The notes under the pieces: model-generated
The model's input: only the letters and a program-made list of their open reading frames with translations
Database searches by the model: none
Told to the model about the DNA's origin: nothing
Position numbers and translations under genes: made by a program
Shown: in pieces, positions 1 to 64,000 of the stretch
How the letters are laid out: every line of letters begins with the position of its first letter
Numbering within the stretch: the first letter of the stretch is position 1
DNA from: Aquabacterium sp. OR-4
GTDB taxonomy: Bacteria; Pseudomonadota; Gammaproteobacteria; Burkholderiales; Burkholderiaceae_C
Length of the DNA: 64,000 bases
NCBI RefSeq assembly: GCF_025290835.2
Contig: NZ_JAOCQD020000002.1
Span: 620,001-684,000, forward strand
Direction: 5' to 3'

Positions 1-76
1 CCGCCGCCCCGGCACCGGACGCTGACCCAGACAGAACGCTGACCCAACCCATTAGCTCCCCAACCAAGCACCACCG

Positions 77-1669
77 ATGTTCCAAGCCTCCCTCACCGTC
101 GACCGCGACTTCGCCATTGCCCCGCTCGACCGCCGCGTGTTCGGCGTGTTCGTCGAGCACATGGGCCGCTGCGTCTACACCGGCATCTACGAGCCCGGCC
201 ACCCCAGCGCCGACGAGCAGGGCTTCCGGCAGGACGTGATCGAGCTCACCCGCGAGCTGGGCGCCACCATCGTGCGCTACCCCGGCGGCAACTTCATGTC
301 GGGCTACAACTGGGAAGACGGCGTCGGCCCCAAGGACCAGCGCCCCACCCGGCTCGACCTGGCCTGGTTCAGCACCGAGACCAACCAGGTCGGCACCAAC
401 GAGTTCGTCGACTGGTGCCGCAAGGTGGGCATCTCGCCGATGTACGGCGTCAACCTGGGCACCCGCGGCCCCGACGAGGCGCGCCACTACATCGAGTACT
501 GCAACCACCCCGGCGGCACCACGCTGAGCCAGCAGCGCCAGGCGCACGGCTATGCCCAGCCGCACGACGTGAAGCTGTGGTGCCTGGGCAATGAGATGGA
601 CGGCCCCTGGCAGATCTGCCGCAAGACGGCCGAGGAGTACGGCCGCATCGCGCTCGAGACCGGCAAGCTGATGAAGATGGTCGACCCGACCATCGAGCTG
701 GCCGCCTGCGGCAGCTCGGCCCACGACATGCCCACCTACGGCCACTGGGAAGAAACCGTGCTGGAGCACTGCTTCGAGGTGGCCGACTACATCTCGCTGC
801 ACACCTACTTCAGCAAGTACAACAACCACGCGGCCATGGCCCGCGCCTCCACCGAGGCGGCCGACTACCGCAGCACCGGCGAGTACCTGGCCCAGGTCGA
901 AACCACCGGCCAGTTCATCGAGGAGATCGTGGCCGTGGCCGATGCCGTGGCCGCGCGCAAGCACAGCGCCAAGCGCATCCACCTCTCGTTCGACGAGTGG
1001 AACGTGTGGTACCGCGCCCGCCACGGCGAGCACCTGCGCCCCACGGGCTGGCCGGTGGCGCCGCGCCTGCTGGAAGAGGTGTACACGATGGAAGACGCGC
1101 TGCTGGTCGGCGGCGTGCTCACCACGCTGATCAACCATGCCGACCGCGTGAAGATCGCCTGCATGGCCCAGCTGGTCAACGTGATCGGCCCGATCATGAC
1201 CGAGCCCGGCGGCGCCGCCTGGCGCCAGACCATCTTCCACCCCTTTGCCCAGGCCGCCAAATGGGGCCGCGGCACGGTGCTCAAGCCGGTGCTGCGCTCG
1301 CCCGGCTATGCCCACGCCACGCTGGGCGAGCTGCCCTACCTGGTGGCCAGCGTGGTCGACGATGCCGAGACCGGCACCACGGCGCTGTTCGTGCTGAACC
1401 GCCACCTCAGCGAGCCGATGGACCTGCAGGTGGCCCTGCGTGGCCTGGGGGCTGATCGGCTGCTGGTCGAATCGCTGACGCTGCACCACGCCAACCTGGA
1501 GGCCATCAACACCGCCAGCGCCCCGGCCAACGTGGCCCCGCAGTCGCTGGACGGCGTGCAGCTCGACGGCGAGGCCCTGCGCGCCACGCTGCCGCCGGCC
1601 TCGTGGAACGTGATCGTCACCCGGTCGGCCGGGCGCGCTGCCAGCAGCGCCCCGCCGATCACCGCCTGA
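77..1669 (+). CDS. GH51 alpha-L-arabinofuranosidase, cytosolic type
   Basis: This 530-residue protein is probably an alpha-L-arabinofuranosidase that removes terminal arabinofuranose from arabinan or arabinoxylan oligomers. The N-terminus has the GH51 block FGVFVEHMGR and then RYPGGNFMSGYNWEDG. The acid/base Glu173 lies in LGNEMDG and the nucleophile Glu307 in FDEWNVWY. A C-terminal beta domain follows the barrel, and the length is typical of the family. There is no signal peptide, so it should act in the cytosol on imported oligomers, unlike the exported GH51 encoded at 8763. I see no clear ribosome binding site before the ATG, which fits a gene within an operon that starts outside the window. 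Family assignment is firm; the exact substrate is inferred from the neighbours. Confidence 0.93.
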   Translation: MFQASLTVDRDFAIAPLDRRVFGVFVEHMGRCVYTGIYEPGHPSADEQGFRQDVIELTRELGATIVRYPGGNFMSGYNWEDGVGPKDQRPTRLDLAWFSTETNQVGTNEFVDWCRKVGISPMYGVNLGTRGPDEARHYIEYCNHPGGTTLSQQRQAHGYAQPHDVKLWCLGNEMDGPWQICRKTAEEYGRIALETGKLMKMVDPTIELAACGSSAHDMPTYGHWEETVLEHCFEVADYISLHTYFSKYNNHAAMARASTEAADYRSTGEYLAQVETTGQFIEEIVAVADAVAARKHSAKRIHLSFDEWNVWYRARHGEHLRPTGWPVAPRLLEEVYTMEDALLVGGVLTTLINHADRVKIACMAQLVNVIGPIMTEPGGAAWRQTIFHPFAQAAKWGRGTVLKPVLRSPGYAHATLGELPYLVASVVDDAETGTTALFVLNRHLSEPMDLQVALRGLGADRLLVESLTLHHANLEAINTASAPANVAPQSLDGVQLDGEALRATLPPASWNVIVTRSAGRAASSAPPITA

Positions 1670-1746
1670 GCGTGGCCGGCCGGGCCCGAACGGCAGCTTC
1701 CGCCAAATCCCCCCAGACCCACCACCCGCGCCTTGCACGACGCCGG

Positions 1747-2835
1747 GTGGTCAGGGCAGCGCTTTGCCTGCCGCTCACACCGCTGTTGACTCCGCCGCTC
1801 GCCACGATGACCGCCTGCACCACCGCACCCAGCACCGACGCCGCAACCGCCACCGCCGCCGCCGCTGCCGACTGGCAGCACCCGCTGGTGCCGCAGCGGG
1901 CCGACCCGCACATCGGCCTGCACGGCAGCCGCTACTGGTTCACGGCCTCGGTGCCCAGCTACGACGCCATCGAGCTGCGCAGCGCCGCCCACATCGGCGG
2001 CCTGGCCACGGCGCCGCCGAGCGTGGTGTGGCGCAAGCACGAAAGCGGCCCGGCCAGCTGGCATGTGTGGGCGCCCGAGCTGCACCACATCGACGGCCAG
2101 TGGGTGATCTACTTCGCCGCCAGCGAGCGCGACGACATCTGGAAGCTGCGCATGCATGTGCTGACCAATGCCCATGCCGATCCGCTGCAGGGCGAATGGA
2201 TCGAGCGCGGCCGCATCGCCACGCCGATCGACAGCTTTGCGCTCGATGCCACCAGCTTTGCCCACCGCGGCGTGCGCTACCTGCTGTGGGCGCAGAAGGA
2301 TCCGGCCATTGCCGGCAACACCAACCTCTACATCGCCCGCCTGGCCAACGCCTGGACGCTGGCCAGCGCGCCGGTGCTGCTCAGCAGCCCCGAGCTGCCG
2401 TGGGAATGCGAGGGCTTTCTGGTCAACGAAGGCCCGGCCGTGTGGCAGCGCGGCGAGCGCCTGGTGATCGCCTATTCGGCCAGCGCCACCGACCACCGCT
2501 ACTGCATGGGCCTGCTGTGGGCCGACGCCGGCGCCGACCCGCTGGACGCCAGCGCCTGGCACAAGAGCCCGCAGCCGGTGTTTGCCTCGGCCAACGGCCA
2601 GTACGGGCCCGGCCACAACAGCTTCACCACCACGCCCGACGGCATCACCGACCTGCTGGTGTACCACGCCCGCAACTACCGCGAGCTGCAGGGCAGCCCG
2701 CTGTCCGACCCCAACCGCCACACCCGTGTGCAGGCCTTCGAGGCCGGCCCCGACGGCCTGCCGCGCTTTGGCGAGCCGGTGGCCGACGGCCCCTACACGC
2801 TGAACCAGCACCTGCCGACGCGCCGCCGGCCTTGA
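1747..2835 (+). CDS. GH43 arabinofuranosidase, probable lipoprotein
   Basis: A five-bladed GH43 glycosidase resembling exo-1,5-alpha-L-arabinofuranosidases (subfamily 26 type). Counting from the GTG chosen here, the likely catalytic trio is Asp53 (RADPHIG), Asp167 (LDATSF) and Glu228 (VNEGPAV). The GTG at 1747 gives a positively charged start and a hydrophobic stretch ending in MTAC, which could be a lipobox or a signal peptide. The frame is open further upstream, into the preceding GH51 gene, and an ATG at 1807 would remove the signal. No start has a convincing Shine-Dalgarno. With the GH51 and TonB receptor genes around it, the protein probably trims arabino-oligosaccharides in the periplasm or at a membrane. 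Family is sure, start uncertain. Confidence 0.85.
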   Translation: MVRAALCLPLTPLLTPPLATMTACTTAPSTDAATATAAAAADWQHPLVPQRADPHIGLHGSRYWFTASVPSYDAIELRSAAHIGGLATAPPSVVWRKHESGPASWHVWAPELHHIDGQWVIYFAASERDDIWKLRMHVLTNAHADPLQGEWIERGRIATPIDSFALDATSFAHRGVRYLLWAQKDPAIAGNTNLYIARLANAWTLASAPVLLSSPELPWECEGFLVNEGPAVWQRGERLVIAYSASATDHRYCMGLLWADAGADPLDASAWHKSPQPVFASANGQYGPGHNSFTTTPDGITDLLVYHARNYRELQGSPLSDPNRHTRVQAFEAGPDGLPRFGEPVADGPYTLNQHLPTRRRP

Positions 2836-2904
2836 AGCGGCGCCTGTGCCCTGAGCCCGTATCCCCGAGCCCTGTTCCAACCCCACCACGACGAGGAGAC
2901 CCAG

Positions 2905-5541
2905 ATGAACCGACACGACAAGTCGCGCGCCCGGCCCCAGGCCGTGCCGCACCGCATTGCCCTGGCCGCCGCCCTGGCCGCCCTGGCACCGCTGAGCCAG
3001 GCCCAGACCAGCAGCAGCAGCGCCGAGACCACCATCGTGGTCACCGGTGCCCGGCGCGCCGCCGAGACGGCGCAGACCATCAAGCGTGAATCGGAGCAGG
3101 TGGTTGACTCCATCGTCGCCGAGGACATCGGCAAGTTCCCCGACAAGAACGTGGCCGAGCTGCTCAGCCGCGTCACCGGCGTGCAGGTGCAGCGCGGCGC
3201 CGGCGAGGCCGGCCAGGTGATCGTGCGCGGCCTGGGTGGCGTGGCCACGCTGTTCAACGGCCGCGAGATCTTCACCGGTGTCGGCCGCGGCCTGTTTCTG
3301 GCCGACGTGCCGGCCACGATGCTCAAGCAGATCGACGTCTTCAAGACCCAGGGCCCCGACTTCGTGGAAGGCGGCACGGCCGGCGTGATCGACGTGCGCA
3401 CCAACCGCCCGTTCGACTTCAAGGGCCGCGAGGTGTCGCTGGCCTTCAAGGGCGAGTACCGCGAGAAGGCCAAGAGCAAGAACCCGGACGTCAGCGCCTT
3501 GCTGTCCGACCGCCTGCAAACGCCCTTTGGCGAGATTGGCGGCCTGCTGGGCCTGTCGTACCAGCGCGGCAAGTACCAGGACGAGGTGGGCTGGGTCTCG
3601 CCCCCGATCGCTGTTGACAAGAGCCTGCACACCGTCAACGGCGTGACGGGCGGCACCGGCACGATGACCGGCTTCAGCGACGCCGGCCGCGTGCTCACCG
3701 CCGGTGACCGCAAGCGCGAGGCGCTGAACTTTGCGCTGCAGTGGAAGCCGCGCAAGGACATGGAGTTCCTGTTCGAGGGCTTCCGCACCGAGATCAATCA
3801 CGACGCCGAGTCCGACTTCTTCGTCGGCGCGCTGCCGGTCTTCAGCGGCGGCGCCAACATCACCACCCTGCCCGGCACCAACAACCTGGGCACGCTGAGC
3901 CATCCCTCGGCCGACAACTTCACGCTCAGCTCCACGCAGGCCCGGCGCGACTACTCGCGCGGCGAGCAGTACGCGCTGGGTGCGCGCTGGGACATCGCGC
4001 CCCACCTGCGCGCCAGCGGCGAATACGTGCACACCAACTGGAACTGGAAGCAGTCCAACCCGATCATGGACCTGACCTGGTTCGCCCCCAAGGCGGTCGA
4101 GGCCGGTGTGCGCAATGGCGGCGGTTACCTCAACTACCCGGGTGGCGGGGTCACCAACCCGGCCAACTTCCGCATCTTCGCGTTCTTCGACAACCACCAG
4201 CACGACGAGAGCAACGCCGACGACCTGCGCGGCGACCTCACCTGGTCGCTCGACAAGGGCTGGCTGAAAGACCTGACCGCCGGCGTGCGCTTCAACGAGC
4301 GCCTGGCCCAGCACATCAACAACAAGGACGGCTTCACCTCCACGCCCGATGCGCTGCGCATCCCGGTGTCCACCGTGCCAGGCCTGGCCTGCCTGTCGGC
4401 CGACACCGGCGGCCGCTACGGCTTCAGCCAGTTCGTCACGCCCTGCCGCAACTTCCTGCTCGACAACATCAGCCAGGCACGCGCGCTGGCCACCGGCAGC
4501 AGCACGGCCAAGGCCGAAGATCCGCTGTCGTTCTACAAGATCAAGGAGAGCACCACCGCGGCCTACCTCAAGGCCAGCCTGGGCTTCGATGTGGCCGGCA
4601 TCCCGATCGACGGCCACGGCGGCCTGCGCATGGTGCGCACCGACCAGACCCTCAGCGGCTACGGCACGGTGGGCAACGTGGTCTCGAGCACGCCCTTCAC
4701 CACCGAGACCAGCAACACCGACGTTCTGCCCAGCCTGAGCCTGAAGGCCTCGTGGCGGCCTGACCTGATCAGCCGCCTGGCGGTGGGCAAGGCCATCCAG
4801 CGCCCGAACTTCGCCGACTTCAATCCCGGCCTGCGCCTGTACCCGTCCAACGGCAACACCACGCGCTCGGTGGGCAATGCCGGCAACCCGGACCTGAAGC
4901 CGATCGAATCGACCAACGTCGACGTGACGCTGGAGTGGTACTTCGCCAAGACCGGCTCGCTCACCGGCACGGTGTTCCGCCACAACTTCAAGAACTTCCT
5001 GCTGGTCAAGGAAGCGCCCGAAACCTACGACGGCACCACCTACATGGTGAGCCGCCCGTACAACGCGCAGACCGGCCACCTGAAGGGCTTCGAGATCGCC
5101 TACCGGCAGTTCTACGACAAGCTGCCGGGCCTGTTCGGCGGCCTGGGTCTGGAGGCCAACTACACCTACATGACCGGTGGCCTCACCGACCCCTTGCTGG
5201 GCACCACGCCTGATTTCCCGGGCATGTCGAAGAACGCCTACAACCTGGTCGGCCTGTACGAGAAGAACGGCTGGTACGCCCGCCTGGCCTACAACTGGCG
5301 CTCGAAGCTCACCGCCGAGATCAACTACCGCGGCAACCAGGGCCTGAACCTGATCGTCGATCCGCAGAAGTGGCTGGACGCCTCGGTGGGCTACCGCTTC
5401 AGCGACAAGCTGAGCATCGGCGTGGACGCCAACAACCTGCTCAACTTCGCGTACCACGACTACCACGGCCAGCCCAACCAGCCGCGCGACCTGCGCTACT
5501 TCGACCGCACCATCGGCGTGTCGCTGCGCTGGAAGCTGTAA
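2905..5541 (+). CDS. TonB-dependent outer-membrane receptor for arabino-oligosaccharides (predicted)
   Basis: An 878-residue TonB-dependent receptor. A signal peptide (RIALAAALAALAPLSQAQ) is followed at about residue 45 by a TonB-box-like TTIVVTGAR. Then come the plug domain (DKNVAELLSRVTGVQVQRG, IVRGLGG, plug end near residue 165) and a long beta-barrel ending in VSLRWKL. The final strands (GVDANNLLNFAYHDY, RTIGVSLRWKL) are typical of the large carbohydrate-uptake receptors of Xanthomonas and Caulobacter type. A GAGGAG Shine-Dalgarno at 2893-2898 fixes the start. Its place between arabinan-degrading enzymes suggests uptake of arabinan or arabinoxylan oligomers powered by TonB-ExbBD encoded elsewhere. 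The substrate is inferred from context only. Confidence 0.92.
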   Translation: MNRHDKSRARPQAVPHRIALAAALAALAPLSQAQTSSSSAETTIVVTGARRAAETAQTIKRESEQVVDSIVAEDIGKFPDKNVAELLSRVTGVQVQRGAGEAGQVIVRGLGGVATLFNGREIFTGVGRGLFLADVPATMLKQIDVFKTQGPDFVEGGTAGVIDVRTNRPFDFKGREVSLAFKGEYREKAKSKNPDVSALLSDRLQTPFGEIGGLLGLSYQRGKYQDEVGWVSPPIAVDKSLHTVNGVTGGTGTMTGFSDAGRVLTAGDRKREALNFALQWKPRKDMEFLFEGFRTEINHDAESDFFVGALPVFSGGANITTLPGTNNLGTLSHPSADNFTLSSTQARRDYSRGEQYALGARWDIAPHLRASGEYVHTNWNWKQSNPIMDLTWFAPKAVEAGVRNGGGYLNYPGGGVTNPANFRIFAFFDNHQHDESNADDLRGDLTWSLDKGWLKDLTAGVRFNERLAQHINNKDGFTSTPDALRIPVSTVPGLACLSADTGGRYGFSQFVTPCRNFLLDNISQARALATGSSTAKAEDPLSFYKIKESTTAAYLKASLGFDVAGIPIDGHGGLRMVRTDQTLSGYGTVGNVVSSTPFTTETSNTDVLPSLSLKASWRPDLISRLAVGKAIQRPNFADFNPGLRLYPSNGNTTRSVGNAGNPDLKPIESTNVDVTLEWYFAKTGSLTGTVFRHNFKNFLLVKEAPETYDGTTYMVSRPYNAQTGHLKGFEIAYRQFYDKLPGLFGGLGLEANYTYMTGGLTDPLLGTTPDFPGMSKNAYNLVGLYEKNGWYARLAYNWRSKLTAEINYRGNQGLNLIVDPQKWLDASVGYRFSDKLSIGVDANNLLNFAYHDYHGQPNQPRDLRYFDRTIGVSLRWKL

Positions 5542-5558
5542 GCCGGCCCACCGGCCCG

Positions 5559-5587
5559 GTGGCCGCCGCCCTGCCGGCGGCGGCCAC
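5559..5587 (+). terminator. Perfect 12-bp GC hairpin after the TonB receptor
   Basis: GTGGCCGCCGCC (5559-5570), a 5-nt loop and GGCGGCGGCCAC (5576-5587) form a perfect stem 17 bases after the receptor stop codon. No T-tract follows. It may be a weak terminator or an mRNA 3'-end stabiliser that lets the receptor be made in excess of the downstream enzymes. Confidence 0.5.
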
Positions 5588-5659
5588 GCCCGAACCTCGC
5601 CTCCACCGGCCGCGGCCCCACGCGGCGGCCGCTGGCTGGCCTGTCTGCCGGAGTTGTCG

Positions 5660-8071
5660 ATGTCTGCCCTGGTCTCGATCCCGCGCCGCAGCCGCTGCGC
5701 GCGCCTGCCGCACCGGGCCACGCGCACGTTGCGCGCCGCCTGGCTTTGCGCGCTGGCCACCCTGCTGCCCGCCACCGCCGCCCAGGCCCAGGCGGCCTAC
5801 ACGCCGCCCACGTTCACCAACATCGCCGTGCATGATCCGTCGATCATCCGCGCCGATGGCCAGCACTATGTGTTCGGCTCGCACCTGTCGGCCGCGCGCA
5901 GCCCCGACCTGATGCGCTGGAGCCGCGTGGCCGATGGCGCCACCGCCAGCAATCCGCTGTTCAACGATGTCACGCGCGAGCTGGCCGAGACCTTTGCCTG
6001 GGCCCAGACCAGCACGCTGTGGGCGCCCGATGTGCTGCGCCTGGCCGATGGCCGCTACTACATGTTCTACAACGCCTGCAAGGGCGACTCGCCGCGCTCG
6101 GCGCTGGGCATCGCGGTGGCCAGCCGTGTGGAGGGGCCCTACGTCAACCAGGGCATCGTGCTCAAGTCGGGCATGTGGGGCCTGCCCAGCGAGGACGGCA
6201 CGGTGTACGACGCCACCCGCCATCCCAATGTGGTCGATCCCAACGTGTTCTTCGATGCCACGGGCCGGCTGTGGATGGTGTACGGCTCCTACTCCGGCGG
6301 CATCTTCGTGCTGCGGCTCGATCCGGCCACCGGCCGGCCGCTGCCGGGCCAGGGCTATGGCAAGCACCTGATGGGCGGCAACCATGCGCGCATCGAGGGC
6401 GCCTATGTGCTCTACAGCCCGCTAACCCAGTTTTACTACCTGTTCACCAGCTTCGGCGGCCTCGATGCCGCCGGTGGCTACCACCTGCGCGTGGCGCGCT
6501 CGCGCAACCCCGACGGCCCCTACCTCGATGCCACCGGCCGCGACATGGCCACGGTCAAGGCCAACCCGGCGCTGCCGCTGTTTGACGACGCCACGATCGC
6601 GCCGCACGCGGTCAAGCTGATCGGCAACTTCCGCTTCGATGCCGCGTTGGGCGAGCGCCGCCTGGGCGGCGCCGGCACGGCTGAGCCGGGCTATGTCTCG
6701 CCGGGCCACAACTCGGCCTTTGTGGATGCCGCCAGCGGCAAGCACTTCGTGGTCTTCCACACCCGCTTTCCGGGCCGCGGCGAGGAGCACGAGGTGCGCA
6801 CCCACCAGCTGCTGATCAACGCCGACGGCTGGCCGCTGATCACGCCATTCCGCTACACCGGCGAAACCGCCACCACGCTGCGCGCCGCCTTCGTGGCCGG
6901 CGACTGGCGCATCGTGCTGCACGGCAAGGCCATCAGCGCCACGGTGAACACCGCGCAGTCGATCAGCCTGCTGGCCGATGGCACGGTGGCGGGCGCCTAC
7001 AGCGGCCGCTGGTCGCTGACCGGCGGCCACCGGCTGACGCTCAATCTGAGCGGCCTCGGCGAAGTCAAGGCCGTGGCGCTGAACCAGTGGGACGACACGG
7101 TGCAGGCCAGCACGCTGGCCCTCAGCGGCCTGGCGCCCGATGGCAGCCCGGTGTTCGCCCGCCGCCTGCCCACGCGCAGCGAGGCCGAGGTGCTGGCCGC
7201 CGTGGCCGCCGAGCTGAGCCTGGGCGACACCAGCGCCGTGAGCCAGGCGCTGGCCTTGCCGGCCAGCGGCGCGCGCGGCACCACGATCGCCTGGCGCTCG
7301 TCCAACCCGGCGGTGCTCAGCGATGCCGGTGCCGTCACCCCGCCGGCCGCCGGCCAGCCCGCGGCCAGCGTCACGCTCACCGCCACGCTGCGCAAGGGCA
7401 GCCAGGTGCTCACGCGCGACTTCACCGTGGTGGTGCCGGCGCGCGCGGCCGATGGCCTGATCGCCCACTACCCGTTCGAGCGCAGCCTGGCCGAGGCCGC
7501 GGGCCGCAGCGCCAGCGGCTGGCCGGTGGGTGCGCGCATCGACGCCGCCGGCGGCAATCCCGCCTACGTGGCCGGCGTGGCCGGCCAGGCCCTGTGGCTG
7601 GATGGCAGCACCGGCGTGCGCCTGCCCGACGGCCTGCTGCGCAGCCACAGCTACAGCGTGGCGCTGTGGGTCAAGCCGGAGCGGCTGACCGAGTTCACGC
7701 CGGCGTTTTTTGCCGCGCGTGACGGCAATGCCTGGGTCAGCCTGCTGCCGCGCGGCCATGGCTGGGTGGGCAACGCCACCATGCTGTGGTCGGGCAGCGC
7801 CTGGTACGACGCCGGCACCGGCCTGAACATCCCCGCCGGCCAGTGGAGCCACCTGGCCTTCACGGTGCAGCAGGGCGCGGTGCGGGTGTATGTCAACGGC
7901 ACGCAGCGCTTTGCCGGCACTGGCTTCCCGAATGTCTTCACCAGCACCAACGGCCCCATCGCGCTGGGCGTGAGCTGGTGGGACACGCCCTACCAGGGCG
8001 CGCTGGACGAGCTGCGCCTGTACGGCAGCGCACTCAGCGCCGCGCAGGTGCAGGCGCTGGCCACGCGCTGA
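5660..8071 (+). CDS. Exported GH43 endo-arabinanase with Ig-like and LamG domains
   Basis: This 803-residue secreted enzyme resembles arabinan endo-1,5-alpha-L-arabinosidases (GH43). After a signal peptide ending in AAQAQA come the GH43 propeller residues Asp59 (VHDPSII), Asp193 (NVVDPNVF) and Glu246 (ARIEGAYV). A GH43-associated C-terminal beta domain follows (about 395-500), then a degenerate bacterial Ig-like domain (about 510-595), then a LamG/concanavalin-like domain (about 598-803, starting GLIAHYPFERSL). LamG modules often bind carbohydrate. The ATG at 5660 follows GGAG at 5650-5653, which is why it was preferred to the in-frame TTG at 5654. It shares its core with the GH43 encoded at 10347 but carries extra binding modules, so it may attack insoluble polymer outside the cell. 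Confidence 0.9.
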   Translation: MSALVSIPRRSRCARLPHRATRTLRAAWLCALATLLPATAAQAQAAYTPPTFTNIAVHDPSIIRADGQHYVFGSHLSAARSPDLMRWSRVADGATASNPLFNDVTRELAETFAWAQTSTLWAPDVLRLADGRYYMFYNACKGDSPRSALGIAVASRVEGPYVNQGIVLKSGMWGLPSEDGTVYDATRHPNVVDPNVFFDATGRLWMVYGSYSGGIFVLRLDPATGRPLPGQGYGKHLMGGNHARIEGAYVLYSPLTQFYYLFTSFGGLDAAGGYHLRVARSRNPDGPYLDATGRDMATVKANPALPLFDDATIAPHAVKLIGNFRFDAALGERRLGGAGTAEPGYVSPGHNSAFVDAASGKHFVVFHTRFPGRGEEHEVRTHQLLINADGWPLITPFRYTGETATTLRAAFVAGDWRIVLHGKAISATVNTAQSISLLADGTVAGAYSGRWSLTGGHRLTLNLSGLGEVKAVALNQWDDTVQASTLALSGLAPDGSPVFARRLPTRSEAEVLAAVAAELSLGDTSAVSQALALPASGARGTTIAWRSSNPAVLSDAGAVTPPAAGQPAASVTLTATLRKGSQVLTRDFTVVVPARAADGLIAHYPFERSLAEAAGRSASGWPVGARIDAAGGNPAYVAGVAGQALWLDGSTGVRLPDGLLRSHSYSVALWVKPERLTEFTPAFFAARDGNAWVSLLPRGHGWVGNATMLWSGSAWYDAGTGLNIPAGQWSHLAFTVQQGAVRVYVNGTQRFAGTGFPNVFTSTNGPIALGVSWWDTPYQGALDELRLYGSALSAAQVQALATR

Positions 8072-8148
8072 GCGACGGCCATTCCAGCCCAGCCCGCCCA
8101 GCCCAGCCACGCCACCCCAACCTCAATCACCCGACAAGGATCGCCCCC

Positions 8149-8766
8149 ATGCGCCTGTCCACCCTGTGCACCGCCCTGCTGGCGGCCGCCCTGGCCAGCC
8201 TGCCGGCCCAGGCCGCGCCGCTGGGCTTTGATGACCTGTCCGGCGACGGCCTGACGCCCGTTGCCGATGGCTATGCCGGCCTGCGCTTTGCCAATGCCGC
8301 CAGCATCGCCGCCGCGGCGCTGCCGGGCTCGGGCTATGCCGTGGCCGCGGTGTCGGGCCCGAATGCCGCGTTCAGCCTGGATGGCGGCGAGATGCAGATC
8401 AGCCGCGCCGACGGCGGCCTGTTCCACGTGGCCGGCGGCTGGTTCACCTCTGCCTGGCAGGAGCAGGAGCTGCTGCTGGAAGGCTGGCTGGCCGGCGCGC
8501 TGGTCTACAGCAGCGCACCGCTGGCCATCGGCACCGGCGCCGCGCTGCAGCTGCAGCTCGACTGGCAGGGCATCGACCAGCTGGTGATCGCCAACAGCCT
8601 GGCCGGCGCGCCCAACGGCCACTGGGCCGTCGACGACCTGGCCATCACCCTGGCCGTGCCCGAGCCCGGCAGCGCCGCACTGGTGGCCGCCGCACTGGGC
8701 GTGGCCGCGCTGGGCCGACGCCGGCGGCCGGCCGCACGCTCCACCCTCACCCGCACCCCCGCATGA
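8149..8766 (+). CDS. PEP-CTERM surface protein within the arabinan locus
   Basis: A 205-residue exported protein: signal peptide ending in LPAQA, a beta-rich body with GFDDLSGDG near the mature N-terminus, and the PEP-CTERM sorting signal VPEPGSAALVAAALGVAAL followed by RRRR near the end. Such tails are processed by EpsH-type exosortases, which must be encoded elsewhere. The start follows an AAGGA Shine-Dalgarno. The last bases overlap the next gene (GH51) by ATGA, so it is translationally coupled to the arabinan enzymes. No catalytic motif is visible. A role in surface display or carbohydrate contact is only an inference from position. Confidence 0.82.
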   Translation: MRLSTLCTALLAAALASLPAQAAPLGFDDLSGDGLTPVADGYAGLRFANAASIAAAALPGSGYAVAAVSGPNAAFSLDGGEMQISRADGGLFHVAGGWFTSAWQEQELLLEGWLAGALVYSSAPLAIGTGAALQLQLDWQGIDQLVIANSLAGAPNGHWAVDDLAITLAVPEPGSAALVAAALGVAALGRRRRPAARSTLTRTPA

Positions 8767-10343
8767 CCCCCCGCCCCTTTCTCGCCCGATGGGCCAGCCT
8801 TGCACTGGCCGCCTGCACCATGAGCCTCAGCACCGCCGACTCCAGCCAGGCCGCGCCCGCCGCGCCGCTGCTTCTGACCATTGCCACCGCCAGCCCCGGC
8901 CCGGTGATCCACCGCAACGTCTATGGCCAGTTCGCCGAGCACCTGGGCACCGGCATCTACGGCGGCCTGTGGGTGGGGCCTGACTCCAAGATCCCCAACA
9001 CCCGCGGCTGGCGCAACGACGCGGTGGCCGCGCTGAAGGCCCTGCAGGTGCCGCTGGTGCGCTGGCCCGGCGGCTGCTTTGCCGACGAATACCACTGGCG
9101 TGACGGCATCGGCCCGCGTGCCCAGCGCCCGGTGCGCCTGAACAAGCTGTGGGGCGGCGTGGAAGAGCCCAATGCCGTGGGCACGCACGAGTTCTTCGAC
9201 CTGGTCGAGCTGATCGGCGCGCAGGCCTATGTCAACGGCAACCTGGGCTCGGGCACGGTGCAGGAGATGGCCGACTGGCTGGAGTACCTCACCAGCGACA
9301 GCCGCTCGGCCCTGGCCGAGGAGCGCCGCCGCAACGGCCGCGACAAGCCCTTTCCGGTGACCCACTTCGCGGTGGGCAACGAGGCCTGGGGCTGCGGCGG
9401 CCACATGAGCCCCGAAACCTACGCCGCCCAGTACCGCCAGTACAGCACCTTTCTGCGCGCGCCCAACCGGCCCAAGCTGATCGCCTCGGGCGGCAACGAC
9501 GCGCAGACCGTGTGGACCGACGTGCTGGCGCGCGAGATCCGCTTCAACATCGACGCCATCGCGCACCACTACTACACCTTTCCGAGCGGCAAGTTCCACG
9601 GCAAGGGCGCCTCGCGCGGCTTTGGCGAGGACGAATGGGTCTCGACGCTGGCCCATGCGCTGGCGCTGGGCGGCCACATCGACGCCAACCTCAAGCTGCT
9701 GAACCAGGCCGACCCCGAGAAGAAGATCGCCTTCTACATCGACGAATGGGGCACCTGGTACGACGACGACGCCGACTTCAAGCACCGCGGCCTGCTGGCC
9801 CAGCACAACACCCAACGCGACGCGCTGGTGGCGGCACTGCACTTTCACCTGTTCCACGAACGGGCCGAGCGGGTGCAGATGACCAACATCGCGCAGATGG
9901 CCAATGTGCTGCAGTCGATGATCCAGACCGAGGGCGAGCGCCTGGTGCTCACGCCCACCTACCATGCGTTTGCGCTGTACGTGCCCTTCCAGGGCGCCAC
10001 CACGCTGCCGGTGCAGCTGCCCGGCGTGCCCGAGGTGGCGCGTGGCGCGCACAAGGTGCCGGCGGTCAGCGCCACGGCGGCGCGCACGGCCGACGGCCGC
10101 CTGGTGCTGGGCCTGGTCAACACCGACCCGCGCCAGGCCCATGCCGTGCAGGTGGCCTTGCCGGCCGGTGCGCCGGCCCGCGCCCTGGGCCAGCAGCTGG
10201 TGGCCCCGGCGCTCGACGCCGAAAACACCCTGGCCCAGCCCGAGGTGGTGCGCCCGCGCCCGGTGCAGGCCCAGCGCCGCGGCAACACCCTCACGCTGAA
10301 CCTGCCGCCGGCCTCGGTGCAGGTGTTCACGCTGGAGCCCTGA
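8763..10343 (+). CDS. GH51 alpha-L-arabinofuranosidase, exported
   Basis: A 526-residue second GH51 enzyme. Unlike the protein at 77, it has an N-terminal signal peptide (LALAACTMSLSTADSSQAAP), so it should be periplasmic or secreted. Key GH51 features are VYGQFAEHLGTGIYGG, RWPGGCFADEYHWRDG, the acid/base Glu207 in AVGNEAWG and the nucleophile Glu328 in YIDEWGTWY. The start ATG overlaps the stop of the PEP-CTERM gene. An in-frame stop 3 bases before the next GH43 start indicates tight operon structure. It probably releases arabinose side chains before import. The family call is firm; linkage preference cannot be read from the sequence. Confidence 0.92.
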   Translation: MTPRPFLARWASLALAACTMSLSTADSSQAAPAAPLLLTIATASPGPVIHRNVYGQFAEHLGTGIYGGLWVGPDSKIPNTRGWRNDAVAALKALQVPLVRWPGGCFADEYHWRDGIGPRAQRPVRLNKLWGGVEEPNAVGTHEFFDLVELIGAQAYVNGNLGSGTVQEMADWLEYLTSDSRSALAEERRRNGRDKPFPVTHFAVGNEAWGCGGHMSPETYAAQYRQYSTFLRAPNRPKLIASGGNDAQTVWTDVLAREIRFNIDAIAHHYYTFPSGKFHGKGASRGFGEDEWVSTLAHALALGGHIDANLKLLNQADPEKKIAFYIDEWGTWYDDDADFKHRGLLAQHNTQRDALVAALHFHLFHERAERVQMTNIAQMANVLQSMIQTEGERLVLTPTYHAFALYVPFQGATTLPVQLPGVPEVARGAHKVPAVSATAARTADGRLVLGLVNTDPRQAHAVQVALPAGAPARALGQQLVAPALDAENTLAQPEVVRPRPVQAQRRGNTLTLNLPPASVQVFTLEP

Positions 10344-10346
10344 ACC

Positions 10347-11927
10347 ATGCGCCGATCCTCTCCCCTGCAACGCCGCCACCTGCTGCTGGCCGCCGGCGCC
10401 ACGCTGGCCGGCTGCGGCGGCGGCGGTGGCGGCGGCAACGCCACCGCGGCCACACCCGCCGCCACACCCGCCGCCACGCCGGCGTCCGGCACCACTGGCA
10501 GCGGCGCCGGCAGCGGCAGCACGCCGGCCACCACGGCCGTCAGCTTTGCCGAGGTCAGCGTGCACGACCCCTCGGTGCTCCGTGTCGGCAGCACTTGGTA
10601 CGTGTTCGGCTCGCACCTGGCCGCCGCCAAGAGCACCGATCTGCTGAACTGGCAGCTGCTGGCCAGCGGCGTGAGCAACAGCAACCCGCTGTTCAGCAAC
10701 ATCAGCACCCAGCTGGCCGAGACCTTTGCCTGGGCCCAGAGCAGCACGCTGTGGGCCGCCGACGTGGCACGCCTGCCCGATGGCCGCTTTGCCTACTACT
10801 ACAACGCCTGCAAGGGCGACTCACCGCGCTCGGCCATGGGCCTGGCCACGGCCGCCAGCGTGGAAGGGCCGTACCAGGACCAGGGCATCTTCCTGAAGAG
10901 CGGCATGTGGGGCCTGGCCAGCGAAGACGGCACGGTCTACGACGCAACGAAGCATCCCAACGTCGTCGACCCCCAGACCTTTGCCGATGCCGCCGGCCAG
11001 TGGTGGCTGCTGTACGGCTCGTACTCGGGCGGCCTGTTCATCCTCAAGCTCGACCCCGCCAGCGGCAAGCCGGTGGCCGGCCAGGGCTATGGCCAGCACC
11101 TGGTGGGCGGCAACCATGCGCGCATCGAGGGCGGCTACATCCTGCACAGCCCGGTGTCGGGCTGGTACTACCTGTTTATGTCCTTCGGCGGGCTCGATGC
11201 CAACGGCGCCTACAACATCCGCGTGGCGCGCTCGCGCCAGGCCAACGGGCCCTATGTCGACGGCCAGGGCCGCGTGATGACCGACTGCAAGGCCGACGCC
11301 AGCAAGCCATTGTTTGACGATGCCAGCATCGCCCCCTATGGCCAGAAGCTGCTGGGCAACCACCAGTTCGCGCTGGCCACGGGCGAGACCGGCACGGCAC
11401 CGGGCTATGTCTCGCCCGGCCACAATTCGGCCTTCTTCGACAGCGCCACGCAGCAGCACTGGCTGTTCATGCACAGCCGCTTTCCGGGCCAGGGCGACGG
11501 CCACCAGGTGCGCGTGCATGCGCTGCACCTCAATGCCGAGGGCTGGCCGGTGATGGCGCCGCTGCGCCATGTGCCGCTGTCGCTCAGCGCCACACCGCTC
11601 AGCGAGACGGTGGCCGCGGCCGAGGTGCCCGGCAGCTACAAGCTGGTGGACCATGGCAAGGACATCTCGGCCAGCATCAAGCCCAGCACGCTGCTGACGC
11701 TGGCGGCCGACGGCACGGCCAGCAGCACCGCCAGCGGCGGCTTCAACGGCCGCTGGACACACGACGGCAGCAACCGCATCACGCTCACCGCCAGCAACGG
11801 CACGGCCCATGCCGGCGTGCTGTCGCGGCAGTGGAACCCCAACACCCAGCTGTTCAGCGTGTGCTTCAGCGCGCAGTCGGCGGCCGGGGTGTCGCTGTGG
11901 GGCATTCGCAGCGGGGCCCCGGCATGA
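10347..11927 (+). CDS. GH43 endo-arabinanase-like lipoprotein
   Basis: A 526-residue GH43 protein closely similar to the catalytic part of the protein at 5660 (shared stretches such as YNACKGDSPRSA and KSGMWGL), but without Ig-like or LamG modules. The signal (RRHLLLAAGATLAGC) has two arginines before a hydrophobic segment and an LAGC lipobox, followed by a Gly/Ala/Thr linker, so it is probably a lipid-anchored enzyme. Catalytic residues are Asp74 (VHDPSVL), Asp208 (NVVDPQTF) and Glu261 (ARIEGGYI). GGAG at 10335-10338 precedes the start, and the stop overlaps the GH97 start (ATGA). It looks like a paralogue of the gene at 5660 kept at the membrane. Confidence 0.9.
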   Translation: MRRSSPLQRRHLLLAAGATLAGCGGGGGGGNATAATPAATPAATPASGTTGSGAGSGSTPATTAVSFAEVSVHDPSVLRVGSTWYVFGSHLAAAKSTDLLNWQLLASGVSNSNPLFSNISTQLAETFAWAQSSTLWAADVARLPDGRFAYYYNACKGDSPRSAMGLATAASVEGPYQDQGIFLKSGMWGLASEDGTVYDATKHPNVVDPQTFADAAGQWWLLYGSYSGGLFILKLDPASGKPVAGQGYGQHLVGGNHARIEGGYILHSPVSGWYYLFMSFGGLDANGAYNIRVARSRQANGPYVDGQGRVMTDCKADASKPLFDDASIAPYGQKLLGNHQFALATGETGTAPGYVSPGHNSAFFDSATQQHWLFMHSRFPGQGDGHQVRVHALHLNAEGWPVMAPLRHVPLSLSATPLSETVAAAEVPGSYKLVDHGKDISASIKPSTLLTLAADGTASSTASGGFNGRWTHDGSNRITLTASNGTAHAGVLSRQWNPNTQLFSVCFSAQSAAGVSLWGIRSGAPA

Positions 11928-14071
11928 CGAATCGGCACCATGAAACGGCCGCGGCGGCGCTGGCCGGCGCCCTGCTCATCGGCGCGGCGCCCCAGGCGGC
12001 GCTGGCGGCCACGCCCGGCCACACGGCCACGGCCGCCCCGCTGCTGCGCGTGGCCAGCCCCGACCAGCGCCTGGCCATCGAGCTGCTGGCCGGCCACGAT
12101 GGCACGCTGCTCTACCGCGCCAGCCGCAACGGCCGCGCCGTGCTGCTGCCGGCCCCGCTGGGGCTCACGCTCAGCGCCGGTGATCAGGCGGTCGATCTGA
12201 GCCGCGGCCTGCAGCTGGCCGAGCGCAGCCCGGTGCGCGCCATCACCGAGCGCTATGAGCTGGCCGTCTCCAAGCGCCGCCAGCACCTGCACCGCGCCCG
12301 CGAGGCCAGCGCCCTGTTCACCAATGCGCAGCAGCAGCGCCTCACGGTCACGCTGCGCGCCGCCAACGACGGCGTGGCCTGGCGCCTGGCCGCCGAGGTG
12401 CCGGGCCAGGCCCGGCTGGCGCTGGCCACCGAGACCGGCGGTTTTCGCTTCGCGAGCGGCGCCCGCGCCTGGCTGCAGCCCATGCAGGTGGCCAAGACCG
12501 GCTTCGAGGCCAGCAACCCGGCCTACGAGGAGCATTACCGCATCGACGTGCCGGTGGGCACGCCCTCGCCGCTGCCGGCGGGCTGGGTGTTTCCGGCGCT
12601 GTTTCGCAGCGGGCCCGACTGGGTGGCGGTGTCGGAGAGCGGGCTCGATGGCAGCTGGCACGCCTCGCGCCTGGCGGCGGATTCGGCCGATGCGGGCGAT
12701 GCGGCCGCTGGCCCGGCCGGCTCGGCCGGTGCGGCCGGTGCGGCCGGTGCGGCCGGTGCGGCCGGTGCGGCCGCTGACCGGGCCGGTGGCGCCCACTACC
12801 GCCTGGCCCCGCCCGACGCCCGCGAGGTGATGGCCTACGGCGCCCAGGCCGCCGGCGTGGCCGGCCTGTCAACGGCCCTGCTGGCCGAGGGCGGCCCACG
12901 CCTGGCGACGCCCTGGCGCTTTGCCGCCATCGGTGCGCTGCGCACGGTGATGGAGTCGACGCTGGGCACCGACCTGGCGCCGCCGCCGGCGGTGGCCTTT
13001 GACGCCGCGCGCATCCAGCCCGGCCATGCCGCCTGGAGCTGGGCGCTGCTGAAGGACGACGTCACCACCGAGCCGGTGCAGCGCCAGTTCATCGACTACG
13101 CCGCGCGCATGGGCTGGAACTACCTGCTGATCGACAGCGGCTGGGACGTGAAGATCGGCCGCGAGCGCATGCGCACGCTGGTGGCCGATGCCGCCGCGCA
13201 GGGCGTGGGCATTGTGCTCTGGTACAACTCGGCCGGCCCCTGGAACACCACGCCGCTGACCCCGCGCAACCGGATGCACGACGCCACCACGCGCCGCCAG
13301 GAGTTCGCCTGGCTGCGCGAGATCGGCGTCAAGGGCGTCAAGGTCGACTTCTTCGGCGGCGACGGCCTCGGCGTCATCCGCTACTACCTCGACATCCTGC
13401 GCGACGCGGCCGAGTTCGGCCTCCTGGTCAACTTTCACGGCAGCACGCTGCCGCGCGGCTGGCAGCGCACCTGGCCCAATCTGATGACCATGGAAGGCGT
13501 GAAGGGCTTCGAGTTCACCACCTTCACCCAGGCCGACCAGGACGCCGTGCCGGCCCATGCGGCCATGCTGCCCTTCGCACGCAACCTGTTCGACCCGATG
13601 GACTTCACGCCGATGGTCTTCGGCGACATCCCCAACATCCGCCGCGTCACGCGCAACGGCTTCGAGCTGGCGCAGGCGGTGCTGTTCACCTCGGGCATCC
13701 AGCACTATGCCGAGGTGCCCGAGGGCATGGCCACGGTGGCCGCGCCGGTGCAGGCCACGCTGCGCCGCCTGCCGCGCCAGTGGGACGAAACCCGCTTCGT
13801 CGCCGGCACGCCCGGGCACCAGGTGGTGATCGCCCGCCGAGCCGGCAGCCAGTGGTGGCTGGCCGGCCTGAACGCCGACGAGGCCCCTGCGCGGCTGACG
13901 CTCGATCTGGGCTTTCTGGCCAGGCGCAGCGGCCAGCTCACCACCGACGGCGACACGCCGCGCGCGCTGGTGCAGCGGCCGCTGCGGGCCAGCCGCAGCC
14001 TGCAGCTCACGCTGGCGCCGCGCGGCGGCTTCGTGGCCGAGTTCAAGCGCCCCCGGGCCGCAGCGCCATGA
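11924..14071 (+). CDS. GH97 glycosidase (alpha-galactosidase / beta-L-arabinopyranosidase type)
   Basis: A 715-residue protein with a signal peptide (AGALLIGAAPQAALA), the N-terminal GH97 beta-sandwich, a TIM barrel (YLLIDSGWDV; GVKGVKVDFFGG; WQRTWPNLMTMEG) and a C-terminal domain. Asp475 in VKVDF sits where retaining GH97 enzymes of the alpha-galactosidase type carry their nucleophile; inverting SusB-type enzymes lack it. In an arabinan locus, alpha-galactosidase or beta-L-arabinopyranosidase activity is the best guess. Residues about 262-290 are a low-complexity Gly/Ala/Pro insert made by a 9-bp tandem repeat. The start overlaps the preceding stop (ATGA). Family is firm; substrate is inferred. 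Confidence 0.88.
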   Translation: MTNRHHETAAAALAGALLIGAAPQAALAATPGHTATAAPLLRVASPDQRLAIELLAGHDGTLLYRASRNGRAVLLPAPLGLTLSAGDQAVDLSRGLQLAERSPVRAITERYELAVSKRRQHLHRAREASALFTNAQQQRLTVTLRAANDGVAWRLAAEVPGQARLALATETGGFRFASGARAWLQPMQVAKTGFEASNPAYEEHYRIDVPVGTPSPLPAGWVFPALFRSGPDWVAVSESGLDGSWHASRLAADSADAGDAAAGPAGSAGAAGAAGAAGAAGAAADRAGGAHYRLAPPDAREVMAYGAQAAGVAGLSTALLAEGGPRLATPWRFAAIGALRTVMESTLGTDLAPPPAVAFDAARIQPGHAAWSWALLKDDVTTEPVQRQFIDYAARMGWNYLLIDSGWDVKIGRERMRTLVADAAAQGVGIVLWYNSAGPWNTTPLTPRNRMHDATTRRQEFAWLREIGVKGVKVDFFGGDGLGVIRYYLDILRDAAEFGLLVNFHGSTLPRGWQRTWPNLMTMEGVKGFEFTTFTQADQDAVPAHAAMLPFARNLFDPMDFTPMVFGDIPNIRRVTRNGFELAQAVLFTSGIQHYAEVPEGMATVAAPVQATLRRLPRQWDETRFVAGTPGHQVVIARRAGSQWWLAGLNADEAPARLTLDLGFLARRSGQLTTDGDTPRALVQRPLRASRSLQLTLAPRGGFVAEFKRPRAAAP
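12722..12775 (+). repeat. 9-bp in-frame tandem repeat inside the GH97 gene
   Basis: Four perfect copies of GCGGCCGGT (12731-12766), flanked by one-mismatch copies on each side, encode an Ala-Ala-Gly run. Copy-number slippage would lengthen or shorten the loop without shifting the frame. Confidence 0.9.
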
Positions 14072-14158
14072 ACCGGCCGCGGCGCTGGCCGCCGCGCGTC
14101 AGCCGGGCGGGGGTGGGCATGCGGCACACTGCGGGCTTCCGCCGCTGACCCCGACCCG

Positions 14159-14983
14159 ATGGACGAGCCAGGACGCTTTCTCTCGATGGACCACGAGATC
14201 CACACCGAGCACTCGGCCTACGGCCGCAAGCCTGATGGCAAGAGCATGCACGGCCGCATCGTGCGCGAGCTGGGCGTGCGCATCGTCTCCGGCGAGATCG
14301 CGGCCGGCGAACGCCTGCCCGGCGAGCCGGTGCTGATGGCCGCCTACGAGGTCAGCCGCCCGGTGCTGCGCGAGGCCGTGCGCGTGCTGGTGGCCAAGGG
14401 CCTGGTGGTGAGCAAGCAGCGCGCCGGCGCCATCGTGCGGCCGCGCAACGAGTGGCACCTGCTCGACCCCGATGTGCTGTACTGGATGATCCAGAGCAAG
14501 CCGCGGCCCGAGTTCGTGAGCACCCTGCTCACCGTGCGGCGCATCTTCGAGCCCGCCGCCGCCGCCCTGGCCGCCCAGGTGGCCACCGAGGCCCAGCTGC
14601 GCAGCGTGGCCGAGGCCTATGAGGGCATGGCCACCGCGCGCACGCCCGAAGAGCTGCTCGAGCCCGACGTGGCCTTTCACCGCCGCATCGCCGAGGCCAC
14701 CAACAACGACCTGCTGGCCTACATCGGCAACATGCTGTCGCTGGCGCTGCGCGAATCCATCAAGCTCAGCAGCCTGCACCCCGACACGCATGCGCTGTCG
14801 CTGCCGCGGCACAAGGCCATCCTCACCGCGCTGCAGGCGCACGACCCGCTGGCCGCGCACCAGGCCGCCCTGGTGCAGCTGGACGAAACCCGCGACGACC
14901 TGGCCAGCGTGGTGGCCGAAGGCCGCATCGCGCCGCTGACCCCCGCCGCGCCGCAAAGCCGCGCGCGCAGCCGCCGCGGCTGA
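14159..14983 (+). CDS. FadR-subfamily GntR transcriptional regulator
   Basis: A 274-residue regulator. A GntR winged-helix domain (about 30-95; IVSGEIAAGERLPGE, YEVSRPVLREAVRVL) is followed by a helical FCD ligand domain (about 115-240). The FCD motif DVAFHRRIAEATNND and later histidines probably bind a metal and a sugar acid. FCD regulators next to sugar dehydrogenase or lactonase genes usually sense aldonates or uronates, so L-arabinonate or its lactone is a plausible inducer here. It follows the GH97 gene by about 90 bases and precedes the SMP-30 lactonase gene. Alternative start: an in-frame ATG at 14186. It probably represses the upstream operon; no operator could be defined by eye. Confidence 0.88.
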   Translation: MDEPGRFLSMDHEIHTEHSAYGRKPDGKSMHGRIVRELGVRIVSGEIAAGERLPGEPVLMAAYEVSRPVLREAVRVLVAKGLVVSKQRAGAIVRPRNEWHLLDPDVLYWMIQSKPRPEFVSTLLTVRRIFEPAAAALAAQVATEAQLRSVAEAYEGMATARTPEELLEPDVAFHRRIAEATNNDLLAYIGNMLSLALRESIKLSSLHPDTHALSLPRHKAILTALQAHDPLAAHQAALVQLDETRDDLASVVAEGRIAPLTPAAPQSRARSRRG

Positions 14984-15011
14984 CCCCGCCGCCTTCCTTC
15001 CTGCCTTCGCA

Positions 15012-17649
<2,638 letters not shown>

Positions 17650-17667
17650 CCGAGACGGAGCAGCGCG

Positions 17668-18525
17668 ATGCAACTCTGCGGCTTTGAAGCCGGCCTGGAC
17701 AAGCCCTTCTTCCTGATCGCCGGCACCTGCTCGATCGAGAGCCTGCAGATGTCGCTCGACGTCGCCGGCACGCTCAAAGATGCCTGCTCGGCGCTGGGCA
17801 TCCCCTTGATCTACAAGGGCTCGTTCGACAAGGCCAACCGCTCCTCGGGCAGCAGCCAGCGCGGTGTGGGCATCGATGCCGGGCTCAAGATCCTCGACGA
17901 GGTGCGGCGCCAGACCGGCCTGCCCATCCTCACCGACGTGCACGACGAGGCCCAGGTGGCGCCGGTGGCCGCGGTGGTGGATGTGCTGCAGACCCCGGCC
18001 TTCCTGTGCCGCCAGACCGATTTCATCCGCGCCGTGGCCCAGTCGGGCAAGCCGGTGAACATCAAGAAGGGTCAGTTCCTGGCGCCCTGGGACATGACGA
18101 ACGTCATCGACAAGGCGCGTGCCGCCGCGCGCGAGGCGGGCTTGAGCGAAGACCGCTTCCTGGCCTGCGAACGTGGCGTGAGCTTTGGCTACAACAACCT
18201 GGTGGCCGACATGAGCAGCCTGGCCGAGATGCGCAAGTCGGGTGCGCCGGTGGTGTTCGACGTCACGCACTCGGTGCAAAAGCCCGGCGGCCTGGGCGGC
18301 ACCAGCGGGGGTGCGCGCGAGATGGTGCCGGTGCTGGCGCGGGCCGGTGTGGGCGCCGGCGTGGCGGGCCTGTTCATGGAAACCCACCCCGAGCCGGCCA
18401 AGGCCTGGTCGGACGGCCCCAACGCCGTGCCGCTGAAGCACATGGCCGCGCTGCTGGCGCAGCTGGTGGCGCTGGACCGCGTGGTCAAGAGCCGGCCGCT
18501 GCTGGAAAACGACTTCAACAGCTGA
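17668..18525 (+). CDS. kdsA: 2-dehydro-3-deoxyphosphooctonate aldolase (KDO-8-P synthase)
   Basis: KdsA condenses arabinose-5-phosphate with phosphoenolpyruvate to give KDO-8-phosphate for the lipopolysaccharide inner core. The 285-residue product has the family blocks [56 protein letters not shown] and [17 protein letters not shown] element lies just before the ATG. Position directly after pyrG is standard in Burkholderiales. Presence of KDO synthesis confirms a Gram-negative host. Confidence 0.97.
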
Positions 18526-18556
18526 CCCATGCGCCACAACCACGTTCAATGCGAGC

Positions 18557-18606
18557 GGGCCGAGCGCCGGGCCGCCCCAAGCCGGCCCGCATCCCCTCGG
18601 GGGATC
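18557..18606 (+). repeat. Family A GC-rich repeat, single degenerate copy
   Basis: GGGCCGAGCGCCGGGCCG followed by CCCCAAGCCGGCCCGC matches the core of the longer repeats at 23053 and 60781. A short hairpin (ATCCCC-TCG-GGGGAT) follows. It lies between kdsA and the DUF1330 gene. Confidence 0.6.
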
Positions 18607-18640
18607 GCCCGGTGTACTCGCCGGACGAGGGGCTGACAGG

Positions 18641-18928
18641 ATGGCGGCCTACATCATTGCCGACGTCACGGTGACCAACGCCGAGCAGATGGTCAAGTAC
18701 CGCGAATGGTCCACCCGGGCCATGCAGGAGCATGGCGCCGAGGTGCTGGTGCGCGGCGGCACCAGCGAGACGCTGGAAGGTGATTGGGCCCCGCAGCGCC
18801 TGGTGATGCTGAAGTTTGCCGACCGCGAAGCCGCCAAGCGCTTCTACCATTCCGACACCTACACCCATGCCCGCACGCTGCGCGAAGGCGCCGGCGTGAT
18901 GCGCATGGTGGTCGTCGACGGCGTCTGA
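18641..18928 (+). CDS. DUF1330 family protein
   Basis: A 95-residue dimeric alpha-beta barrel (ferredoxin-like) protein of the DUF1330 family: AAYIIADVTVTN at the start, YREWSTRAMQEHGAEVLVRGG in the middle and FADREAAKRFYHSDTY near the end. Function is unknown; related folds include small monooxygenase-like proteins. It stands in its usual Burkholderiales position between kdsA and eno, downstream of a GC-rich repeat. The gene is complete and its family is clear. Confidence 0.88.
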   Translation: MAAYIIADVTVTNAEQMVKYREWSTRAMQEHGAEVLVRGGTSETLEGDWAPQRLVMLKFADREAAKRFYHSDTYTHARTLREGAGVMRMVVVDGV

Positions 18929-19017
18929 CATCCGCCGGCCCCAAGGCGCCTGGCAGTTCGGCGCAAGGGCAACATAGCGGGCCGACGCCCTGAGGCCATG
19001 TCGCCCCCGGGCGGTCG

Positions 19018-19809
19018 TCAGCGACGGCGGCGCATGGCCAGAGGTCCAACGCCCAGCAGGCCCACCAGCATCAGCACCGCGGCTGACACTTCAGGCACGG
19101 CCGTCACGCTCGACACCTCGACCCGCAGCGTGGCGGACATCTCCCCAGACGCCGAGCCCGACGACAGGTTGACCCACGACATGGTCAGCCCCGGGGGCAG
19201 CGATTGCGAGTGATGAAGCGTGTCGCCACTGGTCCGGTAGGTGTCGTAGGTCGAGGCGTGACTGTTCTGCGCGCCGGACACCAGACCCTGGATCGACAGG
19301 CTGGCCATTGCGTCGGCAGTTTCGCCGAGCACGGCGCTGGACTGAACCAGGCCGGGCGTGGCACTGACCACCATCAAGGTCTTGGCGCTCAGTGAAAACA
19401 CACCGACCACGATCTCCGCGCCAGCGTAGCCGCTGTCGCCTCCCGTGGCACTCGCGCTCACGCTGGACGACACGCCGCCATTCAACGCCAAGACCTGGCC
19501 TGGCGTGATGCTGCTCGAGGCGGCAGAACCGGGCGTGACTGCCGAGGCGCTCAAGGCCTCTCCGATCAGGCCCGCGTTGTGCTCGGACGCCCCGATCGAG
19601 CCAGGTTGAGCCATCACCGCAAAGCTGCGGGCGTACGGTGTCCCCACCCAGGTCAGCGTCGGCGCGATTCCGTCCAGCGGGTCCAGGTCGAACAATTGAA
19701 TATGGAACGACCCCAACTGCACGGTGGCCGTTGCCGCATGTGCCACCACCGGCGTCACCAACATCGACACCGCTGCACCTGCTGCGGCAGCAAACTTCCT
19801 GACGTTCAT
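19018..19809 (-). CDS. PEP-CTERM-like exported protein (variant VPEVS motif)
   Basis: A 263-residue protein with a signal peptide (GAAVSMLVTPVVAHAA), a Ser/Ala/Thr-rich, probably beta-stranded body, and a C-terminus of VPEVSAAVLMLVGLLGVGPL followed by AMRRRR. This has the architecture of a PEP-CTERM sorting signal, but the core reads P-E-V instead of P-E-P. GGGAG lies just before the start on the minus strand. The gene interrupts the usual DUF1330-eno order in the opposite orientation, and its GC content looks lower than the genes around it, suggesting later insertion. No enzymatic motif is visible. An extracellular matrix or surface role is inferred from the family. Confidence 0.75.
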   Translation of the reverse strand: MNVRKFAAAAGAAVSMLVTPVVAHAATATVQLGSFHIQLFDLDPLDGIAPTLTWVGTPYARSFAVMAQPGSIGASEHNAGLIGEALSASAVTPGSAASSSITPGQVLALNGGVSSSVSASATGGDSGYAGAEIVVGVFSLSAKTLMVVSATPGLVQSSAVLGETADAMASLSIQGLVSGAQNSHASTYDTYRTSGDTLHHSQSLPPGLTMSWVNLSSGSASGEMSATLRVEVSSVTAVPEVSAAVLMLVGLLGVGPLAMRRRR

Positions 19810-19913
19810 TCAATCTCCCTCGGTTGCGGGAGCGCGCGAGCGAGCCCGAACGTGGCTTCGCTGGTATTCACGGCTCCCGAAAGAACGGTACGGGAGGCAT
19901 TGCGACACAACAA

Positions 19914-19939
19914 GCGCGAGAAACAACTGTTTCCCGCGC
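19914..19939. promoter_or_regulatory. 26-bp near-perfect palindrome between divergent genes
   Basis: GCGCGAGAAACA, 2 bases, TGTTTCCCGCGC: twelve-base arms with one mismatch, placed between the leftward PEP-CTERM-like gene (start 19809) and eno (start 20076). The AT-rich centre with GC-rich ends suits a dimeric regulator operator better than a terminator. The rest of the 266-bp interval holds a smaller inverted repeat (CTCCCG/CGGGAG, 19873-19895) and no gene. Confidence 0.45.
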
Positions 19940-19946
19940 TGCATAG

Positions 19947-21362
<1,416 letters not shown>

Positions 21363-21386
21363 CCTGGCGCGGCCGAGGCCACTGCA

Positions 21387-21665
21387 ATGCGCCTGATCAC
21401 GCTGGCCCTGGCCGCCCTGCTGGGCCTGGTGCAGTACAGCCTGTGGCTGGGCGATGGTGGCCTGCGCCATGTGGCGGCCAAGCAGCGCGAGCTGGATGCG
21501 GCGCTCGCCGCCAACGCGCAACGGCGCGCGGCCAACGAGCGCCTGGCGGCCGAGGTGGAAGACCTGCGCCAGGGCCTCGAGATGGTGGAAGAACGTGCCC
21601 GCGCCGAGCTGGGCATGGTCAAGCCTGACGAGGTGTTTGTGCAGTACCTCAGCGCCCGGCGTTGA
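21387..21665 (+). CDS. ftsB: Cell division protein FtsB
   Basis: A 92-residue bitopic protein: an N-terminal membrane segment (LITLALAALLGLVQYSLWL), a coiled coil (about 30-70, AAKQRELDAALAANAQRRAAN) and the C-terminal motif ARAELGMVKPDEVFVQYL. FtsB joins FtsL and FtsQ in the divisome. Position after eno is diagnostic. Its TGA overlaps the TTG start of the next gene (pnuC), an unusual coupling of a division gene with a vitamin transporter. Confidence 0.93.
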   Translation: MRLITLALAALLGLVQYSLWLGDGGLRHVAAKQRELDAALAANAQRRAANERLAAEVEDLRQGLEMVEERARAELGMVKPDEVFVQYLSARR

Positions 21666-22339
21666 GCGGGGCTGCGCTCGCGCCAGGCCAGGCGCTCGCC
21701 CACGCCCTGAGCGAGAGCCTGCTGCAGCCGCTGGCCACGCTGGGCGGCAGCCCGGTCACCGGGCTCGAGCTGCTGGCCTGCGTGATCTCGGTGTGGATGG
21801 TGGTGTGCAATGCCCGCGTCAACCCGCTGGGCTGGCCGCTGGCCATGGCCAGCTCGGCGCTCTATGCCTGGTTGTTCATGCACAGCCGGCTGTACGGCGA
21901 GGCCGCGCTGCAGGGCGTGTTCATCGCCGCGGCGCTGTGGGGCTGGTGGCAGTGGCAACGCGGCACCGGCAGCGATGGCGCCGCGCTGGTGGTGCGCCGC
22001 ATGGGCCGGCACCAGCGCCTGAAACTGGCACTGGCCACGCTGGCCGCCTGGCCGCTGCTGGCCCTGCTGCTGGACCACGCCACCGACTCCGACGTGCCCT
22101 GGCTCGACGCCCTGCCCACCGTGGGCAGCCTGGCCGGCACCTGGCTGCTGGCCCGCAAGTGGCTGGACAACTGGCCCACCTGGGTGGCGGTGAACCTGGT
22201 GAGCATGGCGCTGTTTGCCGTCAAGGGCCTGTGGCTGACCGTGGGCCTGTACATGCTGTTTGCGCTGATGGCGCTGTGGGGCTGGCGGGCCTGGGCGGCG
22301 CTGGTGCCACGGCCGGCGGCAGTGGACGCCGGCCGATGA
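21662..22339 (+). CDS. pnuC: Nicotinamide riboside transporter PnuC
   Basis: A 225-residue inner-membrane protein with about seven hydrophobic segments and the PnuC signatures VVCNARVNPLGWPLAMASS, GEAALQGVFIAAALWGWWQW and LVSMALFAVKGLWLTVGLY. The tryptophan-rich middle motif lines the substrate pore in PnuC proteins. It imports nicotinamide riboside, which the kinase encoded next would phosphorylate and trap. The TTG start at 21662 overlaps the ftsB stop. The 3' end overlaps the next ATG by ATGA. Few better starts exist upstream of the first membrane segment. Confidence 0.88.
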   Translation: MSGAALAPGQALAHALSESLLQPLATLGGSPVTGLELLACVISVWMVVCNARVNPLGWPLAMASSALYAWLFMHSRLYGEAALQGVFIAAALWGWWQWQRGTGSDGAALVVRRMGRHQRLKLALATLAAWPLLALLLDHATDSDVPWLDALPTVGSLAGTWLLARKWLDNWPTWVAVNLVSMALFAVKGLWLTVGLYMLFALMALWGWRAWAALVPRPAAVDAGR

Positions 22340-23037
22340 CGGCGGCGCACCCGCCGGCTGATCTGTTGCCTGGGCCGGCGCGGGCCGCGCCGCCCCGGGG
22401 GCGGGTGATCGCCATCGTCGGCGCCGAAAGCACCGGCAAATCCACCCTGGCCAGCGAACTGGCCGCCGCCCTGGCCGCGCAGACCGGCCTGCGCTGCACG
22501 GCGGTGGGCGAATGGCTGCGCGACTGGTGCCATCAGCATGGCCGCACGCCGCAGCCGCACGAGCAGCAGGCGATTGCCGCGGCGCAGACGGCACGCATCG
22601 AGGCTGCGGCCGCCCGCCACGACATCGTGGTGGCCGACACCACCGCGCTGATGACCGCCGTCTACAGCGACATCGTGTTCGCGGACCGCAGCCTGGATGC
22701 GCTGGCGCTGGCCGCGCATGCGCGCTGCCACATCACGTTGCTGATGGCGCTGGACATCGCCTGGGTGGCCGACGGCCTGCAGCGCGACGGTCCGCAGGTG
22801 CGTGCGCCGGTGGACAGCCGCATCCGCGCGCTGCTGCACCAAGGCGGCCTGCCCTGGCAGCTGGTGCAAGGCCAGGGCCCGGCGCGCCTGGTGTCGGCGC
22901 TGGGTGCGGTGCGTGAATTGGCGCTGGACCGGGATCTGGACACGGGCCGTGATCAGGCCCCGGCACCGGATGCCGCCGCGCCTGCCGCCGCGCCTGCCGC
23001 CGCGCCTGCCGCTGCGGCCCGGGCCGGCTCGGCCTGA
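22336..23037 (+). CDS. NadR-like nicotinamide riboside kinase (AAA P-loop)
   Basis: A 233-residue P-loop kinase: IAIVGAESTGKSTLASELA (Walker A, about 27-45), VADTTALMTAVYSDIVF (central Asp/Thr) and LLMALDIAWVADGLQRDG, the pattern of the NadR C-terminal kinase domain. No NMN adenylyltransferase or DNA-binding domain is present, so it is probably a single-function ribosylnicotinamide kinase acting with PnuC. The last 25 residues are Pro/Ala-rich and encoded by a 12-bp repeat. Its 3' end overlaps the extended fliA reading frame by 85 bases on the other strand. Confidence 0.85.
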   Translation: MTAAHPPADLLPGPARAAPPRGRVIAIVGAESTGKSTLASELAAALAAQTGLRCTAVGEWLRDWCHQHGRTPQPHEQQAIAAAQTARIEAAAARHDIVVADTTALMTAVYSDIVFADRSLDALALAAHARCHITLLMALDIAWVADGLQRDGPQVRAPVDSRIRALLHQGGLPWQLVQGQGPARLVSALGAVRELALDRDLDTGRDQAPAPDAAAPAAAPAAAPAAAARAGSA

Positions 23038-23978
23038 GCCGAGCTCAACGCACCGCCCGGCGGGTGGCGCCGCGGCAAGCGGTGCCGGGTGCCCCGGCGG
23101 GCCAGCGCCGGGCCGCTCCCAAGCAGGCCCGCCGACCCGCCCGGCGGGTGGCGCCGCGGCACGCGGTGCCGGGTGCTCCAGCGGGCCAGCGCCGGGCCGC
23201 TCCCAAGCAGGCCCGCCCACCCGCCCGGCGGGTGGCGCCGCGGCACGCGGCGCCGGGTGCCCCAGCTACCAGGTCGCAGGCGGCTGCGCAGCCGCGCGAT
23301 GCTCTGGCTGTGCAGCTGGCAGACACGGCTTTCGGTCACCTTGAGCACGGCGGCGATCTCCTTGAGATTCATGTCGTGCTCGTAGTACATGCTCATCACG
23401 TACTGCTCGCGCTCGGGCAGGTTCTTGATGGCCTCGACCAGCGCCTCGCGCATGCGGCGGTCTTCCAGCATGGCCAGCGGGTTGGCGTCGTCGTCGGCCA
23501 CATGGCGGTCGAGGTAGTCGTTGTCGCCGTCCTCGCCGGTCATGTCTTCCAGGTACACCAGCTGGGTGCCGCGCACCTTGCCCAGCAGCTCCTGGTACTC
23601 GGTCAGCGACAGCTCCATCTCCTTGGCGATTTCGCTCTCGTTGGGCGCGCGACCGAGCTTTTGCTCGAGCTTGTGCACCGCCGCCTCGATGCTGCGCTGC
23701 TGGCGCCGCTCGCCCCGGCTCATCCAGTCGTTGCCGCGCAGCTCGTCGAGCATGGCGCCGCGGATGCGCTGGGTGGCAAAGGTCTCGAACTGCACCCCCA
23801 TGCCGGCATCGAAGCGCGACAAGGCATCCGACAGGCCGATCATGCCCACCTGGATGAGGTCGTCCAGCTCCACGTTGGCGGGCAGCTTGGCGATCATCTG
23901 GTGCGCCAGCCGTCGGACCAGCGGGCTGTACTGCTTGAGCAGCGCGTTCGCGTCGAGTCGGCCCTTTTCGGTGTACAT
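22953..23978 (-). CDS. fliA: Flagellar sigma-28 factor FliA with a repeat-encoded C-terminal extension
   Basis: Sigma-28 directs transcription of late flagellar and chemotaxis genes. Residues 1-236 are a complete FliA: region 2 (YSPLVRRLAHQM, DDLIQVGMIGL, FETFATQRIRGAMLDELR), region 3 (about 85-145) and region 4 (LPEREQYVMSMYYEHDMNL, ESRVCQLHSQSIARLRSRL). E. coli FliA has 239 residues; this one has 341. The extra 105 residues come from an 84-bp tandem repeat read in frame (28-residue units containing PRRHPPGG and AGLLGSGPALAR at about 243-309), then an Ala/Gly tail antisense to the nadR-like gene. The start at 23978 has GGAG upstream; an in-frame ATG at 24008 is possible. It closes the flhB-A-F-G-fliA operon. 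Confidence 0.92.
   Translation of the reverse strand: MYTEKGRLDANALLKQYSPLVRRLAHQMIAKLPANVELDDLIQVGMIGLSDALSRFDAGMGVQFETFATQRIRGAMLDELRGNDWMSRGERRQQRSIEAAVHKLEQKLGRAPNESEIAKEMELSLTEYQELLGKVRGTQLVYLEDMTGEDGDNDYLDRHVADDDANPLAMLEDRRMREALVEAIKNLPEREQYVMSMYYEHDMNLKEIAAVLKVTESRVCQLHSQSIARLRSRLRPGSWGTRRRVPRRHPPGGWAGLLGSGPALARWSTRHRVPRRHPPGGSAGLLGSGPALARRGTRHRLPRRHPPGGALSSAQAEPARAAAAGAAAGAAAGAAASGAGA
23053..23276. repeat. 84-bp tandem repeat (family A), 2.7 copies
   Basis: Units start at 23053, 23137 and 23221 with an exact 84-bp period; each begins CCGCCCGGCGGGTGG and holds GGCCAGCGCCGGGCCGCTCC. 84 is a multiple of three, so the fliA frame stays open. Related copies occur at 60781-60940 (83-bp period) and 18557. 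Confidence 0.93.
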
Positions 23979-24009
23979 GGTCTGGCTCCGGGGGAACGGT
24001 ACGGACATT

Positions 24010-24831
24010 TCAGTTCAATCGGCCAGGCTGCGACGCAAGCGGCGCAGCGGCATGCAGGACAGCGCCATGCGCGGCTGCCGGCAGGTGATCGCCCAGCGGG
24101 CGGTCCTGCGGCAACTGCGCCTGCGCCAGGAGGTGCAGGTCGTCCGAGACGCCGGCGCGTGCCGGGGCCACGGGGTCGACCACTGCCCAGCAGCCGATGG
24201 CGGCGCCGAGAAAATGGTCGGCACACTGCGCCAGTCGTTCAGCGGTCTGGCGTGCGCGGCGCGGCGACATGTCGCCCACCACCACGGTGTCGTAGGTCAG
24301 CGTGCCCAGGCGCTGGTCAAGCAGCTTCATCGCGGCATAGGCCTCGGTGAGGCTGTCGGGCCGCAGGCCGGCCATCAGCACCGGGCGCGGCGTGCGGCCG
24401 GTGAACAGGCGCCGCAGGTCGGCCGCGCCGGCATGCACCAGCACCATGTCGGCCTGCGGCGCGGCGGCGGCCAGCGCCTGTAGAAATCCGCCGGTGCTGG
24501 CACGGCTGTCGAGGTAGCGCATCGGCAGGCCGCGGGCGGCCAGGTAGCCCACCTGGGGCGACAGGCGCTCGATGCAGGCCGCCAGATCCACCGCCGCCAG
24601 CTCGTGCGGCGGGCTGGCGGTGTCGGCGGCGTCCACCACCAGGGTGCGCAGGCCTTCGCCGGCAAAGGCGGTGCACAGGCGCTCCATCACCACGCCGCCA
24701 AAGCCCACGTGCCGGTTGTGCACCAGCGGCACGAAGCGCTGGCGCGCGCCGGCGAACAGCTGGCGCAGGCCATGGGCCTGGTCGACGGGCTGCTGGCGCA
24801 AGCGGGCGGCGGGGGTGGCGGCTGAGGTCAT
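24010..24831 (-). CDS. flhG: FlhG/FleN-like protein with a degenerate P-loop
   Basis: A 273-residue MinD/ParA-like protein placed between flhF and fliA, the usual place of flhG (number and placement of flagella). The N-terminal DQAHGLRQLFAGAR is the FlhG activating helix that stimulates FlhF. The expected Walker A (KGGVGKT type) is replaced by VHNRHVGFGGVVMERL; later ATPase elements are only partly kept (LRTLVVDAAD, DMVLVHAGA, YDTVVVGD). It may have lost ATP binding while keeping the FlhF-binding helix. Start chosen at the ATG giving MTSAATPAARLRQQ. The stop lies one base before the alternative fliA start at 24008. Assignment rests on position and the N-terminal helix. Confidence 0.75.
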   Translation of the reverse strand: MTSAATPAARLRQQPVDQAHGLRQLFAGARQRFVPLVHNRHVGFGGVVMERLCTAFAGEGLRTLVVDAADTASPPHELAAVDLAACIERLSPQVGYLAARGLPMRYLDSRASTGGFLQALAAAAPQADMVLVHAGAADLRRLFTGRTPRPVLMAGLRPDSLTEAYAAMKLLDQRLGTLTYDTVVVGDMSPRRARQTAERLAQCADHFLGAAIGCWAVVDPVAPARAGVSDDLHLLAQAQLPQDRPLGDHLPAAAHGAVLHAAAPLASQPGRLN

Positions 24832-24962
24832 CGGTCGAACGGCAGTCGGTGACGGGGCGGTGGGGCGTGGGCGCGGCGCGCTGTGCAGCGGGCGGCGGCA
24901 GGGTGTGGTCGGGTGCGGATCTGGCCGGGGTCTGGCGATGGCGGTGCGCGGTTTCACGGCGT

Positions 24963-26681
24963 TCAGGCGTGCAGGCCGGCGCCGGCGGCGGCATGGCCGC
25001 CCGGCGTGGCCGCGAACAGCAGGCTCACGTCGTCGGCGTCGAGCCGCCAGGTGGCGCCGCCGCTGACGCGCAGCGCACGCTGCACCAGGGCCTGGGCGCT
25101 CAGGCGGTGCCAGTCCTCGGGCACGCGCTGGCCATTGGCCACGCCCACCACGCGGGCCTTGTGCCGGATCAGCGCATCCAGCGCCGGGCCCAGCTTGACG
25201 GCCTCGTCGAGCTTGGACAGCACCACGCCGTGGCAGCGCGCCACGTCGTAGCCCACCATCACGTCTTCCACCGTCTCGCCCTGGGCGGCGGCGTTGAGCA
25301 CCAGCAGCTTGCGGATGCCGGGATGCGACAGCATGTCCAGCAGCTCGCGGGTGCGGCTGTCGCGCTGGGCCATGCCGGCGGTGTCGATCAGCACCAGGCG
25401 CTTGCTCTGCAGCAGCTCGAGCAGGTCTTCCAGCGAGGCGCGGTCGTGCGCGGTGTGCACCGGCACGCCGAGGATGCGGCCGTAGGTGCGCAACTGCTCG
25501 TGCGCCGCCACGCGGTAGGCGTCCAGCGTGATCAGGCCCAGGTTGTGCGCGCCATAGCGGGTGGCAAAGGCGGCCGCGATCTTGGCCGTGCTGGTGGTCT
25601 TGCCCACGCCGGTGGGGCCGATCAGCGCCAGCACGCCCTCGTGGTCTTCGATGGCCGGCAGGCCTTCGTCGGTGATCAGGTTGCGTTCCAGCACCTCGGC
25701 GGCCCAGGCCAGGTCGTCCTCGGTGCCGGCGGGCAGCTGTTGCACCAGCTTGCGCACCAGGCCGGGCGACAGGCCGGTGTCGAACAGCCGCTGGGCCAGC
25801 GCCACCTGCTTGGGGTTGCGCTGCAGCTTTTCCATGAAGGCCAGCATGCCGAAGCGCTCTTCGATCAGGCTGCGCACCGAGCGCAGCTCGGCCAGGGTTT
25901 CGTCCTGCCCGGCCAGGCTGAGCGGCGCGGCCGCCCGCACGCCGCGCGCCGGGCGGATTGGCGCCGGCGGCTCGTCGTGCATGGGCAGGTCGTCGTGCAG
26001 CAGCGGTGCCGGGCGGCGCGCGCGTGGCGGGGCCAGGTCGGGCATGGACTCGGGCGCGGCGCGGCGAGTGGTCGAGCCCACCATGCGCAGGCCGTTGCCC
26101 TGGGCCGGTTCAGCCAGCTCGGCCGGCGCGCGTGACGCGGCCGCCGGGTGTGCGGCCGAGCGGCTGGCGGCCAGGCTGGCGGCCAGCGTCTGGCCGCTGT
26201 GGCCGGCCTCGCGCTCGAGCTCGCCCTGGCGGCGGCGCAGCATGCGTTCGCGCACATAGTCCTGGAAGGACAGCGTGCTCATGCCCAGGCGCTGCACGTC
26301 TTCGTCGACACCGGTCGCAGCCGGTGCGTCGAAGGGGGCGGCACCGGCCGGCATCTCGATCTTGGGTTCCAGGCGGTCGGCGCGGGCGGCAATGCGCTCG
26401 GCCAGGCTGGGCCGGCGTTCGGCCTGGCCCGGTGCGGCAGTGCGTGGATCGGCCGGTGCGGCGCTGCGCGGGTGGCCGGGCGCGGCACTGCGTGCCGGGC
26501 TCAGCGGTGCGCGGCCGGCGGCCGACTCGATCTGCTGCATGCCGTCCGGGGCCATGGCCAGCACCTCCACGCCACCGGCGGCCGGCCGGGTGGAGAGCAC
26601 CACGGCGTCGTCGCCGAGCTGCTCGCGCACCTGGGCCAGGGCCTCACGGGAGGTCTTGGCGACAAAACGGCGGATGTTCAT
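24963..26681 (-). CDS. flhF: Flagellar SRP-like GTPase FlhF
   Basis: FlhF marks the site of flagellum assembly at the cell pole. The 572-residue protein starts with the basic domain (NIRRFVAKTSREALAQVREQ, DDAVVLSTRPA). A long Pro/Ala/Arg-rich linker follows (about 75-230). After the N-domain comes the SRP GTPase G-domain with the P-loop GPTGVGKTTSTAKIA near 355, then TLDAYRVAAHEQLRTYG, LIDTAGMAQRDSRT and VLSKLDEAVKLG. It is longer than many FlhF proteins because of the linker. GGGAGG precedes the ATG. It lies about 120 bases after flhA and 131 before flhG. Confidence 0.94.
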   Translation of the reverse strand: MNIRRFVAKTSREALAQVREQLGDDAVVLSTRPAAGGVEVLAMAPDGMQQIESAAGRAPLSPARSAAPGHPRSAAPADPRTAAPGQAERRPSLAERIAARADRLEPKIEMPAGAAPFDAPAATGVDEDVQRLGMSTLSFQDYVRERMLRRRQGELEREAGHSGQTLAASLAASRSAAHPAAASRAPAELAEPAQGNGLRMVGSTTRRAAPESMPDLAPPRARRPAPLLHDDLPMHDEPPAPIRPARGVRAAAPLSLAGQDETLAELRSVRSLIEERFGMLAFMEKLQRNPKQVALAQRLFDTGLSPGLVRKLVQQLPAGTEDDLAWAAEVLERNLITDEGLPAIEDHEGVLALIGPTGVGKTTSTAKIAAAFATRYGAHNLGLITLDAYRVAAHEQLRTYGRILGVPVHTAHDRASLEDLLELLQSKRLVLIDTAGMAQRDSRTRELLDMLSHPGIRKLLVLNAAAQGETVEDVMVGYDVARCHGVVLSKLDEAVKLGPALDALIRHKARVVGVANGQRVPEDWHRLSAQALVQRALRVSGGATWRLDADDVSLLFAATPGGHAAAGAGLHA

Positions 26682-26802
26682 GCGGCCTCCCGCCAGGCCG
26701 GCGCGTGGCAGGCCAGCCTGCCAAGGGCTTCACAGAGTGCCCCTGGGGCCCTTGGGGACCCTGAGGCCCCTGGGACAAGCGAACGCAGGTGCGCCTGGGG
26801 GG

Positions 26803-28950
26803 TCATGCCGTTCCTCCGATGATCGAGCCGATGCGGATCGTGTGGGTCTCAGGAATCTCGCTGTGCGACAGCACCTTGAGCCGGGGCGCCGCGCGTTTGA
26901 GCAGGCGGGCCATGGGCATGCGGATGGGGTCGGGCACCAGCAGGCAGGCAGGCTGCCCCAGGTCTTCCTGTTTGCGGGCACTTTCGGCGGCCTCGCGTGC
27001 CAGGGTGTCGGCCACGCCCGGGTCCAGCGCCGCGCCATGCGGCGAGGTCAGGGCCTGGGTGACCAGACGTTCCAGTTCGGGTTCGAGCGCGATCACGTCG
27101 AGTTCCTTGGTCGGCCCGTAGATCTGTTGCACGATCAGGGGCGCCAGGTGCACGCGGATGCGCTTGGCCAGCTCGGCGGGGTCGGTGACGGCGCCGGCGT
27201 GTTCGGCGATGCCTTCGATGATCGAGCGCATGTCGCGGATGTGCACGCCCTCTTCCAGCAAGAGCTGAAGCACCTTCTGCAGGGATGCGATGCCGATCAT
27301 CTTGGGAATCACGTCTTCGATCAGTTTCGGGGCCAGTTTGGTCACGTGCTCGACGAGCTGCTGGGTCTCGACCCGGCCAAGCAGCCGGGCTGCCGAGACT
27401 TGCATCAAGTGTGAAAGATGGGTCGCCACGACGGTCGAGCAATCAACCACCGTAAATCCATTCATTTGGGCCATCTCGCGATGGCGCTCCTCGATCCAGG
27501 TGGCGGGCAGGCCGAAGGCCGGATCGATGGTCGGCGTGCCGGGCAGCTTGATGCCGGCACCGCCCGGGTTGATGGCCAGAAACATGCCCGGGAAGGCCTC
27601 GCCCTCGCCCACCACGGCGCCGCGCAGCAGCACGCGGTACATGCTGGGCTTGAGCTCGAGGTTGTCGCGGATGTGCACCGCCGGCGGCAGAAAACCCACC
27701 TCCTGCGCAAACTTCTTGCGCACGCCCTTGATGCGGCTGAGCAGATCGCCCTGGCGTGCCTTGTCCACCAGCGCGATCAGGCGGTAGCCCACCTCCAGGC
27801 CCAGCGCGTCCACCGGCTGCAGGTCGTCCCAGCTGGCCTCGGCGTTGGCCGCCTGGGCCTCGGGCGGGGCCGGTGGCGGCGCGTCCTGGCGCGCCTTGGC
27901 CTGCTTGTCCAGCCACCAGGCCAGCCCGCCGAGCGCACCGCCGATCAGCAGGAACACCAGGTGCGGCATGCCCGGAATGACGCCCAGCAGGGCCACGATG
28001 GCGCCGGCGATGCCCAGCGACTTGGCGCTGGAGAACACCTGCGCGCCGATCTGGCTGCCGATGTCGGCGTCCTTGCCCACGCGCGAGACCACCATGGCCG
28101 CGGCCACCGAGATCAGCAGCGCCGGGATCTGCGCCACCAGCGCATCGCCCACCGCCAGCAGCACGTAGCGGTCGGCCGCCTCGCTGGCGCCCATGCCGTG
28201 GCTGGCCACGCCGATGATGAAGCCGCCGACGATGTTGATCACCAGGATCAGCAGGCCGGCCACGGCATCGCCGCGCACGAACTTGCTGGCACCGTCCATG
28301 GAGCCGAAGAACTCGGCCTCGGTGGACACCTCGACGCGGCGGCGCTTGGCCTCCTTCTCGTCGATCAGGCCGGCCGACAGGTCGGCGTCGATGGCCATCT
28401 GCTTGCCGGGCATGGCATCGAGGGTGAAGCGCGCGCCAACCTCGGCGATGCGCTCGGCACCCTTGGTGACCACGATGAAGTTGATGACCACCAGGATCGC
28501 GAAGACGATCAGGCCGACCGCGAAGTTGCCGCCCACCAGCACCTTGCCAAAGCTCTCGATCACGTGGCCGGCGGCCGCGGCGCTGGTGTGGCCTTCCAGC
28601 AGCACCATGCGCGTGGAGGCCACGTTCAGGCTCAGGCGCATCAGCGTGGTGATCAGCAGCACGGTGGGAAAGGCCGCGAAATCCAGCGGCCGCACCATGT
28701 GCGCGGCCACCAGCATCACCACCAGGGCCATCGCGATGTTGACGGTGAACAGCAGGTCGAGCGCCAGCGCCGGCAGCGGCAGCACCATCATCGCCAGCAC
28801 CAGCACGATGAACACCGGCGCGCCCAGCATGCGCAGCAGCGACAGGTCGAGCCCGGCCACGCGGCCCATGCCCTGACCCATCTTCTGCCCCAGCGGGCTG
28901 GCGCGCACGGGGCCCAGCAGGGCGTTCAGTCGGGCGATCAGCTCATTCAT
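26803..28950 (-). CDS. flhA: Flagellar export gate protein FlhA
   Basis: FlhA forms the nonameric export gate of the flagellar type III secretion apparatus. The 715-residue product has about eight N-terminal membrane helices (VFIVLVLAMMVLPLPALAL onward), the FHIPEP-family loop with LDAMPGKQMAIDADL, and a large cytosolic C-domain (about 350-715; RVLLRGAVVGEGEAFPGM). The ATG at 28950 gives MNELIARLNALLGP; the frame is open 16 codons further. It lies between flhB and flhF; a family B repeat separates it from flhB. Confidence 0.96.
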   Translation of the reverse strand: MNELIARLNALLGPVRASPLGQKMGQGMGRVAGLDLSLLRMLGAPVFIVLVLAMMVLPLPALALDLLFTVNIAMALVVMLVAAHMVRPLDFAAFPTVLLITTLMRLSLNVASTRMVLLEGHTSAAAAGHVIESFGKVLVGGNFAVGLIVFAILVVINFIVVTKGAERIAEVGARFTLDAMPGKQMAIDADLSAGLIDEKEAKRRRVEVSTEAEFFGSMDGASKFVRGDAVAGLLILVINIVGGFIIGVASHGMGASEAADRYVLLAVGDALVAQIPALLISVAAAMVVSRVGKDADIGSQIGAQVFSSAKSLGIAGAIVALLGVIPGMPHLVFLLIGGALGGLAWWLDKQAKARQDAPPPAPPEAQAANAEASWDDLQPVDALGLEVGYRLIALVDKARQGDLLSRIKGVRKKFAQEVGFLPPAVHIRDNLELKPSMYRVLLRGAVVGEGEAFPGMFLAINPGGAGIKLPGTPTIDPAFGLPATWIEERHREMAQMNGFTVVDCSTVVATHLSHLMQVSAARLLGRVETQQLVEHVTKLAPKLIEDVIPKMIGIASLQKVLQLLLEEGVHIRDMRSIIEGIAEHAGAVTDPAELAKRIRVHLAPLIVQQIYGPTKELDVIALEPELERLVTQALTSPHGAALDPGVADTLAREAAESARKQEDLGQPACLLVPDPIRMPMARLLKRAAPRLKVLSHSEIPETHTIRIGSIIGGTA

Positions 28951-29004
28951 CGGCTTGTTCTCATTTCTGCATGAAGCTGAGCGACACCCTCGTTGCACGA
29001 GTCA

Positions 29005-29094
29005 TGCGCAAACCAGCGGCCGCCGCGGATCCGGCTCCGCCGGGCCGCAGGGGGCGCCCCCTGGGGGGAGGCGCCGAAGGCGCTTCGGGGGGAC
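29005..29094 (-). repeat. Family B GC-rich intergenic element, copy 1 (flhB-flhA gap)
   Basis: GGCGCCCCCTGGGGGGAGGC followed by GCCGAAGGCGCTTCGGGGGG ends right before the flhB stop. The same core occurs at 59208-59258, also directly after a minus-strand stop codon. Internal inverted repeats predict a stable hairpin in the transcript. Confidence 0.8.
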
Positions 29095-30222
29095 TCATGA
29101 CATCGGGTCGAGATCGGCAGGCACCTCGATGGCGCCCAGATCGGGCGGCATCGGGCCCCGGCCGGCCAGCGCATTGCGCAGGCGGTAGACATAGGCCAGC
29201 ACCTGGGCCACGGCGGTGAACAGGCGCGCCGGAATCTCCTGGTCGACCTCGGTGTGGGTGTACAGCGCGCGCGCCAGCGGCGGCGCCTGCAGCACCGGCA
29301 CCTTGTGCTCGCGGGCGATGTCGCGGATCTTGAAGGCCAGCAGGTCGGCGCCCTTGGCCACCACGCGCGGTGCGGCCATCTGGCCGTCCTGGTACTTCAG
29401 CGCCACGGCAAAGTGGGTCGGGTTCATCACCACCAGGTCGGCGGTGGGCACGGCCTGCAGCATGCGCTTCTTGCTCATCTCGCGCATGCGCTGGCGGATG
29501 CGGCCCTTGACCTCGGGGTTGCCTTCGTTTTCCTTGTGCTCCTGCTTGGCTTCCTGGTGGCTCATGCGCAGCTGGCGCGCCATCATGAAACGCTGCAGCG
29601 GAACGTCGATGGCGGCAAACACCGCCAGCGCGATGACCAGCAGGGTCAGCCCCGACAGCAGGGTGCTGGCGGTGTGGGCCAGCGCGCGCGGCAGCGGCAT
29701 GGCCAGCGCGTCATGGAAATGCGGCATGCGCAGCCACAGGTAGGCCGCGCCGATGCAGCCCAGCACCAGCGACAGCAGGCAGGCCTTGCCCAGGTCGCCC
29801 AGGCGCCGGCCCGAGACGATCTGGCCCAGGCCGCTGATCGGGTTGAGCTTGCCGAAATTGGGCGACAGCGGCTTGAAGGTGAAGTTCCAGCCGCCCGAGG
29901 CCACACCGGCGCCCAGCGCCAGTGCGGTGGCCACCGCCCCCAGCGGCAGCAGCACCAGCAGCCAGGTCACCGACAGCTCGGCCAGCCGTTCGATCAGGGC
30001 GCCGTCGCGTGACAGAAGTCGCGCATCGAAACTCAAGCCCACCCGCAGGATGGCCGATAAGCGCTCACCGAGTGCCGGCATCAGCGCCACCAGCAGCGCG
30101 CCACCGCCACCCACCGTGAGCAGATGAGCCAGGTCGCGCGAACGCGCCACCTGGCCGTCTTCACGGGCCTTGCGGATCTTGCGTTCTGAGGCGGGTAATT
30201 GGCGGTTCTGGTCGTCGGCCAT
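29095..30222 (-). CDS. flhB: Flagellar export switch protein FlhB
   Basis: FlhB switches the flagellar exporter from hook to filament substrates. The 375-residue product has the expected N-terminus (SERKIRKAREDGQVARS), four membrane helices (about 30-210), the linker HQEAKQEHKENEGNPEVKGR, and the self-cleaving NPTH site near residue 266. The C-terminal cytosolic domain (VVAKGADLLAFKIRDIARE) is complete. It is first in the leftward flhB-flhA-flhF-flhG-fliA run and divergent from the giant repeat gene. Confidence 0.96.
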   Translation of the reverse strand: MADDQNRQLPASERKIRKAREDGQVARSRDLAHLLTVGGGGALLVALMPALGERLSAILRVGLSFDARLLSRDGALIERLAELSVTWLLVLLPLGAVATALALGAGVASGGWNFTFKPLSPNFGKLNPISGLGQIVSGRRLGDLGKACLLSLVLGCIGAAYLWLRMPHFHDALAMPLPRALAHTASTLLSGLTLLVIALAVFAAIDVPLQRFMMARQLRMSHQEAKQEHKENEGNPEVKGRIRQRMREMSKKRMLQAVPTADLVVMNPTHFAVALKYQDGQMAAPRVVAKGADLLAFKIRDIAREHKVPVLQAPPLARALYTHTEVDQEIPARLFTAVAQVLAYVYRLRNALAGRGPMPPDLGAIEVPADLDPMS

Positions 30223-30307
30223 GGGGTGGCGGGACGGCGCACACGCACGTCCCCCAAGTGATCAGGCGACGCCATGTTGCCCGCCGACCCCCACCCCGCA
30301 CTGCGCG

Positions 30308-30336
30308 ATAAGCCACTGTAAAGCGCCGGTTTTCAA
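30308..30336 (-). promoter_or_regulatory. Possible sigma-70 promoter for flhB
   Basis: On the minus strand: TTGAAA (30336-30331), 17 bases, then GCTTAT (30313-30308). The -35 is good and the spacing ideal; the -10 matches the consensus at three of six positions. It would give an flhB leader of about 80 bases. Confidence 0.3.
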
Positions 30337-30418
30337 GCCAGTGCAAGTGGGCGCGAGCGCCGACAGTGGGCAGTAGCGTGAATTGGTGGGTCTGCACCGT
30401 CGGTTACGACCCCAAACC

Positions 30419-30446
30419 TCAAGTTGACCAAGCGCTTACCCGATAA
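30419..30446 (+). promoter_or_regulatory. Sigma-28 (FliA)-like promoter for the giant gene
   Basis: TCAAGTTG (30419-30426), 12 bases, CCCGATAA (30439-30446). The enterobacterial consensus is TAAAGTTT-N11-GCCGATAA, and TCAAG-type -35 elements are known in Pseudomonas. The -10 matches at seven of eight bases and the -35 at six of eight; the spacer is one base long. It points at the ATG at 30561, and fliA itself is 6.6 kb away on the other strand. Confidence 0.55.
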
Positions 30447-30560
30447 GGCGACGAGGAACGCGCCGAAGGTGCGGCCGCCGCCCCCCGCTGATGCGGTGGA
30501 CGGCTCCCCTCCCCCGGTTGCCTCACAGCTCCAGAAATACGTGCCGAAGGATCCAAGACC

Positions 30561-33500
30561 ATGGCCTCCAATATTCCGAACATGACGCCTGCGGAGATCG
30601 CTGCGCTGACCACGGTTCAGATCGCTGCCCTGACGGCGGCCGACTGGGCTGCCTTCAGCATCGATCAGATCGCGGCGCTCACGGCGGAGCAGATCGGTGT
30701 GATCCCGGTTCAGCGCATCGCCGTGCTCACGGCCACCCAGGTCGGAGCCTTCGACCCATCCGACTTCGCGGCGATGAACACCGCGCAGCTGCGCGGCATC
30801 GCCACCTCGGCCATGCCGGCGATGACCGCGGCCGACTTCGACGCCCTGACGCCCAGTCAGGTGCTGTCGCTCACCACCGGCCAGGTGCGGGCGATCGCCG
30901 CCACCGAGGTGGCGGCCATCTCCGGCAGCACGCTGGCGGGCTTGAGCACGCTGCAGGTCACCGCGCTGTCGACGGCCCAGCTCGCCGCGCTGACCGAAGG
31001 CCAGATGCAGAGCCTGAGCAGTGCGCAGCTGGTTTCGCTGACCACCTCCCAGCTGGTCTCGCTGGCCAGTGACGATCTGCGCTCGCTGTCGGCCGACCAG
31101 TTTGCCAACCTCACCAGCCGCCAGCTCGGCGCGCTGACCAGCAGCCAGGTGTCGAGCCTGGAGGCCACCTACCTGGCCGGGCTCAGCACCACGCAGCTGC
31201 GCGGCCTGAGCACCGCCGCCGCCGCCGGCATCGAATCGAGCGACCTGGCCTCGTTCAGCGCCGCGCAGGTGGCCGCCCTCGGCACGGCGCAGATCCGCGC
31301 GCTGGGCACCGGCACCGTGGCCGGCATGGACGCCGACACCATCGGCCGCCTCAGCGCCACCCAGGTGGCGGCCCTGAGCGCCGACCAGGTGGCGGCACTC
31401 GGCACCGACCAGCTGCAACTGCTGTCGGGTGCGCAGGTGGCGGCATTGACCAGCGCGCAGTTCGCGGCGCTGGGCGTGTCGGGCCTGAATGCGCTGACCT
31501 CGACCCAGTTCCAGGCCCTCACCAGCGTGCAGATGGGCCGCCTGAGCGCCACCCAGGTGGCCGCGCTCGAGACCGAAGACGTGGCCGCGCTCAGCGCGCT
31601 GCAGCTGCGCGGCCTGAGCACCGCCGCCATTGCCGCGCTCAACAGCGCCGAGCTGTCGGTGCTGTCGGCCAACCAGATCGTGGGCCTGACCACCACCCAG
31701 GTGCGCGCGCTCGACAGCGCCGACCTGGCCAGCCTGGGCACCAGCACGATCGCCGCGCTGGGCTCGGCCCAGATGTCGGGCCTGAGCTCGGCCCAGCTGA
31801 GCGCACTGTCGTCCGATCAGATGCAGGCGCTGACCAGCCAGCAGCTGCGCGCGCTGAGCACCGCCCAGCTCAGCAGCCTGGCCAGCGATGACCTGAACCA
31901 GCTCACCAGCACCCAGTTCCAGGCGCTCACCAGCCTGCAGGTGGCCGCGCTGACGACCAACCAGCTGCGCCAGCTCGAAGCCGAAGACCTGGCCGCGCTC
32001 GGCAGCAACCAGCTGCGCGGCGTCTCGGCCGCCGCCATCGCGGCGCTGGACAGCGACGACGTGGCCGCCCTCACCTCCGAACAGCTGCGCGCGCTCAATT
32101 CGGCGCAGCTGCGTGCCATCGAGACCGCCGACATCTCGGCCATCGACCCGGCCACGCTGGCCGGCCTGGGCTCGGCCCAGATCGGCCAGCTCACCAGTGC
32201 CCAGCTGTCGGCGCTCAGCTCCGACCAGCTGCAGACCCTGGGCACGGCCCAGCTGCGCGGCCTGAGCTCGTCGCAGATGGCCGGCCTGTCGACCGATGAC
32301 CTGAACCTCTACACGCCGGCGCAGATCGCCGCGCTGGGCACGGCGCAGATCGCCGGCATGACCAGCACGCAGATCGGTGCCCTGTCCAGCGAGCAGCTGG
32401 CCGCGCTGGGCACGCACCAGATTCGCGCCATCGACGCCGACGACGTGGCCGCGCTGAGCGGCGCCGACTTTGCCGTCTTCAGCTCGAGCCAGCTCGGCGC
32501 GCTGAGCTCGGCCCAGCTGGCCAAGCTCGACTCCTCCGATCTGGCGGGCCTGACGGTGGCGGCCATGGCCGGCCTGAGCAGCGGCCAGCTCGGCGCGCTG
32601 AGCTCGGCCCAGCTGGCCGCCTTGTCGAGCGACCAGCTGCAGGCCCTGGCCACGGCGCAGATCCTGGGCCTGAACACCGCCCAGCTGGGCCAGCTGGGCA
32701 GCGACGACCTGAACACGCTGACCAGCGCCCAGTTCGCCGCCCTGAGCACCAAGCAGATCATCGGCCTGAGCAATGCGCAGATCGGTGCGCTGGCCAGCGA
32801 CGACCTGGCCGCGCTGAGCTCGGCGCAGCTGCGCGCGCTGGGCACCCGCGGCATCGCCGCGCTCGACAGCGCCGACATGGCCGTGCTGTCGACGGCCCAG
32901 CTGGCCGCGCTGACCACCGCGCAGATCGGGGCCATCGAGACCGCCGACATCGTGGGCGTGCCCACCGCCACGCTGGCCACGCTGAACACCACCCAGATCG
33001 CCGCGCTGAGCAGCGCCCAGCTCGGCGCGCTGAGCTCCGAGCAGCTGCAGGCCCTGACCACGCACCAGCTGCGCGCGCTGAGCGCCTCGCAGCTGGCCTC
33101 GCTGTCGAGCGACGACCTCAACGTGCTGACGGCCGAGCAGCTGCAGTCGCTGACCACCGCCCGCGTGGCCTCGCTGACCTCGAACCAGCTCGACGCGCTG
33201 TCGTCTGACGACCTGCGTGCGCTGAGCACGCTGCAGATCCGCGGCCTGACCTCGGCCCAGATCGCAGCGCTGGCCACCGACACGGTCAACACCCTCACCA
33301 CCGACCAGTTCGGCGCGCTGACCAGCGTGCAGATCGCCGCGTTGAGCTCCGACCAGGTGGCCAACCTGGCCAGCGATCACCTGTCGTCGCTGAGCACCTC
33401 GCAAATCCGCGGCCTGGGCGCCGCCGACATCGCCGCGCTCGACAGCGCCGACATCGGCCTGCTCAACTCGGCCCAGATGCGGGCGCTGAGCTCGGCCCAG

Positions 33501-36500
33501 CTGCGCGCCATCGAGACCAACGACATCGTCGGACTCGACACCGAGACCCTGGCGCTGCTGAGCTCCACCCAGCTCGGCCAGTTCACCACCGCGCAGCTGG
33601 CGGCACTGGGCAGCGAGCAGCTGCAGGCCATCACCACGGCGCAGATCCGCGGCCTGGGCTCGGCGCAGATCGCCGGCCTGGACAGCACCGACCTCAACAC
33701 GCTGACCACCGCCCAGTTCGAGGCCCTGGCCAGCGTGCAGATCGCCGCGCTGAGCAGCAGCCAGCTGGGCGCGCTGAGCTCCGACAACCTGCGCGCGATG
33801 AACTCGGCGCAGATCCGCGCCATCGAGACCCGTGACCTCGCCGCCTTCGACAGCAGCGACCTCGCGGCGCTCACCAGCGGCCAGGTGCTGGCCCTGTCCT
33901 CGGCGCAGATCCGCGCCCTGGCCACCGACGACCTGCTCGGTCTGGATGTCACCGACCTCAGCGGCGCCCAGGTGGCGGCGCTCAGCAGCGCCCAGCTCGC
34001 GGCGCTGTCGTCCGACCAGCTGCGCGCCCTCACCAGCAGCCAGCTGGCGGGCCTGACCACCCAGCAGCTCGCCACGCTGGGCACCGACGACCTGCAAAGC
34101 CTCAGCAGCGACCAGTACGCGCTGCTGGGCACCCGCCAGATCGCCGCCCTGTCCAGCGCCCAGGTGGCGGCACTGGCCTCGGACGACCTGTCGCACCTCA
34201 CCAGCGCCCAGATCCGCGCCCTGGGCACCAGCATGCTGCGGGCCCTGGACAGCGCCGACATCGCCGTGCTGGGCGCCGACCAGGTGACCGGCCTGAGCAC
34301 CGCACAACTGCAGGCCATCGACAGCGCCGACATGGCCGGCCTGTCGAGCGAGGCGCTGCAGGCGCTGAGCTCGGCGCAGATCGCCGCGCTGACCTCGGCC
34401 CAGCTCACCGCGCTGGGCTCCGACCAGGTGGCCGCGCTCAGCTCGGTGCAGGTGGCCGCCATCGGCACCGCGCAGCTGGCCGCCCTGGGCACCGACGCGC
34501 TCAACGAGCTCACCGCCGCGCAGTTTGCGGCGCTGAGCACGCGCCAGATCGCCGCGCTCACCAGCGCCCAGGCCGCAGCGCTGCAGAGCGACGACCTGGC
34601 CGCCCTCAACTCGGCGCAGATCCGCGCGCTGAGCACCACCGCCATCGCGGCGCTCGACAGCGCCGACCTCCAGGCGCTGGGCACCATCCAGGTGGCCGCG
34701 CTGGGCTCGGCCCAGGTGCGGGCCATTGAAACCGCCGACCTGGCCGGTCTGGGCACCGACGACATGGCCGCGCTGAGCTCGGTGCAGGTCTCGGCCTTCA
34801 GCACCGCCCAGCTGGGCGCGCTGGGCTCCGACCAGATGCGCGCGCTCAGCAGCGTGCAGGTGGCCGGCCTGTCCACCGCGCAGCTGGCCGCCCTGGCCAC
34901 CGACGACCTGCTGGCCCTGACGACCACGCAGATCCAGGCCCTGAGCACCAGCCGCATCGCCGCGCTGAGCAACAACCAGCTCGCCGCACTGAGCAGCGAC
35001 CAGCTCCAGGCCCTGACCTCGGGCCAGGTGCGCAGCCTGAGCACCAGCCAGATCGCCAGCCTGGGCAGCGACGACCTCAACACGCTGACCGCCACCCAGT
35101 TTGCCCAGCTGACCACGGCCCAGATCGCCGGCCTGAGCAGCAGCCAGATCGGCACACTGGCCACCGACGACCTGGCCGCGCTGACCAGCGCCCAGATCGT
35201 GGCCATCGACAGCCGCGACCTGGCCGCACTCGACAGCGCCGACCTGGCCGCCCTGACCTCGATGCAGCTGGCCGCCATGCGCACCGCGCAGCTGGCCGCC
35301 ATCGACAGCGGCGACCTGGTGGGCCTGAGCACCACCTCGCTGGCCGGCCTGGCCACCGCACAGATCGCGGCGCTCACCACCGCCCAACTGGCCTCGCTGA
35401 GCTCTGACCAGCTGCGCAGCCTCACCGACACCCAGCTGCGCGGCCTGAGCTCGCTGCAGCTGTCGTCGCTGTCCACCGACGACCTCAACACCCTCACCAG
35501 CAGCCAGTTCCAGGCCCTGACCTCGGTGCAGATGGCCTTCCTGAGCAGCAGCCAGATCGGCGCGCTGCAGAGCGAAGACCTGGCCGCCCTGACCAGCGTG
35601 CAGATCCGCGCCATCGAGACCCGCGACATCGGTGCGCTCGACAGCGCCGACCTGGCCGCGCTGAGCAGCGGCCAGCTGGCCGCGCTGACCAGCGGCCAGC
35701 TGCGCGCCATCGACAGCGCCGACCTGACCGGCCTGACCACCGCCACGCTGGCCGGCCTGAGCAGCCTGCAGATCGCCACCCTGGCCACCCAGCAGCTCGC
35801 CGCCCTGGGCACCGACCAGTGGCGCGCCATGGACACCGGCCAGCTGCGCGGCCTGACCACCGCCCAGATGGCCAGCCTGGCCACCGACGACCTGGGCGCG
35901 TTCACCTCGGCCCAGCTGACCTCGCTGGCCACCGTGCAGATCAATGCGCTGACCAGTGCGCAGCTGGCGGCCTTGCCGTCGGAGAGCCTGTCGCTGTTGA
36001 ACACGGCCCAGCTGCGTGCCATCGACACCCGCAGCCTTGCCGCACTCGACACCGCCGACATCGCCGCCCTCACCTCCACGCAGCTCGGCGCCTTGAACAC
36101 GATGCAGCTGCGCGCGCTGGAGACGGCCGATGTGGCCGCGCTGAACACCACCGCCCTGCAGGGCCTGGGCAGCGCCCAGGTGGCAGCGCTGGGCAGCACC
36201 CAGCTGGCCGCACTCGGCACCGACCAGTGGCAAAGCCTGAGCAGCACGCAGCTGCGCGGCCTGAGCACCAGCCAGATGGCCAGCCTGGGCTCGGATGACC
36301 TGAATGCCCTGACCACCACCCAGATGTCGCAACTGGGCACCCACCAGCTGGCGGCTTTGACCAGCGCCCAGTTGGGCCGCATGGAGTCGGCCGACCTGGC
36401 CGGCCTGACCAGCGCCCAGCTGCGTGCGATCAGCACCCTGGCACTGACCGGCCTGGACAGCGCCGACCTGGCCGCCCTCAGCGTGGGCCAGACGGTGAAC

Positions 36501-39500
36501 ATGAGCGCCGAACAGCTGCGCGCCCTCGGCAGCGAGGATGTCGTGGGCCTGAGCACACAGGCCTTGTCGGGCCTGGGCAGCGCCCAGTTCGCGGCCATGA
36601 CCAGCGCCCAGTTCGGTGCGCTGAGCTCCGACCAGGTGGTCTCGCTCACCAGCGCCCAGCTGCGCGGCCTGGGCACGCAAGCCCTGGCCGGCCTGGCCAG
36701 TGACGACCTGAACGTGCTCACCTCGACCCAGTTCTCGCAGCTCAGCACCACGCAGATCGCGGCGCTCAGCAGCGCCCAGATGTCCAAGCTGGAGAGCACC
36801 GACCTGGCCGCCCTGACCAGCGCTCAGGTCCGCGCCATCGAGACCCGCGTGCTCGCGGCGCTCGACAGCGCCGACCTGGCCGCCCTGACCTCGGCCCAGA
36901 CCGGCGCCATGAGCTCCACCCAGCTGGCCGCGCTCGACAGCGCCGACCTGGCTGGCCTCAGCACCTCGGCCCTGTCCGGCATCGCGGCCTCGCAGATCAG
37001 CGGCTTTGGCACCGCCCAGCTGGCGGCGCTGGGCAGCGACCAATGGCGGGCGCTCGATTCGGCCCAGCTCAAGGCCCTGAGCTCGCGCCAGATCGCCCAT
37101 CTGACCAGCGAAGACCTCAACGCACTCAGCTCCAGCCAGTTGCAGGAGCTGACCACCACCCAGCTGACCGCGCTGACCAGCGCCCAGCTGGCCGGCCTGT
37201 CGTCCGACCACCTGCAGGCGCTGTCGAGCGTGCAGCTGCGCGGCCTGACCACCAGCCAGCTCGCCAGCCTGGGCTCCGACGACCTGCGCGTGCTCACCAG
37301 CGACCAGTTCTCGCAGCTCACCACGCAGCAGATCGGCGGCCTGACCAGCACCCAGCTGGCCGCACTGGAAAGCACCGACCTGGCGGCCCTGGGCTCGGGC
37401 CAGCTGCGCGCCATCGAGACCCGTGATCTCGCGGCCTTCGACAGCGCCGATCTGGCCGTGCTGAACTCCAGCCAGCTGTCCGGCCTGAGCACGGCCCAGA
37501 TCCGCGGCCTGGACAGCACCGACCTGGTGGGCCTGTCCACCGACGCGATGAGCGGCCTCAGCGCCGCCCAGATGGCCGCCTTCGGCACCGCCCAGCTGTT
37601 GTCGCTGGGCACCGACCAGTGGCGCTCGCTGTCCAGCACCCAGCTGCGCGGCCTGGGCACCGAGCAGATCGCCAACCTCGGCACCGAAGACCTGAACGCG
37701 CTGACGACCACCCAGCTGTCGGCCCTGACCACCGCCCAGATCGTGGCGCTGAGCTCGGTGCAGCTGGCCACGCTGGGCACCGAGGACATCGCCTCGCTCA
37801 CCACGGCCCAGATGCGGGCCATTGAAACGCGTGACATCGCCGGCCTGGACAGCGCCGACTTCACCGCACTCACCACCGGCCAGGTGGCCGCGCTCACCAC
37901 CGAGCAGCTGCGCGCCATCGAGAGCACCGACCTGTCGGCGATGAGCACCGCCGGCATCGCCGCCATCGCCACCGCCGGCCTGGCCGCGCTCACCACCACC
38001 CAGCTGGGCGCCATGGGCTCCGACCAGTGGCAGGCGTTGTCCAGCCTGCAGCTGCGCGGCTTGAGCACCGCCCAGCTGTCGGGCCTGAGCACCGAAGACC
38101 TTGCCGCACTCACCACCGAGCAGCTCGGCGGCCTCACCACCGACCAGCTGCGCGGCCTGACGACCTCCCAGATCGCCACGCTCGACAGCACCGATGTGGC
38201 CTCGCTGAGCTCGGCGCAGCTGCGCGGCTTCAGCACCCAGCAGATCGCGGCGCTGGACTCGTCCGACCTGTCGGGCCTGACCACGCAGCAGGCTGCAGGC
38301 CTGAGCTCTGACCAGCTGCGCGCGCTCGAAACCGCCGACCTGGGCGCCCTCAACACCAATGCGCTGGCCGCGCTGAGCACCGCCAACCTGGCGGCCTTTG
38401 CCACGGCCCAGCTGGCCGCGTTGAGCTCCGACCAGTGGCGCTCGCTGTCCACGCAGCAGGTGCGCAGCCTCACGGCCACGCAGATCGCCAACCTGACCAC
38501 CGACGATCTCGGTGCCCTCACCACCGACCAGCTGAGCAAGCTGACCAGTGACCAGCTGGTGGCGCTGACCACCAACCAGGTGGCCTCGCTCGACAGCGGC
38601 GACATCGCTTCGCTGACGACGGCCCAGCTGCGCTCGCTGACCTCGTCCGAGGTGGTGGCGCTCGACAGCGCCGACCTGGCCGCGCTCAACAGCGCCCAGG
38701 TGGCCGCACTCACGCTGACCCAGCTGCGTGCGCTGGAAACCGCCGACCTGGCGGCCATCACCACCGCCGGCATCGCCGCGCTGGCCACGGCCAACATGGC
38801 GGCCTTCTCGACGCGCCAGATCAGCGCGCTCGGCAGTGACCAGCTGCAGGCCCTGACCACCGCGCAGATCCGCGCGCTGGGCACCGACCAGCTGGTGGGC
38901 CTGGCCACCGACGACATCGTGGCGTTGCAGACCGTGCAGATCGCCGCGCTGAACACCGAGCAGCTGGCCTCGCTGAGCACGCTGCAGATCAATGCACTGC
39001 GCAGCGAAGACCTGGCCGCCCTTGGCACTGACCAGGTGCGCGCGCTGAGCACCGCCGCCGTCGCGGCCCTCGACAGCGCCGACCTGGCCGTGCTGACCTC
39101 GGTGCAGGTGGCCGCAATGTCGTCCGACCAGCTGCGCGCCATCGAGACGGCCGACCTGGCCGCGATGGTCACCGCCGCCATCATCACCCTGCCCACCGAG
39201 GCCCTCAGCGGCTTCAGTACCGCCCAGCTGGCAGTGCTGAGCAGCGACCAGTGGAAGGCCCTGACCACGCAGCAGCTGCGCGGCCTGACCACCGCCCAGG
39301 TGGCCAACATCACCACCGAAGATCTGGCCGCGCTGAGCACCGCCCAGCTGGCCGGCCTGAGCGCCGACCAGATCACCGCGCTGAGCACCACCCAGGTGGC
39401 CTCGCTCGACAGTGCCGACATCGCCGGCCTGGGCACCGACCAGATCCGCGCGATGGAAACCCGCGACATCGCCGCGCTGGACAGCGCCGACCTGGCGGCC

Positions 39501-42500
39501 CTCACGTCCAACCAGGCGGCCGCCCTCACCGGCGACCAGCTGCGGGCGCTGGAGACCGCCGACCTGGCGGCGCTGACCACCGCATCGCTGGTGGCCATCG
39601 GCGCCGACAAGATGGCCTCGCTGTCGACCCAGCAGCTCGGCGGCATGGCCAGCGACCAGCTGCGCGCGCTGACCACCGACCAGATCCGCGGGCTGACCAC
39701 GGCCCAGATCGCCTCGCTGGCCACCGATGACCTGCGCGCCCTCACCACCGAGCAGCTGTCGGTGCTCAACGACGAGCAGATCATCAGCCTGTCGACGACG
39801 CAGTTCGCCTCGATGGAAAGCGCTGACCTCGCCGCGCTCGGCTCTGACCAGGTGCGGGCGATGGAAACCCGCGACATCGCCGCGCTGGACAGCACCGACT
39901 TCGCGGCCATGACGTCCAACCACATCATGGCCCTGGGCAGCGCCCAGCTGGCGGCGATCGAGTCGGCCGACATCGTGGGCATGACCACGGCCGCGCTGTC
40001 GTCCATCAACGCCGCCAACATGGCCGCCTTCAGCACCCGCCAGCTGGCGGCGCTGGGCAGCGACCAGTTCCGCTCGCTCACCTCCGACCAGCTGGTCGGC
40101 CTGACCACCGCCCAGGTGGCCGGCCTGGGCACCGATGACCTGAATTCGCTGAGCACCACGCAGTTCGCCGCGCTGAGCTCGGCCCAGATCGCCGGCCTGA
40201 CCACGACCCAGGTGCAGGCGATGGAAAGCGCCGACCTGGCCGCACTGACCGCCGGCCAGATGGCTGCCATGAGCACCCGCGGCATCGCCGCCATCGACAG
40301 CTCGGACGCCTCGGCGCTGAACTCGGTGCAGCTGGCTGCGCTGAACACGGCCCAGATCCGCGCCTTCGAGACGGTGGATCTGACGGTGCTGGCCACCCAG
40401 GCCCTGGCGGGCCTGACCACGGTGCAGCTCACCGCTCTCAGCACCGCCCAGCTGGCAGCACTCGGCACCGACCAACTGCGCGCGCTCACCACCGAACAGG
40501 TGCAGGGCCTGAGCACGGCCCAGCTGGCCAGCCTGAGCACCGACGATCTGCGCAGCCTCACCGCTGACCAGTACGCGGCCTTCACCACCGCGCAGCTGGT
40601 GGCACTCGGCACCCAGCAGTACGCCAACCTGGAAACCAACGACCTGGCCACGCTGAGCACGAACCAGATTCGTGCCATCACCACCCAGGACATCGCCGCC
40701 TTCGACTCGGCCGACCTGGCTGTGCTGAGCGCCGACCAGGTCGGCGCGCTGACCTCGGCGCAGATGCGGGCCATCGAGTCGTCCGACATCGGCGGCCTCA
40801 CGGTCAATGCCATGGCCGGCCTGGGCACCAGCCAGATCGCCGCCCTGACCACCGGCCAGCTCGGCGCGATGGGCAGCGACCAGCTGCAGTCCCTCACCGC
40901 CACCCAGCTCTCGGCGCTGAGCACGGCCCAGCTGTCCGGCCTGGACAGCGCCGACCTGAACACGCTGACCGCCGACCAGTTCACCTGGCTGAGCACGACG
41001 CAGATCGCCGGCCTGACGACGCTGCAGTTCTCCACCATCGACAGCACCGACCTGGTGGCCCTGACCACCGCCCAGGTGCGCGCCATCGAGACCCGCGACA
41101 TCGCCGCGCTGGCCTCCGAGGACGTGACCGCGCTGACCGGCACCCAGCTGGCCGCGCTGAGCACGGCCCAGGTGCGCGCCATCGATTCGGGTGACATCTC
41201 GGGCATCGGTGTCAGCGCGCTGTCCAGCCTGGGCTCGCTGCAGATTGCCGCGCTGTCCACCGCCCAGCTCGAGGCCATGGGCAGCGACCAGATCCGCGCC
41301 CTCAGCGCCGATCAGCTGGCCGGCCTGAGCACGGTGCAGCTGGGCAGCCTGGGCAGCGACGACCTGAACGCGCTGACCGCCAGCCAGTTCCAGCTGCTGA
41401 GCACGCTGCAGATCGCCGGCCTGACCTCGCTGCAGCTGAGCACGCTGGAATCGACCGACCTGCTGGCCCTGAGCCCGGCCCAGGTGGCCGCCATCGAGAC
41501 CCGCGACCTCGTGGCCCTCGACAGCGCCGACTGGGCGGCCATGAACGCCAACTTCGTCAGCAGCCTGACCACCGCCCAGGTGCGCGCCATCGAGTCCGGC
41601 GACATCATCGGCATCGGTGAATCGGCCCTGTCCGGCCTCAGCTCGCTGCAGGTGGCCGCACTGTCCACCGTGCAGCTCGGCGCCATGGGCTCCGACCAGC
41701 TGCAGGACCTGAGCCAGCAGCAGATCGGCGGCCTGACCACAGCGCAAGTGGCTTCGCTGTCCACCGAAGACCTGAACACCCTCACGGCCACGCAGATCGG
41801 CTACCTGGGCACGGCGCAGATCGCCGCGCTGGGCACCGAGCAGGTGGCCAACCTGGAGAGCACCGACCTGGCCGCCCTCAGCGCCACCCAGGTGGCGGCC
41901 CTGAGCACCCGTGCCATCGTCGCCCTCGATACGGCCGATGCCAACCTGCTCAGTGCCGGCCAGGTGGCCGGCCTGACCACTGCCCAGGTGCGGGCGATGG
42001 AGACCGCTGACCTCGCCGCGCTGTCGGCCTCGGGCTTCGCCGCCCTGCATTCGGGCCACATCGCCGCGCTGGGCACCGACCAGCTGGGCGCGCTGACCAG
42101 CGATCAGCTGCAGGATCTGAGCAACGCCCAGCTCGCCGGCCTGACCACCGCGCAGGTGGCCAAGCTGGCCACCGAAGACCTGAACGCGCTCACGGCCAGC
42201 CAGTTCCAGGCCCTGACCACCCGCCAGATCGCCGCGCTGAGCACCGAACAGGTGACCAAGCTCGAAACCGCCGACCTGGCCGCGCTGAGCTCGGCCCAGA
42301 TGCGTGCATTGAGCGCCGCCAGCCTCACCGCGATGGACAGCACTGACCTCGGCGTGCTGTCGGCCGAGCAGCTCTCGGGCCTGAGCTCGACCCAGTTGAA
42401 GGCCATCGAAAGCAGCGACATCGCCAGTCTCGCGGTGAGTGCCGTGCGCGGCCTCACCTCCACGCAGATCGCGGTGCTGGCAACCGACCAGGTGGCCGGT

Positions 42501-45500
42501 CTGTCGTCCGATCAGCTGCAGGCCCTGTCCGACAGCCAGCTGCACGGCCTGAGCAACGCCCAGATCGGCGCGCTCACCTCCGACCAACTGGGCACCCTGC
42601 TGGGCTCGCAGTGGGCCGGCCTGTCGACCGCGCAGATCGCCGCGCTGAGCAGCGACCAGGTCAGAGCCATCGCCAGCGACGACCTGACCATGCTGACCAC
42701 GGCGCAGATCCGCGCCCTCGGCACAGAGGACATAGTGGCCATGGACAGTGCCGACCTGATCACCCTCACCGGCGAGCAGATGGCGGCACTCAGCATCGCC
42801 CAGGTGCAGGCCATCCAGTCCGACGACATCAATGCGCTGGGTGCGTCGATCAACGACCTGGGCGTGGCCCAGATCCGCGCCCTCAGCCAGGCCCAGTTCA
42901 ATGCCATGGCCACCGACGCCCTGGTGGCGATGAGCGCCGACTCGGTGAGCTCGCTGACCACCGAGCAGGTGAGCTGGCTCGACAGTACCGACCTCCGCGT
43001 GCTCACCGCCGACCAGCTGGGTGCGATGAGCACCACGCTGCTGCGCGCCATCGCCAGCGACGACATCGACAACATCTCGCTGTCGGCGCTGGGCGGCCTC
43101 ACGGCGGTCCAAGTGTCTGGGCTCACCAACGCCCAGCTCGCCTCGCTGAGCAGCGACCAGCTGCGCGCACTGAGCGATGGCCAGGTTGCCGGCCTGTCGA
43201 CGGCCCAGCTCACCTCGCTGGGTACCGAGGATCTGGGCACGCTGACGGCCACGCAGTTCCAGGCCTTCACCACACGCCAGATCGCAGCCCTGAGCTCCGA
43301 GCAGATCAATGCCCTGACCAGCGAGGATCTGCAGGCCTTCAGCGCCTCGCAGATGGCCGGCTTCACCACCAGCCAGCTGGCCAAGATGGGCAGCGACGAC
43401 CTCGCCCTGCTCACTGGTGAGCAGCTCGGTGCGCTGAGCAGCACACAGATCCGCGCCATCGAAAGCACCGACATCGCGGGCATCGGCCTCACCGCGCTGG
43501 CCGGCCTGTCGGGCAGCCTGGTGGGTGCGCTGACCGACGGCCAGCTGGCCTCGCTCAGCAGCGACCAGCTGCAGGCCCTGACCGACGACCAGCTGCGCGG
43601 CCTCGGCACCAGCCAGATCGCCAACCTGGGCACCGATGACCTGAACTCGCTGACCGCCAACCAGTTCCAGCAGCTCAGCACCGCCCAGGTGGCGGCGCTC
43701 ACCGCGGGCCAGCTGCAGAAGCTGGAAAGCACCGACCTGTCGGCGCTGACCGGAACCCAGGTGGCGGCCCTGCGCACCAGCCAGATCGCCAGCCTGACCA
43801 GCGACAACATCGCGTCGCTGACCGGCGAGCAGCTGTCGGCACTCGGCAGCGCACAGCTGCGGTCGATCGAGAGCACGGACATCGCCGCCATCGGCCTGAC
43901 CGCGCTGGGCAGCCTGAGCGCCACGCAGATGTCGCAGTTGACGAACGCCCAGCTCGCCTCGCTCAGCAGTGACCAGCTGCAGGCACTCAGCAACGACCAG
44001 CTGGCCGGCCTGTCCACCGCTCAACTGGCGTCGCTGTCGACCGAGGACCTCAACACCCTGACGGCGTCGCAGTTCGCGGCCCTGTCGGGCGGCCAGATCG
44101 CCGGGTTGACCGTGGTGCAGGTGTCCAAGCTCGAATCCACCGACTTGGCAGCGCTGGGCGGTGACCAGATGGCGGCCCTGCGCACCGCGCAGATCGCCGG
44201 CATGGACTCGGCCGACCTCGGCGTACTGAGCGCCGAGCAGCTGGGCGCCTTCACCACCACGCAGCTGCGGGCCATCGAGAGCGCCGACATCGCCGGCATC
44301 TCGGTCAGCGCCCTGTCCGGCCTCACCGCCAACCAGGTGGCAGGCCTGAGCACGGCCCAGCTCGGCGCGATGAGCAACGACCAGTTGCAGGCGCTCAACG
44401 CCGACCAGCTGGCCGGCCTGACTACGGCGCAGTTGGTGGGCCTGTCCACCGACGATCTCAACAGCTTCACCGCCACGCAGTTCCAGGCGCTGTCGGCGTC
44501 GCAGATGGCCGGTCTGACCACGCGCCAGATCGCCAGCCTGCAGAGCGAGGACATCCACGCCCTGTCGGCGCACCAGGTGCGCTCGATGACCACCGCCCAG
44601 CTGGCGGCACTGGACAGCACCGACCTGGGTGCCCTCACCGGCGAACAGCTGGCCGGCCTTTCGAGTGCCCAGATGCGGGTGCTGGACAGCAACGACGTCA
44701 TCGGCCTGAGCAACGATGCGCTGGCCGCCCTGACCGGCGCCCAGGTGGGCCAGCTCACCGCGGGCCAGATCAGCGGCCTGGGCACCGACCAGCTGCAAAG
44801 CCTGTCGGAGCAGCAGATCGCCGGCATGACCACGGCGCAGATTGCGGTGCTGGACAACACCGACCTGGCCTCACTCACCGACGCGCAGTTCCAGGCCCTG
44901 ACCACGGCCCAGATCGCCAGCCTGTCGACCTCACAGATCTACAACCTGAACGCCAGCGACTTCACGCTGCTGAGCGTGGCCCAGGTGCGGGCCATCGAGA
45001 CCACCGACATCGTGGCGATGACTGCCGCCGGCATCGGTGCGCTGAATGCCGAGCAAGTGGCCGCCCTGAGCACGCAGCAGGTGCGGGCCATCGAGACGGC
45101 GGACATCGCCGCGCTCTCGGCCGGTGACCTGCAGGAGTTCACCACCGCGCAGATCCGCGCGCTGAGCACGCTGCAGTTCGCCGCGCTGTCCAGCGACGAC
45201 CTGTCGCAGCTGAGCGCCACGCAGTTTGCGGCGCTGACCACGCAGCACATCCGCCAGATGGACAGCGTGGACATCGGCGCACTGAGCAACGAGCAGATCT
45301 CGGCCCTGACCACGGCCCAGGCCGCGTCCCTGACCACGGCGCAGATCGTGGCCCTGACCGATGGCCAGATCAGCGCGCTGGAGGTGCCCGACATCTCGGC
45401 GATGACCATGGCCCAGGCCGCGGCCTTCTCGACCGACGACTACAACCTGATGAACGCCTCGCAGCAGGCGGCGCTGACGGCCTTGTCGCCGATGATCCTG

Positions 45501-46181
45501 GACCTGGACGGCAACGGCATCCGCACGCTGTCGGCGGCCGAAGGGGTGCAGTTCGACCTCACCGCCACCGGCAACGTGGGCCAGTACGGCTGGGTGGGCA
45601 GCGGCGACGGCCTGCTGGTGCGCGATGTCAACGGCGACGGGGTCATCAACGATGGCAGCGAGCTGTTCGGCGCCGCCACCAAGCTGGCCAACGGCAGCAG
45701 CGCGGGCAATGGCTACGTGGCCATGGCCGCCCTCGACAGCAACGGCGATGGCCAGCTGTCGGCCGCCGACGAGGCCTTCGGCCAGCTGCAGGTGTGGGTG
45801 GACGCCGACGCCGACGGCACCACCGACCTGGGTGAGCTGAAGGGCCTGGTGGACCTGGGCATCGCCGCGCTGGATCTGGGCTACACCCAGTCCGACGAGG
45901 TGGACAACGGCAACCTGGTGGCCCTGCAGGGCAGCTACACCACGACCGACGGTGCCACGCACCAGATGGCCGACGTGTGGTTTGCCCAGCAGGCGGCCGA
46001 CGGCAGCGCACCGGTGATCGGCGAGCTGCTGTCCGAGCCGGCGGCCGATCTGGTGGGCGGCGCCAGCGTCGCGGCCAACAGCACGGCAGCGGCCACGGTG
46101 GCCAGCGGCGCCGCGCTGCCGACCACGCAGCTGACCTCGATCGACGAGGAACTGATGCGCAACCAAACGCCGCTGATCTGA
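30561..46181 (+). CDS. Giant 5206-residue octapeptide-repeat protein, predicted type I secretion substrate
   Basis: I do not recognise a named family for the repeat body. From near residue 10 to about 4970 the protein is an unbroken run of octapeptides with the pattern [Q/D]-[L/I/V]-x-x-L-[S/T]-[S/T]-x (for example QLAALSSD, QIRALGTA). Every 17 octads the same order of variants recurs (a DLNTLT octad, then QF, then an AIETRD or AIETAD octad), giving a 136-residue, 408-bp super-repeat, about 36 copies. There is no Sec signal, and I noticed no cysteine. Residues about 4976-5150 hold calcium-type loops (LDLDGNGI, DVNGDGVINDG, DSNGDGQLS, DADADGTTD), typical of C-terminal regions of type I-secreted RTX proteins and adhesins, ending ELMRNQTPLI. 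A type I secretion system lies 13-18 kb away. A giant secreted surface protein or adhesin is the best guess. The start has a strong Shine-Dalgarno. Confidence 0.88.
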   Translation: MASNIPNMTPAEIAALTTVQIAALTAADWAAFSIDQIAALTAEQIGVIPVQRIAVLTATQVGAFDPSDFAAMNTAQLRGIATSAMPAMTAADFDALTPSQVLSLTTGQVRAIAATEVAAISGSTLAGLSTLQVTALSTAQLAALTEGQMQSLSSAQLVSLTTSQLVSLASDDLRSLSADQFANLTSRQLGALTSSQVSSLEATYLAGLSTTQLRGLSTAAAAGIESSDLASFSAAQVAALGTAQIRALGTGTVAGMDADTIGRLSATQVAALSADQVAALGTDQLQLLSGAQVAALTSAQFAALGVSGLNALTSTQFQALTSVQMGRLSATQVAALETEDVAALSALQLRGLSTAAIAALNSAELSVLSANQIVGLTTTQVRALDSADLASLGTSTIAALGSAQMSGLSSAQLSALSSDQMQALTSQQLRALSTAQLSSLASDDLNQLTSTQFQALTSLQVAALTTNQLRQLEAEDLAALGSNQLRGVSAAAIAALDSDDVAALTSEQLRALNSAQLRAIETADISAIDPATLAGLGSAQIGQLTSAQLSALSSDQLQTLGTAQLRGLSSSQMAGLSTDDLNLYTPAQIAALGTAQIAGMTSTQIGALSSEQLAALGTHQIRAIDADDVAALSGADFAVFSSSQLGALSSAQLAKLDSSDLAGLTVAAMAGLSSGQLGALSSAQLAALSSDQLQALATAQILGLNTAQLGQLGSDDLNTLTSAQFAALSTKQIIGLSNAQIGALASDDLAALSSAQLRALGTRGIAALDSADMAVLSTAQLAALTTAQIGAIETADIVGVPTATLATLNTTQIAALSSAQLGALSSEQLQALTTHQLRALSASQLASLSSDDLNVLTAEQLQSLTTARVASLTSNQLDALSSDDLRALSTLQIRGLTSAQIAALATDTVNTLTTDQFGALTSVQIAALSSDQVANLASDHLSSLSTSQIRGLGAADIAALDSADIGLLNSAQMRALSSAQLRAIETNDIVGLDTETLALLSSTQLGQFTTAQLAALGSEQLQAITTAQIRGLGSAQIAGLDSTDLNTLTTAQFEALASVQIAALSSSQLGALSSDNLRAMNSAQIRAIETRDLAAFDSSDLAALTSGQVLALSSAQIRALATDDLLGLDVTDLSGAQVAALSSAQLAALSSDQLRALTSSQLAGLTTQQLATLGTDDLQSLSSDQYALLGTRQIAALSSAQVAALASDDLSHLTSAQIRALGTSMLRALDSADIAVLGADQVTGLSTAQLQAIDSADMAGLSSEALQALSSAQIAALTSAQLTALGSDQVAALSSVQVAAIGTAQLAALGTDALNELTAAQFAALSTRQIAALTSAQAAALQSDDLAALNSAQIRALSTTAIAALDSADLQALGTIQVAALGSAQVRAIETADLAGLGTDDMAALSSVQVSAFSTAQLGALGSDQMRALSSVQVAGLSTAQLAALATDDLLALTTTQIQALSTSRIAALSNNQLAALSSDQLQALTSGQVRSLSTSQIASLGSDDLNTLTATQFAQLTTAQIAGLSSSQIGTLATDDLAALTSAQIVAIDSRDLAALDSADLAALTSMQLAAMRTAQLAAIDSGDLVGLSTTSLAGLATAQIAALTTAQLASLSSDQLRSLTDTQLRGLSSLQLSSLSTDDLNTLTSSQFQALTSVQMAFLSSSQIGALQSEDLAALTSVQIRAIETRDIGALDSADLAALSSGQLAALTSGQLRAIDSADLTGLTTATLAGLSSLQIATLATQQLAALGTDQWRAMDTGQLRGLTTAQMASLATDDLGAFTSAQLTSLATVQINALTSAQLAALPSESLSLLNTAQLRAIDTRSLAALDTADIAALTSTQLGALNTMQLRALETADVAALNTTALQGLGSAQVAALGSTQLAALGTDQWQSLSSTQLRGLSTSQMASLGSDDLNALTTTQMSQLGTHQLAALTSAQLGRMESADLAGLTSAQLRAISTLALTGLDSADLAALSVGQTVNMSAEQLRALGSEDVVGLSTQALSGLGSAQFAAMTSAQFGALSSDQVVSLTSAQLRGLGTQALAGLASDDLNVLTSTQFSQLSTTQIAALSSAQMSKLESTDLAALTSAQVRAIETRVLAALDSADLAALTSAQTGAMSSTQLAALDSADLAGLSTSALSGIAASQISGFGTAQLAALGSDQWRALDSAQLKALSSRQIAHLTSEDLNALSSSQLQELTTTQLTALTSAQLAGLSSDHLQALSSVQLRGLTTSQLASLGSDDLRVLTSDQFSQLTTQQIGGLTSTQLAALESTDLAALGSGQLRAIETRDLAAFDSADLAVLNSSQLSGLSTAQIRGLDSTDLVGLSTDAMSGLSAAQMAAFGTAQLLSLGTDQWRSLSSTQLRGLGTEQIANLGTEDLNALTTTQLSALTTAQIVALSSVQLATLGTEDIASLTTAQMRAIETRDIAGLDSADFTALTTGQVAALTTEQLRAIESTDLSAMSTAGIAAIATAGLAALTTTQLGAMGSDQWQALSSLQLRGLSTAQLSGLSTEDLAALTTEQLGGLTTDQLRGLTTSQIATLDSTDVASLSSAQLRGFSTQQIAALDSSDLSGLTTQQAAGLSSDQLRALETADLGALNTNALAALSTANLAAFATAQLAALSSDQWRSLSTQQVRSLTATQIANLTTDDLGALTTDQLSKLTSDQLVALTTNQVASLDSGDIASLTTAQLRSLTSSEVVALDSADLAALNSAQVAALTLTQLRALETADLAAITTAGIAALATANMAAFSTRQISALGSDQLQALTTAQIRALGTDQLVGLATDDIVALQTVQIAALNTEQLASLSTLQINALRSEDLAALGTDQVRALSTAAVAALDSADLAVLTSVQVAAMSSDQLRAIETADLAAMVTAAIITLPTEALSGFSTAQLAVLSSDQWKALTTQQLRGLTTAQVANITTEDLAALSTAQLAGLSADQITALSTTQVASLDSADIAGLGTDQIRAMETRDIAALDSADLAALTSNQAAALTGDQLRALETADLAALTTASLVAIGADKMASLSTQQLGGMASDQLRALTTDQIRGLTTAQIASLATDDLRALTTEQLSVLNDEQIISLSTTQFASMESADLAALGSDQVRAMETRDIAALDSTDFAAMTSNHIMALGSAQLAAIESADIVGMTTAALSSINAANMAAFSTRQLAALGSDQFRSLTSDQLVGLTTAQVAGLGTDDLNSLSTTQFAALSSAQIAGLTTTQVQAMESADLAALTAGQMAAMSTRGIAAIDSSDASALNSVQLAALNTAQIRAFETVDLTVLATQALAGLTTVQLTALSTAQLAALGTDQLRALTTEQVQGLSTAQLASLSTDDLRSLTADQYAAFTTAQLVALGTQQYANLETNDLATLSTNQIRAITTQDIAAFDSADLAVLSADQVGALTSAQMRAIESSDIGGLTVNAMAGLGTSQIAALTTGQLGAMGSDQLQSLTATQLSALSTAQLSGLDSADLNTLTADQFTWLSTTQIAGLTTLQFSTIDSTDLVALTTAQVRAIETRDIAALASEDVTALTGTQLAALSTAQVRAIDSGDISGIGVSALSSLGSLQIAALSTAQLEAMGSDQIRALSADQLAGLSTVQLGSLGSDDLNALTASQFQLLSTLQIAGLTSLQLSTLESTDLLALSPAQVAAIETRDLVALDSADWAAMNANFVSSLTTAQVRAIESGDIIGIGESALSGLSSLQVAALSTVQLGAMGSDQLQDLSQQQIGGLTTAQVASLSTEDLNTLTATQIGYLGTAQIAALGTEQVANLESTDLAALSATQVAALSTRAIVALDTADANLLSAGQVAGLTTAQVRAMETADLAALSASGFAALHSGHIAALGTDQLGALTSDQLQDLSNAQLAGLTTAQVAKLATEDLNALTASQFQALTTRQIAALSTEQVTKLETADLAALSSAQMRALSAASLTAMDSTDLGVLSAEQLSGLSSTQLKAIESSDIASLAVSAVRGLTSTQIAVLATDQVAGLSSDQLQALSDSQLHGLSNAQIGALTSDQLGTLLGSQWAGLSTAQIAALSSDQVRAIASDDLTMLTTAQIRALGTEDIVAMDSADLITLTGEQMAALSIAQVQAIQSDDINALGASINDLGVAQIRALSQAQFNAMATDALVAMSADSVSSLTTEQVSWLDSTDLRVLTADQLGAMSTTLLRAIASDDIDNISLSALGGLTAVQVSGLTNAQLASLSSDQLRALSDGQVAGLSTAQLTSLGTEDLGTLTATQFQAFTTRQIAALSSEQINALTSEDLQAFSASQMAGFTTSQLAKMGSDDLALLTGEQLGALSSTQIRAIESTDIAGIGLTALAGLSGSLVGALTDGQLASLSSDQLQALTDDQLRGLGTSQIANLGTDDLNSLTANQFQQLSTAQVAALTAGQLQKLESTDLSALTGTQVAALRTSQIASLTSDNIASLTGEQLSALGSAQLRSIESTDIAAIGLTALGSLSATQMSQLTNAQLASLSSDQLQALSNDQLAGLSTAQLASLSTEDLNTLTASQFAALSGGQIAGLTVVQVSKLESTDLAALGGDQMAALRTAQIAGMDSADLGVLSAEQLGAFTTTQLRAIESADIAGISVSALSGLTANQVAGLSTAQLGAMSNDQLQALNADQLAGLTTAQLVGLSTDDLNSFTATQFQALSASQMAGLTTRQIASLQSEDIHALSAHQVRSMTTAQLAALDSTDLGALTGEQLAGLSSAQMRVLDSNDVIGLSNDALAALTGAQVGQLTAGQISGLGTDQLQSLSEQQIAGMTTAQIAVLDNTDLASLTDAQFQALTTAQIASLSTSQIYNLNASDFTLLSVAQVRAIETTDIVAMTAAGIGALNAEQVAALSTQQVRAIETADIAALSAGDLQEFTTAQIRALSTLQFAALSSDDLSQLSATQFAALTTQHIRQMDSVDIGALSNEQISALTTAQAASLTTAQIVALTDGQISALEVPDISAMTMAQAAAFSTDDYNLMNASQQAALTALSPMILDLDGNGIRTLSAAEGVQFDLTATGNVGQYGWVGSGDGLLVRDVNGDGVINDGSELFGAATKLANGSSAGNGYVAMAALDSNGDGQLSAADEAFGQLQVWVDADADGTTDLGELKGLVDLGIAALDLGYTQSDEVDNGNLVALQGSYTTTDGATHQMADVWFAQQAADGSAPVIGELLSEPAADLVGGASVAANSTAAATVASGAALPTTQLTSIDEELMRNQTPLI
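30590..45480 (+). repeat. 24-bp octapeptide repeats nested in 408-bp super-repeats
   Basis: About 620 octapeptide units (24 bp) are organised in blocks of 17 (408 bp). Three intervals between successive DLNxLT octads were counted as 17 units each; in one, a three-residue deletion was absorbed (DVTDLSGAQ). Copies are diverged rather than identical. The first roughly 70 residues and the last few octads are the most irregular. Confidence 0.88.
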
Positions 46182-46187
46182 GCGGGC

Positions 46188-46209
46188 GGGCGGCGCCCCG
46201 GCGCCGCCC
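46188..46209 (+). terminator. GC hairpin right after the giant gene
   Basis: GGGCGGCGCC (46188-46197) pairs perfectly with GGCGCCGCCC (46200-46209), six bases after the TGA. No T-tract follows. The minimal loop suggests that only the outer 8 bp form. Confidence 0.5.
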
Positions 46210-46241
46210 GCAACGCCAGCAGCCCCAGCCTGGCGGCGCAC

Positions 46242-46306
46242 GTCAGGCGCGCAGATCAGGCACCCGCGTCAGGCGCCCACGTCAAGCGCCCACCTCAAGC
46301 GCCCAA
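46242..46306. repeat. Five degenerate 13-bp tandem repeats
   Basis: Five consecutive 13-base units with consensus GTCAGGCGCCCAC at 46242, 46255, 46268, 46281 and 46294. They lie between the giant gene hairpin and the bidirectional terminator. Non-coding. Confidence 0.85.
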
Positions 46307-46310
46307 AGCC

Positions 46311-46351
46311 AAACGGCGCACCACCCCGGATCCCGGGTTGGTGCGCCGTTT
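46311..46351. terminator. Bidirectional terminator between convergent genes
   Basis: AAACGGCGCACCA (46311-46323) and TGGTGCGCCGTTT (46339-46351) form a perfect 13-bp stem with a 15-base GC-rich loop. The right arm continues TGTCTT. It serves the giant gene (+) and the glycosyltransferase-like gene (-) that converge here. Confidence 0.85.
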
Positions 46352-46388
46352 GTCTTGGCGCGGGTGTGGCGAAGTCTGGGGGGGCCGG

Positions 46389-47849
46389 TCAGGCCGGCGC
46401 GGGGCTGCCCCACTGCTGGCACAGCAGCGCATTGGGCAGCGGATCGCCCAGGCTGTCGTGGCTGGCCGGGCACAGCGCGCTGCGCACCGGCTGGCCGCTC
46501 ACATCGGCCAGCAGCGCCTCGCTGGCGCGGGCCTCGTTCAGCGTGGCTGATCCGGCCAGCACGGCGGCAAACAGGCCGTTCTCGCGTGGCATCAGCCGGG
46601 CCAGTTTCTGTGCCGCGGTCTGCAACTGCGCCGGCGGCAAGCCCAGCACCACCAGCACCGCGTAGGCGCCGCCCTGCGGCATGGCGTACACGCGGCCGGC
46701 GTTGGCCAGGTCAGCCATGTTCAGGTCCAGCACATCGGTGCGGCTGCCAGGGCCGAAAAACTGCATCAACGCCATCGAGGCCGCTTCCAGCTCGGGCGCA
46801 GCGAACGCCAGCGCGCCGGACGCATCGGTCACGCGCACCACCAGGGCGCGCAGGCCATCGCGGCGCCAGGGCCGCAACAGGCCTTCCAGCGCATCGGCCA
46901 CGCCGCGCCGCGGCGACACCTGCGCGCCCAGGCTGGCGCGATGCTGCCAGCACAGGTATTCCAGCAGCTCGGTGCGGCGCTGGTACTCGGGGTTGCCGCC
47001 GCGGCCATGGGCCAGCGCATGGCGGCGCGGGTCGGCCACGGCCTGGGGCTCGTCGCGGTGCTGCCAGCCGTAGCGCCGGGCGTCAAAGCTGGCGCGCAGG
47101 CGCTCGGGCGACAGCGAGCCCTGCCAGTGCAGAAACTCGTTGTCGCGGGTGATGCCGGGAAAGTAGTCGATCACGATGCCGGCGCGCTGGCGTGCCATGT
47201 CCAGCGAGAGCTGGTCGCGCTTGCTGTAGGCCAGGATGCTCTCCCACCACAGGCGGCCGAACTGCCGCAGCACCGGCGCATGGTGGCTGCGCAGCAGCAC
47301 GGTGCCGGTGGTCAGCGGCGTGATCTCGGCCAGCGGGCTCTGCTGGGCATAGGCATCGAGCTGGCGGCACACGGTGGCCACGTCGTCGTAGCCCAGCATC
47401 GCGATGGCGCCGGCCTCCTGGTGCAGGTGGGTGTGGCGCGAATGCTTGAAGGCGCGGAACACGAAGGCCCGGCCCTCGCCATCCACCTGCCGCGTGTGCA
47501 GGTCGGCCGCCTGCGGCAGGCGCTTGAAGGTGACGGTGTTGTCGATGTAGAGGCTGTGCTCGCAATCGCCGAAGTAGGCGTCGGGCATGGCCTTGGCGCG
47601 GCGCGAGGCCTTCTCGGGTGCCAGGTGCGATTCGTCGATCGGCACGCAGCGCCAGGCGGGCGAGCGCAGATCGGGGTTGTCGGTCAGGCACACGAAGTCG
47701 AGCTGCAGATCGCTGGCCGCACCGGGCGGCAACTGCGACAAGGGGTTGTTCAGCGCCTCCTTGGCGCCGATCAGCACCGTGTAGACCACCAGCCGGGTGC
47801 CGGGGCCCGCGGGCGCGGGCGTCTGGGAAGGGGTGTGCAGAACGCTCAT
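46389..47849 (-). CDS. DUF616/TOD1-type glycosyltransferase-like protein
   Basis: A 486-residue cytosolic-looking protein. Residues about 18-250 resemble DUF616/TOD1 family putative glycosyltransferases: [53 protein letters not shown] and [16 protein letters not shown]. The rest (about 300-486) has no family I recognise. The ATG at 47849 was chosen because similarity begins soon after it; the frame is open 84 codons upstream, but that part is Arg/Ala/Gly-rich shadow sequence. It converges on the giant gene and diverges from gmd across a 272-bp gap in which I see no gene. Likely substrate unknown; membership in the sugar cluster supports glycosyl transfer. Confidence 0.65.
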
Positions 47850-48121
47850 GGACGCCGATTCTCGGCAGCGCCGCAGGCCAGCCAGGGCCGGAAAAGCGCC
47901 CGCATTGCCGCCCTGTCGCCGGGCGCGCGGCACCGCCGCCCCGGCGCCCCCAGCCGCGCAGGGCCACGCCGGGGCCCGGAACAGCACCGTGTTTGCCCGC
48001 CTTTTGCCGCTCAAGTACGGCGCTGGCCGGTGTCCAATGTGCTGCAGTGGCGGCTTGCCGGCTGCACCCACGGGTGCGGTGCGGGCCGGTGCACCACCCA
48101 ACTTCGAGCCAGGGACACCCC

Positions 48122-49159
48122 ATGAAAAAAGCGTTCATCACCGGCGTCACCGGCCAGGACGGCTCCTACCTCGCCGAGTTCCTGCTCGCCAAGGGTTATG
48201 AGGTGCACGCCATCCTGCGCCGCAGTTCGGTGTTCACCACCAACCGCATCGACCATGTGCTGGATCACGAGCGGGTCAAGACCTACCACGGCGACCTCAC
48301 CGATTCCAGCAACCTGCACACCCTGCTGTCGCGCGTGCAGCCCGACGAGGTGTACAACCTGGGCGCCCAGTCGCATGTGGCGGTCTCGTTCGAGGTGCCC
48401 GAATACACCGCCGAGGTGGATGCGCTGGGCACCATCCGCCTGCTCAACGCCATCAAGGACCTGGGCCTGAAGCCGCGCTTCTACCAGGCCAGCACCTCCG
48501 AGATGTTCGGCGGCCTGCCCGAGACCGCGCCGCAAAGCGAGCGCACGCCCTTCCACCCGCGCTCGCCCTATGGCGCGGCCAAGCTCTATGCCTACTGGGC
48601 CACGGTGAACTACCGCGAGGCCTACGGCCTGCACGGCAGCAACGGCATCCTGTTCAACCACGAGTCGCCGCGCCGCGGCGAGACCTTCGTGACCAAGAAG
48701 GTCACCAAGGCCGTGGCACGCATCGCCCAGGGCCGCCAGCAGCAGCTGAGCCTGGGCAACCTGGACGCCAAGCGCGACTGGGGCTATGCCAAGGACTACG
48801 TGGAAGCCATGTGGCTGATGCTGCAGCAGGAGCGCCCCGACGACTACGTCATCGCCTCCGGCGAGACCTACAGCGTGCGCCAGTTCGTCGAGATGGCCTT
48901 CGCCGTCACCGGCGTGGCGCTCGACTGGGTGGGCGAAGGCGTCAACGAGCGCGGCGTGTGCCGCGTCACCGGCAAGACCCGCGTCACGGTGGACCCGCGC
49001 TACTTCCGGCCGGCCGAGGTGGATCTGCTGTGGGGCGACCCGGCCAAGGCACGCGAGAAGCTGGGCTGGCAGGTCAAGACGCCGATCAAGGACCTGGTGC
49101 GCATCATGGTCGAGTACGACCTGCGCCACGACGACTACGGCTGGAGCGACGAAGAATGA
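48122..49159 (+). CDS. gmd: GDP-mannose 4,6-dehydratase
   Basis: Gmd turns GDP-mannose into GDP-4-keto-6-deoxymannose, precursor of GDP-fucose, GDP-rhamnose and GDP-perosamine. The 345-residue product starts [18 protein letters not shown] (Rossmann fold). It has [14 protein letters not shown], the Ser/Tyr/Lys set in STSEMFGG and [11 protein letters not shown], and [15 protein letters not shown], a hallmark of Gmd. Length is typical. It overlaps the next gene, a probable reductase, by ATGA and leads the rightward sugar operon. Confidence 0.95.
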
Positions 49160-50079
49160 TCCTGGTCACCGGCGCCACCGGCTTTGTCGGCAGCCGCGTG
49201 TGCCGCCAGCTGGCCGCACGCGGCCTGGCCCACACGCCCACCAGCCGCTCGCTGGGGCTGGACCTGCGCGATGCCGCAGCCACCACGGCCTTCTTCCGCG
49301 CGCTGAAGCCCACCCAGGTGATCCACTGCGCGGCCCATGTGGGCGGCATCCAGTGGGGCGCCAAACGGCCGGTGGAGATCTTCCAGCACAACCTGCAGAT
49401 GACGCTGTCGCTGTGCGAGGCCGCACAGGCCAGCGGCGTGCAGCGCATCGTCAACCCGATCTCGAACTGCGCCTACCCGGCCCAGGCCACGCTGTTCCAG
49501 GAAGACGCGTTCTGGGACGGCCCGCTGCATGAATCGGTGCTGGTGTACGGCTTCGTGCGCAAGGCCTCGTGGGTGGCCAGCTGGGCCTGGCGCCAGCAAC
49601 ACGGGCTGGACACGCTGAACCTGATCCTCTCGAACATGTACGGCCCCGGCGATCACTTCGAGGAAGAACGCTCGCATGCGCTGGGCGCGCTGGTGATGAA
49701 AGTCGTGCGCGCCCACCAGCAAGGCCTGCCCGAGGTGGTGGTGTGGGGCAGCGGCACGCCGGTGCGCGAGTGGCTGCATGTGGACGACGGCGCCGAGGCG
49801 CTGATCCGCGGCCTCGACGCCCCGGCCACCGCCGAGCCGGTGAACGTGGGTGTGGCCCACGGCGTCAGCATCCTGGCCATGGCCGAGCTGATCCGCGATG
49901 TGGTGGGCTACCGCGGCCGCCTGGTGCTCGACCCCAGCAAGCCCGATGGTGCGCCCCACAAGACCGTGGACGGCACGCGCGGCGCCGCGCTGCTGGGCTG
50001 GCGCCCGACGCGCAGCTTCGAGGCCGGCGTGCGCGAAACCGTGGCCTGGTACCTGCAATCCCTGGCCCAGGCCAGCTGA
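49156..50079 (+). CDS. GDP-fucose-synthase-like NAD-dependent epimerase/reductase
   Basis: A 307-residue extended SDR protein. [15 protein letters not shown] binds NAD(P); [12 protein letters not shown] and SNCAYPAQ match the GDP-L-fucose synthase (Fcl/WcaG) pattern, including the cysteine before the Tyr-Pro. The catalytic YxxxK of Fcl (YAIAK in E. coli) reads YGFVRK here, so Arg occupies the usual Lys place with Lys one residue later. Translational coupling to gmd supports action on GDP-4-keto-6-deoxymannose to give GDP-fucose or a related deoxyhexose. Whether the shifted Lys works is unknown; it could be a subfamily trait. Confidence 0.78.
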
Positions 50080-50098
50080 ACACGACGGAGCGCCACGC

Positions 50099-50506
50099 AT
50101 GGCCATCACCGAAATCAAGGAAGGCGCGCTGGTGCTGGCGCGCCACATCCCCGCCGCCGACGCCTGGGGCAAGGGCCTGAAGTTCTTCTCGCCCGATGGC
50201 GACTACCAGCAGGTGGGCACCTGGGGCTATGGCGCCGGCAAGACCTTGCTGGCGCACAGCCACAACGAGGTGGCACGCAGCGTGGCCTGGACGCAGGAGG
50301 TGCTCTACATCCGCGCCGGCCGCGTGCTGGCCGAGGTGTACGACACGGCCGACCAGAAAGTGGCCGAGCTGGAAGCCGGCGCCGGCGACCTGCTGGTGCT
50401 GCTGCGCGGCGGCCATGGCTACCGCATTCTCGAGGACGGCACCCAGGTGCTGGAGATCAAGAACGGCCCCTATGTGGGCGCCGATGTCGACCGGAGGCGG
50501 CTGTGA
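50099..50506 (+). CDS. Small cupin-like protein of the sugar cluster
   Basis: A 135-residue single-domain cupin-type beta barrel: LKFFSPDGDYQQVGTWGYG, LLAHSHNEVARSVAWTQEVL and GDLLVLLRGGHGYRIL. Histidines in HSHNE and GGHGY could be metal ligands. GGAG (50086-50089) precedes the ATG, and the stop overlaps the GTG of the next gene. Cupins in sugar-nucleotide clusters are often isomerases or epimerases (FdtA/WxcM types), but the specific motifs are not clear enough to name it. Confidence 0.65.
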   Translation: MAITEIKEGALVLARHIPAADAWGKGLKFFSPDGDYQQVGTWGYGAGKTLLAHSHNEVARSVAWTQEVLYIRAGRVLAEVYDTADQKVAELEAGAGDLLVLLRGGHGYRILEDGTQVLEIKNGPYVGADVDRRRL

Positions 50507-51087
50507 TCACCCCTGCCGCGGCCACCGGCCTGAAGCTGCACCTGGGCTGCTGGCACCGCCACATCCCCGGCTGGGTGCATGTGGACCTGTGCGACATGCC
50601 GCACATCGACCACCGCTCGTCCATCGACCAGCTGCCCTTCATCGCCGACGGCGCGGCGCAGCTGGTCTACTGCAGCCATGCGCTGGAGTACTTCGATCGC
50701 CAGCAGGCCCTGGGCGTATTGGCCGAATGGCGCCGCGTGCTGGCCCCCGGCGGCACGCTGCGCCTGGCCGTGCCCGACTTCGAGGCGCTGATCCAGGTCT
50801 ACCAGCGCACCGGCGACCTGGCCCGCGTGCTGGGCCCGCTGTACGGCCGCATGGCCATCCCCACGCCGCAGGGCGAGCAGTGGCTGTACCACCGCACCAC
50901 CTACGACGAGCGCTCGCTCAGCGCCCTGCTGGCCGAGGCCGGCTTCACGGCGCCGCGGCGCTGGGACTGGCGCGCCACCGAGCACGCCCACATCGACGAC
51001 CACTCGCAGGCCTACTTTCCGCACATGAGCAAGGAGACCGGCCTGCTGGTCTCGCTGAACATGGAATTCACCCGCCCCGCTGACTGA
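50503..51087 (+). CDS. SAM-dependent methyltransferase (class I)
   Basis: A 194-residue methyltransferase of the small predicted-SAM type: LKLHLGCWHRHIPGWVHVDL (motif I with the acidic residue after the second strand), IDQLPFIADGAAQLVYCSHALEYF and VLAPGGTLRLAVPDFE. The GTG start overlaps the preceding stop (GTGA) and has a GGAGG Shine-Dalgarno within the cupin gene. Likely methylates a sugar or sugar nucleotide made by the cluster. The last part, AYFPHMSKETGLLVSLNMEF, resembles proteins encoded in O-antigen and S-layer glycan loci. Confidence 0.8.
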   Translation: MITPAAATGLKLHLGCWHRHIPGWVHVDLCDMPHIDHRSSIDQLPFIADGAAQLVYCSHALEYFDRQQALGVLAEWRRVLAPGGTLRLAVPDFEALIQVYQRTGDLARVLGPLYGRMAIPTPQGEQWLYHRTTYDERSLSALLAEAGFTAPRRWDWRATEHAHIDDHSQAYFPHMSKETGLLVSLNMEFTRPAD

Positions 51088-51109
51088 CCCCGGCCTGGCC
51101 GGACACCCC

Positions 51110-52207
51110 ATGAGCGACACCGATTTCATCCCCCAGATGCGCCCGCTGTTCGGCGCCGACGAGCGTGCCGAGCTGCTGAGCTACCTCGACGAGGACGGCT
51201 TCTTCACCGAGTTCAAGCGCACCGAGGCCTTCGAGGCCGAGATCGCCCGCTACACCGGCGCGCGCCACTGCGTGGTGGTGAACAACGGCACCGTGTCGCT
51301 CACCCTGGCCGCCGCGGCGCTGGGCATCGGCCCGGGCGACGAGGTGATCTGTCCCGACTACACCATGATCGCCACGCCCAACTCGGTGCAGATGCTGGGC
51401 GCCAAGCCGGTGTTCGTGGACGTGGAGCCCGACACCCTGGTGATGGACGTGGCACTGGCCGAGCGCGCCATCACGCCGCGCACCAAGGCCATCATGCTGG
51501 TGTCGGCCAACGGCCGCGCGCCGCGCGCCGGCATCGCCACCTTCGAGGCGCTGTCGCAGCGCACCGGCATCGCGCTGATCGAGGACGCCGCGCAGTCGCT
51601 GGGCTCCTGGTATGCCGATGGACGTCATGTCGGCCGCGCCGGCCGCATCGGCAGCTTTTCGTTCTCGGCACCCAAGATCATCTCCACCGGCCAGGGCGGC
51701 GCCCTGATCACCGACGACGACGCCCTGGCCGCGCGCCTGCGCAAGCTCAAGGATTTCGGCCGCTCGGGCGGTGGCAACGACGTGCACGACAGCATCGGCT
51801 GGAACTTCAAGTTCACCGAGCTGCAGGCCTGCGTGGGCCTGGCCCAGATGCGCCAGCTGCCCGACCGCGTGGTGCGCAAGAAGGCCATCTGGCGCCGCTA
51901 TGCCGAGCGCCTGGCCGGCGTGAGCGGCTACCGCCTGTTCGATCACGATCTGGCGCTGTGCACGCCCTGGTTCATCGACGGCGTGGCCGAGCGCCGCGAC
52001 GAACTGGCCGCGCACCTGAAGGCGCGCGGCATTGGCACGCGCACCATGTACCCGCCCATCCACCGCCAGAAGGCCTACGACCTGCCGGGCGACCACCCGG
52101 TGGCCGAGCACATCGGCCGCGACGGCCTGTGGCTGCCCTCGATGATCCAGCTCACGGATGCGCAGATCGACCGCATCTGCGGCGAGATTGCGGCGTTCTA
52201 CGGCTGA
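51110..52207 (+). CDS. DegT/DnrJ/EryC1 sugar aminotransferase, GDP-perosamine synthase-like
   Basis: A 365-residue PLP-dependent aminotransferase. Typical blocks: VVVNNGTVSLTLAAAALGIG, VICPDYTMIATPNSV, ALIEDAAQSLGSWY and the PLP lysine in SFSAPKIISTGQGG. With gmd in the same operon, the natural reaction would be transamination of GDP-4-keto-6-deoxymannose to GDP-perosamine. That makes two possible consumers of the Gmd product here, the other being the reductase at 49156. No formyl- or acetyltransferase for the amino group is visible. The start ATG is 23 bases after the methyltransferase stop. Confidence 0.85.
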   Translation: MSDTDFIPQMRPLFGADERAELLSYLDEDGFFTEFKRTEAFEAEIARYTGARHCVVVNNGTVSLTLAAAALGIGPGDEVICPDYTMIATPNSVQMLGAKPVFVDVEPDTLVMDVALAERAITPRTKAIMLVSANGRAPRAGIATFEALSQRTGIALIEDAAQSLGSWYADGRHVGRAGRIGSFSFSAPKIISTGQGGALITDDDALAARLRKLKDFGRSGGGNDVHDSIGWNFKFTELQACVGLAQMRQLPDRVVRKKAIWRRYAERLAGVSGYRLFDHDLALCTPWFIDGVAERRDELAAHLKARGIGTRTMYPPIHRQKAYDLPGDHPVAEHIGRDGLWLPSMIQLTDAQIDRICGEIAAFYG

Positions 52208-52238
52208 ACGCCCCAGCCTCCCGGCCAGCCCCCGCACG

Positions 52239-53024
52239 ATGAAGGTAGAGATCATTCACCCCGGCGATGGCTGGGTGCTGGACCGCCTGGCGCGCATCCT
52301 GATCGAGCGCATTCCGGGCGCCTATGGCTCGCCCCATGCCTCGCGCGCGCAGGCCGACACCGACATCGCGTACTTCATGCACTACGGCCTGTTCGGCCAG
52401 AGCCATGCGCCGGTGCGCGGCTGCTTCATGCCGCACAAGGAGCCGCCGGACGCCGTCTTCGACATGGCGGCGCGCCATGCCGGTTTCTGCGTGGCGCCGT
52501 CGCGCGCCTCGGTGGCCGAGTGCCTGCCCTTCAACGCCGCCACGCACCTGGTCTACCACGGCATCGACCTGCAGGCCTTCCGGCCGCGCCTGCGCATCGG
52601 CTTCGTCGGCCGCGAGTACCCCAGCGGCCGCAAGGGCTCGGAGATCTTCGGCTTCCTGCGCGGGCTGGACTTCGTCGACCTGCGGCTGACCAATGGCACG
52701 CTGCGCGACGACGAGATCCCGGCCTTCATCGGCGACATGGACTACATCCTGATCGCCTCGAAACACGAGGGCGGGCCGCTGTGCTTCCAGGAAGCCCTGG
52801 CCAGCGGCGTGGAGGTGATCTCCACCGACGTGGGCATGGTCTCCGACTTCCGCGATGCACCCGGCGTGCACCTGTATCCCTACAACGACCTGGCGGCGCT
52901 GCGCCAGCTGCTCGATCGCCTGCTGGCGCGCCGCCTGCAGCTGCGGCGCACCGTCGAGCGCTACAGCGAGGCCTATTTCGCCGAGCAGCACCTGCAGATC
53001 TTCCAACGCCAGCTGGGCCGCTGA
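52239..53024 (+). CDS. Glycosyltransferase, GT-B fold (GT4-like C-domain)
   Basis: A 261-residue protein with a short N-domain (KVEIIHPGDGWVLDRLARIL, DIAYFMHYGLFG) and a GT4-like C-domain containing LVYHGIDLQAFRP, IGFVGREYPSGRKG and the nucleotide-sugar Glu motif SKHEGGPLCFQEALASGVEV. Shorter than usual GT4 enzymes (about 360 residues); the acceptor domain is compact. No membrane segment, so it is soluble. It follows the aminotransferase by 31 bases in the same operon. Donor sugar unknown. Confidence 0.8.
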   Translation: MKVEIIHPGDGWVLDRLARILIERIPGAYGSPHASRAQADTDIAYFMHYGLFGQSHAPVRGCFMPHKEPPDAVFDMAARHAGFCVAPSRASVAECLPFNAATHLVYHGIDLQAFRPRLRIGFVGREYPSGRKGSEIFGFLRGLDFVDLRLTNGTLRDDEIPAFIGDMDYILIASKHEGGPLCFQEALASGVEVISTDVGMVSDFRDAPGVHLYPYNDLAALRQLLDRLLARRLQLRRTVERYSEAYFAEQHLQIFQRQLGR

Positions 53025-53055
53025 GCCACGGCACCGCCCCCCAACAAGGACCGAC

Positions 53056-53925
53056 ATGATCGAAATGGCCGAACTGGTGCATGGTTTCCATGCCAACCTT
53101 CCCGTCACGCTGAGCCTGCTGCGCGACTTCTGCGGCGTGCGCCAGTTCGACCTGGTGCCGCGTGCCGGCACGCCGCTGGCGCTGCCCGCCGGCGCCACGC
53201 CGGCCGCCATGCGCCTGCATTGCGACAAGGTGATCGCACGCCAGGTGCTGCGCGACCATGCCTGGCAGGTGGAAGAACTGAACTTCGCCAAGGCCGTGAT
53301 GCCGGCCGACAGCCCCTTTGCGCTGGTGGACGTGGGCGCCAACATGGGCCTGTTCAGTCGCCAGTTCCTGGTGCAGTTTCCGAACCTGGCGCAGGTGTGG
53401 GCCTACGAGCCCAACCCCGACAACCACGCCCTGCTGCTGCACAACCTGGCATTCAGCCCCAAGGTGCAGGCGCACCGCGTGGCGCTGTCCGACAGCGAGG
53501 GCCAGGCCGATTTCTACGAAGAGCAGGACAACTGCGGCAACTACTCGCTCAACAGCGCGGCCATGCCGCCCGAGCAGCAGTTCAAGGTAGCGCGCGTGCA
53601 GACCCGCGCGGTGGCCACCGAGTGCCTGACCTGGCATCAGTCGGGCCTGCCGCTGTTCTATAAATCGGACACGCAGGGCTTTGACGAGAAGATCGCCTGT
53701 GCCCTGCCCGACAGCTTCTGGCCCTCGGTGAAGGCCGGCATCCTGGAGCTGTGGCGCATCGACAAGCCCGAGCACAGCCGCGAGCGCCTGCGCGCGGTGC
53801 TGGACCAGTTCCCGCGCAAGATCTTCCTGCGCGATCCGCGCCGCCTGCTGGCCACCGACGAGATCCTGGCCTTCCTGGACAGCCAGGACCGCAACCACCA
53901 CGACCTGGGCTTCTGGCGGCCCTGA
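53056..53925 (+). CDS. FkbM-family methyltransferase
   Basis: A 289-residue methyltransferase of the FkbM type: SAM motif FALVDVGANMGLFSRQFL (about 90-107), WAYEPNPDNHALLLHN (acidic residue after strand 2) and FYKSDTQGFDEKI near 200, the characteristic K-x-D-x-x-G-x-E/D-like block. FkbM enzymes O-methylate sugars or polyketides, so this may methylate a glycan. AAGGA (53046-53050) gives the start. It ends the rightward sugar operon; two hairpins follow. Confidence 0.85.
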   Translation: MIEMAELVHGFHANLPVTLSLLRDFCGVRQFDLVPRAGTPLALPAGATPAAMRLHCDKVIARQVLRDHAWQVEELNFAKAVMPADSPFALVDVGANMGLFSRQFLVQFPNLAQVWAYEPNPDNHALLLHNLAFSPKVQAHRVALSDSEGQADFYEEQDNCGNYSLNSAAMPPEQQFKVARVQTRAVATECLTWHQSGLPLFYKSDTQGFDEKIACALPDSFWPSVKAGILELWRIDKPEHSRERLRAVLDQFPRKIFLRDPRRLLATDEILAFLDSQDRNHHDLGFWRP

Positions 53926-53935
53926 GGGCAAGCCC

Positions 53936-53954
53936 GGCACGCCACCGGCGTGCC
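53936..53954 (+). terminator. Small GC hairpin after the fkbM-type gene
   Basis: GGCACGCC-ACC-GGCGTGCC, perfect 8-bp stem, 11 bases after the stop. It precedes the stronger terminator at 53971. Confidence 0.45.
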
Positions 53955-53970
53955 CCCCTCCCCAACGACA

Positions 53971-53995
53971 AAAGGGCGCGTGCAACGCGCCCTTT
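53971..53995. terminator. Bidirectional rho-independent terminator
   Basis: AAAGGGCGCG-TGCAA-CGCGCCCTTT: perfect 10-bp stem with a 5-base loop, followed by CTTC on the right and preceded by an A-rich ACAA on the left. It separates the convergent fkbM-type gene and the fucosyltransferase-like fusion gene. Confidence 0.88.
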
Positions 53996-54049
53996 CTTCA
54001 TGGCCCGGTCAGCGCGGGCGTGCACCGGGCCGCAGCCCGGGCACCAGGT

Positions 54050-56038
54050 TCAGGCCTCAACAGCCTCGGGGGCGGCGCTGGTTTCGCGTACAGGCTCGGC
54101 CGCGGTGGTGACAGCGGCCGGCCCCTGGGTGGCTCGCGGGGCCGCCACCGCGGCGGCGGCATAACGCTCGGCGCTCCAGCCCTCGGGCGCAAAGCACAGC
54201 ACGGGCTGGCGGTATTGGCCCAGCGGCAGCCGGGCCAGGCCCTGCACCGTCCAGCCGGCACGCAGGTGCTCGGCAGGGTCGTTGGCCAGGTAGCCGGCAT
54301 CCGGGCCGGCCACGCCGATGAAGCGCAGCCCGCCCACATGCTCGAGCGCGCGGATGCGCTGCTCGCCATAGATGCGGTGGGCGTTGAAGTGCGTCAGGTC
54401 CTGCCCGGTGGGCACGGCCACCGCGCACAGGCCGTGCGATGCCAGCGCGCGCGCCATCAGGCTGAAGGTGTAGAGGTCGCCCAGCGGCGTGAGCCGGTCG
54501 CCATAGCGGCCCAGGCCCGAGTGCTCGATCGAGCTGTAGGACAGCACCAGGTCATAGCGGCCCACATGCGCGTCCAGCTCGGCCAGCCAGTCGTCCCAGG
54601 TGATGGTGCTCAGGCGGGTGGGCACATCGGGCCGGCCGTTCCAGTCGATCGGGCGGTACTCCACCGTGGTGACCTCGGCCGCGCCGGCCTGGGCACACAG
54701 CAGTTCCAGCCAGAACGATTCAGAGCCGATCACCAGCACCTTGCGCCCGGCAATGTGGCCACGCAGGCGGCTGACCTGCGAATGCGCCTCGGGGTACGGG
54801 CACAGCTGGCGGAACACCTGCATCGGCATGCGATCGGTGGGCAGGCGGGCCAGTTGGTTGAACACATTGGCATCCCAGTCCAGCCGCGGCTTGGAGGCGT
54901 GGCTGTTCATGAACAGGCGCTCGGTGAACGGCAGGCGGTAGCCCAGCGTCTCCCAGTACATGAAGGCGGGCTCGCACTGCTCGGGCGGCACCGGGCCGGG
55001 GGCGCCGTGGTCCAGATCGAGTGCATGCACCGCGTCGCCGCGGGCCACCAGGGCACGCGCGCGCTGCATGAAGCTGGCGCGCGCCTCGGCCAGCGCACGG
55101 CGCTCGGCCAGCGGGCTGGGCGTGCGCGCCACATTGGCCGCCGGCACCAGCACACCATGCAGGTGGCGCGCGATCTCGGCAAAGGTGCTGCCGGGATGAA
55201 ACACCGCGAGGTCGACGCAGCTGAGCAGGTAGATGTCGGTCAGCGCGTCCAGGCCATGTTCGGCGCTGATGGTGTAGCTGTCGGGATCGCCCCAGACCTG
55301 CTTGCCCTGGTTGAGCGTCAGGTGCAGGCGGTCATGGCGGCTGATCACCTGGCCGGGAAAGGCCGCGCGCAGGCCCTGCTCCAGCTGTGAGTCTTCGGTG
55401 GAGAGGAAAAAGCGCTGGCCGCCCAGGCGCTCGCGCACCAGGCCGCCGTATTGCTCAACCGCCTGCTTGACGCCGAAATCGGTGCCGCGCGCATGCACGC
55501 CCTTCAGCGGCTGCCAGGGCTGGCCGGGGCCGGCCCACAGGCCCAGCTCGGCCGCCTGGGCCAGCACCTTGGTGCGCACCTCGGCGGCGGGCTGCAGGCT
55601 GCGCAGCGCAGCAATGCAATGCTCGCGCGGCACGCTGGCCAGGTAGTCGTTGTCGTAGACGATGACCACATCGGCGCTCTCGTCCAGGCGCAGGGCCTGG
55701 CTCTGGCGCGGCGCGGTGCGCTGGGCCAGCCGCAGCAGCTGGTCGCGGCCAAAGCGTTCGGCCTCGCGCTGCACGTTGTGGCCCGGGCCCTTCTCGGTGA
55801 ACAGCGCCAGGCTGCGATCGTCCTCGCCCAGGGCCGCGATCTCGTCGAGCGTGATGGACTCGAACGGCGTCTCGAACAGCCGCTCCAGCGGCGTCAGGCA
55901 GCCATTGGGGGTGATGTTGTCCCAGTAGACCCGCAAGCGGCGACCCGTGATCTGGCAGTAGGCCATGGCCGCGGCCAGCGGGCGCAGCCGGTTGCCCAGG
56001 CCGCTGGTGCAATAGACGATGTAGAGCTTGTCAGACAT
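54050..56038 (-). CDS. Fucosyltransferase-like / DUF268 fusion protein
   Basis: A 662-residue two-domain protein. Residues 1-330 resemble the GDP-fucose-using transferase superfamily (NodZ, FUT8, protein O-fucosyltransferases): SGLGNRLRPLAAAMAYCQIT at the N-terminus, GVHARGTDFG as the arginine motif, and LLSCVDLAVFHPGSTFAEIA near the end. Residues about 370-610 match DUF268: DWDANVFNQLARLP, KVLVIGSESFWLELL, VLSYSSIEHSGLGRYGD and NAHRIYGEQR, which looks like a methyltransferase-like Rossmann fold. The last 40 residues are an Ala/Pro/Thr tail. With gmd and a GDP-fucose-synthase-like gene in the cluster, fucosyl transfer is plausible. Acceptor and DUF268 function unknown. Confidence 0.72.
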   Translation of the reverse strand: MSDKLYIVYCTSGLGNRLRPLAAAMAYCQITGRRLRVYWDNITPNGCLTPLERLFETPFESITLDEIAALGEDDRSLALFTEKGPGHNVQREAERFGRDQLLRLAQRTAPRQSQALRLDESADVVIVYDNDYLASVPREHCIAALRSLQPAAEVRTKVLAQAAELGLWAGPGQPWQPLKGVHARGTDFGVKQAVEQYGGLVRERLGGQRFFLSTEDSQLEQGLRAAFPGQVISRHDRLHLTLNQGKQVWGDPDSYTISAEHGLDALTDIYLLSCVDLAVFHPGSTFAEIARHLHGVLVPAANVARTPSPLAERRALAEARASFMQRARALVARGDAVHALDLDHGAPGPVPPEQCEPAFMYWETLGYRLPFTERLFMNSHASKPRLDWDANVFNQLARLPTDRMPMQVFRQLCPYPEAHSQVSRLRGHIAGRKVLVIGSESFWLELLCAQAGAAEVTTVEYRPIDWNGRPDVPTRLSTITWDDWLAELDAHVGRYDLVLSYSSIEHSGLGRYGDRLTPLGDLYTFSLMARALASHGLCAVAVPTGQDLTHFNAHRIYGEQRIRALEHVGGLRFIGVAGPDAGYLANDPAEHLRAGWTVQGLARLPLGQYRQPVLCFAPEGWSAERYAAAAVAAPRATQGPAAVTTAAEPVRETSAAPEAVEA

Positions 56039-56117
56039 GCGGGAACCCCAAGATGTTCTCCCGCAGTGTGCGAGCCTGCCCCGGGCGCTAAAGCCCGAAA
56101 ACCGGGCGCTTGGCGGT

Positions 56118-56798
56118 TCAGACCCTCACTTCACTCCACCCGAACCGCAGCAAACCCTTGGGCTTGGGCAGCCCGATCTGGTGCTTGAACTGCGCCAGCG
56201 CCTGGTTGTGGGTGGTGTCGCGGTTCAGGCCGCCGGTGCGAAAGCCCATCTGCTCGAAGGCGATGTCGGTGAACAGCAGCTCCTGGCCCACGTGCTTGCG
56301 CCACATGGTGCGAAACACCACGTCCTCGTAGCCGTAGTGGCCGCTGAAGTCCTCGTCGTAGCCGCCGGCGCGGAAAAAGCCTTGGCGGGTGATCAGGAAG
56401 GTGTTGATGTGCGGCTCGACGTCCACGCCGTTTTCCACCCGTCGAAACACGTACAGGCGCTGGGCATCCAGCCGCGGCAGGGCGTCGGCCAGGCGCGCGA
56501 TGGCGGCCTCGTCGGCGATGTTGTCGGCGTCGAAGTACAGCATCCACTCGGTGCGCGACTGGATCGCGGCCAGGTTGCGGCAGCCGGGCATGTTCCAGTC
56601 GATGTCGTCGTCCACGCGCAGCAGGCGCAGGTCCAGCGGGCCGGGGTCGATCTGCAGCGGCGTGTCGGAGTGGTCGTCGATGATCAGGAACTGCAGGCGC
56701 GCCAGCAGCGCGGGCGAGAAGCGCTTCCAGCGCTCGAGCTGCCGGTCCACCGGGCCCTGGGCGTTGTAGACATGGGTGATGAGGGTCAGGTCGGCCAT
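56118..56798 (-). CDS. Family 2 (GT-A) glycosyltransferase-like protein
   Basis: A 226-residue GT-A protein: ADLTLITHVYNAQGPVDRQL, FLIIDDHSDTPLQI (nucleotide-binding Asp), WMLYFDADNIAD (DXD motif) and GGYDEDFSGHYGYEDVVFR (acceptor-side ED motif of GT2/galactosyltransferase-like enzymes). No membrane anchor. The ATG at 56798 is preferred to an in-frame TTG two codons upstream. It lies in the leftward GT series; the upstream 84-bp gap holds 14-bp repeats. Confidence 0.85.
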   Translation of the reverse strand: MADLTLITHVYNAQGPVDRQLERWKRFSPALLARLQFLIIDDHSDTPLQIDPGPLDLRLLRVDDDIDWNMPGCRNLAAIQSRTEWMLYFDADNIADEAAIARLADALPRLDAQRLYVFRRVENGVDVEPHINTFLITRQGFFRAGGYDEDFSGHYGYEDVVFRTMWRKHVGQELLFTDIAFEQMGFRTGGLNRDTTHNQALAQFKHQIGLPKPKGLLRFGWSEVRV

Positions 56799-56853
56799 GG
56801 TCAAAAGCGGTATCAGGCGGTTCGGGTCAGGGGCTGCGGATCGGGCGACGCAG

Positions 56854-56909
56854 GTCAGGCGATGTGGGTCAGGCGATGTGGGTCAGGCGATGTGGGTCAG
56901 GCACTGCGG
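56854..56909. repeat. 14-bp tandem repeat spanning a stop codon
   Basis: Units of GTCAGGCGATGTGG at 56854, 56868 and 56882, plus a diverged copy at 56896. The stop of the next minus-strand gene (TCA, 56883-56885) lies in the third unit, so the repeat seems to have arisen by duplication of that gene's last codons. Confidence 0.88.
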
Positions 56910-57956
56910 GTTCAGGTACAGGCGCGCGCCGGCGGCCTGCAGCGCCGCGTGGTAGGGCACGTGCTCGCACACCTCGCGGCCGTGCACCAGGCCGGCATAG
57001 CGCCCGCGGCTGGCGATGGCGCCCTTGTAGAGGCCGAAGCCGCCGAAGGCCGAGCGCACCGGCACCCAGCCCTTGACGCGCTGCGGCGCCAGGATCTGCG
57101 TGGCGGCGTGGATGTCGCGGCCGTCAAACAGCGCGGCGTTCAGGCGGTGCTGGCCGTCCCACACGTAGTCGTCGCGGCAGAAGTGGTCTTCGCGCAGCGC
57201 CCAGGTGTCGTAGTACAGCGGCCAGCTCAGCGGAAACACCGCGTCCCACACCGGCTCGTACTGGAAGTTGCTGAGAAAGCCTTCGGTGCTGAAGCGCGGG
57301 CCCACCAGGCCGTCGAGGTCGGCCCAGGCGATGTAGTCCCAGGGGCCACGCGCCAGCACGGCGTCGAGCAGGCGGTTGCGGCCATAGGCCAGGCGCTCGG
57401 TGCGGCGCGGCATGCGCGCGGCAATGCCCTGCTCGCGCTGCAGCTGCAGCAGGCGGTCGCCCGCCATCTGCTCGAGCAGCGTGCCGGTGGCGTCCTGCGA
57501 GTCGTTTTCGTAGACATGGATCTCGTGCGCGCCGAACAGGCTGCCCAGCTCGCGCAGCCGCTGGATCGACGCCGGCAGCGCACGCGCGCAGTCGCGTGCC
57601 GTGCCCAGAAAGGCGATGCGGCTGCCGCGCAGGCGTTCGCGCACCGCCGCCTCGGGCTCGGGGGCCAGCATCTCCAGCCGGCCCAGCGGCGCGGCCGTGG
57701 CGGCCTGGCCGCTCGCGCCATCGCCGGCCGCGGCCGCCAGGATGTCGAAGCCGAAGCGCGCCCAGTTGTCGGGCCGGTCGAACAGCACCTGCGCGGTGTC
57801 GCCGCTGATCTGCAGGCGGCAGGCCGGGGTGTCCCAGTCGAGCGGGTCGTGCACCCGGGCGACGCCGATGCGCACGTCCTGGATGGCCACGCCGGGGGTG
57901 CGCAGCGTGAGGCCGCGCACGAAGCCGAAGGTGTCGTTGGCAAGGCGGTGTTGCAT
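56883..57956 (-). CDS. GT-A glycosyltransferase of CAP59/GT69-like type
   Basis: A 357-residue protein. The N-terminal about 110 residues have no motif I recognise. After that IAFLGTARDCARALPASIQR, IHVYENDSQDATGTLLEQM, RLAYGRNRLLDAVLARG and DYIAWADLDGLVG follow the pattern of CAP59-type (GT69) mannosyltransferases, with D-L-D as the likely metal-binding motif. FGGFGLYKGAI and HVPYHAAL near the end fit the same fold. The start at 57956 follows from where the conserved part begins; upstream frame sequence is shadow. It ends 5 bases before the next GT gene's stop region and is probably co-transcribed with it. Confidence 0.72.
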   Translation of the reverse strand: MQHRLANDTFGFVRGLTLRTPGVAIQDVRIGVARVHDPLDWDTPACRLQISGDTAQVLFDRPDNWARFGFDILAAAAGDGASGQAATAAPLGRLEMLAPEPEAAVRERLRGSRIAFLGTARDCARALPASIQRLRELGSLFGAHEIHVYENDSQDATGTLLEQMAGDRLLQLQREQGIAARMPRRTERLAYGRNRLLDAVLARGPWDYIAWADLDGLVGPRFSTEGFLSNFQYEPVWDAVFPLSWPLYYDTWALREDHFCRDDYVWDGQHRLNAALFDGRDIHAATQILAPQRVKGWVPVRSAFGGFGLYKGAIASRGRYAGLVHGREVCEHVPYHAALQAAGARLYLNPQCLTHIA

Positions 57957-57961
57957 GGTGC

Positions 57962-59119
57962 TCACAGCAGGCGCAGCAGGCCCTGGGTGACGCGCGGCCA
58001 GGCGTAGTCGGCCACCAGCTGGGTGCGTGCGGCGGCACGCTCGGGCGTGTCGCGCGGCACGCGGCCTTGGGCCACGGCCTGCATGCACTCGGTCAGCGCG
58101 TCCACGTCGGGCACCAGAAAGCGGCCGAACATATTGGGTTCGTCGGTGGCCGTGCCCTCGCGCGAGGGCAGCTTGAGCGCCAGCGCATCGGGGCAGAAAT
58201 CGTCGGTGGCGCCGCCCTGGGTCACGATGACCGGCGTGCCGCAGGCCATGGCCTCCAGCACCGGCAGGTTGAAGCCCTCGGCGCGGTAGGGCGAGACGTA
58301 GGCGTCGGCCACGCCGTACAGCGCGCGCAGCTGGGTCTGGTCGAGGCTGCCGCTGATCATCGACACGCCGGCCAGCACATCGGCCGTCACCAGGCCCGGG
58401 TGCTCGCGCGCCACCTGGGCCAGCACGCGGTCGGCGCCCAGGCCATACATGGCCTTGTGGTCCTTGAGCAGCAGGCGCACCTTGGGGTTGTTCTGGCGCA
58501 CCCGGGCAAAGGCCTGCACCAGCAGGTCGAGGCCCTTGTTCCAGGTGGCCACGCCCACGTTGAGGAACAGCGTCTCGTCGTCGGCCACGCCCAGCGCGGC
58601 ACGGCCGGCGCGGCGGTCCAGCGCGTTCAGCGGCTGGAAGGTGTCGGCCTTGAAGCCATGCGGCACCACGGCAATGCCGGCGGGGTCGAAACCATGGTCC
58701 ACCAGCCGGTCGCGCGACCAGCGCGAGGGCGTGACGATGCGGTTGTGGTCGCGCGTGTAGGCGCCCAGGTCGGGCGGCACGGCGTCAAAACACTCGGGCG
58801 TGATGCCGCACTCGGTGACCATGAAGGTCACCGTCTTCTGGCCCTCGGGCAGCACACTGGCAAAGGGCGACGAGATGCGCAGCAGCGCGTCGAAGGTCTG
58901 GCCTTCCGGCGGCGCGGCAATGGCGTCGATGCGCGCCTGCTCGTCGGCGCTGAAGCCGGCGGGCATCTCGCGCGCGTTCCAGCGCTTCATGAAGAAGGGC
59001 ACGTCGCGGTGGTAGAGCTGCAGGCCGGGCTCGCCCAGCATCACCAGCAGCTGGAACTGGTTGACCAGGGCGATCGAGTGGCTGATGCCACGCCAACCTT
59101 CGACACAGATCGTCTTCAT
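57962..59119 (-). CDS. GT4 family glycosyltransferase
   Basis: A 385-residue GT-B enzyme: KTICVEGWRGISHSIALVNQ at the start, RIVTPSRWSRDRLVDHG, IAVVPHGFKADTFQPL, LFLNVGVATWNKGLDLLVQA and the donor-binding YVSPYRAEGFNLPVLEAMAC. Length normal for GT4. The ATG at 59119 gives the conserved N-terminus. First gene of the leftward glycosyltransferase run after the secretion genes, from which it is separated by a family B repeat. Sugar donor and acceptor cannot be read from sequence. Confidence 0.88.
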   Translation of the reverse strand: MKTICVEGWRGISHSIALVNQFQLLVMLGEPGLQLYHRDVPFFMKRWNAREMPAGFSADEQARIDAIAAPPEGQTFDALLRISSPFASVLPEGQKTVTFMVTECGITPECFDAVPPDLGAYTRDHNRIVTPSRWSRDRLVDHGFDPAGIAVVPHGFKADTFQPLNALDRRAGRAALGVADDETLFLNVGVATWNKGLDLLVQAFARVRQNNPKVRLLLKDHKAMYGLGADRVLAQVAREHPGLVTADVLAGVSMISGSLDQTQLRALYGVADAYVSPYRAEGFNLPVLEAMACGTPVIVTQGGATDDFCPDALALKLPSREGTATDEPNMFGRFLVPDVDALTECMQAVAQGRVPRDTPERAAARTQLVADYAWPRVTQGLLRLL

Positions 59120-59159
59120 GTCAGTCTTTTTCCATGGTGCCCATCGGCACCCTCTTGGC

Positions 59160-59258
59160 ATGCATCAAGCGAAACCCAGCAGCAGCCGCTGATCCGGCCG
59201 GGCCGGTCGGCCGGCGGCGCCCCCTGGGGGGAGGCGCCGCTGGCGCTTCGGGGGGGAG
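59160..59258 (-). repeat. Family B GC-rich intergenic element, copy 2
   Basis: GGCGCCCCCTGGGGGGAGGC followed by GCCGCTGGCGCTTCGGGGGG directly precedes (in plus coordinates) the tolC-like stop, exactly as copy 1 does with flhB. The left part (AACCCAGCAGCAGCCGCTGA) also resembles copy 1. Confidence 0.8.
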
Positions 59259-60665
59259 TCATTGCAACCAGTTGCGCAGGCCGTTGCCCAGCGACAGCAG
59301 CATGGCGTTCATCTGCTGGCCGTCGTGCAGCGCATTGACGTACTGCACGCGCAGGTTGTAGTGGTCGGATTCGCTGGCGATCACGTCGAACAGCGAGCGT
59401 TTGCCCAGCTGCTGCCATTGCTGCAGCGTGAAATTGCGCAGCCGGTCGCTCTCGCGCAGCACCAGGCTGATGCGGCGCAGGCGGTCAAAGGCGTTGCTGG
59501 TCTGCTCGTGGATCTCGACGATGCGCTGGCGGCGCTGCTCGAGCACCTCGCCGCGCTGCAGGGCGGCGGCCTCGGCCCGCTTGCGCGCCGCGGCCACCGA
59601 GTGGTCGACCGCGCGGTTGACCAGTGGCACGCTCAGCGTGACACCGGCGCTCAGGCTGCCGCTGTGGCGGTTGCCGGCCCCCACCGCCGGGCCACCGGCC
59701 AGCGCGGCATTGGCGCCCAGGTTCCAGCCCACCTGCGGGCGCGTGCCGGCTTCCACCGCACGCGCCATCTCGCGCATGGCGGCCACGCTGGCATCCATCG
59801 CGGCGATCTCCACCGCGCCTTCGGCGGCGCTCAGCACATCGGGCAGTTCGGGCACGTTGAGCAGCACCGTGCTCAGGCCCTCGATCACCGGCAGGCCGCT
59901 GCCCACCACGCGGCGCAGCTTGGCCTCGACCTGGCGCGCCTGCGACACGGCCTGGGCCTGCTGCAGCTCGGCCTGCATCAGCTGCTTGCGCGCCTGCACC
60001 AGCTCGCTCTGGCGGCCGCGGTCGGCGTTGACGATGGATTCCAGCGCCTCCACCAGGCAGCCCATCTTGCGCACGTTCTGGCCGTAGATCACGGCCTGCA
60101 TGCGGTAGCGGTTGCGCTCGAAGGCCAGCGAGGTGGTCGACAGCGAGATCTGCTCCTGCGTCGTCAGATGGCCCAGGCGGGCCACCTCGGTGAGCTGGCG
60201 GCGCCAGTCGATCACGCGGTCGAGGCGGCCGCCGTCGTAGAAGGTCTGGCTCAGCACCAGGCCGGCGCTGGCCTGCAGCTGGGCGCCGCGGGCGCCGCCG
60301 TTGTCCACCAGCGAGGGCGACAGCGAGCCGGTCAGCGAGGCCTGCGGCAGCCGGCCGGCGCGCGCTTCTTCCAGGTCTTGCAGCGCGGCGTCCACCAGCG
60401 CGCGGGCGGCGTTGATGCCGTTGCTCTGCGCCAGCGCATCGCGCACCAGTTCACCCAGCTGCACGCGGGCATCGGTGGGCGGTGTGGGCGTAGGCGTGGC
60501 GCCGGTGCCAGCGGCGGCGGGCGCCGGGGCCGCGTCGACCCGGCCCTCGTCGACACAGGCCGCCTGCAGCGCCGGCGAGCCCAGCCCGAGGGTGATCCAG
60601 AGGGCCACGGCCGCCTGGTGGCGGCGCCTGGCAGCGGTGCGGCGGGTGCGTGACATGCTGGTCAT
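59259..60665 (-). CDS. TolC-family outer-membrane channel of a type I secretion system
   Basis: A 468-residue TolC-like protein with a signal region (AVALWITLGLGSPALQAAC) and a Pro/Thr linker. Two helical repeats follow: QLGELVRDALAQSNGINAAR, LSQTFYDGGRLDRVIDWRRQ, then TLSVPLVNRAVDHSVAAARK and NFTLQQWQQLGKRSLFDVIA. The paired periodicity and the QxxGxRSxxDVI-like end are typical of LapE/TolC exporters. The ATG at 60665 was chosen; the open frame upstream runs through a family A repeat and is not coding. It is last in the ABC-HlyD-TolC series and separated from HlyD by 281 bases. Confidence 0.9.
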   Translation of the reverse strand: MTSMSRTRRTAARRRHQAAVALWITLGLGSPALQAACVDEGRVDAAPAPAAAGTGATPTPTPPTDARVQLGELVRDALAQSNGINAARALVDAALQDLEEARAGRLPQASLTGSLSPSLVDNGGARGAQLQASAGLVLSQTFYDGGRLDRVIDWRRQLTEVARLGHLTTQEQISLSTTSLAFERNRYRMQAVIYGQNVRKMGCLVEALESIVNADRGRQSELVQARKQLMQAELQQAQAVSQARQVEAKLRRVVGSGLPVIEGLSTVLLNVPELPDVLSAAEGAVEIAAMDASVAAMREMARAVEAGTRPQVGWNLGANAALAGGPAVGAGNRHSGSLSAGVTLSVPLVNRAVDHSVAAARKRAEAAALQRGEVLEQRRQRIVEIHEQTSNAFDRLRRISLVLRESDRLRNFTLQQWQQLGKRSLFDVIASESDHYNLRVQYVNALHDGQQMNAMLLSLGNGLRNWLQ

Positions 60666-60780
60666 TACACGCTCGGGCCCCTGGCCACGATCGACCGAAC
60701 AGCGCGCTGAAACCGGGTTGCTTCCAGCGGGTTCACCTGCGCGAAAAGCGGGCTCAACAGCGTGAAGAACACCGCCCCAG

Positions 60781-60940
60781 CCCGGCCAGCGCCGGGCCGC
60801 TCCCAAGCGGCCGGGCCACCCGCCCGGCGGGTGGGCGCCGTACCCGGCGACCGGGTGCCCCAGCCCGGCCAGCGCCGGGCCGCTCCCAAGCGACCGGGCC
60901 ACCCGCCCGGCGGGTGGGCGCCGTACCCGGCGACCGGGTG
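60781..60940. repeat. 83-bp tandem repeat (family A), two copies
   Basis: Copies begin at 60781 and 60864 (period 83), each with CCCGGCCAGCGCCGGGCCGC, CCGCCCGGCGGGTGGGCGCC and two ACCCGGCGACCGGGTG-like arms. Same family as the 84-bp repeat in fliA. It fills most of the tolC-hlyD gap and ends 6 bases before the hlyD-like stop. Confidence 0.92.
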
Positions 60941-60946
60941 CACGAT

Positions 60947-62185
60947 TTACCGCTCTGTGAACGCTTCCTGCGCCTTGAACATCGGCCGCAGCAGGTACTG
61001 CAGCACCGAGCGCTGGCCGTTGCGGATCTCGGCCGTGCCCACCATGCCGGGCAGCACGCTGAGCTTGCGCTTGCCGGCGCCCAGGGTGCTGGCGTCGGCG
61101 CGCACCAGGGCGCGGTACCAGGTGGCCTCGGCGCCGGCCGGGCTGGCGTTGGCGTCGCCCAGCGCGTCGGGGCTCAGGGTCTGCAGCTTGCCGTGCAGCA
61201 TGCCGTAGATGGTGTAGTCGTAGGCGGTGAGCTTGATCTCGACCTTCTGCCCGAGCTTGACGAAGCCGATGTCGGCCGGCTTGATGCGCAGCTCCACCAG
61301 CACCTCGGCGGCCACCGGCACGATCTCCATCACCGGCGCGCCGGCCGCGATCACGCCGCCCAGCGTGTTGACGCGGATGTTCTTGACGATGCCGCGCACC
61401 GGCGAGCTCAGCGTGGTGCGGCGCAGCATGTCGTCGCGCACCACCTGCTGCTCTTCCAGCAGCGTGAGCTCGTTTTGCACCTTCACCAGCTCGGCGCTGG
61501 CCTCCTGGCGAAAGCGGTTGCTGCGCTCGCCGTTCTGCATGGCCAGGTCATTGACCTGGCGGCGCAGGCGCATCACCTCCACCTCGCTGACCAGGCCCTT
61601 GGCCGACATCGATTCCGACACCGCCAGCTCGCGCTCGAGCAGGCGCTGGTTGCGCACGTTGACGGCCGCGGCGTCGCCCAGCGCGCGCTGGCGGGCGTTG
61701 AACGAATCGGTCTCGGCCTGCATCACGCCGGGTGCCTGCTTGAGCTCGGGCGGAAACACCAGCGCGCGGCTGCCGGCCTCGGCCTGCAGGCGCGACACCT
61801 GGGCCATCAGGCTCCAGCGCTTGGCGCGGCTTTCGCCCTGCTGGGCCTCCACGCGCGTGGGGTCGAGCAGGGCCAGCGCCTGGCCGGCCTCCACCGCCTC
61901 GCCCTCGCGCACCTTCATCTCGCGCAGGATGCCGCCTTCCAGGCTGGCGATGACCTGCTCGCGGCCTTCCGGGATCACGCGCGCGTCGGCGCGGGTGATG
62001 ATGTCCACCGGCGCCAACGCGGCCCAGGTGATGGCTGCCACCAGCGCGGCCATCATCAGGTAGATCGACCAGACCGCGGCGCGCGCCGGCTCGAGGTGCA
62101 GCGCGGCCTGGGTGGGGGTGAGGTATTGCGCATCGCCGGCACGCAAGGTGCCCGCGCCGTCGCGGAATGGGGCCTGGCCGGACAT
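60947..62185 (-). CDS. HlyD/LapC-type membrane fusion protein
   Basis: A 412-residue periplasmic adaptor of type I secretion. One N-terminal membrane segment (AVWSIYLMMAALVAAITWAA), then the lipoyl half-motif DARVIPEGREQVIASLEGGI and a long coiled coil (about 120-260). The second half-lipoyl is STLSSPVRGIVKNIRVNTLG, followed by the HlyD barrel KPADIGFVKLGQKVEIKLTA. It links the ABC exporter to the TolC-like channel. Gap to the ABC gene is 23 bases, so the two are co-transcribed. Confidence 0.93.
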   Translation of the reverse strand: MSGQAPFRDGAGTLRAGDAQYLTPTQAALHLEPARAAVWSIYLMMAALVAAITWAALAPVDIITRADARVIPEGREQVIASLEGGILREMKVREGEAVEAGQALALLDPTRVEAQQGESRAKRWSLMAQVSRLQAEAGSRALVFPPELKQAPGVMQAETDSFNARQRALGDAAAVNVRNQRLLERELAVSESMSAKGLVSEVEVMRLRRQVNDLAMQNGERSNRFRQEASAELVKVQNELTLLEEQQVVRDDMLRRTTLSSPVRGIVKNIRVNTLGGVIAAGAPVMEIVPVAAEVLVELRIKPADIGFVKLGQKVEIKLTAYDYTIYGMLHGKLQTLSPDALGDANASPAGAEATWYRALVRADASTLGAGKRKLSVLPGMVGTAEIRNGQRSVLQYLLRPMFKAQEAFTER

Positions 62186-62208
62186 CGTGGCGCCCTGGGT
62201 TGGGTGGG

Positions 62209-64000
62209 TCAGACGGCAGCGCGGCGCTCGGCCGGCTGCGTGCTGGGGTGGCGGTGCACATTGCCGGGCGGCTGGGCGCTGCCGCTGGGCGGCGCGGCCT
62301 GGGCCGCCGGCCGCGCACCCGACAGGGCCGCCAGCACCGCGGCCTTGGGGCCGTCCATCACCACCTTGCCGGCATCGACCACGATGATGCGCTGCACCAG
62401 CTCGAGCACGGCCGGGCGGTGGGTCACCATCACCAGGGTGCAGCCGGCGGCGGCGTCCTTGAGCTGGCGCAGAAACACCAGCTCGCTCTGGGCGTCCATC
62501 GAGCTGGTGGGTTCGTCCATCAGCAGCACCTTGGGCCGGGTGATCAGGCTGCGGGTCAGGGCCACCAGCTGGCGCTGGCCGCCCGAGAGCAGCGAGCCCG
62601 ATTCGCCGACCTGCATGTCCCAGCCCAGCGGGTGGCCGTCAACCACGCGCTGCAGGCCGGTGAGCCGGGCCACCGCGCCCAGCTGCGAGATGTCGGCGCT
62701 GGCGCGGCCCAGCAGCACGTTGTCGCGCAGCGTGCCGTTGAACAGGCGCGAGTCCTGCGGCACATAGCCCACCGCCACGCGGAAATCATTGGGGTCGATC
62801 TGGCGCAGGTCGATGCCGTCCACCTCGACCATGCCGTCGCCCGGCCGGTACAGGCCGGCCACCAGGCGCAGCACGGTGCTCTTGCCGCTGCCGATGCGGC
62901 CCAGGATGGCCACGCGCTCGCCCGGCTCGAAGGCCAGGTTCACGCCCTTGAGCACCGTGGGCGCCTGCTGGTCGGGTGCCGAGGGGTAGGCAAAGCTCAC
63001 GTCGTGCAGTGCGATGCGGCCGCTCAATCCGCGCAGCGGAACGTAGGCACGGCCCTCCTCGCGGTCGGTGGGCTGCGACATCACGCGGTTGAGCGCGATC
63101 ATCGCGGCCCGCGCGCCCTGCCAGCGGTTGGCCAGCATCACGATCGAGGTCAGCGGGGCGATGGCGCGCATGGCAAACATCACGCCGCCCATCAGTGCGC
63201 CGCCGGTGATGACCTTGGACTCGATCAGGTACACGCCCCACACCAGCATCACCAGGGTGATCAGCTGCTGCGAGAGCATCGACACGTTCATCGACAGGTT
63301 GGTCACCGAGCGCGACTTGATCTGGCTGTGCACCGCCGCGGCGGTGCTTTGCTCGTAGCGGTGCAGAAAACGGCCCTGCGCGCCGGTGGCCTTGACGTCC
63401 TCGATGCCTTCCACCGCCTCGACCAGCAGGCCGTGCAGATCAGCCTGCTGCTGCATGTGGGCGGTGCTGGCGCGGCGCATGGTGCCCTGCACCAGGGCCA
63501 GGCCGATCAGGATGATGGGCACCGCCAGCAGCGGCACCCAGCCCAGCGGGCCGGCGATGACGAAGGTCATCGCGATGAAGATGAAGATGAACGGCAGGTC
63601 GCTCACCGCCGACATCGTGGCCGACGAGAAGAACTCGCGCACCAGCTCGATCTGGCCCACGATGTGCGAGTAGGCGCCGGCCGATTCGGGCCGGTGCTCC
63701 ATGCGCACGGCCAGGCTCTGGCGGAACAGCTGCGTGCCCACCAGCAGGTCGGCCTTCTTGCCGGCCAGGTCGATCAGGTAGGTGCGCAGCTGGCGCGCGG
63801 CCAGGTCGAACACCAAGGCCAGGCCACCCGCCACGGCCAGGGCCCACAGCGTGGCAAAGGCCTGGTGCGGGATCACCTTGTCATAGATCACCGAGGTCAG
63901 CGTGCCGGTGGCCAGCATCAGCGTGTTGCTGAGCAGGGCCGCCAGCATCGACGCCCGGTAGTACGGCGTGAAACGGCGCAGCGTGCCCCACAGCCAGTGG
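62209..64000 (-). CDS. Type I secretion ABC exporter (LapB/HlyB-like), cut by the window edge
   Basis: The visible 597 codons run to the right edge without a start; the first visible residues are HWLWGTLRRFTPYYRASM, so a further N-terminal part, which may include a peptidase-like domain, lies outside. Six membrane helices (LLSNTLMLATGTLTSVIYDK onward) are followed by the ATPase: Walker A GRIGSGKST, signature LLSGGQRQ, Walker B VLLMDEPTSS and the H-loop VTHR. The C-terminus is a Pro/Ala/Ser tail. It drives export of proteins with a C-terminal signal; the giant repeat protein is the obvious local candidate. Confidence 0.93.
   Translation of the reverse strand, partial: HWLWGTLRRFTPYYRASMLAALLSNTLMLATGTLTSVIYDKVIPHQAFATLWALAVAGGLALVFDLAARQLRTYLIDLAGKKADLLVGTQLFRQSLAVRMEHRPESAGAYSHIVGQIELVREFFSSATMSAVSDLPFIFIFIAMTFVIAGPLGWVPLLAVPIILIGLALVQGTMRRASTAHMQQQADLHGLLVEAVEGIEDVKATGAQGRFLHRYEQSTAAAVHSQIKSRSVTNLSMNVSMLSQQLITLVMLVWGVYLIESKVITGGALMGGVMFAMRAIAPLTSIVMLANRWQGARAAMIALNRVMSQPTDREEGRAYVPLRGLSGRIALHDVSFAYPSAPDQQAPTVLKGVNLAFEPGERVAILGRIGSGKSTVLRLVAGLYRPGDGMVEVDGIDLRQIDPNDFRVAVGYVPQDSRLFNGTLRDNVLLGRASADISQLGAVARLTGLQRVVDGHPLGWDMQVGESGSLLSGGQRQLVALTRSLITRPKVLLMDEPTSSMDAQSELVFLRQLKDAAAGCTLVMVTHRPAVLELVQRIIVVDAGKVVMDGPKAAVLAALSGARPAAQAAPPSGSAQPPGNVHRHPSTQPAERRAAV

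What the first reader, a model, noticed from the sequence alone, without database searches (positions are those of the whole stretch)
30561..46181. 5206-residue protein built from about 620 octapeptides in a 17 x 8 super-repeat
The reading frame is continuous for 15.6 kb. The octad [Q/D][LIV]xxL[ST][ST]x repeats without a break for about 4970 residues, and the order of octad variants recurs every 17 units (136 residues, 408 bp). S/T-x-x-Q/D/E in each octad looks like a helix N-cap box, so each octad might form one tiny helix of a solenoid; a beta-solenoid is the alternative. I know no named family with this two-level order.
Basis: partly seen in the sequence, partly recalled or inferred. Interest (0 to 1): 0.92.

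Follow-up and report, generated by a model that had tools for sequence, protein, structure and literature searches.

The report
Giant helical-screw protein, likely sugar-coated
A bacterium encodes a 5206-residue protein made of some 620 eight-residue mini-helices that appear to coil into one very long screw; the repeat itself is a catalogued family, but its regular turn count and its gene neighbours suggest a secreted rod carrying sugars, for which my literature searches found no description.

Summary
In detail: one ORF (30561-46181), 621 octads with only two short units, and a 17-octad (136-aa) super-repeat. 'No named family' is wrong: it is Pfam PF20080 (ALTTAQ repeat, E 1e-190), and PDB 9zem 'HeliScrew4' is a sequence relative. 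AlphaFold2 (pLDDT 94.9) gives one short helix per octad, no strand.

New points. (1) The super-repeat hides a 3.40-octad period (17 octads = 5 cycles). Distant arrays with super-repeats of 24 or 31 octads keep 3.43 and 3.44. I infer about 3.4 mini-helices per screw turn, an acidic stripe facing away from a basic one. (2) A TPR-GT41 (O-GlcNAc-transferase-type) gene follows such arrays directly in 13 of 42 array-bearing regions examined. In the window's genus it lies 2.3-2.6 kb from a type I secretion HlyD gene in 12 of 12 genomes examined; in the window, sugar genes lie between array and exporter. (3) GT41-linked arrays carry Ser/Thr where five unlinked arrays more often carry Pro (groups chosen after seeing the values).

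Best reading: a roughly 180-nm, type-I-secreted, cytoplasmically O-glycosylated helical rod. Glycosylation and export are inferred; GT41 or secretion genes are not near every array.

The parts
30561..46181 (+). Giant ALTTAQ-repeat protein, 5206 aa, including stop codon
   Evidence: PF20080 E 1e-190 / 1e-213 on two 1000-aa pieces
30582..45473 (+). Octad array, residues 8-4971: 621 units; 17-octad super-repeat; 3.40-octad period
33942..33956 (+). First irregular unit (5 residues); G012 also has a 5-residue unit (near its residue 1165)
42837..42857 (+). Second irregular unit (7 residues); G012 also has a 7-residue unit (near its residue 3994)
34125..34940 (+). 272-aa stretch used for AlphaFold2: 34 short helices
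45474..46178 (+). Non-repeat C-terminal domain with DxNGDG / DxDxDG loops (by eye) and a tail (DEELMRNQTPLI) whose acidic-L-[LM]-[RK] pattern recurs in 7 of 7 genus relatives; related domains occur in 12 large proteins, 7 of them with RTX repeats. EF-hand Pfam matches are below cut-off
46389..48101 (-). Glycosyltransferase-like protein, PF04765 TOD1/MUCI70 (23.2 bits, cut-off 21.4)
47618..49159 (+). gmd, GDP-mannose 4,6-dehydratase (match starts near 48125; TIGR01472, 540.6 bits, cut-off 415)
49165..50079 (+). Sugar-nucleotide epimerase, GDP-L-fucose-synthase-like (NF047922 231 bits, below cut-off 500)
50503..51087 (+). SAM-dependent methyltransferase
51110..52207 (+). DegT-type sugar aminotransferase
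52158..53024 (+). Glycosyltransferase, group 1
52855..53925 (+). FkbM-family methyltransferase
56118..56804 (-). Glycosyltransferase-2-like
57962..59161 (-). Glycosyltransferase, group 1
59259..60902 (-). TolC-like outer-membrane protein (PF02321 101 bits; TIGR01844 84.8 bits, below its cut-off 225)
60947..62185 (-). HlyD-type adaptor of a type I secretion system (TIGR01843 312.6 bits, cut-off 208.65)
62209..63948 (-). Type I secretion ABC transporter (best TIGR03375, 642.7 bits, below cut-off 693.1). A TPR-GT41 gene (611 aa) follows beyond the window edge at G000:C2:684575-686410(-)

Best explanation
The gene encodes a giant ALTTAQ-repeat protein. Each octad L-[S/T]-[S/T]-x-[Q/D]-[L/I]-x-x forms one short helix capped by Ser/Thr (predicted, pLDDT 94.9). 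Successive helices pack into a long screw with about 3.4 helices per turn (inferred from sequence periodicity). The 17-octad super-repeat exists because 17 octads close exactly 5 turns, so a given residue type stays on the same face: an acidic stripe and, opposite, a basic stripe. The 621 units make about 183 turns, i.e. a rod of roughly 180 nm if each turn rises about 1 nm (my assumption). The protein is exported by the type I system encoded downstream, aided by its Ca-binding-looking C-terminal domain and conserved tail (inferred from genes). Before export, Ser/Thr at octad positions 2-4 are O-glycosylated in the cytoplasm by the TPR-GT41 enzyme encoded beside the exporter, using or extended with sugars made by the gmd/fcl-like/glycosyltransferase genes of the cluster (inferred from linkage and acceptor composition). 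It would work as a long, sugar-coated surface or matrix rod.
For: Fold. Family. Screw period: dominant power 12.7 at 3.404 octads, next 4.9 at 2.425, which is where the second harmonic of 5/17 falls after aliasing. Harmonic 5 holds 46.7% of super-repeat variance; 0 of 5000 permutations of the 17 phases reach it. With octad order shuffled 200 times the maximum power is 1.97 against 12.18. The 3.33-3.5 peak ranks first in 21 and second in 7 of 28 arrays from genome loci, including arrays with best lags of 24 (3.43) and 31 (3.44) octads. Gaps between orthologous arrays: 136 aa against G012; 80, 136, 136, 408, 136 aa (plus 1 and 3) against G008. Charge: acid resultant at 18 degrees (0 of 5000 permutations), basic at 203 degrees (p 0.0014). 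Linkage: a GT41 match starts 0.6-0.9 kb after the array on the same strand in 13 of 42 array-bearing regions; the gap to the first possible start codon is 18-160 bp in 10 of 10 checked. GT41 lies 2.3-2.6 kb from HlyD in 12 of 12 genus genomes. A HlyD gene lies 0.4-0.6 kb from the array, with an ABC gene beside it, in G073, G084, G116. A Pseudomonas plasmid repeats the set array, GT41, ABC, HlyD, TolC, gmd, GT4, methyltransferase; Cereibacter sphaeroides pA has array, GT41, ABC, HlyD. Acceptors: Ser/Thr at the second residue equal (0.68 v 0.69), third plus fourth 1.20 v 0.69 (p 0.0008), Pro at the third 0.012 v 0.162 (p 0.00035), 22 linked v 5 unlinked. Same-genome pair: window array Pro 0.01, second array Pro 0.12.
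Against: No glycan, secretion or rod has been observed. Slips of 7 octads hardly disturb harmonic 5 but scramble the others, so its dominance in the fixed-phase test is partly due to slips. Against the more diverged G020 and G004 (52% and 45% identity) alignment gaps are of mixed size (many of 8, 16, 24, 40, 48, 72 aa), not whole turns. In the window GT41 is 18 kb from the array on the other strand. 20 of 42 array-bearing regions had no GT41 in the stretch fetched. Nine of the 28 array-positive genomes of the phylum sample have no PF13844; the overall co-occurrence (19 of 28 v 114 of 370) comes from one family, f59 (16 of the 19); outside it 3 of 12 have both, no more than background. T1SS is not near the array in nine array-GT41 genomes of another class, and three of them (G491, G552, G701) have no TIGR01843 match over cut-off. 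In the genus the GT41-T1SS set is on the array's contig in 7 of 12 genomes only. The Ser/Thr comparison has 5 unlinked arrays, chosen after I had seen the values, and is not corrected for relatedness; 15 other arrays without GT41 in the fetched stretch were left out and have Pro of at most 0.03. Of 16 other proteins found by word search only 1 shows the 3.4 peak in its two best. AlphaFold2 of the C-terminal domain failed (pLDDT 39).
Confidence: 0.55

Rival explanations
1. Same helical screw and same type I export, but not glycosylated: the sugar genes and GT41 serve lipopolysaccharide, capsule or flagellin, and the array is a plain giant adhesin or extender rod.
For: Sugar clusters next to flagellar genes are common (established knowledge). 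The array is next to flhB in 7 of 7 genus relatives analysed. Array-positive genomes without any GT41 exist. FlmG shows that TPR glycosyltransferases can serve flagellin (PMC7591256, passages).
Against: GT41 follows the array directly in 13 regions from several families, 12 of them without a flagellar match in the fetched stretch. GT41 stays with the T1SS genes in 12 of 12 genus genomes.
Confidence: 0.22
2. The array is a surface-layer or sheath subunit: rods pack side by side through the opposed acidic and basic stripes into a sheet, Ca-dependent.
For: Opposed charge stripes; Ca-binding-looking C-terminal domain; glycosylated S-layers are common (established knowledge).
Against: Array length varies from 170 to 807 octads within one genus, unusual for a lattice subunit. 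No S-layer family was matched in the pieces scanned.
Confidence: 0.12
3. An ice-nucleation or ice-binding protein, as some plasmid records annotate relatives.
For: Product name 'ICE nucleation protein' on WP_011836189.1; long Thr-rich tandem array.
Against: No Pfam ice-nucleation match in the pieces scanned. Predicted all-helical, whereas ice-nucleation proteins are beta-solenoids (recalled).
Confidence: 0.03
4. The array is exported by the flagellar export gate and decorates the flagellum.
For: flhB lies divergently upstream in the genus; a Rhodovastum plasmid has fliR, flhA, fliQ, fliE, flgC and fliI-type genes 2-8 kb from array-GT41.
Against: Genus arrays and Rhodovastum aside, none of the other 31 array-bearing regions had a flagellar match in the fetched stretch (queries from two organisms only). 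Several lineages have T1SS genes beside the array.
Confidence: 0.05

Closest known systems
ALTTAQ repeat, Pfam PF20080
   Same: Octad sequence; scores far above cut-off (617.6 and 691.1 bits v 26.4).
   Different: The Pfam entry is a 38-residue sequence model; the 3.4-octad period, closed super-repeats and GT41/T1SS linkage were found in no paper listed by my ten searches.
HeliScrew4, PDB 9zem
   Same: Gap-free alignment of about 104 residues of octads (E 2.2e-12; E 8.2e-16 with a longer query); its name suggests the same helical screw.
   Different: 120 residues, mostly with Pro after the cap (LTPEQ, LSPDK) where the window has Ser/Thr. Coordinates not available here, and the entry is not among the fold-search rows shown.
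HMW1A-HMW1B-HMW1C of Haemophilus (PMC3012730, passages read)
   Same: Giant exported protein, a GT41-family enzyme acting in the cytoplasm, and an exporter encoded together.
   Different: HMW1C lacks TPRs and makes N-linked hexoses; export is by two-partner secretion. Here the enzyme has TPRs (O-linking type), the acceptors would be Ser/Thr, and the exporter is type I.
FlmG flagellin glycosyltransferase of Caulobacter (PMC7591256, passages read)
   Same: TPR domain plus glycosyltransferase domain modifying an exported protein in the cytoplasm before export.
   Different: Substrate is flagellin and the route is flagellar export; not tested whether FlmG itself matches PF13844.
Giant type I adhesins (MpAFP: start of abstract seen in the listing; LapA, SiiE: recalled)
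   Same: Very long repetitive proteins, type I secretion, Ca-binding elements.
   Different: MpAFP uses about 120 copies of a 104-residue Ig-like repeat; here the extender is 8-residue helices. No N-terminal retention module: octads start at residue 8.
Mesothelin superhelix (PDB 8cx3, 7ued, 8cyh)
   Same: Best Foldseek matches of the model (four chains at E 1.8e-4 to 6.3e-4): superhelices of short helices.
   Different: TM-scores only 0.27-0.33; overall geometry differs.

Membership tests
PF20080 ALTTAQ repeat | Score over the curated cut-off | tested here: met
   617.6 and 691.1 bits v 26.4; 39 and 42 stretches in two 1000-aa pieces; 39.2 in the last 307 aa
HeliScrew fold (9zem) | Sequence similarity over the octads | tested here: met
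   E 8.2e-16, 2.2e-12
HeliScrew fold (9zem) | Same three-dimensional screw | not testable with these tools
   No coordinates of 9zem or of the model at hand; 9zem not in the rows
Leucine-rich repeat proteins | A beta-strand in each repeat | tested here: not met
   AlphaFold2 predicts no strand, although PF23952 scored 38.4 and 60.5 over its cut-off 27.9 and LRR chains match
Beta-solenoid | Beta-strands forming coils | tested here: not met
   34 helices, no strand, pLDDT 94.9
Type I secretion substrate | ABC, adaptor and outer-membrane genes encoded nearby | tested here: met
   59259-63948, 13 kb downstream
Type I secretion substrate | Uncleaved C-terminal signal | tested here: inconclusive
   Acidic-L-[LM]-[RK] tail shared by the window and 7 of 7 genus relatives; function not tested
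RTX proteins | GGxGxD nonapeptide repeats (PF00353) | tested here: not met
   No PF00353 in the three pieces scanned, 2307 of 5206 residues
LapA-type adhesin | N-terminal retention module before the repeats | tested here: not met
   Only 7 residues precede the octads
HMW1ABC-type system | GT41 enzyme encoded with the substrate | tested here: met
   PF13844 E 1.4e-68, 18 kb from the array in the window's genome; linkage
HMW1ABC-type system | Two-partner secretion domain on the substrate (PF05860) | tested here: not met
   Not found in the first 1000 aa nor in the other pieces scanned
Ice-nucleation protein | Pfam ice-nucleation octapeptide match | tested here: not met
   Not listed at E<=1 in three pieces
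O-GlcNAc transferase (GT41) for the neighbour enzyme | TPRs plus both GT41 halves | tested here: met
   (best XcOGT E 5.8e-85; SPINDLY E 1.7e-50). Sugar donor not determined
O-glycoprotein | Ser/Thr-linked glycans on the array | not testable with these tools
   Needs mass spectrometry

The most novel reading that the evidence does not exclude
A dedicated cassette of array + TPR-GT41 transferase + exporter + sugar genes makes bacterial mucin-like rods: a rigid helical screw whose super-repeat length is set by closing an integer number of turns (17/5, 24/7, 31/9), densely O-glycosylated in the cytoplasm and then threaded out, in the window by type I secretion. This would be a third kind of GT41-type exported glycoprotein system beside HMW1 and flagellin.
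Probability: 0.45. Interest if true: 0.87.

Novelty: new variant of a known kind. Interest (0 to 1): 0.72.

Why it matters
If right, it explains the two-level order as screw geometry, so one number (about 3.4 octads per turn) predicts which super-repeat lengths can exist. It gives a substrate for some of the many bacterial OGT-type enzymes (133 of 398 sampled genomes of the phylum carry PF13844), testable in Cereibacter sphaeroides 2.4.1. It would also show that type I secretion can carry glycosylated chains and offer a natural helical rod whose length scales with repeat number.

Full report
1. Observation. The frame 30561-46181 is open for 5206 residues. After 7 residues it is octads up to about residue 4971, broken only by one 5-residue and one 7-residue unit. 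Self-identity peaks at 136, 272 and 408 residues. At the octad level identity at lag 17 is 0.501, against at most 0.346 in 100 shuffles of octad order. Slips of 7 octads occur. Octads are nearly all different (604 distinct of 648 segments, a count that includes the C-terminal domain), so this is an old, diverged array, not an assembly product. A genome of the same genus, G012, has a colinear array, 65% identical over 5066 residues, lacking one block of exactly 136 residues; codon-position identities are 0.755, 0.794 and 0.687, so the protein is under some constraint.

2. Family. PF20080 'ALTTAQ repeat' matches at E 1e-190 and 1e-213, so the repeat is catalogued. PDB 9zem 'HeliScrew4' aligns without gaps. 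18 of 20 other genomes of the genus have PF20080 and 0 of 19 genomes of other genera in the relatives set; 28 of 398 in an even sample of the phylum do. One relative is Pseudaquabacterium pictum (Rubrivivax pictus in the record; its contig has 74,700 bases, as has G008:C22; taxonomy), so the window is probably from that genus or close to it (inference).

3. Fold. AlphaFold2 on 272 aa with 28 further in-register rows from the same protein gives mean pLDDT 94.9, pTM 0.83, 34 helices of 4-6 residues, one per octad, no strand. The nearest solved folds by Foldseek are mesothelin superhelices with TM-scores of only about 0.3.

4. Why 17. Fourier analysis of octad columns shows one dominant period, 3.404 octads (power 12.7); the next, 2.425 octads, power 4.9, is where the second harmonic of 5/17 falls after aliasing. 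Harmonic 5 of the 17-unit holds 46.7% of the super-repeat variance; none of 5000 permutations of the 17 phases reached that. That test fixes the phase by counting, and slips of 7 octads, which nearly preserve harmonic 5 and scramble the others, add to its lead. Shuffling octad order 200 times never exceeded 1.97 against 12.18. In genus relatives the harmonic-5 share is mostly weaker: the largest in six of seven, but G004 has harmonic 3 ahead, and in G003 and G015 62 and 96 of 1000 permutations reach the observed maximum. In the finer spectra all seven have 3.39-3.40 as the top peak. Distant arrays differ in super-repeat but keep the period: 24 octads with 3.43, 31 octads with 3.44. Over 28 arrays from genome loci the 3.33-3.5 peak is first in 21 and second in 7; where second, the leader is at 2.42 (G407, L086), about 2.0 (G143, G155b, G167), 8.5 (G427) or 4.8 (L083_3). 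The simplest reading is a screw of about 3.4 mini-helices per turn: 17 = 5 turns, 24 = 7, 31 = 9. Indels between the closer orthologous arrays (136 aa; 80, 136, 136, 408, 136 aa) are whole or nearly whole turns, though recombination between similar repeats would favour such sizes anyway; against the more diverged G020 and G004 the gaps are of mixed size and mostly not whole turns, on alignments I trust less. Projected on that screw, acidic residues concentrate at 18 degrees and basic ones at 203 degrees (0 of 5000 and p 0.0014). The coordinates to measure the turn directly were not available.

5. Neighbours in the window. Upstream, divergent: flhB, flhA, flhF and fliA-type genes. Downstream: a TOD1/MUCI70-type glycosyltransferase, gmd (over cut-off) and a GDP-fucose-synthase-like epimerase (below cut-off), methyltransferases, an aminotransferase, glycosyltransferases, then TolC-, HlyD- and ABC-type genes of a type I secretion system. 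Just beyond the window edge on the same strand as these lies a 611-aa protein with TPRs and both halves of PF13844, the O-GlcNAc-transferase family GT41; its best solved relative is XcOGT (E 5.8e-85). It is 18 kb from the array and on the opposite strand.

6. Linkage elsewhere. In 12 of 12 genus genomes examined PF13844 lies 2.3-2.6 kb from the HlyD gene; in 7 of the 12 this set is on a contig with the array, 8-79 kb away. Of 44 regions scanned, 42 had an array and 22 a GT41 match. In 13 of these 22 the match starts 0.6-0.9 kb after the array on the same strand, in 2 GT41 is adjacent upstream, in 7 it is 2.4-29 kb away. In 10 of 10 of the 13 that I checked, the first possible GT41 start codon is 18-160 bp after the array stop. 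Named examples: a Pseudomonas plasmid with array, GT41, methyltransferase, GT4, ABC, HlyD, TolC and gmd; Cereibacter sphaeroides 2.4.1 pA with array, GT41, ABC, HlyD and rhamnose genes; a Rhodovastum plasmid. In G073, G084 and G116 a HlyD gene lies 0.4-0.6 kb from the array with an ABC gene beside it. In G488 and G597 a UDP-glucose/GDP-mannose dehydrogenase and an epimerase lie beside array-GT41; in G643 the neighbours looked at include an autotransporter and a GGDEF-EAL protein and no sugar gene. Against generality: 20 of 42 array-bearing regions had no GT41 in the fetched stretch (for some the contig ends there or GT41 lies further along); nine array-GT41 genomes of another class have no HlyD near the array and three of them none over cut-off. 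Co-occurrence in the phylum sample is 19 of 28 array genomes with PF13844 against 114 of 370 others (Fisher p 1.3e-4), but 16 of the 19 belong to one family (f59); outside it 3 of 12 have both, so this count gives no independent support.

7. Acceptor residues. Twenty-two GT41-linked arrays were compared with five arrays having no GT41 in well-covered flanks. The helix-cap position carries Ser/Thr equally (0.68 v 0.69, p 0.80); the next two positions together carry more Ser/Thr in linked arrays (1.20 v 0.69, p 0.0008); Pro at the third residue separates them (0-0.07 v 0.10-0.24, p 0.00035). Two pairs within one genome go the same way: the window's array v a second array at G000:C2:152079-158645, and G386_C2 v G386_C1. 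I chose the groups after seeing these columns, the five unlinked arrays are few, and the 15 arrays left out have Pro of at most 0.03, so this is suggestive only.

8. Mechanism and precedent. Shown: the array, its family, the predicted helices, the periodicities and the gene linkages. Inferred: screw geometry, O-glycosylation by GT41, type I export, rod function. Precedents for a cytoplasmic glycosyltransferase serving an exported giant or flagellar protein are HMW1C (GT41, N-linked, two-partner secretion; PMC3012730, passages) and FlmG (TPR plus transferase, flagellin; PMC7591256, passages). SPINDLY shows that a GT41 enzyme can use GDP-fucose (PMC9715652, passages), which fits gmd and the fcl-like gene but does not prove the donor. 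The combination seen here would be a new variant of that kind of system; ten paper searches in the held library listed no description of it.

Noticed in passing
G143:C92:27095-35212 (L099); also G104:C17, C29, G155:C1, C379, G167:C153: Open frames of 2462-3781 aa each carry two or more GT41 matches in a row, looking like multi-headed O-glycosyltransferases, in genomes rich in octad arrays.
   Followed up: no
L087:13615-18300 (Cereibacter sphaeroides 2.4.1 pA, WP_011836189.1): An octad array annotated 'ICE nucleation protein', and 'heme utilization protein' in sister records; it matches PF20080, so these names are probably wrong.
   Followed up: partly
G000:C2:152079-158645 (L059): The window's genome holds a second octad array (2189-aa frame) with more Pro and less Ser/Thr, and no GT41 or T1SS match in the 20 kb fetched.
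   Followed up: partly
window 30333-44798 (-): A 4821-aa open frame on the opposite strand of the array, with its own repeats; probably a by-product of codon use in the octads.
   Followed up: no
G003:C2:73087-79551 and G015:C55:119331-124103: The two shortest of the seven genus arrays analysed repeat best at 51 octads (15 turns), a third level of order.
   Followed up: no
P0008 (one search hit): An octad-rich protein repeats at 108 and 216 residues, close to 4 and 8 turns of 27 residues though 108 is not a multiple of 8.
   Followed up: no
Proteins: PF20080 also occurs with PF05860 (two-partner secretion, recalled name), PF01476 (LysM, by the source's name), PF00648 (calpain, recalled name), PF24606/PF10162 (G8, by the source's name) and PF00353 (RTX), so the octad screw is reused in other proteins.
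   Followed up: no
G003, G004, G015, G020, Comamonadaceae MAG (L084): A methyltransferase similar to the one near the Rhodovastum array lies 37-470 bp from the array.
   Followed up: no
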